In this document: piece by piece, positions 1-39,514 of the stretch
Position numbering within the stretch: the first letter of the stretch is position 1
Layout: every line of letters begins with the position of its first letter
Source of the DNA: Erysipelotrichaceae bacterium 7770_A6
Lineage (GTDB): Bacteria > Bacillota_I > Bacilli_A > Erysipelotrichales > Erysipelotrichaceae
Assembly: GCA_014610835.1 (NCBI GenBank)
Contig: QQXM01000009.1
Span: 1 to 39,514 of the forward strand
Direction: 5' to 3'
Length of the DNA stretch: 39,514 nt
Program-made: the position numbers and the translations under genes
Notes under the pieces: generated by a model
Database searches by the model: none
Seen by the model: only the letters and a program-made list of their open reading frames with translations
Told to the model about the DNA's origin: nothing

Positions 1-134
1 TAGTCTTTTCTCTGCATCGTTTTTTTATTTAATTTGAACATATTATTGGTTTTATGTGTATTTAATTTGGCGTTCTACAATTTTCTTCAACTCCTAAAGT
101 CAGGATTTTAACACAGTGGACACTTCCATAAAAG
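1..134. other. Left edge, no gene seen
   Basis: This AT-rich stretch lies downstream of the carrier-protein gene. I see no start codon with a ribosome binding site, no long reading frame and no repeat on either strand. It may be the 3' flank of the neighbouring locus outside the window. Confidence 0.4.
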
Positions 135-156
135 ATTGTGTGTAACTTCACACAAT
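135..156 (-). terminator. Terminator after the Dlt-like operon
   Basis: Perfect 8-bp inverted repeat (ATTGTGTG ... CACACAAT) around a 6-base loop, followed on the minus strand by CTTTTA. It starts 9 bases after the carrier-protein stop codon and fits a short Rho-independent terminator closing the glycopolymer/Dlt-like operon. The T-tract is weak, so leaky termination is possible. Confidence 0.55.
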
Positions 157-165
157 TCACAAACA

Positions 166-393
166 CTATTCTTCCTTCAATCTTTCAACCATTGCATATA
201 ATGCTTTTGCACTATTAAAGTTTTCAGGCACGATTTCAGAAGCTGGAATTGAAATATCATAATGATCATTCAATGTTGAAATAATCTGTAAGATATCAAA
301 AGAATCAATGATATGATCATCAATTAACGTATCGCAATGTTCAAAATCAACATCTTCTTTAATATCTTCTAATAATTCTAACAATTCATCCAT
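166..393 (-). CDS. Acyl/aminoacyl carrier protein (DltC-like)
   Basis: A 75-residue carrier protein of normal DltC/ACP length. The phosphopantetheine attachment serine is S31 in the DSFDI motif, inside the usual helix-2 start, and the protein is strongly acidic as expected. I chose ATG 391-393 because an ideal GGAGGA (401-406) lies 7 bases upstream; a longer upstream reading only adds residues encoded within the neighbouring gene. Its start overlaps the decarboxylase stop by 8 bases, which suggests translational coupling. Context (adenylating ligase, MBOAT, SGNH protein) says it carries an amino acid or amino-acid derivative as a thioester for transfer to a surface polymer. The identity of the cargo cannot be read from the sequence; D-alanine is the default for DltC, but the adjacent decarboxylase argues for something else. 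Confidence 0.85.
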   Translation of the reverse strand: MDELLELLEDIKEDVDFEHCDTLIDDHIIDSFDILQIISTLNDHYDISIPASEIVPENFNSAKALYAMVERLKEE

Positions 394-1564
394 TTTTTCT
401 TCCTCCAGGTATATTGAGAACATAAGATTCAACATGTCCTCTTTGTACTTCATAATCATACTTCTTTTTTCTCAGAAGTACACAAGGCAGCGTACGACTT
501 AAGAATAAATTAATGCCTTCAGTTACGGAATACGCACCAATATTTTCAAAAGCAATCAAATCACCTTCTGACAACCCTTTATGATACTTCCGAATCAAAA
601 TATCATTTGTGGAACAAAGTGATCCACAGATACACCAGTCTTTTGCTTCAACTTCCATATCTGTTATATGTTGTGTCACTGGTACATTCATTCCCATCAT
701 GCTTCCATAATAGTTCACATGATTGATACCACCATCCACAATACAATAATTCACACCTTTGTTTTCTTTTAAATCCATTACTTTTGTGAGGTATGTTCCA
801 CAATACGTTGCGAAAAATCTTCCCATTTCAATCGTAACGTCTTGTGCAAAAGAACTCAATTCCGTATGTATTTCTTTGAGTGGCTGATATGTATCACTGA
901 AATCTTCATTTTCAAATAATGATACGTTACATCCAGGTCCATACTCTAATTTATCTAACTTCACATGATGTTCTGCTTCAATTTCTTGAAACAATGCTTT
1001 TAGCATTTCTAATTCCTTAACTTTGTGTTCAATCTTTTTTCTTTGTGTTCCAACAAAGTAATGAATTCCTTTAACTTGAATATTTGAATATACATCCATT
1101 TGATCAATTACAGAAAGCAAATCTTTCTTCGACATTCCAAATTGTGAACCTGCATTCAATCGCAACAATACAGGAACTTTTATATTAAGTTTCTTTGCTT
1201 CTTCATTGATACATTTCACATGTTTCAGTGATTCGCAAGTCAATATGCCTACACCATATTGAATCGCTTCATCAATATCCCATACTTCTTTATTTACCCC
1301 AGAATAAATAATCATATTCCCAGGCACATGCAAAGCTTTACAAATCTCTAATTCCCCAGGAGAACACACTTCTAAATGATCTACAAGCTGAATCATTGTA
1401 GAAATCAGAAAAGGATTTGCCTTAATGGAATAACAAAGATGATATTTATCTTCGCTGATCTTTCCGATTTCTTTCACTCTTTCAATCAGTGCTTCTTCAT
1501 CAAAGATAAAACAAGGTGTCTGATACGTTGAAGCAATATATTTCAATTCTTCCCGATCAAGCAT
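386..1564 (-). CDS. Fold-type III PLP decarboxylase (LysA/BtrK-like)
   Basis: A 392-residue alanine-racemase-fold PLP decarboxylase of the diaminopimelate/ornithine decarboxylase family. Visible landmarks: PLP lysine K48 in YSIKANP; a glycine-rich YGPG at 208-211; MGRF at 247-250, where DAP decarboxylases usually have PGR; the catalytic-cysteine motif CGSLCSTND around C317; and GAYS at 343-346. ATG 1562-1564 is preferred because GGAGGA (1572-1577) sits 7 bases upstream. It overlaps the ligase gene by 8 bases and the carrier gene by 8 bases, so the three proteins are probably made together. Canonical dlt operons have no such enzyme. Known precedents for this family acting with a ligase and a carrier are BtrK of butirosin synthesis, which decarboxylates a glutamyl thioester on its carrier, and the decarboxylases of exosortase-associated polysaccharide clusters. 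Its substrate here (free or carrier-bound amino acid) is inference. A plain lysine-synthesis DapDC is less likely given the context. Confidence 0.8.
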   Translation of the reverse strand: MLDREELKYIASTYQTPCFIFDEEALIERVKEIGKISEDKYHLCYSIKANPFLISTMIQLVDHLEVCSPGELEICKALHVPGNMIIYSGVNKEVWDIDEAIQYGVGILTCESLKHVKCINEEAKKLNIKVPVLLRLNAGSQFGMSKKDLLSVIDQMDVYSNIQVKGIHYFVGTQRKKIEHKVKELEMLKALFQEIEAEHHVKLDKLEYGPGCNVSLFENEDFSDTYQPLKEIHTELSSFAQDVTIEMGRFFATYCGTYLTKVMDLKENKGVNYCIVDGGINHVNYYGSMMGMNVPVTQHITDMEVEAKDWCICGSLCSTNDILIRKYHKGLSEGDLIAFENIGAYSVTEGINLFLSRTLPCVLLRKKKYDYEVQRGHVESYVLNIPGGRKNG

Positions 1565-3080
1565 GTTTGATTCCTCCAAGTTCTTTTAGTGCATTGCGAT
1601 CTACTTTTCCATTCTTATTTATTGGAAATGCATCTAATGCAAATGCCTTATTAGGCAACATATATCCAGGCAATACATCTCTCAATTCACTGATCAACTG
1701 CTTTCCATCAATATTTCCTACATAGAAAAGAAGAATTCTTTTCTTGTTCGAATCATAAATACAGATTGCACGTGTAATATCAGCATGTTGTTCCACCTGT
1801 GCTTCAATTTCACCAAGTTCAATACGATGTCCAAGATGTTTGATTTGAAAATCCTTTCGACTTGTATAAATAAGTTTCAAATCATCTGTATATTTTCCTA
1901 AATCTCCTGTGCGATAAATTCTTTCATATGTTTTATCATTCAAAGGATTTTGAACAAAGACTTCATTTGTTTTCTTCATATCATGATAGTAGCCTAACGC
2001 AACACATGTACCAGAAACACAGATTTCTCCTTCTTGATCCGGTACTTGAATCAATGCATCATTTTCATCCAGAAGGAATACTTTTTCATTATCAAATGCT
2101 TTTCCAATCGGAAGTACTTCATCTAATTCATATTCTCTTGTTTCAAGCATTTCATATGTACAGTTACATGTAATTTCTGTAGGCCCATATAAATTCACAA
2201 ATGTTGTAAAAGGTAATGCCTTTGTCCATTTGTTCAGTTGCTTAATTGGCATCACTTCTCCAGAGAACATAACAAGTCTTACACTAACAGGTGTCTTATA
2301 CTGCAGACCATTCATAATAGATACAAAGCACATCGCACTCACAGCCCAGATCAGAACAGTACATCTTTGTGCACTCAAATAATCCATTAATACCGTAGGA
2401 TTTGAGAAGTATTCTCTAGGAATGATGGCAACACTTGCACCTGCACATATTCCACTATAAACATCTTTCACAGATACATCAAAATCAAATGGTGCCTGAT
2501 TTCCTAAAATATCACTCTGTTGAATGCCGGTTGTTTTAACAAATACTTCAATAAAATCAATCACATTCCTATGACAGACCGTAACACCCTTCGGTACACC
2601 CGTAGAACCAGATGTAAAGTTCACATACAGTGGATCCATATCCAGTGCCTGTTCTCTAATGGCATCTAGTCGTTCCTGATCCATCTTCTTTTCAAAAAGG
2701 ATATCCGCAATGACTTCTACACGAATCTCAGGGAACAACTTATGTGCTTCTTCTAGATGCTCTTCATCCGTCAAAATCAATGCAGGCTGTAATACAGATA
2801 TGATTTGATGCATCCTGCTTTCTGGCTGTCTTGTATCCAAGAACGAATACAGACATCCTCCATAGACGGCACCAAGCATACCACATACCGCATCAATATT
2901 CTTTTCCATATAGAAACCAACAGCACTTCTAACATCACACATATACGAAATATATGTACCGATACATTTTGCTTTCTGTTCCAATTCTTTAAAAGATATT
3001 TCATCTTTAGGATCTATGAATGCAATTCTCTTTTTTTCCTGTTCAGTTTTATTTTCAAGCCATTCTAATATATTTTTCAT
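1557..3080 (-). CDS. Amino-acid-adenylating ligase (DltA-like)
   Basis: A 507-residue adenylate-forming enzyme of DltA/NRPS A-domain type. It would activate a carboxylate with ATP and load it onto the carrier encoded downstream. Core motifs: TSGSTGVPKG at 156-165 (A3), FDFDVSV at 198-204 (A4, including the Asp that contacts the substrate amine in amino-acid-specific family members), NLYGPTE at 296-302 (A5), TGD at 391-393 (A7), and PINKNGKVDR at 486-495 with the catalytic Lys at 492 (A10). Length matches DltA. It follows the MBOAT stop by 3 bases with only a poor ribosome binding site, so it depends on coupling or a weak site; a nonsense codon in the upstream MBOAT could therefore affect its expression. 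The A4 Asp supports an amino acid substrate, but I cannot tell D-Ala from others. Confidence 0.85.
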   Translation of the reverse strand: MKNILEWLENKTEQEKKRIAFIDPKDEISFKELEQKAKCIGTYISYMCDVRSAVGFYMEKNIDAVCGMLGAVYGGCLYSFLDTRQPESRMHQIISVLQPALILTDEEHLEEAHKLFPEIRVEVIADILFEKKMDQERLDAIREQALDMDPLYVNFTSGSTGVPKGVTVCHRNVIDFIEVFVKTTGIQQSDILGNQAPFDFDVSVKDVYSGICAGASVAIIPREYFSNPTVLMDYLSAQRCTVLIWAVSAMCFVSIMNGLQYKTPVSVRLVMFSGEVMPIKQLNKWTKALPFTTFVNLYGPTEITCNCTYEMLETREYELDEVLPIGKAFDNEKVFLLDENDALIQVPDQEGEICVSGTCVALGYYHDMKKTNEVFVQNPLNDKTYERIYRTGDLGKYTDDLKLIYTSRKDFQIKHLGHRIELGEIEAQVEQHADITRAICIYDSNKKRILLFYVGNIDGKQLISELRDVLPGYMLPNKAFALDAFPINKNGKVDRNALKELGGIKHA

Positions 3081-3083
3081 AAG

Positions 3084-4616
3084 TCAAAATCCCGCATACA
3101 TCATCGCAACTTCATCATATCCAGGACCATATGCCCCAAATAAAATAACCGCAAAAATCAAAGCATAAAGCACACCCCATCGTACTGCAGATGGGCATCG
3201 ATCCAGCAAACCATGAATAGATACATTCTTTTCCTTCAGTACAGATACAACGATTACTACACCAAAAGAAACAATGACAGATATCCATTCTCGATTTGTT
3301 AAGCCAAGTGTAGGAAATACTTGTATCATTTCATTGATATTAAAGTTTGTAAACATACTTACAAGCATTGTCCATCCATCAGTAAATGTAGGAGCTCTAA
3401 AGAACATTTCACCAATAATCACAATGATAAATAACTTAATAAAGCGAAATGTTCGAATCCCCCAGCCATTCACATCCAAATGATGTTCCATACACCACTT
3501 TTCAAACGGCTTTTCCAAAAATAATTCAAGCACCATGAGAACAAAGTAATACATCCCATACAAAACATATGTCCAATACGGTCCATGCCAGAATCCATTA
3601 CAAATCCATACACAAAACAAAGCAATCAATGGGCCAACATATCTAGCAACCATATTTCCAAGATGATTCTTACACCATTTTGTTAATTTCTGAATTGGTT
3701 TACTTAAAGATACTGGATAAAATACATAGTCTCTCAAAAAAGCACCTAAAGTAATATGCCATCTTCTCCAGAAATCACCAGCATTCTTCGCAAAAAATGG
3801 CTGTCTAAAGTTTTCTGCAATCGTAATACCAAAGATTTTTCCAACACCTAATGCAATATCAATGGTACCTTTAAAATCCATATACAATTAAATCGTACAT
3901 AATACTGCAGCCAGTAAGCTCAATGCACCACTTGTCTTGTAATTTGCAAACAATGTATTCACAACACCACTCAAGTGATCCGCAATAATCATTTTCTGAA
4001 ATAAGCCCCATGTGATTCTTTCAACACCAAATGTAAAATTCTCTGGCGTAATTGGATTGCCTGATTTCAATTGGTCAATCATATCTGAAAATCTAGTAAT
4101 TGGACCTTCCATAATTGTTAAAAAGAAACTGTTATATAAAGATAAATCAAAGAATGAATGCGCTGGTTCTATCTTTTTGTTTGATACATCTACAAGATAT
4201 GAAATATTCTGCAGCGTGTAATAACTGATTCCAATTGGCGCAACAATACTGAGCGATGTAAAAGAGGAACCAAAAATTGTAGAACCTATGAAGTTTGTAT
4301 ATTTCAAGGCAATTAATACAAACAAATTAATTAGTACACTGATTGCAAGAATTGTTTTCTTCTGCTTTTTAAACTTCTTGCGATCTACATTTATTGGAGC
4401 TTTCTTCATTGAAGATAACTTTTTTCCAAACAAATACGTAATCAAAGTCGTAACTAAATTATAAACAATCAATTTCTTTGACCATACAAAGAAAAATGCG
4501 TAGTTAGCGAATAACAATGTCATCCATCTATATTTCCGGGGAAATATAGAATACAGAATCATAATCATTGGAACAAATCCAAGATAGAACAATATTGAAT
4601 TATAAGAAAATGTCAT
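3084..4616 (-). pseudogene. MBOAT O-acyltransferase (DltB/AlgI-like), interrupted by TAA
   Basis: Two abutting open frames (3888-4616 and 3084-3887) lie in the same frame and read as one 510-codon MBOAT gene broken only by a TAA at 3888-3890 (codon 243). The residues right after the stop, LYMDFKG, continue the conserved family block in which Gln precedes; CAA to TAA is a single transition. The 5' part holds about six membrane segments. The 3' part holds both signature regions, FWRRWH and NGFWHG, the latter with the invariant catalytic His. The intact enzyme would move the activated acyl or aminoacyl group from the carrier across the membrane onto a surface polymer, as DltB does. Re-initiation is possible (TTG 3885-3887 or the ATG two codons on), but no ribosome binding site is seen. 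Options are a true pseudogene, a sequencing error, or suppression/readthrough. No frameshift or other decay is visible, so the lesion is recent. Confidence 0.85.
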
Positions 4617-4618
4617 AC

Positions 4619-5542
4619 TTAATCATATTCACTCGCATCTTGTGCTAATGCATTCCATTCCTGATACGAGCTATCCTTTCTATGATCTTCTAATGCATAG
4701 TTTTTTTGAATATAATCACCAAGATTCTCACAAATCTTTTTAGAGCCATGAATATTCACATGTTCCCCGTAATCTCTTAAATCATTACTGAAATCAAAAT
4801 CAATTTTATCTAAAAGCTCAGATTGATTATAATCAACATACTTAACACCATTCTCATCACACCATGTCTGTATGATTTCATGTCTTCCATTTGTCCAAAC
4901 AAGAGGAGAAATTGTATTTACTAACAACAACTGACTATTTTGTCTTTTACAGAACTGATAAATCTTATCCAGATAGATTTGAGAATCAGCTGGCAATTTT
5001 TCAGATAGCTCTCTTTGCATATATACCGCATCTACCTGATATGGCGTAACCTGATCAGATTCATTAAAACCTTTTCGATCAGCTCTATAGTCAACCTTTT
5101 CCTCAAACAGCCATGCATTATGATAATGAAATATTGGAAATAGATTAAGCATTCCTAATTTTAAAACATTCAATGGCGTATAAATCATATTTACATCCAT
5201 TACCACAAGCTTTGGCTTTTGCTTATGAAAAACATTTTTTAACATCACATATGCATCATATGGAAACTGTCCTGGTGTACATGCATTATAGGAAGTAAAA
5301 CCATGATCAGTATAGAATTGCAAAGGATCATATGTTGCCCAGCCTTGACTATCTCCCAAAAAAGCAACATCAATTGAATTCTTTTTTTCTTCATTGAATA
5401 CTGCAACTTTAGAAGCAATATCCTCATACTGATACCCCATATCTCTATATTTTCTATATGGCAAACTAAAAACACATAATAATACACAAAAAACAATTCC
5501 AACTTTAACTAACCCTTTCCAAGTATACCGATGTGTATTCAT
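4619..5542 (-). CDS. SGNH/GDSL-like exported protein (DltD/AlgJ-like role)
   Basis: A 307-residue protein with one N-terminal membrane anchor (about 11-27) and an extracellular SGNH-type domain. FLGDSQ gives the candidate nucleophile S65, and NIHGS near H265 supplies the C-terminal His. This is the arrangement of DltD and of AlgJ/AlgX-type partners of MBOAT enzymes, which act outside the membrane in the final transfer or hydrolysis of an acyl group. I chose ATG 5540-5542 because AAGGAG (5547-5552) precedes it, though at a short spacing; an upstream TTG reading adds six residues and has no ribosome binding site. The gene ends 2 bases before the MBOAT start, so the pair is co-translated. The gene order (SGNH, MBOAT, ligase, decarboxylase, carrier) differs from the usual dltABCD order. 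The exact reaction is inferred from neighbours. Confidence 0.7.
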   Translation of the reverse strand: MNTHRYTWKGLVKVGIVFCVLLCVFSLPYRKYRDMGYQYEDIASKVAVFNEEKKNSIDVAFLGDSQGWATYDPLQFYTDHGFTSYNACTPGQFPYDAYVMLKNVFHKQKPKLVVMDVNMIYTPLNVLKLGMLNLFPIFHYHNAWLFEEKVDYRADRKGFNESDQVTPYQVDAVYMQRELSEKLPADSQIYLDKIYQFCKRQNSQLLLVNTISPLVWTNGRHEIIQTWCDENGVKYVDYNQSELLDKIDFDFSNDLRDYGEHVNIHGSKKICENLGDYIQKNYALEDHRKDSSYQEWNALAQDASEYD

Positions 5543-5586
5543 ATTTCTCCTTTTGTGCAAAACGAAGAAGCAGCTAACTTCTCCGT

Positions 5587-7425
5587 TTATTTTTTCGTAA
5601 TAACTTCAATGATCTTTTGATTATCTGCATTATTATCAGATACTAACTGTTGTAAAGCATTAATTTTTGTATTTACTTCATTCATTGTAATATCTTCAGG
5701 TTCCGCAACAAAAATCAAATTATTCGCAGTTTTTGTAGAATTCTTAGGATCCACCAATAACTCTTCATAAAGTTTTTCACCAGGTCTTAATCCTGTAAAT
5801 TCAATCTTGATATCTTCATCAGGAATTAAGCCAGATAACTGGATCAAGTTTCTCGCAAGATCAACAATCTTCACTGGTTTTCCCATATCCAGAATAAAGA
5901 TTTCACCAGTCTTCGCATAAGAACCTGCCTGTAAAACAAGCTGTGCAGCTTCTGGAATCGTCATAAAATAACGAATGATATTTGGATCTGTAACTGTAAC
6001 AGGTCCACCTGTCTCAATCTGTTTTTCAAATAAAGGAATAACAGAACCATTAGATCCAAGAACATTACCAAATCGTACGGCACATAACTTCGTAACTCCA
6101 TTGTTCTTATAGCCTTCCACAATGAGTTCACACATTCTCTTCGTTGCACCCATAACATTTGTTGTACGCACAGCCTTATCCGTAGAAATCATCACAAACT
6201 TATCCACATAGTTGGTAATACAACATTCCACAACATTCTTTGTTCCAAGAACATTGTTCTTAATGGCTTCTAGTGGACTGCTTTCAACAAGTGGTACATG
6301 CTTATGTGCTGCTGCATGGAATACAACATTCGGATGATATTTCTTCATAATTTCATCCACACGTTTTTTATCTCTCACAGAACCAATCAAACATACAACA
6401 TCCGTTACATTCTGATCATGACCATGTCTTCTTTCAATGTTGATTTCCTGCTGCAGGTCATACATGTTATTTTCATAAATATCTAATAACACAAGTCTTT
6501 TTGGTGTAAACTGCATAATCTGTCTAACAAGTTCAGAACCAATGGAACCACCTGCACCAGTTACCATAATTGTCTTGCCTGTAAGATATCCACCAATTTC
6601 CTCATTGTTTAAATACAATTCGCCTCTACCAAGAAGGTCATTGATATTAACATTACGAACAGATGCTCTTTCACCAACATTATTCTGTAACTCAAAGGAA
6701 ACAATTTTCGTACGTAGATTCATTTGTCTACATCTTTCAATCATTTCCCTGAGATCCTGTTGTGTAATATTCTTAATGGCAATATATGCTGTATCGATAT
6801 TGTATTGTTTTACAATACGAGGCATATCATCGTCTGTCCCCAATACAACAACACCACTTAATCTCTTCTTAACTTTCTGCTTATTTTTGTCAATAAAGCC
6901 AATGATTCTTGTGTCATAAAGATCACTATACGTAATTTCACGCATTGCGGTAACACCTGCAGAACCAGCACCAAGAATCACTGCTCGATGACTTCTATGA
7001 CGTTGTGCAGAGTCTCTTCTAACAACACGATACATCAAACGTAAGCCAAGCATTAAAAGAAGCTGGATCATTCCCGCAATGACAGGTACACTTCTAACAT
7101 ACCATGGAATCTTTACAAGAAGCATTCCAAGCCACCATGCAAAGTTGCCAACAAACACTGCTACCGCAACTCTTAAAGCTTCATCCACAGAAATAAACAT
7201 CCACAATGACTTATTCAACTGGAACAACAAAATCGAAGCCAGATTCGTAATGATTGGCCAGTACATATATTTCCATAATGTCTGATGTTCAAAAGGAATA
7301 ACTTCTTTACCAAAATCTGTTCTAACAAAATAAGCAAACCAATATGAGAAAATAACAATTGTAATATCGACAATTGCCATAATGATCTCTCTATGTTTAC
7401 TAATCCATCTATAAAATTTCTGCAT
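5587..7425 (-). CDS. CapD/PglF-type UDP-GlcNAc 4,6-dehydratase
   Basis: A 612-residue membrane-anchored nucleotide-sugar dehydratase of the FlaA1/WbpM/PglF/CapD long form. About four membrane segments fill residues 15-130. A first Rossmann-like domain follows with GAGSAG at 152-157, then the catalytic SDR domain with TGAGGSIGSE at 289-298, STDKA at 414-418 and MGATK at 425-429. Met where most SDRs have the catalytic Tyr is typical of this subfamily. It likely makes the UDP-4-keto-6-deoxy-HexNAc precursor of sugars such as QuiNAc, FucNAc or bacillosamine for the polymer built upstream. The start at 7425 has no ribosome binding site and sits 5 bases behind a strong hairpin; an internal ATG (7378-7380) has a weak AGAGAG upstream but would begin right at the first membrane segment. 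The Dlt-like genes follow after a short gap. Confidence 0.9.
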   Translation of the reverse strand: MQKFYRWISKHREIIMAIVDITIVIFSYWFAYFVRTDFGKEVIPFEHQTLWKYMYWPIITNLASILLFQLNKSLWMFISVDEALRVAVAVFVGNFAWWLGMLLVKIPWYVRSVPVIAGMIQLLLMLGLRLMYRVVRRDSAQRHRSHRAVILGAGSAGVTAMREITYSDLYDTRIIGFIDKNKQKVKKRLSGVVVLGTDDDMPRIVKQYNIDTAYIAIKNITQQDLREMIERCRQMNLRTKIVSFELQNNVGERASVRNVNINDLLGRGELYLNNEEIGGYLTGKTIMVTGAGGSIGSELVRQIMQFTPKRLVLLDIYENNMYDLQQEINIERRHGHDQNVTDVVCLIGSVRDKKRVDEIMKKYHPNVVFHAAAHKHVPLVESSPLEAIKNNVLGTKNVVECCITNYVDKFVMISTDKAVRTTNVMGATKRMCELIVEGYKNNGVTKLCAVRFGNVLGSNGSVIPLFEKQIETGGPVTVTDPNIIRYFMTIPEAAQLVLQAGSYAKTGEIFILDMGKPVKIVDLARNLIQLSGLIPDEDIKIEFTGLRPGEKLYEELLVDPKNSTKTANNLIFVAEPEDITMNEVNTKINALQQLVSDNNADNQKIIEVITKK

Positions 7426-7430
7426 AACTA

Positions 7431-7472
7431 AAAATAGACACAGTAAGTCCTTTACTTACTTGTGTCTATTTT
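7431..7472 (-). terminator. Terminator-like hairpin just before the dehydratase start
   Basis: A long inverted repeat: AAAATAGACACA pairs with TGTGTCTATTTT, extended by GTAAGT/ACTTAC with a one-base bulge around a 5-base loop. On the minus strand the stem is followed by TTTTTAG. It would terminate transcripts from the membrane-protein gene at 7525-9270, separating the export/GT half of the locus from the dehydratase/Dlt-like half. It lies only 5 bases upstream of the dehydratase start codon, which is unusual for a simple terminator. Confidence 0.75.
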
Positions 7473-7524
7473 ATCACACACACTATTAGATACCAAATTT
7501 CACAAAATGAAGAATTATTAAGAA

Positions 7525-9270
7525 TTAGTAAACTTCTATAACTTTTCCACTGCTAAGTTCATTGTTGTATTCATAGATAATATTTCCAGATTCATATAAC
7601 TCGCTTATTTCTTCTTCGCTCAATTCACTATTCACACAAATATATTTGTACGAACCATCAATGATTCTGCTTTGAATCATACTTGAATTTCCACTTGTTT
7701 CGATCTCTGTTTGATTTGTAAATGTTTTAAACCAGTTGGCGTGAATTTCATCACCAACATACAACATTTCCCCATCAGCTAAGTTTTCAGTAATATCATG
7801 GCATTCTTGATATAACGCTATTTCATCATTATCGATAAATGGCTGATTCAAAAAGAAATTTCCATTAAACCAGTAAATATTCAAAAAACAATTTGCTCCC
7901 GTTTTAATTTCTTGATTTCCACTGAATTTTTGATCAACATCATCAACAATTACAAATGCACTCAATACAAAGATACATGCTGCAAATGCATTCATAAATT
8001 CTTTATTATATCTAGATAGCTCTACAATTTCTTCCATCGTCATAACAAAACATAGAAGCCAGATAATATTATACATTTTACTCAGATAATATGTGGAAAC
8101 CACACCAATCCAACTGCCAGCTAAAAATAAACCCGTAAAAGCAATTGTTGTGACAAACATCCAGAATACACCATCATATTGATGATGCTTAATTCTTTTA
8201 ATCATAGTAGAAATAACAAATGGTGCTAATAGAACAAAGTTACTATATAAATCAAAATATTTACCCCCATCATTGCCAATTCCACCACCAGAACTTATTT
8301 CTTTTAAATTGACATAGGCATGTGCCATTCCCAACATACAAGGAAAGATAAATACTTTAAATAGTTCAGAAATACTTTCTTTGCTTATGATTTTATTTCC
8401 AAGTTTCTTCTGTACAGCAAGGTCATCAATGAATACCCCTAAAAATACACTAGGAACAAACATCGTATATGTTGTAAAAATACCAAACAGACCTAAATTC
8501 AACATTATCAGAATCCACTGATGTTTTAATTCTGCCGTTTCATACATTTTCAACACCAAAAGAATAAAACAGATAATTGTTACCGCATCCCCAAAATATA
8601 CAAAGCCAAACATCAATGCATATAAAGGATATCCAAAAATATAAAACGCAGTGACAACAATACCCACTATTTTTTGATAACGCGTAACACACAATTCACG
8701 AATCAAACTATAAAATAACAGCCCAGCTAGAAAGAAGTCAACAATACGCATGAATGCAAAGGAATGATAAAAACCATTGATACCTGTAACTGTTAACAAT
8801 GCTTCCATAACTAACCCATCATTGACATATCCAAAGAACAGATTGGAATTCAATGTATGTCGTAATGCAATCTGCTTTGCCCATCTGCAATGTACAGATG
8901 CATCTACAGAAACATAGCGAATCGGTAATTTACATCTGAAATATCCAACCCAGAAGCATAAAGTCAAAACAATCAAAAAACAAAGCACAATTTTATCATT
9001 TTTTGAAAACACATATTTCTGTGTATGATTTTTGCTATATGCCAATAATATTCCGCCAAGAATCATCACTGGAAGTGAAATCGTATATACACAGATTGGA
9101 ACACCAATCAGCCCATATATACCAGCTAAAACCGTATTTACAAGCATATATGAAAGAATCGTCATTCCAAGAAAAAGAATACCAGATAATCTCTGCTCAC
9201 TCTTCTGTATTCTGAAAAAGCCAGCACTAAAAATCAGCAAAGAAATAAAATATAACAGTAACTTTCCCAT
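7525..9270 (-). CDS. Polytopic membrane protein, possible GT-C glycosyltransferase
   Basis: A 581-residue protein with roughly a dozen hydrophobic segments across residues 1-430 and a C-terminal soluble part of about 120 residues. A large first outer loop region holds RYVSVDASVHCRW, with acidic and His residues of the kind seen in GT-C transferases that use polyprenyl-linked donors; this similarity is general, not family-defining. ATG 9268-9270 is supported by AAGGAG at 9277-9282, 6 bases upstream. It follows the DUF2142-like gene by 10 bases and shares its operon. Role inferred: adding a sugar, or otherwise modifying the polymer, on the outer face after ABC export. I do not recognise a named family. 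Confidence 0.6.
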   Translation of the reverse strand: MGKLLLYFISLLIFSAGFFRIQKSEQRLSGILFLGMTILSYMLVNTVLAGIYGLIGVPICVYTISLPVMILGGILLAYSKNHTQKYVFSKNDKIVLCFLIVLTLCFWVGYFRCKLPIRYVSVDASVHCRWAKQIALRHTLNSNLFFGYVNDGLVMEALLTVTGINGFYHSFAFMRIVDFFLAGLLFYSLIRELCVTRYQKIVGIVVTAFYIFGYPLYALMFGFVYFGDAVTIICFILLVLKMYETAELKHQWILIMLNLGLFGIFTTYTMFVPSVFLGVFIDDLAVQKKLGNKIISKESISELFKVFIFPCMLGMAHAYVNLKEISSGGGIGNDGGKYFDLYSNFVLLAPFVISTMIKRIKHHQYDGVFWMFVTTIAFTGLFLAGSWIGVVSTYYLSKMYNIIWLLCFVMTMEEIVELSRYNKEFMNAFAACIFVLSAFVIVDDVDQKFSGNQEIKTGANCFLNIYWFNGNFFLNQPFIDNDEIALYQECHDITENLADGEMLYVGDEIHANWFKTFTNQTEIETSGNSSMIQSRIIDGSYKYICVNSELSEEEISELYESGNIIYEYNNELSSGKVIEVY

Positions 9271-9280
9271 TTGGTTCTCC

Positions 9281-10975
9281 TTATAATACAAGCATTAAAT
9301 TACAGATTGTTAAATACTCAGCAAAACACAACAAACAGCAAACTACTATTTGATAGTCATTTTTTAAATGTAAGAAGTTAAAATCTAAAGTCACTAATAT
9401 CAATACAACACTTGCCAGCAAATATCTTCCCTGCATTCCCAAAACCATTTGGTCTTGTAATGTTGAATTTGCCAACAGCATCCCCGCGAATGCAAATGCA
9501 CCTGTTAAAATTCCAACAACAACAAAAACACATTTTATGTACTTTGGCAGAGCTCCAATTTCCTTTTCTTCTGGAATTGAAACTATAAACAATAATAAGT
9601 AATATACATAAATTAAATATGGATGAATTCCTATATCAAGATAACCTAAATATCGCCCAATAAAAGAATCTAAGTGAAATGATCCAAATGTTAATAACGT
9701 ATTGTATATGATCAATATAATTTCTTTAGGATTTTGAAGTAAATACATCACGGTATACTTATCATTTGGATTCAAAACAACTGCTGGTAAAAATCTTGCA
9801 CCAACAAATGCACAAGCAAAACATACACATACACCTATTGTCATCATTGTTAAAATCATTTTTTTCTTCTTAGAAAAATTGATTTTCTTTACCAACAGAC
9901 AAAGTAATGGCAATAATCCAACAAGAATATACGCATGACTTTTAACTTCACATAGCGCAATACAACTAATAACAGCTATTGCAATTTCAAGTTTATTTAT
10001 AGAATTCTCTTGATTCGAAAACAATCTCATTGAAATTGAAATCACATATAAAAGCATCAAATTAATAGGTACATCATACGAAATTGATATTCCTTGCTGC
10101 ATAAATACAGGCAACAATCCCATTAACAAAAATAAAGACTTTTTTGTAGAAGTTCTTTTTATGATGAAATACATTCCAAAAATATATAAAGCAAAATCAA
10201 GAATTCTACCCAGGAAATACATTTGATATGCATTAAATGATAACAATCTTCCAATTGCAATTCCTATTGCTGGCAGAACATATAGAAAATCAGTTCCAAC
10301 AACATATGGTAATGTAAAGCTATTTAATTGTGGATTTACTTCACACTCATTCATATCAACAAAATACTGATTATAGTTTTCATTATTATACGTTCCTGCT
10401 TCAGAAACTAAGAATCGAGTTCCGTCTGATTCTCTCATTGTAATCATATTTTCTTCGTTTTTTACACCTAAAAATTGATTAGATATTCGATACGCAGTGA
10501 ATGAGTGCATTCCTTCATCTGGAACAATTCCTACTGGAATGACAATCATAAAGGCCATTCCAACCGCAAACATAATAGAGAACATAATTTTTTCAAGCTC
10601 TTTTTTCCAAACTACTACATTCAGAAAAGTCAAAAACATCCCAGAAAAGACAATGAATGAAACACACGAAAACAACAAAATCATTTGGTAATATGTACCA
10701 AATTTCACTTTCAATAAAGCAATAGATAAAACAAAAATAAAAAACAGAAATAAAACAAAAAGTTTTCTTTTAGGTGAACAAAGAGATTGTCTAATACTAT
10801 CTTTCCATCCATACTGCATCATATTCTTAACAAATATAAATAGTAAAAGAAGTTCACTCAAAGATACGATCTTCATTGTGAACTTAATAAAAGATGAAAA
10901 TGTAATCAATAAAGCAAGAAACAAAAATGAAATACACAATCCTGCTTCTTTTTTTATTCCGCTATTCTTTAACAT
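9281..10975 (-). CDS. DUF2142-like polytopic membrane protein
   Basis: A 564-residue integral membrane protein with many hydrophobic segments and the outer-loop motif VPDEGMHSFTAYR (a PDE..H..A pattern) after the fourth or so segment. That motif is the hallmark I associate with DUF2142 proteins of Gram-positive surface-polysaccharide loci. The biochemical role of the family is not settled; a GT-C-like glycosyl transfer from a lipid-linked sugar is plausible. ATG 10973-10975 overlaps the end of the ABC ATPase gene by 7 bases and has GAGG close upstream, so the genes are coupled. With the following membrane protein it forms a pair that sits after the ABC exporter genes, consistent with modification of exported chains. 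Confidence 0.65.
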   Translation of the reverse strand: MLKNSGIKKEAGLCISFLFLALLITFSSFIKFTMKIVSLSELLLLFIFVKNMMQYGWKDSIRQSLCSPKRKLFVLFLFFIFVLSIALLKVKFGTYYQMILLFSCVSFIVFSGMFLTFLNVVVWKKELEKIMFSIMFAVGMAFMIVIPVGIVPDEGMHSFTAYRISNQFLGVKNEENMITMRESDGTRFLVSEAGTYNNENYNQYFVDMNECEVNPQLNSFTLPYVVGTDFLYVLPAIGIAIGRLLSFNAYQMYFLGRILDFALYIFGMYFIIKRTSTKKSLFLLMGLLPVFMQQGISISYDVPINLMLLYVISISMRLFSNQENSINKLEIAIAVISCIALCEVKSHAYILVGLLPLLCLLVKKINFSKKKKMILTMMTIGVCVCFACAFVGARFLPAVVLNPNDKYTVMYLLQNPKEIILIIYNTLLTFGSFHLDSFIGRYLGYLDIGIHPYLIYVYYLLLFIVSIPEEKEIGALPKYIKCVFVVVGILTGAFAFAGMLLANSTLQDQMVLGMQGRYLLASVVLILVTLDFNFLHLKNDYQIVVCCLLCFAEYLTICNLMLVL

Positions 10976-11718
10976 TCGCCTCTCATTAAACTTTCTTCAT
11001 ATAAATCACAAACTTTATTTGCTTCACCAGTCATGACAACTTTTCCATGTCTTAACCAGACTGCCTTATTACAGATTTCTTTAATTTGTGCAACATTGTG
11101 AGAAACAAATAAAACAGTAGAACCACCACTCATCAACTCAACCATACGATCTCTACTCTTCTTCTGGAAATTCTCATCACCAACACTCAAAACTTCATCA
11201 ACAATCAATATTTCAGGATTGATCATAGAGGCAATTGAGAAAGCAAGTCTAGCAACCATTCCAGAAGAATAGTTTCTTACAGGCATATTAATGAAATCGC
11301 CAAGTTCAGAGAAAGCTAAAATTTCATCATATTTTTCATCCAGAAATTCTTTCGAATAGCCTAATACAGCGCCATTCAGATAAATATTTTCTTTCCCAGA
11401 TAATTCAATATCAAACCCCGCGCCAAGCTCAAGCATAGGTACAACTCTTCCACCTAATACAACATTGCCACTTGCAGGTTTTTGAATTCCAGATACAACT
11501 TTTAACAACGTAGACTTACCAGCACCATTCGCACCGACAATTCCTACGACATCACCTTTTTCAACTGTAAAACTAACATCATCCAGAGCTAAGAATTCTT
11601 TTTCTGTAATTTTTTTTCCAATCTTTTTAATAATGTATTCTTTTAAGCTTGATACTCTATCATTCGCAATTTTATATCTTACAGTTACATTATTCACTTG
11701 AACCATTGTCTGCTTCAT
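10969..11718 (-). CDS. Polysaccharide ABC exporter ATPase (TagH/Wzt-like)
   Basis: A 249-residue ATP-binding subunit. Walker A GANGAGKST at 62-70, signature YSSGM at 150-154 with downstream ARLAFS, Walker B ILIVDE at 170-175 and switch His H207. The subfamily is recognisable from LGAGFDIELSGKENI, typical of TagH/RfbB/Wzt exporters. It powers export of lipid-linked glycan by the permease encoded just upstream. It lacks the C-terminal carbohydrate-binding domain of long Wzt proteins and the long TagH tail, so any chain-end recognition must lie elsewhere. ATG 11716-11718 is preferred with AGAGG upstream; GTG 11722-11724 and ATG 11704-11706 are alternatives. Confidence 0.92.
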   Translation of the reverse strand: MKQTMVQVNNVTVRYKIANDRVSSLKEYIIKKIGKKITEKEFLALDDVSFTVEKGDVVGIVGANGAGKSTLLKVVSGIQKPASGNVVLGGRVVPMLELGAGFDIELSGKENIYLNGAVLGYSKEFLDEKYDEILAFSELGDFINMPVRNYSSGMVARLAFSIASMINPEILIVDEVLSVGDENFQKKSRDRMVELMSGGSTVLFVSHNVAQIKEICNKAVWLRHGKVVMTGEANKVCDLYEESLMRGEC

Positions 11719-11726
11719 AACCACCT

Positions 11727-13154
11727 CTAAATATATAGAATAAACTTATCTTGATTCTTACGGAATACATGGATACCAATCATCAAGAAGAATATAGGGA
11801 ATACAATCATCAGAACAACAAGATCTGTACCAGGATACATGTTATTCAACACAATATTTCTAACAAAAATAATGATATCTGCAAGAGGATTGATTTTAAA
11901 GATCCAGTTATATTTATCTGGAATCATTGACATATCCCAGAACATTGGCGTTGCATATGTCAAAGCTGTCATAAATACGTTGTAAATAAACTGCACATCT
12001 CTAAAGAATGTCATTCCTGTTGCCAACAATAATGCCACACCAGTATTCAGAATAAAAATACTAAGCATCGCAAATGGAATCAACAAAAAATAAATATTAG
12101 GCATCAGTCCATTCACAAGTGCAACACCAAACATTAAAATCAAAGAAATGCCAAAGTTGATTGAAGCAGAAAATACCTGCGATAAAGGATAAATATATTT
12201 TGGAACATATACTTTCTTGATCAAAGAAGCATTTGTGATGATAGATAAAGAACCACCATTTGTTGCTTCTGAATAGAAGTTAAAGAATGTAATACCAATA
12301 ATCAAATATACAATATAGTTTGGAATTGCTGATTTAAATACAAGTGTAAATACAAAGAACTGTACAATCATTGTAAGCAATGGATTCACAAAACTCCAAA
12401 GAATACCAAGTGCACTTCTCTTATAACGCACTTTAAATTCTCGACTCACTAATTGATGCATCAAAAAGGAATATTGATGATATGCATCCATGATTGCCAT
12501 ACCAACTGTATGTTTTCCCTTTTTCTCTGCAACAAATAAATGAATACAATACACACCTAAAATAACTAAGAATGCAATGACACCAATTGTTAAAATCAGT
12601 CCTAATGGTTCATTTACTTTTCCATTCACTGTACAAAGAAGCTGTCTTTCTTTAAGTTCAATATTCTTTGCTTCAAGATAAGTACACTCAGAATTAGAAA
12701 CACCATAATATACTGTCACCGCATTTCCACTCTTCGCACCATGTGAAGTAATTCTTAATGTATATGGCTGGTTTACATCCACATTTACAGGTTCATCAAA
12801 TGTAATTGTATTATCTCCATTAGATAAATCTTTACAGTCAACTGTTTTAGACGCTAATACCTTATCATTTTCCAATAAAGAAATATCTAAATCACAATCA
12901 TTGACTCTATCATATGTACCAACTTTCAATTCTAATGATAATATTTCAGAAGCATTACTAACCAAAGTCTGTTCAACAACATCACCATCAACAATTTCAC
13001 CGATATTATCAATTTCATTCACATCGCCAGTATGGACACGTTTTAAATAAATATCTCTACCACCAACGAGAAAACATACAAGACAATATCCTGCAATACA
13101 TACATATATTAATAAAACTTTCAGCCATAATGGCAGCTTCTCTTTTTTATTCAT
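11727..13154 (-). CDS. ABC-2 polysaccharide permease with N-terminal outer domain
   Basis: A 475-residue permease. Residues about 220-475 are a standard TagG/Wzm ABC-2 membrane domain (SREFKVRYKRSALGILWSF is the classic entry motif), which alone would be the normal length of about 260 residues. In front lies an additional unit: membrane segment 11-30, an extracytoplasmic region about 35-183 that looks beta-rich and resembles a carbohydrate-binding-like fold only in general composition, and a second membrane segment 185-207. It exports the polymer together with the ATPase encoded 8 bases downstream. ATG 13152-13154 has AGAGGT at a good distance. The ectodomain may contact the emerging glycan or couple export to the outer-face enzymes; that is inference. 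Confidence 0.85.
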   Translation of the reverse strand: MNKKEKLPLWLKVLLIYVCIAGYCLVCFLVGGRDIYLKRVHTGDVNEIDNIGEIVDGDVVEQTLVSNASEILSLELKVGTYDRVNDCDLDISLLENDKVLASKTVDCKDLSNGDNTITFDEPVNVDVNQPYTLRITSHGAKSGNAVTVYYGVSNSECTYLEAKNIELKERQLLCTVNGKVNEPLGLILTIGVIAFLVILGVYCIHLFVAEKKGKHTVGMAIMDAYHQYSFLMHQLVSREFKVRYKRSALGILWSFVNPLLTMIVQFFVFTLVFKSAIPNYIVYLIIGITFFNFYSEATNGGSLSIITNASLIKKVYVPKYIYPLSQVFSASINFGISLILMFGVALVNGLMPNIYFLLIPFAMLSIFILNTGVALLLATGMTFFRDVQFIYNVFMTALTYATPMFWDMSMIPDKYNWIFKINPLADIIIFVRNIVLNNMYPGTDLVVLMIVFPIFFLMIGIHVFRKNQDKFILYI

Positions 13155-13181
13155 TATCTACCTCTTTCAAGTTCGCGGTAT

Positions 13182-13190
13182 ATTATATCA
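13182..13190 (-). promoter_or_regulatory. Possible internal extended -10 promoter before the exporter genes
   Basis: TGATATAAT on the minus strand gives a perfect -10 hexamer with a TG extension, 28 bases before the permease start codon, in the only sizeable gap between the GT gene and the exporter. No good -35 is seen, so this is a candidate extra promoter, not a certain one. Confidence 0.4.
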
Positions 13191-13202
13191 CAATCAATAA
13201 TC

Positions 13203-15296
13203 TTAATCTTTTCGAATCGTGTGATATACCTTTTTTAGAATTCTAATAGATTTGTTTTTTACTCTTCTTGTAAAAGATGGTGCTGGTGCAACTGGTAATT
13301 CAGGTTTAAGAATACGATTGCATTCACTAACAAATTCATCTGAAGGAATATTGCTTTCCTTTTTATACGTTCTTTCCAGTTTCTGTAAAGAAATCTCCTG
13401 ACCATTCATCAATTTATCCACAGCTTCTACAAACTGTTCAAATCCTTTTTCCAAAGGATAGTCTTTCATATATGATGGTCCAAACGCTGACATCTTTTCT
13501 AAACGCTCTTCATCATCCAGCAGTTTCAAGATTGTATCTGCAATTCCCGCAGAGCTAGATTCCGCAAGCACGACACCTTCATCAGGAAGATCATATAAAT
13601 TGTTCTCACGATACAGTTCAACAACAGGCAAGCCTGCTGCCATCATTTCAAATGGAATTCTAGATGGATTAGATGCACTCAAACATAAGCCAAGTTTACA
13701 GGTATTGTATAATTCATTACATTTCTGAACATTAATAATATGTAACTCTTCCGCTTCAAATGGAATATTTACCTGAACATCTGATCCATACAGATAAATC
13801 TTTACATCTGGTCTTTTTTCTTTTACAACTTTCAATGCTTCCAATGCAATGGTTGTACCTCTACGAGGTTTTTCTGGCTGCAGAACATAACAAATCGCAT
13901 TTTCTTTTTTGATATTCTGTAATGGGTGATACACATTTAAGTCAGCACAGAAATCAAAGTGCTGTGCCTTTGTATGGAATTCATTCTGCATCTTAGAAGC
14001 AAGCCATTTACCAATTGTAATTGGCTGATAGCCAAGACGATAAGAATTCTCAATCACAAGATATTCATCACCCATTGGGAAGAACCAAGGTTCATAATCC
14101 TGAATGAAATACCCTTTCACATCCGCATCCATACACTTCACATAGTTCAAAGACTGCCATCCAGTCGCAAATAACAAATCATATTTTTCTCTATGACCAA
14201 AATTCGCATACACCTTTGCTGCACAAGTTTCATAGTATTCATCAATCAGCTTCGCAACAGTATCATCATCCACTTCTGCAGGTGCTTCTGCATAAATATC
14301 ACATTCATATCCATGACGAATCAATGCATTTACATTTTGAATGATTGTTCTATGTCCACCAGATCCCTTTCCAGGGAAAGGAATGATCCAGGCAATTCTT
14401 TTCTTATGCGCCTGTTTTGATACGTCATGATCCATATAACTTCTACGCAATCTCTGCCATTTATAAATTTCCATTCCAACATGGTACTGGTTCGCAACCA
14501 TTTCCTGGATTTTAACAATTTCACCATATTCAATATCACATTTGATAGAACTTGTTACAGAGCCTTCATGCTTACGATAATAATTCAAACAATCTTTTGT
14601 AAAAGCAAGCTTACCATTTTCAAGCAGCTTCACATAAATGTACCAGTCACCTGCTACTTTATAATTCTTTGCTTCTTCAATAATATCAATGATATTTTTC
14701 TGTACTTTCCATACAACACCAGAAACGTTCAAAATTGTATTCAAAACACTCAAGTATTGAACTACTTCTTCTTTTCCATCAACCACAAAACTATGATTCC
14801 AATGATCTGTACCAAACATGTTATACAGATCCTGACAATTCTTACGAATCACATTATTCTGATCATCAATTCTCATTGAATCAGAATAGGACAGCACAAC
14901 CTCTTCATCATCAAAGCCTTTCATGACAGTTTCTAAAAAATGTGGATCAGCACTATCATCCGCTTCACAAATCCAGAAATAATCACCTGTAACTTCTTTG
15001 ATGCCTTTCTGCCATTGTGAAAAAACCAGTCCACTATTCTTCTCATTTGGAATAAATTTCGTCTTGATTCCTTCAATTTCAGATAATTTCTTCTGAATCA
15101 CTTCAATACTGTTATCTGAAGAACAATCATCCAATACAATCAATTCATATACAGGATATGTTTGATGAATAATCGAATCAATTCTTTCGTTCAGAAAAGC
15201 AGCATAATTGTAGTTTGGTACAATTACACTTACTTTTTTTACATTCTCTGTTACTTTAGAATCAGAAAATTTCTCATAAATATTCACTTTACTCAT
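13203..15296 (-). CDS. Two-domain glycosyltransferase: GT2 plus WsaF-like GT-B
   Basis: A 697-residue cytoplasmic protein. Residues about 20-265 form a GT-A/GT2 domain (VSVIVPNYN at 22-30, DDCSSD at 56-61, EADDSAD at 111-117 as the metal-binding segment). Residues about 299-640 form a GT-B domain that begins IAWIIPFPGKGSGGHRT, matching the start of WsaF-type rhamnosyltransferases of S-layer glycan clusters. The end is basic. A double-headed enzyme could add two linkages of the repeat unit or switch chains. ATG 15294-15296 (MSKVN) is chosen with AGGTG just upstream; GTG 15303-15305 is an alternative. It lies 35 bases after the next GT gene, same operon. Sugar specificity cannot be read from the sequence. 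Confidence 0.85.
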   Translation of the reverse strand: MSKVNIYEKFSDSKVTENVKKVSVIVPNYNYAAFLNERIDSIIHQTYPVYELIVLDDCSSDNSIEVIQKKLSEIEGIKTKFIPNEKNSGLVFSQWQKGIKEVTGDYFWICEADDSADPHFLETVMKGFDDEEVVLSYSDSMRIDDQNNVIRKNCQDLYNMFGTDHWNHSFVVDGKEEVVQYLSVLNTILNVSGVVWKVQKNIIDIIEEAKNYKVAGDWYIYVKLLENGKLAFTKDCLNYYRKHEGSVTSSIKCDIEYGEIVKIQEMVANQYHVGMEIYKWQRLRRSYMDHDVSKQAHKKRIAWIIPFPGKGSGGHRTIIQNVNALIRHGYECDIYAEAPAEVDDDTVAKLIDEYYETCAAKVYANFGHREKYDLLFATGWQSLNYVKCMDADVKGYFIQDYEPWFFPMGDEYLVIENSYRLGYQPITIGKWLASKMQNEFHTKAQHFDFCADLNVYHPLQNIKKENAICYVLQPEKPRRGTTIALEALKVVKEKRPDVKIYLYGSDVQVNIPFEAEELHIINVQKCNELYNTCKLGLCLSASNPSRIPFEMMAAGLPVVELYRENNLYDLPDEGVVLAESSSAGIADTILKLLDDEERLEKMSAFGPSYMKDYPLEKGFEQFVEAVDKLMNGQEISLQKLERTYKKESNIPSDEFVSECNRILKPELPVAPAPSFTRRVKNKSIRILKKVYHTIRKD

Positions 15297-15331
15297 ATAC
15301 ATCACCTACATATCATTTTACACAATAATCA

Positions 15332-17113
15332 TTACTCTTGCAGTTGATAATCACTGTTTTTAGAGTAATTGTCATTATAGAAAGGATCATGTTCAATATA
15401 TGCATCCCAATGCTCTTTCATATAGTCACATTCTGCATAATATCTCTTCAACTGTTCTGCAGATTTATCCATTCCCCTAGATTTAGATTCATAATGATAT
15501 AGTTTCACACTAGGCATCATTACATTTCTATAACCCGCTTTTAATAACTTCAATCCAAAATCAACATCATTAAATGCCACTTTTAAATCTTCATTTAAAC
15601 CCTCTACTTCTAAGTATTTCTTCTTAGAAGTCATTAAACAGGCAGCTGTACAACAGCAGACATCATATGGAACCTTCAGCTCATACCCATAGCCTGGAAT
15701 ATCTACAGATACGCCACTATACGCATGTCCAGCAACACCGCCTTTTCCCATAATGATTCCCGCATGCTGAATCGTATGATCCGGGAACATCAAAAATGCA
15801 CCAACACTGCCTACACCATCTTTCATTGCATACAGAAGCATTTTCTCAAGCCAGTCATTGGTTACAACTTCTGTATCATTATTCAGCATCAAAATATATT
15901 CACCACGACAAACATTTTTCACTGCGTAATTATTTAAATAAGAGAAATTAAACTCACAGTTTAAATCAATCACTCTAATATTCTGACTCTGAATCTTTTT
16001 AAAATAAGAAAATGTTTCTTCTTTTTCACTATTGTTATTTACCACAATAATTTCATAATTCTGATATGTAGACTTATCAATAATAGAAGAAATACAAGTA
16101 TCCAGATCATCAATATGATCTTTCGTTGGAATCACAATGGATACAAGAGGCTGTTCTTTTAATTCACATGCATCTATAGAATTCCATTCATTCTTTTCAT
16201 TATCTGCATATAAAATCTTAGAAACATGTCCAAAGCAAGCATTCTTCTCACTCAGCTTTAAAAGATATGCATACAAATCAATCTTTGTCTTGTCAAATTC
16301 TTTAAGTATTTCTTTTTTTGCCACAAAAACATGCCCAATATAATTCACGGACTGCAGTGTATCAAAGGAAGCATCTGTTTTACATTGCGGAAAGCAGCGA
16401 ACACCATCATGCATTTCATCATGATCAAAATACAAAACATCATATTTCAAACATTCACTCACATATGCATAAAATTCTTTATACAGCTGACATTCTTTTC
16501 CAACAAAACATACATAATTTGTATGAATATGATCCAAATCCAGATACTCTGTATCTTTCAGATCAATCATTGTAATATCTTTAAATTTAGAACTTCTTTT
16601 ATATTTTTGTAGTTTCAGCCATGCATGATATTGTTCAACATCACTTGGATCAAACACACGATCATGAGATTTCCCAAATACAGATTTAAAGAATCCTTTG
16701 ATCAATCTGCCAACAGGCAATTTAAAATGATTCGTTTCCCATTCTGTCACGAAAGAGCGATGAATCGAATCCATTAGATTCTGCATGGATTCCTGGTGAT
16801 GCTTCGTCTGCGAAAGTGCCAAGGAATAAAAACGCTGTTCTTTTCCACCAGCAATATAATAAAACTCAATCAATTCACAACTAGAAGGAATGTCAAACGA
16901 TTCTTCAAATCCATAATCATCTTCTGTAATTTCAACATGATACGCAATGCAGATATCATACCGTTTTTGATTTCCACGAAATTGATGGATCTCTTTTCCA
17001 TTGCATCTTACAGAAACAACATATTCTTTTGAAAGAATCCACCCCTTCGCAAAAACACGAAAACATGATGCAAGACTCTCAAATCGTATTTCATCCATTG
17101 CATAATTAATCAT
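15332..17113 (-). CDS. Glycosyltransferase family 2 protein, multi-domain
   Basis: A 593-residue protein. Residues 1-110 look like a small beta-rich accessory domain. Residues about 180-310 resemble a degenerate GT2 half (YVCFVGKE, VNYIGHVFV). The C-terminal GT2 domain at about 322-560 is complete: VSIVIPTKDH, then LNNDTEV at 410-416 as the DXD-equivalent, and AFNDVDFGLKLLKAGYR. This is the layout of rhamnosyltransferase-like enzymes from surface-glycan clusters. ATG 17111-17113 has AAGGAG (17120-17125) 6 bases upstream and overlaps the preceding gene by 8 bases, so the two are coupled. It probably extends the repeat unit in the cytoplasm; the sugar is unknown. Confidence 0.85.
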   Translation of the reverse strand: MINYAMDEIRFESLASCFRVFAKGWILSKEYVVSVRCNGKEIHQFRGNQKRYDICIAYHVEITEDDYGFEESFDIPSSCELIEFYYIAGGKEQRFYSLALSQTKHHQESMQNLMDSIHRSFVTEWETNHFKLPVGRLIKGFFKSVFGKSHDRVFDPSDVEQYHAWLKLQKYKRSSKFKDITMIDLKDTEYLDLDHIHTNYVCFVGKECQLYKEFYAYVSECLKYDVLYFDHDEMHDGVRCFPQCKTDASFDTLQSVNYIGHVFVAKKEILKEFDKTKIDLYAYLLKLSEKNACFGHVSKILYADNEKNEWNSIDACELKEQPLVSIVIPTKDHIDDLDTCISSIIDKSTYQNYEIIVVNNNSEKEETFSYFKKIQSQNIRVIDLNCEFNFSYLNNYAVKNVCRGEYILMLNNDTEVVTNDWLEKMLLYAMKDGVGSVGAFLMFPDHTIQHAGIIMGKGGVAGHAYSGVSVDIPGYGYELKVPYDVCCCTAACLMTSKKKYLEVEGLNEDLKVAFNDVDFGLKLLKAGYRNVMMPSVKLYHYESKSRGMDKSAEQLKRYYAECDYMKEHWDAYIEHDPFYNDNYSKNSDYQLQE

Positions 17114-18938
17114 GCTTTTCTCCTTCTTTAAAATCATTGACCATCTTCTGCAGCTTCTCACTGCTGCGATGAATCCAGTCTGTATATTCTGTATTTTCAA
17201 ATCCCCATATTGTGGATTTCAAATCTTCTTTATGTCCAACAAGAAATGGAACTGTCGTTACAACTTTCAAATCTTTTGATTCCAACGCACGATCAATTGT
17301 ATTTGTTAACTGATTTGCATCTTTTTCATCCCATGAAATGACACGATCAAACATGTGACTCTTGTAATAGTTAAAAACCATACTGACCATATGATTTAAA
17401 TACACAATGGTCTCCTCATTGCATTCTTCAACATTTTGAATTTCAACATTTCCAACGTCCGCAATCACACCTTGGAATACATCCCAGTCATTATGCGTAT
17501 CTAAATATTGCATTAGATTTGAAAATCTAATATCAAAATCTTCAGGAAATAAAACATCATCTTCACAAATCAAGATGTCAGAAAATCCCTGTTCCTTCGC
17601 CTTTTTCATAATGAACTTGTAGCTCAAGCCACAACCTGTCCACCCTCTTGTATGACGCAATCCAGCAAACAATTCAAACCCATATTGATTATCTTTCAAG
17701 AATGTATTTCTTCTTTCAACATCTTCAGGCAATGACAAACAAATACGAGAACCACCAAAGGAAATATAATTTCCAGCACACTCATAGAATTCATCAAAAG
17801 AAATACAGTCAAAAGCTAACAAAAACCGATAAAAATAATATGCAAAATCATTTTTCTTTGCTTTTAACAATTCAAAATTCTTATGAACCTGTTTCATTCT
17901 CAAATCATCATTTTCCAGCCAATAAGTTATCTTAGAAATTGCATCTGTATAGTTAGAAGGTTTTATCCACGTAACAATGTCTTTCAGACGATCTTCTTCA
18001 TATGAATCAACACTGCTTTCAGAAATCAAAATAGCATTGCCATAAGAAAGAATTTCATATAAACGAGATGTCTCTAATATCGATGCATCAAAAGCATGCA
18101 GATTCAAAACAATTTTAGACTGCTTCGCTTTTTTAACAAATTCAGAATCACTGATCAAACCTGGATCTACAAAACAAACTTTCCAGTATTTTGATATTTC
18201 CTGGATCCATTCTTGACATCTAGGGCTCGTTTCACATCCTACACACAAAACATCAAACATCTCTTCATCTGTTTCTTCATGGTCCAGCAATTGATAATCA
18301 GCAGGAACATAATAGAAACGATTACCATAAGAAGAATGTGATTTAAAGTACTGAATATTCATTGTAGAACAATCAAAGATTGCAATTGCACCAAGCAGCT
18401 GATCCAGATACTTTTGAGAAAATGATATATTTGTACATAAATCTTCCACTTGTATTGCGATATATTTCTTTGGCAGCTGTTTCCATTGATCACTACATAC
18501 AACAAAATACAATTCATCTAAATACTCTACAGGTTCTTCCCTCAAGATTTCACATTGCACGCCAAATTGCTCCAATTGTTTTTGTATATTTAAGCAATAG
18601 AACAATGCAGATTCCGTAGAAAGAATCAAAACATGATCACCTTTTTCAATCAAATGCTTATCCACAGCTACCCTTTCATCAACAACCACTTCTTCATGAC
18701 GAAAAGAGCGAATCTTATCCATCATGTTCTGTAATGGCAGTGTCATTTTCCAGAACTTTGATTCGCTCATTTCCATATAAGCATTTTTAGTCAGTTGATT
18801 TTCAATTGTTTTATCTTCAAGTTTTTTCGAAAGATCTTCCACTTGTTTTCTCAATGAAAAAATATAAGAATCTTTATCATTTATTATTTTTCTTTGAAAA
18901 TCAATTTCATAATCTTTTTGATTTTCTTTTTTCAACAT
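17106..18938 (-). CDS. GT-B (CgeB/GT4-like) fused to GT25, copy A
   Basis: A 610-residue fusion. Residues 1-70 form a charged coiled coil. Residues about 190-375 look like the C-terminal half of a GT-B enzyme (SRLYEILSYGNAILISES). Residues 392-605 form a GT25 domain with CLSLPEDVERR, GCGLSYKF and the ICEDD metal site (459-461). GT25 enzymes use UDP-sugars in LOS and collagen glycosylation. The next gene upstream encodes a paralogue with the same domain order. The start at 18938 has only a weak GGTG upstream and lies 9 bases after the paralogue's stop, so coupling is likely. It is less AT-rich than its paralogue. Exact acceptor and donor are unknown. Confidence 0.75.
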   Translation of the reverse strand: MLKKENQKDYEIDFQRKIINDKDSYIFSLRKQVEDLSKKLEDKTIENQLTKNAYMEMSESKFWKMTLPLQNMMDKIRSFRHEEVVVDERVAVDKHLIEKGDHVLILSTESALFYCLNIQKQLEQFGVQCEILREEPVEYLDELYFVVCSDQWKQLPKKYIAIQVEDLCTNISFSQKYLDQLLGAIAIFDCSTMNIQYFKSHSSYGNRFYYVPADYQLLDHEETDEEMFDVLCVGCETSPRCQEWIQEISKYWKVCFVDPGLISDSEFVKKAKQSKIVLNLHAFDASILETSRLYEILSYGNAILISESSVDSYEEDRLKDIVTWIKPSNYTDAISKITYWLENDDLRMKQVHKNFELLKAKKNDFAYYFYRFLLAFDCISFDEFYECAGNYISFGGSRICLSLPEDVERRNTFLKDNQYGFELFAGLRHTRGWTGCGLSYKFIMKKAKEQGFSDILICEDDVLFPEDFDIRFSNLMQYLDTHNDWDVFQGVIADVGNVEIQNVEECNEETIVYLNHMVSMVFNYYKSHMFDRVISWDEKDANQLTNTIDRALESKDLKVVTTVPFLVGHKEDLKSTIWGFENTEYTDWIHRSSEKLQKMVNDFKEGEKHD

Positions 18939-18947
18939 TGAACACCA

Positions 18948-20915
18948 TCATTCCAATTCTTTTTCTTTCTTTATTAAATATTTCTCAGAAATACATTTTA
19001 ATCTACTTTCACTCTCTGAAATCAAAGGAGAATATTGACTGTTATTAAACTTCCAAATAGATGAAGTTAATTCTTCCTTATGCCCTACCAAGAAAGGAAC
19101 TACAGTAACAATTTTTAAATTTAGATTTTCTAATGCTCTATCTATTGTATTATTTTGAACATCCCTATTTGTCTCATCCCAATCAATTAACAAATCATAC
19201 ACTTCTTTTCTGTACGTATTAAATACCATACTAATCATACGATTTAAAGAAACAAATATATTTTCTTTATTTTTTTCAACATTGCTAATTTCTACAACAT
19301 CCAAATCTGCCATCAAACCTTGAAAAACATTCCATGATTTATTTTTTTTAAGATAGTCTAAACATATTTTATATCTTTCTTTAAAATTTTCAGGGAACAA
19401 AACATCATCCTCACAAACTGTAACTGAATCAAATTGCTGTTCTTTAGCTTTCTTCATAATGAATTTATAGCTCATACCACAGCCAACCCAACCTTCAGAA
19501 TGTCTTAATGCAGGAAAATATTCAAAGTTATATTCATTTTCTTTGTCAAAAGATTTTCTTCTTTCTACATCTTCTGGTAAAGATAAACAAATTCTATCAT
19601 TTTTAAATGAAATATATGATCCAGCTAAATCATAAAAACTATCAAAAGAAATGACATCCTCTGCTAACAAAAAGCGATAAAAGAAAAATGTAAAAGCATT
19701 AATATCATTCAATTTTTTATTATTTTCTTTCACTTTTCTCGTTCTCTCGTCTTCGTTTTCCAACCAAAATTTAATATGTTCTACAAGTTCATTAACATCA
19801 CCTGTATCAACAAAATCAATTTTGTCTTGGATTCTCGAATCTTCATCTACATCTTTACTTTTTTCTGATACTATTATTGACCTGCCTAATGACAAAGTTT
19901 CATATAACCTAGTCGTCTCTAACAAAGCATTTTTGTAATAATGCAAATTCACAATAACTTTTGCTTTACTCAGTTCTTTATACAGTGCATCTCCAAATAC
20001 TTCTGAAATAATTTTAACTTTAAAATTCTTCTTTAATGCTTGCAACAAAAAATTTCTTCTCGGTGAATTTGGATCACCATAAAAAGCGACATCATATTCG
20101 AATGAATCATTCTTTATCTCAAATCCATCAAAAGAATCTATTGGAACATAATAGATATTTTTTGAATAATCTTTATTTTTTTTGAAATATTCAATATTAT
20201 TTATTGAATAATCAAATATTGCATATGCATTCTCCAATTTTTTATCATAATCTTCTGTAAACCAACGTGATGATACTGTTTGTTCCATCTGATAAGCAAT
20301 ATAATAATTAGGAAGTTTTTTAAACATTTGTGGACATACTACAATATATAAACAATCTTCATATACTTTTGGTTCATTTTCAATTATTGAAGCTACTATT
20401 CCAAGTTTTTCAATATCTTTTTTTAATAATTTTGCAATATAATTTGTATGTTTTGTTGCTAAAATATTTATTTTATTTTTTTTCTTTAAAAGTTCTGCTA
20501 ATTTTATTTTAGAGTTTTCATCAGCAGTGTTCAATACTTCTTTAGTTTCTCTTTTTTTGTGAAATAAATCAATCAATCTTTGAAATGGTAAAGTTATTCC
20601 CCAAAAATGTGAATTTTTTATGTCGTTATAAGCTTTAGAAGTTTCTGCTAACTGCTTATTTAAACTATCAATTTCCTTACTTTTCTGTGAATCCAAAGAA
20701 ATTATTTTCTCTTTTAAATCATTATTTTCTTTCTGCAATATTATTTGTTGCTCTATTAAAGCACTTTTTTGATAAATTAAATTTTTTATTAATGATTGGT
20801 TATCTTTATATGCATTTTCAAAATTAATTTTTTGTTCAAATGGTTCAATATACTCTTTATTAGATTTGCGATATTGTGTTTCTATCGTCTTATCTGTTTC
20901 ATAGTCATTTTTCAT
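18948..20915 (-). CDS. GT-B (CgeB/GT4-like) fused to GT25, copy B
   Basis: A 655-residue paralogue of the adjacent downstream gene product: an N-terminal coiled coil (about 20-90, longer than in copy A), a GT-B half with TTRLYETLSLGRSIIVSE, and a GT25 domain from about 435 with CLSLPEDVERR, GCGMSYKF and VCEDD (502-504). The GT25 parts of the two copies align without gaps for about 190 residues, yet copy B is clearly more AT-rich (many Lys AAA, Asn AAT, Ile ATT/ATA codons). That fits either an old tandem duplication followed by drift, or separate acquisition. The ATG at 20915 has GGGAGAG about 7 bases upstream, and a good promoter lies just before it. Both copies may act on successive positions of the same glycan. 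Confidence 0.75.
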   Translation of the reverse strand: MKNDYETDKTIETQYRKSNKEYIEPFEQKINFENAYKDNQSLIKNLIYQKSALIEQQIILQKENNDLKEKIISLDSQKSKEIDSLNKQLAETSKAYNDIKNSHFWGITLPFQRLIDLFHKKRETKEVLNTADENSKIKLAELLKKKNKINILATKHTNYIAKLLKKDIEKLGIVASIIENEPKVYEDCLYIVVCPQMFKKLPNYYIAYQMEQTVSSRWFTEDYDKKLENAYAIFDYSINNIEYFKKNKDYSKNIYYVPIDSFDGFEIKNDSFEYDVAFYGDPNSPRRNFLLQALKKNFKVKIISEVFGDALYKELSKAKVIVNLHYYKNALLETTRLYETLSLGRSIIVSEKSKDVDEDSRIQDKIDFVDTGDVNELVEHIKFWLENEDERTRKVKENNKKLNDINAFTFFFYRFLLAEDVISFDSFYDLAGSYISFKNDRICLSLPEDVERRKSFDKENEYNFEYFPALRHSEGWVGCGMSYKFIMKKAKEQQFDSVTVCEDDVLFPENFKERYKICLDYLKKNKSWNVFQGLMADLDVVEISNVEKNKENIFVSLNRMISMVFNTYRKEVYDLLIDWDETNRDVQNNTIDRALENLNLKIVTVVPFLVGHKEELTSSIWKFNNSQYSPLISESESRLKCISEKYLIKKEKELE

Positions 20916-20945
20916 TCTATCTCTCCCTTAACAATAACGTTTTAT

Positions 20946-20974
20946 ATAATATTCTATTTCAATGTTTTGTCCAA
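20946..20974 (-). promoter_or_regulatory. Promoter upstream of the GT-B/GT25 pair
   Basis: On the minus strand TTGGAC, a 17-base spacer and TATTAT form a good sigma-A type promoter, ending about 30 bases before the start codon at 20915. It would let the glycosyltransferase/export block be transcribed independently of the Gtr-like genes upstream. Confidence 0.5.
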
Positions 20975-21013
20975 TAATAAACAAATGAATCTTTTAGTTT
21001 TTTACTTAAAAAT

Positions 21014-22585
21014 TTATTTATAAATTATTTTAACGTCATAAGGTATATCATAATATTCATAAATCCAATTTAAAATATATTCCTGCCCATCCACATATGG
21101 TTGCTCACCAGAAAATGTTAAATCATTTAACCTGTTTAATTGTATTTCTTCTACAGTTTTACCCTCATGAACTTCTTCACTTTTTTCTTTCAAAATAAAA
21201 TCATTTCTTTTATTAACTGCAGAATTTTTATAATATCCATATGTAATATAAGAATAATTAGCAAAAGATAAACAGCAAAAGGAAATGAGTAGGACTTTAA
21301 TAAATATATTATGAAGCGAAAATACCCTTAATAGTTTTGTTAAACAATACCCTATTACAGGAAAGAATAATAGTTCAAACACCAAAGCTGAGCGTAAAGG
21401 ATAATAAGAAGACATTAACATTGCCGCTTGTGAAAATACAGCACCAACAGATAATCCACATAACTGAATTTCACCTTCTTTTACAGAAAAAATAATCAAA
21501 GAATATAATACTAAGCACAATTGTAAAACATAAATTATATATAAAATATTTATCATCTTGCTACCATTGAACAAACCGAGAAAGTATGAAAAATAAACAT
21601 TATTTGTGAAAATTGTCGTCGTTAACATCAGCATTGCAGAAATAAATGATATAACATCAACAAAAAGAAATTTATTATTTTTATTAATGCAATTTTTATA
21701 ACATATATATACAATACAGAACATGAACGTAGCAATAAAAAATTTCGACATTGGAGAAAACAAACAATTTATTGTATTAGGCACAGAAATACGCAATTTT
21801 GAAAGCAACGACAATTCGTAAAATCCATTATTTGTATCATTTTGCATTCTCATTTGAGATCCTGGACACAACATAAGCAACAAAAAACCACTTAAAGCAG
21901 AAAATAATACCAGAATATTAGAGAAAGTAATCTTTTTAAATTTGTATATATTTGTTCCTAAAATAATTGTCAAGTACGAAATAGCAGCTACTGCAATCTG
22001 TTCTTGAGAAAATGTTGAACAGAAAATCAAAATCATAAATGATAATGTTTTAATGAAATTTTTGTTATTGAAATCAAAATAATATATAAACATCATAAAC
22101 GGTAAAATAGGAAATGCATACAATACAGAAGCAGATGCCCAAAATAAACCAAATCGTAAAACAGTCACCTCGATCAATCCATATAAAAATGCAACAAAAA
22201 TTGCAATTGTTTTTTTATTAGAATTACCAGAAAATTTTATAATTATTTTATAAATGTAGAAAAAAATAAATGTTATAACAATCGACTGCAAAATTCTAAA
22301 TGCAATTAAACTTTTCGATAAAACGAAACATTCAATCCCTAAATATAAAATTCTTCCTCCCCAAGTCATGTAATGACCGTATAAGAATTCAATCAATTGC
22401 TTAAAATTAAATGAATGCCCAACTACGGATTGAACATTGTATGCATAACTTAATGATGCGTATCCATAATCATCATGATACATCCATAAAAAACTATGTT
22501 GAAACATAACAAAAGCAAAAAACGTCAAAAAACAAATAAAAATAAATTTATTTTCTTTAATTACATCTAATATTTTTTTTATCAT
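21014..22585 (-). CDS. Polytopic GtrC/DUF6056-like membrane glycosyltransferase
   Basis: A 523-residue membrane protein with about eleven hydrophobic segments. After the first segment it carries WMYHDDYGYASL, an acidic first-loop motif of the kind found in GT-C enzymes and in Gtr-type side-chain transferases, and then GGRILYLG. It ends in a soluble tail of about 60 residues. Directly upstream are genes for a GtrB-like and a GtrA-like protein, giving the full three-part Gtr arrangement: GtrB charges a polyprenyl phosphate with a sugar, GtrA flips it, and the third, variable membrane protein attaches it to the polymer outside. GAGGA lies just before the ATG at 22585. The gene is AT-rich. Family assignment is from motif and context. 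Confidence 0.65.
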   Translation of the reverse strand: MIKKILDVIKENKFIFICFLTFFAFVMFQHSFLWMYHDDYGYASLSYAYNVQSVVGHSFNFKQLIEFLYGHYMTWGGRILYLGIECFVLSKSLIAFRILQSIVITFIFFYIYKIIIKFSGNSNKKTIAIFVAFLYGLIEVTVLRFGLFWASASVLYAFPILPFMMFIYYFDFNNKNFIKTLSFMILIFCSTFSQEQIAVAAISYLTIILGTNIYKFKKITFSNILVLFSALSGFLLLMLCPGSQMRMQNDTNNGFYELSLLSKLRISVPNTINCLFSPMSKFFIATFMFCIVYICYKNCINKNNKFLFVDVISFISAMLMLTTTIFTNNVYFSYFLGLFNGSKMINILYIIYVLQLCLVLYSLIIFSVKEGEIQLCGLSVGAVFSQAAMLMSSYYPLRSALVFELLFFPVIGYCLTKLLRVFSLHNIFIKVLLISFCCLSFANYSYITYGYYKNSAVNKRNDFILKEKSEEVHEGKTVEEIQLNRLNDLTFSGEQPYVDGQEYILNWIYEYYDIPYDVKIIYK

Positions 22586-22642
22586 ATTTTCCTCGTACTA
22601 TATTCTCATTTCTACACTTTTATTTGTTGCATTTAAAATTTT

Positions 22643-23590
22643 TCAATTAATTTCTTCAACATTTAATTTATTAGTCTCCGCAACAATATAATGCGGTCTA
22701 TGCTTACTTTCAGAGTAATTTTTAGCAATATATTGTCCCATCACTCCCATACAAAATAACTGAATTCCACCGATAAATACAATCACACATATTGTGGAAG
22801 CCCAACCAGCTACTGGATCTCCAAAACATAATTTTCTTACAATAATCAAAATCAAAAATATAAAGGCTAAAAATGTCATTGCAATTCCAAACCAAGAAGC
22901 AATATCTAAAGGAGCTTCTGAAAAATTAATGATTCCATCTATTGCATACTTAAACAAGCTCCAGAAATTCCATTTTGTTGTTCCTGCAACTCGTTCAGTA
23001 TTTTCATAAGGTAGCCAATAAGTGCGAAAACCAATCCATCCAAAAATACCTTTTGAAAAGCGATTAGTCTCTCCCATTGCTACAATCGCATTTACCATTT
23101 CTCGCTTCATAAGGCGAAAATCTCTTGCACCATCTACAATATCTGCATCAGATATCTTGTTAATTAATGAATAAAAACGTTTAGCAAACCAAGATCTAAT
23201 TGGAGGTTCGCCATCACGATTCACTCGTCGTGTTGCAACGCTATCGTATTCCCCTGTCTCAATGATTTTCAACATATCTATTAGGAGTGAAGGTGGATCT
23301 TGCATATCAGCATCCATCACAGTTACATAATCACCATCAGCATTACAAAAACCAGCATACATTGCTGCTTCTTTTCCAAAATTTCTAGAGAAAGAAATAT
23401 AACGTACATTCTTATCAGTATTAGCAATTTCTTTCAATATTTTTAACGTATTATCTTTAGATCCATCATTAATAAACAACAATTCATATTCATACTCAAT
23501 TTCTTTCATTACAGATGTTGCTTCACGATAAAAAATTGGAAGTGCTTCTTGCTCATTAAAACATGGAACAACGAGTGTTATTTTTTTCAT
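22643..23590 (-). CDS. GtrB-like polyprenyl-phosphate glycosyltransferase
   Basis: A 315-residue GT2 enzyme of the GtrB/DPM1-like group. Near the N-terminus: LVVPCFNEQ and FINDGSKDNT. The metal/donor site is DADMQDPP. The C-terminus has two membrane segments (about 230-255 and 265-290), the usual GtrB topology. It should transfer a hexose from a UDP-sugar to undecaprenyl phosphate on the inner face. ATG 23588-23590 is supported by GGGAG (23597-23601) 6 bases upstream. It lies between the GtrA-like and the large membrane protein genes, in the transcription order gtrA, gtrB, gtrC known from O-antigen glucosylation clusters. In Gram-positive bacteria, relatives such as CsbB and YkoT feed teichoic acid or LTA glycosylation. 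Confidence 0.88.
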   Translation of the reverse strand: MKKITLVVPCFNEQEALPIFYREATSVMKEIEYEYELLFINDGSKDNTLKILKEIANTDKNVRYISFSRNFGKEAAMYAGFCNADGDYVTVMDADMQDPPSLLIDMLKIIETGEYDSVATRRVNRDGEPPIRSWFAKRFYSLINKISDADIVDGARDFRLMKREMVNAIVAMGETNRFSKGIFGWIGFRTYWLPYENTERVAGTTKWNFWSLFKYAIDGIINFSEAPLDIASWFGIAMTFLAFIFLILIIVRKLCFGDPVAGWASTICVIVFIGGIQLFCMGVMGQYIAKNYSESKHRPHYIVAETNKLNVEEIN

Positions 23591-23690
23591 TTTATACTCC
23601 CATATCACTGTTATAAATCAAAAATAATTTTAGCGCTTTATTTTACTTATCTTTGCAAAGCACCTTTTCATTATAATTAATAATGTCTAT

Positions 23691-24104
23691 CTAATCTATA
23701 ACTGTGTGCTTAAAAATTAAAAGCTTGCTTGCAACATAATTTAATATAATGACAATCACATTTGCAACAATTTTCATTAACATATCATTCACATTAAGTA
23801 TGTCTACAAAGATTAACATACATGCTAAATCAACAACACCTGTTAATACTCTACACGAAAAGAAAGAGCTAATTTCTTTTATAATTCCTTTTGTAGATGT
23901 AACTTCAGAATGAAAAACATATTTTCTATTTGTTACATAAGCAAATAGTACTGACAAAACCCAACTAATAACAGTCGATATCAGTACAGATAAATTGAAA
24001 ACATGTGCACACGTCCAGTAAACATGCATATTAACCAAAGTTGTGCATACACCAAAGAATAAATAAGGTATTACATCTTTGTATTTATTAATCTTTTCTT
24101 TCAT
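23691..24104 (-). CDS. GtrA-like flippase
   Basis: A 137-residue four-helix membrane protein of the GtrA family (PF04138). It opens with the typical pattern YLFFGVCTTLVNMHVYW, then shows the conserved CRVLTGVVDLACM region and a basic end. GtrA proteins are thought to flip polyprenyl-phosphate-linked sugars across the membrane. ATG 24102-24104 is preferred over an upstream TTG; both have only weak AG-rich ribosome binding sequence. It is the first gene of the glycopolymer block, about 100 bases downstream of prmC. I could not identify a convincing promoter in that gap. Confidence 0.85.
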   Translation of the reverse strand: MKEKINKYKDVIPYLFFGVCTTLVNMHVYWTCAHVFNLSVLISTVISWVLSVLFAYVTNRKYVFHSEVTSTKGIIKEISSFFSCRVLTGVVDLACMLIFVDILNVNDMLMKIVANVIVIILNYVASKLLIFKHTVID

Positions 24105-24201
24105 TTTAAATTCTTCTTTCAAATTTATGAAATATTTCGATTTTATAACTACATTTTCACAACAATAGCTACATAGTTAATTTATAGTTATGAATCATTC
24201 T

Positions 24202-25053
24202 TCATTTAAAATACACAAACGACATTCTATCCTTGCCATTCATGTCTTTCAGTATTTCATACTCACATCCAGGAAGCATTTCCTCAACAAGCTTAGACAT
24301 TCTTTCTCTTTGATCCCAGCCCATTTCAAAAGCCATAAACGCTTTTTCTTTCAAAACTTTCTTACAGTTCTTAAAGATTTCACGATAGAACTTCAATCCA
24401 TCTTCCCCACCAAATAAAGCAACATGAGGTTCAAAATCAACAACACTCTTTTCCATTACTTCTTCCTGAGGAATATATGGAGGATTGGATACCAATACAT
24501 CCAGCTTGATACCTTTATCAATCAAAGGCTGCAACATATCACCAGTCACAAATTCAATATCAGCTTCATTGTTCTCTGCATTCTTTCTAGCAGTCACAAC
24601 AGCTTCTTCACTGATATCCGTAGCCATCATATGTACTTTAGGTTCTTCCTTAGCCAATACAATCGCAATCGCACCACTTCCAGTACCAACATCCGCACAT
24701 GCAATCGATTGATTATCCACAAACCACTCATCCATTTTCGCAAGAATATTTGCACATAATTCTTCCGTTTCAGGACGAGGAATCAATACATCTTCATTCA
24801 CAATCATCTTATATCCATAAAACCAGGAATATCCAAGAACATGTTCCATTGGTTCATAATGCAAGATTCTATCCATACCAGCTTCAAATTCCTTTTCCAA
24901 GGCTTCTGGCATTTCATCTTCATAATGCAGATATAAATCATATCTTTCTCTCTGCGACAATTCTGTTAAATACGCCATCACAGTTTCACAAGGAATATCC
25001 TTGTTGTCACAAAGCTTTTCATATTTTCTAACAATACTAGAGAAAGTTGTCAT
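24202..25053 (-). CDS. prmC: Peptide chain release factor N5-glutamine methyltransferase PrmC
   Basis: A 283-residue enzyme of full PrmC/HemK length. It methylates the Gln of the GGQ motif in release factors, using SAM. The N-terminal helical substrate-binding domain is followed by the SAM site DVGTGSGAIAI and the catalytic NPPYIPQ motif, which is diagnostic for glutamine methylation. Its ATG overlaps the prfA stop codon by 4 bases (ATGA), the classic prfA-prmC coupling, which places the modifying enzyme with its substrate. It is the last gene of the housekeeping block. Confidence 0.97.
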   Translation of the reverse strand: MTTFSSIVRKYEKLCDNKDIPCETVMAYLTELSQRERYDLYLHYEDEMPEALEKEFEAGMDRILHYEPMEHVLGYSWFYGYKMIVNEDVLIPRPETEELCANILAKMDEWFVDNQSIACADVGTGSGAIAIVLAKEEPKVHMMATDISEEAVVTARKNAENNEADIEFVTGDMLQPLIDKGIKLDVLVSNPPYIPQEEVMEKSVVDFEPHVALFGGEDGLKFYREIFKNCKKVLKEKAFMAFEMGWDQRERMSKLVEEMLPGCEYEILKDMNGKDRMSFVYFK

Positions 25054-26123
25054 TCAGAAACCTCTAACTTTCTTCTTTCTTCTTCTGCCTGTAAAGCATC
25101 AATCACTTCCTGCAGCTTGCCTTCCATGATCTGATCCAAATGGTTTACGGAAAAATGAATTCTATGATCAGTTACACGGTTCTGAGGATAGTTGTATGTT
25201 CTGATCTTTTCACTTCTATCACCTGTACCGATTTTCGCTCTTCTTTCCTTGCCCGCAGCTTCTTCTTTTTCCTTCTGCATTTCTTCATATACTCTAGCAC
25301 GAATGATACGAATTGCAGTTTCTCTATTTTCAATCTGAGATCTGCCTTCCTGACAGTTAACAGTAATACCTGTAGGAATATGCACAATTCTAACAGCACT
25401 ATCTGTCTTATTGATATGCTGACCACCGGCACCACTCGCTCTATGCGTTTCAAATGTCAGATCATTCATATCCAGTTCAAAATCTTCTTCTTCAATTTCA
25501 GGCTGACACAAAACCGTTGCAGTAGAAGTATGAATTCTACCCTGTGTTTCTGTCTTAGGAACTCTCTGTACTCTATGTACACCAGATTCCCATTTCAATG
25601 CCTTATACACATCTGTACCCTTGATAGAGAATACAATCTGAGAAAATCCGCCAGCTTCAGAAACAGAAGCTTCCATAACCTGTACTTTCCAGCCCTGGCT
25701 TTCCGCATATCTTGTATACATACGATACAAGTCACCCGCAAAGATGTTACCTTCATCTCCTCCAGCACCACCTCTGATTTCCATAATGACATCATTGCCA
25801 TCTTCAGGGTCTCTAGGAATCAACATCTTTTGAATCTTTTCTAAAAGTGCTTCTCTTTCAGGAACACATTCATCCAATTCAATCTGTGCCATTTCCTTCA
25901 TTTCAGGATCTTCTTCTGTAAGCATTTCTTCTGCCTGCATGATTCTAGAATCCAATTCCTGTAATTCATGCCAGGCTTCTACAGAGCCACTCAACTGTGC
26001 CTGTTCCTTAGAAAGCTTTGTAATCTTTCTAGGATTTGAAATGACTTCATCACTAATCAGCTGATCACTGATTTCATTATATTGCTTCTCTAATTCAATT
26101 AGTTTTTCCCTTACTGCGTCCAT
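25050..26123 (-). CDS. prfA: Peptide chain release factor 1
   Basis: A 357-residue class I release factor of normal length. The GGQ loop (SGAGGQHINKTDSAVR) triggers peptidyl-tRNA hydrolysis. The anticodon-like motif is PKT in RVPKTETQGRIH, the PxT form of RF1 (UAA/UAG) rather than the SPF of RF2. The long N-terminal helical domain is present. It begins 3 bases after the rpoD stop, so it is co-transcribed with the sigma factor gene, and it overlaps prmC by 4 bases. Confidence 0.97.
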   Translation of the reverse strand: MDAVREKLIELEKQYNEISDQLISDEVISNPRKITKLSKEQAQLSGSVEAWHELQELDSRIMQAEEMLTEEDPEMKEMAQIELDECVPEREALLEKIQKMLIPRDPEDGNDVIMEIRGGAGGDEGNIFAGDLYRMYTRYAESQGWKVQVMEASVSEAGGFSQIVFSIKGTDVYKALKWESGVHRVQRVPKTETQGRIHTSTATVLCQPEIEEEDFELDMNDLTFETHRASGAGGQHINKTDSAVRIVHIPTGITVNCQEGRSQIENRETAIRIIRARVYEEMQKEKEEAAGKERRAKIGTGDRSEKIRTYNYPQNRVTDHRIHFSVNHLDQIMEGKLQEVIDALQAEEERRKLEVSE

Positions 26124-26126
26124 TCC

Positions 26127-27251
26127 TCACTCCTCATCTAAGTCCGTATATTCTTCTTTTGTCTTGATGATCATTTTCAATCTTCTCATCGCTTTATTCT
26201 CAATCTGACGGACTCTTTCCTTAGTAATCCCATATATTTTACCAACTTCATCTAAAGTTTTCACTGTTCCTGTACCATCTAATCCAAAACGCATGCGAAC
26301 AATTGCTTCTTCTCTTTCAGGTAATTCTTTCAACACTTTATCAATCTGATCTTTCAAAGCTTCACTCTTAAATACATCTTCCGGACCTTTAATAGAATCA
26401 TCCTTGATAAAATCACCTAAAGTACTATCTTCTTCATCCCCTGTAGGAGATTCTAAAGAAATTGTATCCTGTGATACAGACAATAAATCTATTACTTTTG
26501 CTGCATCCATGCCAGGAATTTTTTCAGCGATTTCTTCTGGTGTTGGTTCACGATTGAACTCCTGGAATAATTCACGTTGAATCTTTTTGATTTTATAGAT
26601 TTGTTCTGTTGTGTGCACTGGAATACGAATATCTCTAGACTGGTCAGCAATAGCACGCGTTAAAGACTGACGAATCCACCATGTAGCATATGTAGAAAAA
26701 CGAAATCCTTTATCTGGATCAAACTTCTCTACAGCTCTCATCAATCCGATATTTCCTTCCTGAATCAAATCCTGATAAGACAATCCACGATTCAAAAACT
26801 TTCTAGCCATCGCAACAACTAATCTAAGATTCGCATTGATCATGATTTCCTTAGCTTCAGGATCACCCTGTGCAGCTCTTCTTCCAATTTCAATTTCTTC
26901 TTCTGGTGTCAAACGATCAACAGCTCCAATTTCCTGAAGATATGCTTTCATTGAATCAAATGATTTCTTACGATCTACTTGAGATGAAGTATCTTCAGAA
27001 TCGTCTTCCTCATCTTCTTCATCTTCGTCCTCATCGTCTTCATCTAGCTCATCTTCTTCATCTTCACCTGACATTAAGATTTCATCATTTTCCTGAATCC
27101 AGTTGAATAGATCTTCTTCCTCATCTTCACTCAAATGATTTTTTGTAGCTATATCAATGACATCCTTTTCATTGATTTCATTTTCTTTCTTAGATTGTTC
27201 TAAAAGATATTGTTTAATCTCTTCTAATGATTTGTAATTCTTTGCAGGCAT
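26127..27251 (-). CDS. rpoD: Primary sigma factor SigA/RpoD
   Basis: A 374-residue sigma-70 of primary type. It directs RNA polymerase to -10/-35 promoters. Regions 1.2 to 4 are all visible: YLQEIGAVDRLTPEEE (1.2), NLRLVVAMARKF and GLMRAVEKFDPDKGFRFSTY (2.1-2.4, with WWIRQS), region 3, and the HTH TLDEVGKIYGITKERVRQI (4.2). Residues 62-87 are an almost unbroken Asp/Glu run between the region 1.1-like start and 1.2. ATG 27249-27251 is chosen because GGAGGG (27259-27264) lies 7 bases upstream; a longer reading reaches into the promoter. Neighbours are rpmE upstream and prfA downstream, and dnaG is not adjacent. Confidence 0.97.
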   Translation of the reverse strand: MPAKNYKSLEEIKQYLLEQSKKENEINEKDVIDIATKNHLSEDEEEDLFNWIQENDEILMSGEDEEDELDEDDEDEDEEDEEDDSEDTSSQVDRKKSFDSMKAYLQEIGAVDRLTPEEEIEIGRRAAQGDPEAKEIMINANLRLVVAMARKFLNRGLSYQDLIQEGNIGLMRAVEKFDPDKGFRFSTYATWWIRQSLTRAIADQSRDIRIPVHTTEQIYKIKKIQRELFQEFNREPTPEEIAEKIPGMDAAKVIDLLSVSQDTISLESPTGDEEDSTLGDFIKDDSIKGPEDVFKSEALKDQIDKVLKELPEREEAIVRMRFGLDGTGTVKTLDEVGKIYGITKERVRQIENKAMRRLKMIIKTKEEYTDLDEE

Positions 27252-27296
27252 AATTGTACCCTCCATTAGCTTGTAAAAAAACTCAATTTCCATGCA

Positions 27297-27305
27297 ATTA
27301 TACCA
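27297..27305 (-). promoter_or_regulatory. Extended -10 promoter for rpoD-prfA-prmC
   Basis: TGGTATAAT on the minus strand: a perfect -10 (TATAAT at 27297-27302) preceded by TG, about 45 bases before the rpoD start codon and downstream of the rpmE terminator. The -35 region is weak, as is common with extended -10 promoters. Confidence 0.6.
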
Positions 27306-27353
27306 TGGCAACACCAATATCTTCTAAATACTCTTCTTAAGAATTAATGAATC

Positions 27354-27386
27354 AAAAAGAAAAGACTTGAGATAAAATCCCAAGTC
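27354..27386 (-). terminator. Rho-independent terminator of rpmE
   Basis: A stem of 10 paired positions with one mismatch (GACTTGGGAT with ATCTCAAGTC) around a short AT loop at 27364-27386, followed on the minus strand by TTTTCTTTTT. It lies 7 bases after the rpmE stop codon. Confidence 0.85.
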
Positions 27387-27393
27387 ATCATTC

Positions 27394-27597
27394 TTACTTA
27401 AGTCCGTATTTCTTATTGAACTTTTCTACCTGACCTGCAGCTGCAGCGAATCTCTGTCTACCTGTGTAGAAAGGATGGCAGTTAGAACATGTATCTACCT
27501 TGATTTCCTTTAATACAGAACCTGTTTCAAATTCTGCACCACATGATGTACATACAACCTTAGTCTTGTAATAATTTGGATGAATTCCTTGTTTCAT
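27394..27597 (-). CDS. rpmE: 50S ribosomal protein L31, zinc-binding type
   Basis: A 67-residue L31. Four cysteines in two CxxC pairs (C16/C19 and C37/C40) mark the zinc-binding (C+) form. MKQGIHPNY at the start and [10 protein letters not shown] near the end are family signatures. GGGAGAA precedes the ATG. The gene is monocistronic, with its own promoter (27655-27683) and terminator (27354-27386). Confidence 0.97.
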
Positions 27598-27654
27598 AGT
27601 TCATTCTCCCTTCTGCCTTATGCCTCTATACGTGCATAAAGAAAGTGCGTAAAT

Positions 27655-27683
27655 AGAATAGCATAAACAATCTTTTTGTACAA
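27655..27683 (-). promoter_or_regulatory. Promoter of rpmE
   Basis: On the minus strand TTGTAC, a 17-base spacer, then TGCTATTCT (extended -10). The leader of about 50 bases contains a small TTATGC/GCATAA inverted repeat ahead of the ribosome binding site, which could affect translation. The promoter begins only 8 bases after the stop codon of the lysozyme gene. Confidence 0.65.
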
Positions 27684-27690
27684 TAGTTAA

Positions 27691-29361
27691 TCAATCAAAA
27701 TACCCCATATCATAGATAATATTTTTATCGATTCCTCGACTTGTATATTGATGGATTGCTGCACCATAATTCGATAAATCTTTCTGCAAAGTTCCATCAT
27801 TGGTTTCTCCCCAATGTGCAACCCATTTTAGATAACCAGTGGATATATTGTTTTCAAAATCGTTATAGTTTGCATACACACCCGCTCTATATCCACTCGA
27901 TTGAATGGTATCGCAAAATGTCTTAACAATTGGATCTAGGGAAGCATGATTCCACGTCATTCTTGCTTCTTTATATGGATCACTTTCCACATCCATCCAT
28001 ACGCCAAGCGAAGGATTTGCACCAGAATTTCTTAAAATTTGTATAAAAGTATTTGCTTCCTGTTTTGCAAGATTTACATCCGTAGCATAAGAATACCAAT
28101 ACACACCATACGGAATTCCATAGGCATTACACTTTGCTATATTCTTTCTAAAATATGTATCTTCCTGATCTGTAGACCAACCATATCCAGCACGAATAAT
28201 CACAAACCCATTCTGATATTGTGATAAATTCACATCCCCATTCCATTGACTGACATCAACACCATATAAGCTTCTCGAACAGCTGACAATGGCCCCATTG
28301 CTATTAATGTGATAATAATATCCACCATAAATTACATTTGATGTAGCCATTCTTCCATCACTTCCACAGAAATAGTTTCCTACTCTAGTATTAGTGACCA
28401 TATATCCATCTTGATCAAAATAATACCAGGAGCCACTCACGTCCATCCAGCAGTTTTTCGCATATGCATTATTCTTAGTATTTTTATACATCCAGCGGTT
28501 GCCATCTTGACGCCATTGCCACTCCGTTGCATTCGGAACCCAAATGCCATCTGCATTTACATAATACCCATTGATCCACGTATCACGTGCCAGTCTGCCA
28601 TCTGGATAGAAATAATTGGAACCCATCCATCCATTCGATATCATCGCACCAGAATTATCACAATAATATGTTGCGCCATCTACATCAAAGAATCCAGTCT
28701 GCATGTTACCCTGAACATCAAAATGATACCACTTGCCACCAATCAGACTCCATTGATTTGTAAGGTACTGACCTGTCACAGAACTCTGGTATTTCCAGAT
28801 ATTTCCCTGCTTTACCCAGTTCCATTCTTTTGCACCTGGCACCCACGCACCATTACCATCAACGTAGTAGCCGCCAATCCATTGATTTCTAAGCATCTTG
28901 CCATCATTGCCAAGATAATAGTTTCCAATCCATGCATTGCGTACTGCTGATCCATTTCCTTGGAAATAATACCACTCATCTACATACTGCCAGCCAGTCA
29001 GCATTGCACCAGATGCATTAAAATCATAAATCTGCCCATCAATGATATTTAAACCAATTGTCTGATTTCCATTTTCATCAGAATAATACCAGCTTCCATT
29101 GATGAATTTCCATGATTTTTCACTAGAAGTTGCATCCACAATATTTTTTGCTTTTATAAGATCAAACGATTTTACAGAATATGTTTCATATTGATTATTT
29201 GTTAATCTGTATAAATTGTTTTGATTTAAAACTGTATGAACTGTATTCTGATTTGTACGATTGAGTTCTTTTGTGATTTCCTTGGCATATGTAGTTAATG
29301 TACTTGTAGATAAAACTGAAACCGTCGCTCCAAAGCACAAAGTTGTTTTTAATGCATTCAT
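27691..29361 (-). CDS. Secreted GH25 muramidase with cell-wall-binding repeats
   Basis: A 556-residue exported lysozyme. Residues 1-26 form a signal peptide. Residues about 80-360 are an array of roughly ten or more aromatic/glycine repeats of the choline/glucan-binding type (GSWYYFDQDGYM, NGYYVNADGIWVPNATEW). Residues 364-556 are a GH25 domain with GVDVSQW (D369) and WMDVES (D457, E459), the catalytic acidic residues of the family, and it ends YDMGYFD. It would cut the MurNAc-GlcNAc bond of peptidoglycan while held on the wall by the repeats. TGAGGA lies about 8 bases before the ATG at 29361. It follows a small secreted-protein gene by 3 bases, so they form an operon. The binding module is N-terminal and the catalytic domain C-terminal. 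Confidence 0.92.
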   Translation of the reverse strand: MNALKTTLCFGATVSVLSTSTLTTYAKEITKELNRTNQNTVHTVLNQNNLYRLTNNQYETYSVKSFDLIKAKNIVDATSSEKSWKFINGSWYYSDENGNQTIGLNIIDGQIYDFNASGAMLTGWQYVDEWYYFQGNGSAVRNAWIGNYYLGNDGKMLRNQWIGGYYVDGNGAWVPGAKEWNWVKQGNIWKYQSSVTGQYLTNQWSLIGGKWYHFDVQGNMQTGFFDVDGATYYCDNSGAMISNGWMGSNYFYPDGRLARDTWINGYYVNADGIWVPNATEWQWRQDGNRWMYKNTKNNAYAKNCWMDVSGSWYYFDQDGYMVTNTRVGNYFCGSDGRMATSNVIYGGYYYHINSNGAIVSCSRSLYGVDVSQWNGDVNLSQYQNGFVIIRAGYGWSTDQEDTYFRKNIAKCNAYGIPYGVYWYSYATDVNLAKQEANTFIQILRNSGANPSLGVWMDVESDPYKEARMTWNHASLDPIVKTFCDTIQSSGYRAGVYANYNDFENNISTGYLKWVAHWGETNDGTLQKDLSNYGAAIHQYTSRGIDKNIIYDMGYFD

Positions 29362-29364
29362 ACA

Positions 29365-29817
29365 CTATTCCTCAAATCCAGCCTGATAATATAACACATT
29401 TCCTTCTGCATCTTTCACACAGAATATACGTGCTTCGTTTTCAACATTCGCTGTATTACCATTTGCGGTTTCATGATCAACGACATCTTGCAGTGCTTCT
29501 TGCACTGTAGCATATTGCCCACTCAAGTAAGAACATTCTGCATAATACCAGTCACTTCGATCAATCTGATTCCAATTAGATGGACCATCAATTCCAGCTA
29601 AATCACCAGGCTTATAGCTATATAACAATGTATCTGTTGTCTGTTCCGTAGGTGCAGCACTAATATTCACAGTATAAGATGCTTCAGATACATTTCCATG
29701 AATATCACATGCATGCACAGACACAGAATTCACGTTACTTTCCGCTTTTACATTAATTACACTTGAAGTAAGAATCAAAAACGACAATAATCCCTTAATA
29801 CATCTTTTTGTTTTCAT
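29365..29817 (-). CDS. Small secreted protein, unknown function
   Basis: A 150-residue protein with a signal peptide (about 1-24, MKTKRCIKGLL then a hydrophobic run to VKAES). A short segment VHACDIHGNVSEASYTVNIS looks like the last strands of a bacterial Ig-like or HYR-like module. The rest (about 60-150) is acidic and Tyr/Asn-rich with two Cys and no family I recognise. ATG 29815-29817 is chosen with AGGGGA about 7 bases upstream. It is co-transcribed with the GH25 gene 3 bases downstream, so it may help, regulate or tether the muramidase; that is inference. Confidence 0.65.
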   Translation of the reverse strand: MKTKRCIKGLLSFLILTSSVINVKAESNVNSVSVHACDIHGNVSEASYTVNISAAPTEQTTDTLLYSYKPGDLAGIDGPSNWNQIDRSDWYYAECSYLSGQYATVQEALQDVVDHETANGNTANVENEARIFCVKDAEGNVLYYQAGFEE

Positions 29818-29844
29818 TTCATTTCCCCTAAATAATTTATATGC

Positions 29845-29879
29845 ACTTAAAAAGTACGTTAAATAACGCACTTTTTAGT
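29845..29879 (-). terminator. Hairpin after the primase-helicase gene
   Basis: Inverted repeat AAAAAGTGCGTT/AACGTACTTTTT with a 4-base loop, T-rich on both strands. It lies 37 bases after the primase-helicase stop codon and 28 bases before the small secreted-protein start, so it can end the first transcript. The promoter for the secreted operon must overlap or follow it; GCATATAAAT is a possible -10. Confidence 0.6.
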
Positions 29880-29915
29880 ATATCAAAATTATTTTTTCAT
29901 GACGCAGTAAATTTA

Positions 29916-32648
29916 CTAAAGTGCAAATAACCCTTCGTTAATTTCATCTTTATCATCCATACTACTTAATGCTTCACTTGCCAATTGAATACTCTCATAT
30001 CTCAAATATCCATCTTCAAAATTACTACTTTCAAATAGATCACTTGGACAATTCCAAACGATTTCCTTGTCAATGACAATCAAATGCATCGTATGTTCGC
30101 TGTAAATCACATTTCCACCCAATCCGGTCATGTATTTAATAATTTGAGGATTTGTTTTGTCATTTACAACAAAATGTATTCGAATACCATTCCAATGAAG
30201 CTTTGACAATAAATCATAGAACTGATAAAACGATTCAAAATCATTTGTTGCAGAAAAGAACGTAATTTCTTTTTTGGCTGTTTTCATATCATCAACAACT
30301 TGTTTTTTAAACGATTCATAATCAAACAACATTTTTTCAACATCATTATCACTTGTTTCTTCTTGAATAAAGTACCCTCTACTCATGTATGTCTTTAATC
30401 GCTTTTCATACATACTTTTAGCCATTCGTATTTCAGGATCCACATAGTCATACACTTTAATTGTATCTTTATTTTCAAATTTTCTTTCAATTCGACCTGT
30501 ATATTGAATGACTCGATAATCTGCAGAAAAAGGTGCAGTGATAAACAAAGTACGCAATGCCGGAAGATCAAATCCTTCTCCAATTCCTTTGCTGATTGCC
30601 AATAAAACAAATGGTTTTTCAGATAAGTCCTTTAATTTCTGTAAAGTTTCATTTCTATCCTTAATCTTTGTCTTACCATGGATAATAAATACATTCTCAA
30701 CAGATTGTTCCAACATTTGTTTCAATGTTTCTAAATGTTCAATTCTTTCTGACAAAACAATGCATTGACTATTTTCTCTATACTCTTTCAAAACATCTTG
30801 AAAAATCATATAGTTTCTTGCTTGATTCTCGCAAAGATACTGCAATAACTCTGTAGGATTATAATCTTTCTCAAGAATTCTTGTATTTGTATATCGTGGA
30901 ATTAATATCTTATGCATTGCACTAACTGACTTTTTATTTTCGCTCACTCTGACTGGTCCACAATACATTTGCACAACAGGGAAAAGACCTTTTTGTTTAT
31001 CAGGGGTAGCAGATAAACCATACACTCTTTTTGCTTTCACACGTTTTAAAATCAAGTCATACGTTGTACTTCCAATGTTATGACATTCATCAACTACAAC
31101 CATTCCATAGTTTGAAAGAATTTCATCAATATTTTCCATGGATGCTAATGACTTATCTACCGCAACATCAATATTTCCAAATACTTTTTTATTATTTCCA
31201 TCAATTCTTCCAATATAAGTATTCTTTTTCTTATCACATCCTTCATATTGAAGAAATTCTTTTATTTGATTCACCCATTGCTTTTGCAAAACCACACGAT
31301 TCACAATAATCAAAGTACTCACTTTTAATTGTGCAATCAAATAAATCGTCGCAATCGTTTTTCCCCAGCCAGGCTCTGCCTTTAAAATTCCCAAATCATA
31401 TTTCATCAATTTAGAAATTGCTAATGATTGATCTTCACGAATATTTCCTTTAAACGCAACTTCAATTTCTTTTCCTTGTATACAATGATTTTCATATATC
31501 CATTGCGTTCCTGACATTCTTTCTTTCAAAAACTCAAATCTTCCTCTAGGAATATATAAATATTGATCTGTTTCCTCATACCAGCATTTAATCCTTGGAG
31601 TATTATAAATCGGCAATTTCATCTGTACTTTATTTTTATAATCAGGATTGATTATGGACGCTGAACGTTTTAACAGATTCAATGTTGCCGCATTTAATCC
31701 ATGCTTTGATATTCTTAACATTGATTCCTCAATACATTCAATTTTCCCAGAATATTTAAAATCCGTATCCAGAGACAATGATAATTGATCATTTTCAAAG
31801 AAATAGTCTTCTTCATATTGTGTTAATACTTCAATCTCTTCTTGTGTAATTTTTCTGATTTGTGCTAAATATTCCATTGGATGCTTTATAAATTTTCCAT
31901 CCGTATCAATAAAACATGTTGATCTTTGTTTACCAAGCAATGCATGCTTCCAAAATGGAGCCGCAATCAAATTTCCTAATCCCTTTTCACTTACATAGTC
32001 TTGATTTGGAAAAATACGATCAAAACTTTTAAACGAAATATTTTTATTACGATTCATTGCTTTTTCCAGCAATCTATTTGCTAATTTTTTTACCTTATAT
32101 GCATGTATCGCAGTAGAAAAGAAAAACCAAAGATGACCACCTTGCCCGCTTGCACTCTTTTCCATGACGCATTCTAATTCAAGTTCTCTAGCAACCCTAT
32201 AGACACATAACATTGCTTCAAACCAATCATCCTCATCAAAGTCAATCGCCATAAAATAACAAGTACTGTTATTTTGCAACGGATATAACCCTATTCCTAA
32301 AAACTCAGCATCTTTTAAATGTTTTGACAATACAGCTGTAGTTAATGGTTTTCTCTCAAAATATTGACATTCTATACATTTTTGCTTCATTCGATGTTTA
32401 TGTGGACAACATTCTTTTAAATTATTTTTACAGGATGGTGCCCAGCCATATTTATTCTGATTTTTATTCCAGAAACGGTACGCAAAAACATTGTCATTTC
32501 CTCGGAAATAACTTTTAAATACTTCTAGCTTTTCATTTGAAGACAACTCTTTTCCATCTTCAAGATAGAATATTCCATTTTCTTTCAACAATTGCTTAAG
32601 CCTTTTATTTTCAGCCTCTAATTGTCTATATTCATCCTCATTATGCAT
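29916..32648 (-). CDS. TOTE-type primase / SF2 helicase / PLD-like protein
   Basis: A 910-residue fusion. Residues 1-22: coiled coil (EAENKRLKQLLKENG). Residues 70-95: Cys cluster (C73, C80, C81, C91, C94), likely zinc-binding. Residues 100-270: archaeo-eukaryotic primase core of the type annotated for TOTE conflict systems, with catalytic AIDFD (134-138), SGQGGHLWFFF (167-177) and FPNQD (213-217). Residues 400-760: SF2 helicase with EPGWGKT (425-431), DECH (520-523), SAT (546-548) and QYTGRIER (715-722). Residues 775-895: PLD-like domain in which the HxK motif is degenerate (H855 present, the following Lys missing). Related proteins are proposed to act in conflict with foreign nucleic acid; the present function is not established. 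AGGAAG precedes the ATG. The gene starts 32 bases after a GH1 gene. Confidence 0.82.
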   Translation of the reverse strand: MHNEDEYRQLEAENKRLKQLLKENGIFYLEDGKELSSNEKLEVFKSYFRGNDNVFAYRFWNKNQNKYGWAPSCKNNLKECCPHKHRMKQKCIECQYFERKPLTTAVLSKHLKDAEFLGIGLYPLQNNSTCYFMAIDFDEDDWFEAMLCVYRVARELELECVMEKSASGQGGHLWFFFSTAIHAYKVKKLANRLLEKAMNRNKNISFKSFDRIFPNQDYVSEKGLGNLIAAPFWKHALLGKQRSTCFIDTDGKFIKHPMEYLAQIRKITQEEIEVLTQYEEDYFFENDQLSLSLDTDFKYSGKIECIEESMLRISKHGLNAATLNLLKRSASIINPDYKNKVQMKLPIYNTPRIKCWYEETDQYLYIPRGRFEFLKERMSGTQWIYENHCIQGKEIEVAFKGNIREDQSLAISKLMKYDLGILKAEPGWGKTIATIYLIAQLKVSTLIIVNRVVLQKQWVNQIKEFLQYEGCDKKKNTYIGRIDGNNKKVFGNIDVAVDKSLASMENIDEILSNYGMVVVDECHNIGSTTYDLILKRVKAKRVYGLSATPDKQKGLFPVVQMYCGPVRVSENKKSVSAMHKILIPRYTNTRILEKDYNPTELLQYLCENQARNYMIFQDVLKEYRENSQCIVLSERIEHLETLKQMLEQSVENVFIIHGKTKIKDRNETLQKLKDLSEKPFVLLAISKGIGEGFDLPALRTLFITAPFSADYRVIQYTGRIERKFENKDTIKVYDYVDPEIRMAKSMYEKRLKTYMSRGYFIQEETSDNDVEKMLFDYESFKKQVVDDMKTAKKEITFFSATNDFESFYQFYDLLSKLHWNGIRIHFVVNDKTNPQIIKYMTGLGGNVIYSEHTMHLIVIDKEIVWNCPSDLFESSNFEDGYLRYESIQLASEALSSMDDKDEINEGLFAL

Positions 32649-32680
32649 ATCATTTCTTCCTACAACACTATCAATGGTAT

Positions 32681-34039
32681 TTACATTTCTTCTCCATCAC
32701 TCTCGATAACTTTTTTCAACCAATGATAACTCTTCTTTGGAACACGCTTCATATCTCTTAGATCATGATTCGTACGATTCACATACACAACACCATATCT
32801 CTTTCTCATATCCCCTTGAGAAGAAAGAATATCAATCAATCCCCATCCAAGATAGCCAAGCACTGGAATACCATCTTCATGCATCGCATTAAACATTTCT
32901 TTAATATGTTCTCTATGATAAGCAATACGATAATCATCCTGGATTTCATGCTCGCCATCCCATTCTTCCTGAACACCAATACCATTTTCAATTGGGAATA
33001 CAGGCAATCCAGTTCTTTTATATATCTTATTTATTACATCTCTAAAACCTAATGGATCAATCTGCCAGTTCCACTCTGTCGTTTCTAGATACGGATTATC
33101 CTGTCCACCATACATCAAATATTCATTTGGTACCGTTCCTTCAGGAATCTTATCTGAATTAACAGTTGTTGAACAATAATAAGAGAAGCAAATATAGTCT
33201 TCTTTATGATGACGAATCACTTCTAATTCTTCCTCTGTTGCCTTCATATCAATGCGATGTGTTTCAACATAATGCATCATTTCTTCAGAATAATGACCAT
33301 GTGAAAAAGCATCCAGCAACGTCAGATTCATAAACTCATCATGTTTTCTCGCACACAGAATATCCAAAGGTTTACATGTCGCAGGATACACTTCACTATA
33401 TGCAAGCATACCCCCAATCTTTGCATCACTATTCTCATGCAGATAATCACAAATCGCACAATGCGCATACATTACATTATGAAAAATTTGATACAACGTA
33501 TTTGTATTTTTTTCACAATTCTCACTGCCCGCAATCTTATATGCATATGGATTGTGATATAAATTCTGTTCATTAAATGTAATCCAGTACTTCACACGAT
33601 CACTATAACGATCAATGATTTTTTTACCAAAACGAATAAATGCATCCGTTACGTCTTTACTCAAAAATCCATTATATTCTCTTGCAAGATGCAAAGGCAT
33701 ATCAAAGTGATACATACAAATCATTGGTGTAATGTTTCTTTCCAGTAATCCATCAATCAAACGATCATAGAAAGCCAATCCTTCTTCATTGAACTTCCCA
33801 TCACCATCCTTCACACATCTACTCCATGAAACCTGGAAACGATACATATTCATACCAAGATCTTTCATTAAATCCAGATCTTCATCAAAAGAATGATAAT
33901 TATCATTTGCAAAATGCCAGTCACTGCGATGTTCTGCAGGTTCTACAATGTCATAGACAGATAAAGATTTCCCACCTTCATTCCATCCACCTTCCGTCTG
34001 CATGCTGCTAGAACTATTGCCCCAGAAAAATTGTGTCAT
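32681..34039 (-). CDS. 6-phospho-beta-glucosidase, GH1 (copy 1)
   Basis: A 452-residue GH1 enzyme that hydrolyses phosphorylated beta-glucosides delivered by PTS transport. Acid/base E157 lies in TFNEQN; nucleophile E351 lies in PIENGIG. The C-terminal SSQGDMRKRYGVVYV carries the Ser...Lys...Tyr phosphate-binding signature of 6-phospho enzymes. ATG 34037-34039 is chosen with AAGGAG about 9 bases upstream; longer readings lack a ribosome binding site. No PTS genes lie in the window. It is divergent from the AAA ATPase gene, with the tandem repeat array between them. The natural sugar could be cellobiose-6P, gentiobiose-6P or an aryl glucoside. Confidence 0.93.
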   Translation of the reverse strand: MTQFFWGNSSSSMQTEGGWNEGGKSLSVYDIVEPAEHRSDWHFANDNYHSFDEDLDLMKDLGMNMYRFQVSWSRCVKDGDGKFNEEGLAFYDRLIDGLLERNITPMICMYHFDMPLHLAREYNGFLSKDVTDAFIRFGKKIIDRYSDRVKYWITFNEQNLYHNPYAYKIAGSENCEKNTNTLYQIFHNVMYAHCAICDYLHENSDAKIGGMLAYSEVYPATCKPLDILCARKHDEFMNLTLLDAFSHGHYSEEMMHYVETHRIDMKATEEELEVIRHHKEDYICFSYYCSTTVNSDKIPEGTVPNEYLMYGGQDNPYLETTEWNWQIDPLGFRDVINKIYKRTGLPVFPIENGIGVQEEWDGEHEIQDDYRIAYHREHIKEMFNAMHEDGIPVLGYLGWGLIDILSSQGDMRKRYGVVYVNRTNHDLRDMKRVPKKSYHWLKKVIESDGEEM

Positions 34040-34135
34040 TATAATTTGTCTCCTTGTATAAACTTCTACTACTATATTGTCATTTCGTTCATATTTCTTC
34101 AAGCATAATCAATTTCTCATATCTATAATTCGTGC

Positions 34136-34283
34136 AAAGGTGCAAGTTACTCTCTAAAAAAAGTACTAAAAGGTGCAAATTATGTGTTCAAAAACACGCT
34201 TAAAGGTGCAAATCATCATCCAAAAAAAGCGCCAAAAGGTGCAATTAACACTCCAAAAAAGGTATAAAAGGTGTAAATCATGG
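34136..34283 (+). repeat. 33-bp direct repeat array, four full units plus a partial
   Basis: Units begin AAAGGTGCAA at 34136, 34169, 34202, 34235 and AAAGGTGTAA at 34267, spaced 33, 33, 33 and 32 bases. Each unit has a conserved head (AAAGGTGCAAATTA-like) and most have an A-tract (CCAAAAAAAG-like) in the second half. The frame starting at 34136 is open through four units and encodes an 11-residue repeat (KGANxxxKKxL-like), stopping at TAA 34265-34267, but it has no ATG and no ribosome binding site. The array lies in the 273-base gap between the divergent GH1 and AAA ATPase genes and ends about 30 bases before the ATPase start. Possible meanings: operator or iteron array, phased A-tract bend, or decayed coding minisatellite. 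Confidence 0.85.
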
Positions 34284-34312
34284 TAAAATACAATCATAGA
34301 ACGGAGGCAAAC

Positions 34313-35668
34313 ATGGAGAGATTAGCATTAGACGATTTAATTCGCTGGAATAAAAGTGTAAATAGAAAACCTCTCATTGTGTGGGGTGCACGTCAAACAG
34401 GAAAATCCTATTTGATAAAAGAGCTTTTCGCAAAAACATTTTATAAAAACAAATTTATCTATATAGATTTTAAAATCGAAGATGAAATCCGTGAATTTTG
34501 TTTTCAAACTGCGAACCCTCAAAAAATAATTGAATATATTTCTTTGCGTTTCAACAAAGAAATCAACAAAAATACTCTTTTAATTTTTGACGAAATACAA
34601 GAATGTCCAAACATTATTTCTGCTCTAAAATATTTTTGCCAAGATTATAGAGATATTCCTGTTATTTCAACTGGATCAATGGTTCGAATCAAACTGCAAA
34701 GAGAAATTCGCAAAAAAGGATCTAACAGCCAATTTCTTTTTCCTGTCGGAAAAATCGATCAATTAACTCTGTATCCTATGTCATTCGATGAGTTCTTGCT
34801 CAACAGCAACAAAATTCTATACACGACATTACAGAATGCATACGCTGAAAAAAAACCTCTTTCTTCACAGATTCATAATCTCGCAATGGAACAAATCTAT
34901 AAATATCTTCTGATTGGTGGAATGCCTGAAGCTGTAGATGCATATGTAAATAATGCTTCACTTTTACAATGTCGAAATATCCTCAAATCACTATATGATA
35001 ACTATTTATCTGATATGGAATTATATCAAGCCAGCCAAGAATCTATTCTTCGTTCTCGCTTGCTTTTCCAAAACATTTTTAAAGAACTTAATAAAGAATC
35101 GAAAAATTTTTCTCCTGGGCTGATTGAAGAAAAAAAGAAAACGAGAGACTTTGCAACTTCAATACAATGGCTCACAATGTCTCATATTATTCATCAATCA
35201 TTTCAATTAAAAGAACATGTCACAACTCCATTAATGCCAGATAGTGAAAGTAATTTCAGACTATTTCTTGCAGACATTGGTATGTTTTCTTATCAAAGCG
35301 GCATCAATGCAGAATCTTTTGTTTCCAGTGATAGAGAAAACACATTATCAGGAATATTCTTTGAAAACTATGTAGCCGATGAACTCATTGCTAAAGGAAA
35401 TCCCCTATTTTATTGGAAAGGAAAATCCTCAGCTGAATTTGAATTCATCATCGAATCCAATAACAAACTATATCCAATAGATGTAAAAAAAGGAAGAGGA
35501 ACATTGAATTCTCTTGAGAAGTTTTCTAACCAAAATAAATTTGAATATGCTATTAAAATTTCCAAAAACAACTACGGATATAATTCCGAGCAAAGATTAT
35601 TAACAATTCCACTATATTTTTTGCCTTTTCTTTCAAAAGATCTAGCAGAAGGAAGGCTTACTATCTAG
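34313..35668 (+). CDS. AAA ATPase with DUF4143 domain
   Basis: A 451-residue protein and the only plus-strand gene. Walker A GARQTGKS at 25-32, Walker B LLIFDE at 89-94, sensor-like VISTGSMV, a DUF4143 helical region at about 200-360, and a C-terminal PD-(D/E)XK-like end with EFEFIIE and LYPIDVKKG. The family is common in bacteria, often as mobile or horizontally moved genes, with unclear function; roles as toxin-antitoxin-like or regulatory ATPases have been suggested. ATG 34313-34315 is chosen with GGAGG at 34303-34307. The 33-bp repeat array directly upstream may control it. A strong bidirectional terminator follows. A relic of a related gene lies at 37263-37520, on the far side of the second GH1 gene. 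Confidence 0.85.
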   Translation: MERLALDDLIRWNKSVNRKPLIVWGARQTGKSYLIKELFAKTFYKNKFIYIDFKIEDEIREFCFQTANPQKIIEYISLRFNKEINKNTLLIFDEIQECPNIISALKYFCQDYRDIPVISTGSMVRIKLQREIRKKGSNSQFLFPVGKIDQLTLYPMSFDEFLLNSNKILYTTLQNAYAEKKPLSSQIHNLAMEQIYKYLLIGGMPEAVDAYVNNASLLQCRNILKSLYDNYLSDMELYQASQESILRSRLLFQNIFKELNKESKNFSPGLIEEKKKTRDFATSIQWLTMSHIIHQSFQLKEHVTTPLMPDSESNFRLFLADIGMFSYQSGINAESFVSSDRENTLSGIFFENYVADELIAKGNPLFYWKGKSSAEFEFIIESNNKLYPIDVKKGRGTLNSLEKFSNQNKFEYAIKISKNNYGYNSEQRLLTIPLYFLPFLSKDLAEGRLTI

Positions 35669-35673
35669 AAGAA

Positions 35674-35715
35674 AAAGAGATATTGATGAGCGAATCACTC
35701 ATACAATATCTCTTT
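35674..35715. terminator. Bidirectional terminator between convergent genes
   Basis: A near-perfect inverted repeat (AAAGAGATATTG then ATGAG, pairing with CTCAT then AATATCTCTTT with one bulged base), A-rich on the left and T-rich on the right. It lies between the stop codons of the AAA ATPase (plus strand) and the second GH1 gene (minus strand) and can end both transcripts. Confidence 0.88.
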
Positions 35716-35721
35716 CTTTCA

Positions 35722-37218
35722 TTACTTCAAATCTTCTCCATTACTCTTGATACACTTTTGATACCAGTAGTAAGAATCCTTGCACTTTCTTTCCATTGTG
35801 CCCTGTCCATAGTTATCGGCATCAACGTAAATCTGACCATATCTCTTAGCCATCTCACCTTCACCATTACTAACCATGTCAACGCATCCCCAATACAGAT
35901 AACCCATTAAAGGAATACCATCAATATCAACCGCATCCTTCATAGACTGAATATTCGCTCTCATATAATCAATACGATAATCATCATGTACTGTATTATC
36001 TTCAAATTTATCATTCCATCCGATACCATTTTCAACACAGAACAAATCACAATGATATCTATTATAGAATGTATTCAATACAATTCTTAAGCACTGTGGA
36101 TCTGTAGCCCATCCCCATGCATTTGTTTTGAGATAAGGATTGGCAACTGTTCTTTGCATTGCACCATTTCCTTCACCCTTTTTCATATCTTCATCAACAT
36201 GTGTTGTTAACACATGAGAACCATAACATGAGAAACTCAAGAAATCACAAACACCAGCCTTCAATAAAGCAGCATCACCATCTTCATAAGGAATTGTAAT
36301 ATTCTTTCTTTCATATTCCTTTAGCTTATAGGTAGGATATACACCTGTCATCTGCACATCAGAATAGAACAATGTTCTATCTTCCTGCTGTTTTGCTAAT
36401 AACTGGTCATATGGATCACATGTATAGCCATATACAGGACCAAAAGCAAGCATCATACCAACACGAATTTCCGGATGAGACTGATGTGCCGCAATCACTG
36501 TTTTCGCACTTGCTAAAAACTGATGGAACGTTGCATTAGCAATATTCTGTTCATCCGCATGAATCAAGCCAGCAGTTACATAAGGTGCAGCTTCAATACA
36601 GTTAATTTCATTAAATGTTAAATAATACTTACACAAGCCTTCAAAACGATCAAAACAAGTTTCAGCATAACGAACAAACATATCCACAAGTTTACGATCA
36701 TTCCATCCATTAAATCTCTGTGCCAATGATAATGGAGTTTCATAGTGAGACAATGTAACAAGAGGTTCAATACCATACTTCTTGCATTCTTCCATGACAC
36801 TCTTATAGAAAGCAACGCCTTCTTCATTTACATTTGCATCATCTCCATTAGGGAAAATACGAGACCATTTAATAGAAAGTCTAAAACACTTAAATCCTTC
36901 TTCTGCACATAGTTTGATATCTTCTTTGTAATGATGATAAAAATCAGAAGCAATATGAGAAGGATAATAATACTTGTCATCATCTAACAGACAAGGAATT
37001 GCACCTTCTGGTAAATGTCTTTCTTCAGAACCAAAGCATAAAGGTGTAGAACCTGTTGTTCCATCTTCCTTTTTCCATGTTACCTGACGGCGAACTGTAT
37101 GAGAACCATTTGTCATAACGTCTGCAGTTGCAAGACCTGCACCACCTTCAAATACGCCACCTTCGTACTGGTTGGCTGCCGTAGCACCACCCCATAAAAA
37201 ATCTTTACTAAATCCCAT
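35722..37218 (-). CDS. 6-phospho-beta-glucosidase, GH1 (copy 2)
   Basis: A 498-residue GH1 enzyme. The start FLWGGATAANQYEGG is typical; acid/base E204 lies in TFNEIN; nucleophile E396 lies in VENGIG; the phosphate-binding signature SNGEGEMAKRYG is near the end. It is longer than copy 1 because of an N-terminal insertion (about residues 36-86) typical of the BglA/AscB-type branch, so the two enzymes are different subfamilies rather than a recent duplication. ATG 37216-37218 has only a weak GAGAG upstream. An extended -10 promoter lies 29 bases before it, so it is probably a single-gene transcript ended by the bidirectional hairpin. Confidence 0.94.
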   Translation of the reverse strand: MGFSKDFLWGGATAANQYEGGVFEGGAGLATADVMTNGSHTVRRQVTWKKEDGTTGSTPLCFGSEERHLPEGAIPCLLDDDKYYYPSHIASDFYHHYKEDIKLCAEEGFKCFRLSIKWSRIFPNGDDANVNEEGVAFYKSVMEECKKYGIEPLVTLSHYETPLSLAQRFNGWNDRKLVDMFVRYAETCFDRFEGLCKYYLTFNEINCIEAAPYVTAGLIHADEQNIANATFHQFLASAKTVIAAHQSHPEIRVGMMLAFGPVYGYTCDPYDQLLAKQQEDRTLFYSDVQMTGVYPTYKLKEYERKNITIPYEDGDAALLKAGVCDFLSFSCYGSHVLTTHVDEDMKKGEGNGAMQRTVANPYLKTNAWGWATDPQCLRIVLNTFYNRYHCDLFCVENGIGWNDKFEDNTVHDDYRIDYMRANIQSMKDAVDIDGIPLMGYLYWGCVDMVSNGEGEMAKRYGQIYVDADNYGQGTMERKCKDSYYWYQKCIKSNGEDLK

Positions 37219-37246
37219 AATATGTTTTTCTCTCTTTCTGCTTTCT

Positions 37247-37255
37247 ATTATAACA
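37247..37255 (-). promoter_or_regulatory. Extended -10 promoter for the second GH1 gene
   Basis: TGTTATAAT on the minus strand, a perfect TATAAT with TG extension, giving a leader of about 20 bases before the start codon. The -35 region is poor and overlaps the end of the DUF4143 relic. No clear cre-like operator was recognised nearby. Confidence 0.55.
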
Positions 37256-37262
37256 ACTTTAC

Positions 37263-37520
37263 TTACACATTCATCAGTAAAAATGCTATATATGTTAGAA
37301 GTGTTAATATTTGCTCGTTTCTTCCAACATTGTAATCACCTAACTTGATTGCCCGATTCACATGATATTTCTCAGGATGTTTCAATATTGTTTTTGTGCT
37401 CTTTGTATTTCCTGTTGTAGCCTTCACTTCAACAAGTGTACATTCCCCTTTATAGCGAATTACAAAGTCAACTTCTAGTTCGGAATCTTTGCAATAATAA
37501 TATAGTTTTTTAGCCAAAAT
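37263..37520 (-). pseudogene. C-terminal relic of a DUF4143 AAA ATPase
   Basis: About 85 codons match the end of DUF4143-type ATPases: LYYYCKDSELEVDFVI, then TLVEVKATTGNTKSTK and a terminal hydrophobic LLTYIAFLL. The VDF...VEVK pair is the nuclease-like core at the C-terminus of this family. The ATPase and most of the DUF4143 region are absent; the frame continues open upstream to 37619 but that part looks like noise and has no ribosome binding site. It is a broken copy of the same kind of gene that is intact at 34313-35668, but the sequence differs clearly, so it is not a fragment of that gene. Confidence 0.7.
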
Positions 37521-37637
37521 AAAAGCATGTACTCGATCACATACCGCAACCTTTATACATGCCTTTTTTACCACATGTGGTTTTATGCATATTTCCTTAA
37601 AAAACACACATAATGTCACTTTACATCATAATTTTTT

Positions 37638-38228
37638 TTAAAACTCTTGAACTATATCTTTCACAGCATATATTCCAACTGGATCTGTATCAAATGAAAG
37701 AAATAAAGTCATATTATATTTACTTTGGAATTCAGAACCGTCTCTAACCCCACTAATTGTAGCAACACACTTCACCTGGCCAATAGTTTTGTCATTTAAT
37801 TGTGCTTCTTTAGCTTCACTTATAGATATATCAATATTCTGTGTTGTAATTGACTTTGCAGAATAAAAATCCGTTAATGAATTATTCATAATATTTCTTT
37901 GCTCGTCTTGTTCAATTGATGTGTAAAATTTTCGCAACAATTTTGTTTTGCTCTCAGATGAATATGTATTATCCATTGCTAATGTTGAATTAACCCAATT
38001 TTTAATACCATTTGTAAGTTTATCATTATAAGATGTATCAATATCTTGATCTGACACTACAACATCTTGAAATACAGTATAATTAGTTATCTTTTTTTCT
38101 GACTTTGATGTTGCAGAAGGTTTCTGATTTCCTAAAAACATTACAACAAATACCACAACAGAAGCAAAGAGTAAGATGCATCCTGACAAAAACAACAAGT
38201 TACCTTTTTTTATTTTCCTTTTTTTCAT
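37638..38228 (-). CDS. Membrane-anchored extracytoplasmic protein, unknown
   Basis: A 196-residue protein: basic start MKKRKIKKG, one membrane segment (about 11-32), then an outer domain of about 160 residues. There is no family I recognise. The outer part alternates polar beta-like stretches and looks like a small mixed alpha/beta domain with one Cys (IGQVKCVATISG). ATG 38226-38228 is preferred with AGGAAG about 10 bases upstream; a longer reading runs through the upstream terminator. A LSGC lipobox-like string occurs inside the hydrophobic segment but is followed by more membrane residues, so a plain anchor is more likely than a lipoprotein. It is separated from the surface-protein gene by a strong terminator. 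Confidence 0.65.
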   Translation of the reverse strand: MKKRKIKKGNLLFLSGCILLFASVVVFVVMFLGNQKPSATSKSEKKITNYTVFQDVVVSDQDIDTSYNDKLTNGIKNWVNSTLAMDNTYSSESKTKLLRKFYTSIEQDEQRNIMNNSLTDFYSAKSITTQNIDISISEAKEAQLNDKTIGQVKCVATISGVRDGSEFQSKYNMTLFLSFDTDPVGIYAVKDIVQEF

Positions 38229-38238
38229 ATACTCACTC

Positions 38239-38266
38239 TTCCTAGAAAAAATGTCGAAGGTTTCCC
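38239..38266 (-). terminator. Rho-independent terminator of the surface-protein gene
   Basis: A perfect 12-bp stem (AAATGTCGAAGG with CCTTCGACATTT) and 4-base loop, followed on the minus strand by a run of T. It lies about 70 bases after the surface-protein stop codon and directly before the next gene's ribosome binding site. Confidence 0.92.
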
Positions 38267-38335
38267 TTCGACATTTCACTTTGCACAATCTGTATCATTA
38301 AATGATAAGAAAGGAAAGACTATGCATCAATATAA

Positions 38336-39514
38336 TTAAGATAATTTTTTCTTACCAACAACAATTGCACTAATAGCAACCATACTCATTACTAATGGAA
38401 TAGCATACGCAGCTACATCAGATGTATCAGCTGTATCAGCTGTCTTAGAAGGTTTCTTTGTTTCTTCCTTCTTTGGATCATCCTTCTTTGTTTCTTCCTT
38501 CTTTGGATCATCTTTCTTTGTATCATCCTTCTTTGGATCTTCTGTAGGTGTAGGTGCAACGTCATCCTGTTCAACATAAATATCCTTAACGTTTGCTACA
38601 CCATCTTCATTTACTGTGAATGGGAAGTTTGCTGCATCAACATCTTTATATGCATCTAAATCAGCGAGCTTTACACCGTAGTGCTTAAGAATTGGTGTAA
38701 TGTCATATGTCTGATCACCTGCAGCGTTGAATACTAATTCTCCATCTGCTAACTTCTGATTTGTTTCATTGTCAATGAGGTTGATCTTGTAACTATATGT
38801 CTTTACTTCTTCATTCTTTGTTGAAACGTAAATATCCTTGACGTTTGCTGCACCATCTTCATTTACTGTGAATGGGAAGTTTGCTGCATCAACACCATTA
38901 TAGCCGTCAATATCTGCTAATTCTACACCATAGTGATTAAGAATTGGTGTAATGTCATATGTCTGATCGCCTGCAGCGTCGAATACTAATTCTCCATCTG
39001 CTAACTTCTGATTTGTTTCATTGTCAATGAGGTTGATCTTATAACTATATGTCTTTACTTCTTCATCATTTGCTGAAACATACATATAATGTCCACCAGT
39101 TGAACCAGCTGGAAGTGTTACATCTTTAATTTGATCATTATAATCTACCCAATGATAACCCTCTGGTAAAGTAATATCTGTACCTAAGCCAAATACTACA
39201 TCAGCATCATTATCAGTTGTCTTTTCAAATGTCTTTTCGCCAACAACAGTGTCATCACTTGTAATGAATGTAACACTTAATGTTGTTGTGTACTGTGTAT
39301 CTGCTGTCACATAAATGTCCTTAACATTAGCAGCACCATCTTCATTTACTGTAAATGGGAAGTTTGCTGCATCAACACCCTTATAAGCGTCTAAGTCAGC
39401 TAACTTTACACCATAATGCTTAAGAACTGGTGTAATGTCATATGTCTGATCACCTGCTGCATTGAATACTAAGTCACCATCTGCTAGCTTCTGGTTTGTT
39501 TTGCTATCAATGAG
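38336..39514 (-). CDS. Repeat-rich surface protein, probably wall-anchored (5' end missing)
   Basis: The frame stays open to the window end, so this is the C-terminal 392 residues of a larger protein; apparent internal starts are not real starts. Order from the window edge: the end of one 84-residue repeat, a different domain of about 80 residues (39062-39307), two further copies of the repeat (38810-39061 and 38573-38809; conserved LIDNETNQKLADG, DQTYDITPIL, DAANFPFTVNEDG), a Lys/Asp/Glu spacer with 10-residue repeats (DDPKKEETKK), then PSKTADTADTSD, a hydrophobic segment and a KKKLS tail. That is the layout of sortase substrates, although the sorting motif is PSKTAD-like and not LPXTG. Likely a wall-displayed adhesin or stalk. 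A strong terminator follows. Confidence 0.82.
   Translation of the reverse strand, partial: LIDSKTNQKLADGDLVFNAAGDQTYDITPVLKHYGVKLADLDAYKGVDAANFPFTVNEDGAANVKDIYVTADTQYTTTLSVTFITSDDTVVGEKTFEKTTDNDADVVFGLGTDITLPEGYHWVDYNDQIKDVTLPAGSTGGHYMYVSANDEEVKTYSYKINLIDNETNQKLADGELVFDAAGDQTYDITPILNHYGVELADIDGYNGVDAANFPFTVNEDGAANVKDIYVSTKNEEVKTYSYKINLIDNETNQKLADGELVFNAAGDQTYDITPILKHYGVKLADLDAYKDVDAANFPFTVNEDGVANVKDIYVEQDDVAPTPTEDPKKDDTKKDDPKKEETKKDDPKKEETKKPSKTADTADTSDVAAYAIPLVMSMVAISAIVVGKKKLS
38450..38540 (-). repeat. 30-bp tandem repeat coding the charged spacer
   Basis: About three 30-base units encode alternating DDPKK and EETKK blocks of the wall-spanning spacer. Such tracts change copy number easily and would alter the distance of the repeats from the wall. 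Confidence 0.8.
38573..39061 (-). repeat. Two complete 84-residue (252-bp) repeats of the surface protein
   Basis: Units at 38810-39061 and 38573-38809 are nearly identical at DNA level over long stretches, and a third, partial copy reaches the window end (39308-39514), separated by a different domain. Similarity at the nucleotide level points to recent duplication or homogenisation. Confidence 0.88.

Follow-up and report, generated by a model that had tools for sequence, protein, structure and literature searches.

The window, by which we mean the whole 39,514-nucleotide stretch of Erysipelotrichaceae bacterium 7770_A6 analysed here, contains five contiguous genes (5542-166, minus strand) for an SGNH protein, an MBOAT, a ligase, a PLP decarboxylase and a carrier protein, and this module probably links a decarboxylated amino acid, as an ester, to an exported surface glycan. 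The best reading is a Dlt/Pat-type transferase that would be fed by on-carrier chemistry like that of VinN-VinO-VinL, the product being a beta-alanyl- or GABA-type surface ester. The gene set had been described in a first-pass annotation; re-deriving the coordinates confirmed it, with all five genes on the minus strand, and the sequence agreed with the 8-bp overlaps claimed for two junctions, ATGCTTGA between ligase and decarboxylase (1557..1564, minus strand) and ATGGATGA between decarboxylase and carrier (386..393, minus strand). The Pfam assignments in the module are AMP-binding, Orn/DAP/Arg decarboxylase, PP-binding and MBOAT. The acyl or aminoacyl carrier protein (166..393, minus strand) matches PF00550 above the cutoff, and its phosphopantetheine Ser31 (303-301), which lies in the sequence DSF, is kept in 72/72 relatives.

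The module is real and widespread. Among 273 genomes of the same family all 30 strong relatives of the decarboxylase adjoin a ligase, and all five genes are present, in varied order, at 26 of these 30 loci. An independent scan of 80 decarboxylase loci in Erysipelotrichia, Clostridia, Coriobacteriia and one Treponema found the ligase at 75 and all five genes at 51, several of the incomplete loci sitting on short contigs. Similarly, in 250 genomes from the family of a Butyrivibrio carrier of the module, a ligase is found within 6 kb of the decarboxylase in 47 of 50 cases. The search for co-occurrence of the five families, proposed in the first-pass annotation, thus revealed a recurrent association that is far from chance. 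It had also been considered there that homologous clusters might routinely lack the decarboxylase. This holds for neighbouring ligase clades only; in the ligase tree a single clade of 93 ligases (support 0.995) contains the decarboxylase-linked ones with a DVKW pocket and just one decarboxylase-less member, so that loss within this clade is rare.

We propose that the module would work in four steps. The ligase would activate an acidic amino acid, more likely L-Asp than Glu, via the side-chain carboxylate, and would attach it to the phosphopantetheine arm of the carrier, so that the bound residue keeps a free alpha-amino and a free alpha-carboxylate group. The PLP decarboxylase would strip the alpha-carboxylate on the carrier to give beta-alanyl- or 4-aminobutyryl-S-carrier. 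In the third step the MBOAT would accept the group from the intracellular carrier and deliver it, on the outside, to the Tyr in the xxYxxF motif at its own C-terminus. The SGNH protein would then use its catalytic Ser to transfer the group to a hydroxyl on the exported polymer. We infer the substrate, the timing of decarboxylation and the polymer acceptor from the comparisons described below.

VinO and BtrK provide precedents for on-carrier decarboxylation. In the VinN-VinO-VinL system of vicenistatin, and with FlvN of fluvirucin, (methyl)aspartate is loaded via its distal carboxyl on a standalone carrier, and a PLP enzyme decarboxylates the carrier-bound residue to a beta-amino acyl group (PMC11284099). 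The hallmark of this system, an adenylating ligase, a standalone carrier and a PLP decarboxylase encoded together, is present in the window; the differences are that VinN-VinO-VinL serves antibiotic polyketide assembly, and that K330/R331 and a shorter pocket loop are features of VinN. In the butirosin system BtrI-BtrJ-BtrK, BtrK, the closest solved relative of our decarboxylase, turns a glutamyl-carrier into a GABA-carrier, but the end product is an aminoglycoside antibiotic and BtrK retains an active-site loop which is shortened in the module enzyme. BtrJ is an ATP-grasp ligase, not an adenylating enzyme, and is therefore a poor precedent for the ligase. In this respect the earlier reading has to be corrected, since VinN-VinO-VinL fits better (PMC11284099); of the rest, the decarboxylase as part of the module was supported, the ligase pocket is unlike that of DltA, and the transferase end is of the acyl-shuttle kind.

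The predicted adenylate-forming amino acid-carrier ligase (1557..3080, minus strand) has the pocket code D V K W M S L C N K, in which the Lys at GrsA position 239 is encoded by 2468-2466. Position 239 is Lys or Arg in 72/72 covered ligases, and position 301 is Ser throughout. A comparison with DltA, suggested by the first-pass annotation, showed that the two pockets differ (D-V-K..S vs. D-L-M..C): canonical DltA has Met and Cys where the module ligase has Lys/Arg and Ser. The basic residue suits a second carboxylate, and judging from the pocket it is unlikely that the ligase loads D-Ala only. Ser at 301 is shared by VinN, an enzyme that activates 3-methyl-Asp at the distal carboxyl, and so is a bulky residue at 236 (PMC11253843). 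The module ligase combines Lys/Arg239 and Ser301 with Val236, a set compatible with loading of an acidic amino acid via its distal carboxyl, but K330/R331 of VinN are absent, and the window ligase shows no evident shortening of the beta13-beta14 loop such as VinN has. Most of the ligases retain Asp235, the residue to which the alpha-amino group binds in ordinary A domains, and its retention would fit activation of the alpha-carboxyl equally well. It must be noted that the DVKW pocket is also found in at least 10 clusters without a decarboxylase, thus it is no proof of a decarboxylated product. Lys239 occurs in DAKW ligases as well, which are never found with a decarboxylase, and we rejected the idea that Lys239 by itself proves an acidic substrate tied to decarboxylation. 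Arg239 codes are known from the side-chain-activating aminoadipate domains of ACV synthetase and Lys2, which is a lead only.

The pocket also bears on the order of the reactions. The decarboxylase could act on the free amino acid, making for example beta-alanine from Asp or GABA from Glu, and the ligase could load the product afterwards, which would result in the same surface product. Many alanine-racemase-fold decarboxylases do use free amino acids (PMC7857480), and the position of the ligase beside the decarboxylase in nearly all loci is compatible with either order. We nevertheless consider this route improbable, because a basic residue at the base of the pocket in every covered ligase would be unnecessary for beta-Ala or GABA, the decarboxylase-less clusters have the same pocket, and BtrK, the nearest structural relative, works on a carrier. 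In addition, VinN rejects the decarboxylated amino acid (PMC11284099).

The predicted decarboxylase (386..1564, minus strand) has the alanine racemase fold, with the PLP Lys48 at 1423-1421, Cys317 at 616-614 and, in the place of a Glu in LysA, Ser318 at 613-611. The PLP Lys, the Cys and the Arg are invariant in 81/81 relatives, and in the same 81 enzymes Thr or Ser replaces the distal-site Glu of LysA (E315 in the Thermotoga enzyme), a position at which the E315T replacement shifted Thermotoga LysA from DAP to 2-aminopimelate (PMC8277567). The combination of a Glu after the Cys with Arg285, by which LysA is recognised, was not found, the IRPxxY segment was absent on inspection of the alignments, and the score against TIGR01048 (LysA) was 170 bits at a cut-off of 298. 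The best solved match is BtrK (4.6e-28 by sequence, TM 0.88 by structure), the scores of BtrK and LysA being close together in both searches. The loop present in LysA and BtrK appears to be shortened, Arg135 to Gln141 being gap-free in the 30 rows of alignment A1, on which this claim rests; a regular-expression search of the 80 loci returned mixed spacings, apparently owing to false starts.

It is conceivable that the PLP enzyme performs some other chemistry, for instance epimerisation, on the amino acid bound to the carrier. The Pfam Ala_racemase_N match reflects the alanine racemase fold, and surface polymers commonly contain D-amino acids. This seems rather remote, as Cys317 is invariant, so is Glu246 in the EMGR segment, whose counterpart in DAP decarboxylase touches the ring nitrogen of PLP, and every one of the closest structures is a decarboxylase.

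The transferase end of the module is of the MBOAT/SGNH acyl-shuttle kind, which is borne out by motifs, residues and the SGNH fold. Both features of MBOAT-SGNH envelope acyltransferases are present: an MBOAT with the His and an FXYXXF-type end, and an SGNH partner with Ser and Asp-His. The predicted MBOAT O-acyltransferase (3084..4616, minus strand), which matches Pfam MBOAT on both halves, has its catalytic His (3587-3585) in a GFWHG motif conserved in relatives. It ends in MMYAGF (3087..3104, minus strand; Tyr at 3098-3096), an xxYxxF motif whose function in MBOAT acyl shuttling is known (PMC12148441) and whose first position is Met in the window, not Phe as in FXYXXF; the C-terminus is YxxF or YxxY in 59 of 60 relatives. 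Since the MBOAT itself carries this motif at its end, as PatA does, DltX is not needed. An in-frame TAA (3888..3890, minus strand) splits the gene into two ORFs at a position where 39 of 41 informative rows of relatives have Gln, thus either the gene is defective here or the assembly has a wrong base at this point; going by the sequence, the MBOAT step is probably broken in this isolate.

The SGNH protein (4619..5542, minus strand), a predicted extracytoplasmic acyltransferase with an N-terminal TM helix, has no match in Pfam or NCBIfam, and is therefore not recognisably DltD. We based its label on two observations: the GDS (G63-D64-S65) and DxxxH (D257..H261) motifs are invariant across 22 relatives, and its AlphaFold model (pLDDT 91.1) matches TesA-type SGNH hydrolases in Foldseek (E about 1e-6). 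The putative catalytic residues are Ser65 (about 5350-5348) and His261 (about 4762-4760).

Upstream of the module, also on the minus strand, lie polysaccharide genes (5587..24122) encoding a CapD/PglF-like dehydratase, a DUF2142 protein, several glycosyltransferases, GtrA and, at 10969-13154, a Wzt/Wzm-type ABC exporter; these are the likely source of the exported polymer. The carrier-bound product might mainly end up elsewhere than with the neighbouring MBOAT/SGNH pair, perhaps in a soluble or secreted metabolite, and at some loci (L037, L038, L122 and L132) ligase-decarboxylase(-carrier) units do occur without an adjacent MBOAT or SGNH gene. We think this very unlikely, because the MBOAT is present in 28/30 family loci and in most complete loci of the wider set, clusters lacking the decarboxylase still hold ligase, carrier, MBOAT and SGNH genes, and we noticed neither condensation nor polyketide genes next to the module.

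It is interesting to compare the module with known surface-modifying systems. As in Dlt (DltA, DltC, DltB, DltX, DltD), an adenylating ligase and a standalone carrier feed an MBOAT and an SGNH transferase, but the module has an extra PLP decarboxylase, and the shuttle Tyr, located on DltX in Dlt, is fused to the MBOAT. A canonical Dlt operon was rejected on the basis of the ligase pocket and the family scores, which were 265 bits for the ligase against TIGR01734 (DltA; cut-off 559.85), 30.4 bits for the carrier against NF003464 (DltC; cut-off 68), and, against TIGR04091 (DltB; cut-off 375), 89.8 bits for one half of the interrupted MBOAT gene and none for the other; DltA scored above its cut-off in only one of the 273 family genomes. 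The PatA/PatB-type MBOAT-SGNH O-acetyltransferases share the MBOAT His, the C-terminal xxYxxF and the SGNH partner (PMC12148441), but they use acyl-CoA without a carrier protein, whereas the module has its own ligase and carrier. The exosortase A-associated families TIGR03098 and TIGR03099, annotated as one system, are recognisable relatives of the ligase and the decarboxylase; their scores (165 of 592 and 164 of 478 bits) were far under the cut-offs, and an exosortase PEP1 cluster was rejected.

A housekeeping LysA was likewise rejected: the decarboxylase belongs to the module, as had been claimed, its residues differ from those of LysA, dapA and dapB were not found in the 98.4% complete genome by searches whose positive controls worked, and five other carriers of the module each hold a separate LysA, the last two findings excluding that the enzyme is a sole lysA acting on meso-DAP. 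An ordinary dlt operon with a lysA inserted by chance is thus extremely unlikely, although decarboxylase and ligase are each the sole family match in this genome and DltA, DltC and LysA are among the top NCBIfam matches, because all three scores are far under the curated cut-offs, the distal Glu is replaced, the DAP pathway genes are missing, LysA is separate in those five carriers, and the adjacency is conserved over several classes.

D-alanylation sets the wall charge of Gram-positive bacteria, and affects resistance to antimicrobial peptides and immune sensing. Searches of the literature for the gene set, for such amine esters and for Dlt-like modules with a tailoring step turned up no description of them. 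If our interpretation is true, the surface chemistry of many abundant gut bacteria (Butyrivibrio, Roseburia, Lachnospira, Gemmiger, Ruminococcus, Slackia) exceeds the D-Ala picture, and the labels 'DltA' and 'LysA' in annotation conceal a parallel amine-ester system. It would also unite carrier-bound decarboxylation, a reaction of antibiotic biosynthesis, with the MBOAT acyl-shuttle, previously known only separately. The proposed module yields predictions that are open to direct testing.

The related clusters without a decarboxylase sometimes hold a formyltransferase, a GNAT or a hexapeptide acetyltransferase instead, which suggests that the tailoring step is exchangeable; those with the DVKW pocket would attach an undecarboxylated or N-acylated residue. 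We give about an even chance to the broader view that a ligase-carrier-MBOAT-SGNH core with an exchangeable on-carrier tailoring enzyme constitutes a large family in gut Firmicutes, Coriobacteriia and some spirochaetes, and makes esters other than those of D-alanine. If so, the surface of these cells would be decorated with beta-alanyl, GABA, N-formyl- or N-acetyl-aminoacyl esters in place of D-alanine.

The five genes of the module, coding for an SGNH protein, an MBOAT, a ligase, a PLP decarboxylase and a carrier protein, were found contiguous at 5542-166 (minus strand), with 8-bp overlaps at 1564-1557 (ATGCTTGA) and 393-386 (ATGGATGA), also on the minus strand, in agreement with the first-pass annotation. 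The window is contig C14 in full (39,514 bp); the draft genome to which it belongs has 2.28 Mb and a completeness of 98.4%, and its relatives are on record as Erysipelotrichaceae/Solobacterium. The module is preceded by a polysaccharide cluster encoding a CapD-like dehydratase, a Wzt/Wzm-type exporter and several glycosyltransferases, thus an exported glycan is a plausible acceptor. The module appears to be a variant of MBOAT-SGNH surface acylation, supplied by chemistry known from antibiotic pathways; no description of it was found in the openly accessible literature searched.

The decarboxylase is part of the module. The 273 same-family genomes held 31 strong matches to it, the window's own included. 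The co-occurrence expected by the first-pass annotation was observed: a ligase adjoined the decarboxylase in all 30 fetched loci (the window left out), and all five genes were present in 26 of them, in gene orders of several kinds. Three weak family matches (~80 bits) had no ligase nearby and looked LysA-like. In a wider scan of 84,980 species genomes, the best 80 of 576 candidate loci were examined; these came from Erysipelotrichia, Lachnospiraceae, Ruminococcus albus, Gemmiger, Coriobacteriia (Slackia, Olsenella, Tractidigestivibacter) and Treponema sp. CETP13, and contained the ligase in 75 cases and all five genes in 51, several others lying on short contigs. In a third sample, 250 genomes from the family of a Butyrivibrio carrying the module, 101 had a module-type ligase and 49 the decarboxylase, which was within 6 kb of the ligase in 47/50 cases and adjacent to 38 of the 42 ligases scoring above 660 bits. 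Constant gene content with variable order is the pattern expected from selection on joint function.

By sequence and by predicted structure (pLDDT 91.5, TM 0.88) the best solved relative of the decarboxylase is BtrK, which converts glutamyl-BtrI to GABA-BtrI (PMC7857480); LysA is close behind in both comparisons. We propose that the ligase would load Asp or Glu onto the carrier protein through the side-chain carboxyl, that the decarboxylase, like VinO and BtrK, would remove the alpha-carboxylate from the carrier-bound residue, that the MBOAT would shuttle beta-alanyl or GABA onto its C-terminal Tyr, and that the SGNH protein would esterify the glycan. Side-chain loading is inferred because a PLP decarboxylase requires a free alpha-amino acid end, and an alpha-linked thioester would be no substrate. 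We think this general scheme more probable than not; its main rival, in which decarboxylation comes first and loading after, seems improbable to us.

A role as LysA, acting on free meso-DAP as the only such enzyme of the genome, did not survive. Neither dapA nor dapB was found in the window genome, all or most control genomes being positive, therefore meso-DAP is not available by the usual route. Five organisms with the module (Butyrivibrio NC2002, Slackia exigua, Eubacterium ramulus, Ruminococcus albus and Gemmiger formicilis) have a separate, weakly matching LysA-like gene beside the ~500-bit module enzyme. Thermotoga LysA uses Glu315, directly after the catalytic Cys, to bind DAP at its distal amino group, and the E315T enzyme lost most DAP activity and preferred 2-aminopimelate (PMC8277567); all 81 module enzymes have Thr or Ser at this site. 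The PLP Lys, Cys317, Arg249 and Glu349 are invariant, HxxYYG replaces the IRPxxY segment bearing the second distal Arg of LysA, and the LRL-FGM inter-motif loop has five residues, whereas it has ~18-19 in LysA and BtrK.

The ligase is not a DltA, as the proposal of an ester other than D-alanine would have it: it scores 265 bits against a cut-off of 560, and its V236, K239 and S301 stand in place of the L236, M239 and C301 of a canonical DltA that the same search retrieved (L097). The complete pocket (GrsA numbering) is D235 V236 K239 W278 M/L299 S301 L322 C330 N331 K517; in the wider set, 68 of the 72 covered ligases have Lys at position 239 and the other 4 have Arg, and 301 is always Ser. In VinN, whose substrate 3-methylaspartate is activated at its distal carboxyl, the conserved Asp is retained to bind the beta-amino group, and positions 236 and 301 are Phe and Ser; in a TycA engineered for beta-Phe, position 236 is Val (PMC11253843). 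Judged from this comparison, activation of the distal carboxyl of Asp is plausible, and the small, Lys-filled pocket would mildly favour Asp over Glu; K330/R331 of VinN were not seen here.

At the transferase end, the window MBOAT retains the histidine of GFWHG and ends in MMYAGF, and 59 of 60 relatives end in YxxF or YxxY, which by its sequence is the acyl-shuttle motif. PatA likewise carries the motif at its own C-terminus, where the Tyr of FXYXXF becomes acetylated, whereas in Dlt the motif sits on DltX (PMC12148441); having it on the MBOAT together with a carrier protein, the module combines features of both arrangements. The predicted SGNH structure is confident and matches SGNH hydrolases. 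The window MBOAT gene is interrupted by an in-frame TAA (3890-3888, minus strand) where relatives have Gln, hence this copy is probably non-functional, or else the base is wrong; its otherwise intact halves suggest recent loss or an assembly error, and the other four genes are open. A second damaged module was seen in a one-contig genome (L063, G147, 6000-8948), with the MBOAT in two overlapping frames and the decarboxylase broken near its C-terminus. In the closest relative (L034, 3801-9827), whose decarboxylase is 64% identical, a single ligase-decarboxylase-carrier set accompanies two MBOAT genes and three SGNH genes, so that one loading unit may serve two acceptors.

The expectation that homologous clusters would not routinely lack the decarboxylase held only in part. 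Ten ligase-carrier-MBOAT(-SGNH) clusters of the window's family lack it, four with DVKW/DGKW pockets (codes named by their opening residues) and six with others; it accompanies 30/34 DVKW/IARW-type ligases versus 0/6 with other codes (Fisher p ~5e-5, a nominal value as the sequences are related). In the ligase tree the DVKW ligases that go with the decarboxylase fall into one clade of 93, in which a single member lacks it, its sister being a formyltransferase cluster (L233). A separate linked branch holds the IARW ligases from R. albus and genome G033; a second DVKW clade is entirely without decarboxylase. In DVKW clusters lacking the decarboxylase a tailoring-type gene adjoins or intersperses the module genes, some clusters having none. 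Formyl_trans_N (PF00551) genes lie by ligase and carrier in L233 (5-850), L235 (5559-6440) and L237 (3451-4302), and suggest that N-formyl-aminoacyl groups may be put on the surface; N-formylation on a carrier has a precedent in linear gramicidin synthase, at its F-A-T start. L107 has a hexapeptide acetyltransferase (8491-9186) and L242 a GNAT (9572-10480). These genes suggest that the tailoring step is exchangeable, and the pocket alone does not tell the final product. GNAT or hexapeptide acetyltransferase genes also occur inside related ligase-carrier-MBOAT-SGNH clusters (L102, 6741-7538; L247, 7691-8551). Same-family ligases of L101, L105, L106 and L251 have SMLW/SMTW pockets without the amino-binding Asp235, and probably load a hydroxy or other non-amino acid in the same kind of surface system.

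PrfA- and prmC-like genes stand directly ahead of the ligase-decarboxylase pair in L037 (3443-8148) and at the far end of the window's polysaccharide cluster (24202-26123), a placement that may reflect a shared site of insertion. Close to this cluster is a GH25 muramidase with choline-binding repeats (27694-29361). A 910-aa protein (29919-32648) combining the archaeo-eukaryotic primase domain of TOTE conflict systems with a helicase is a possible defence gene.
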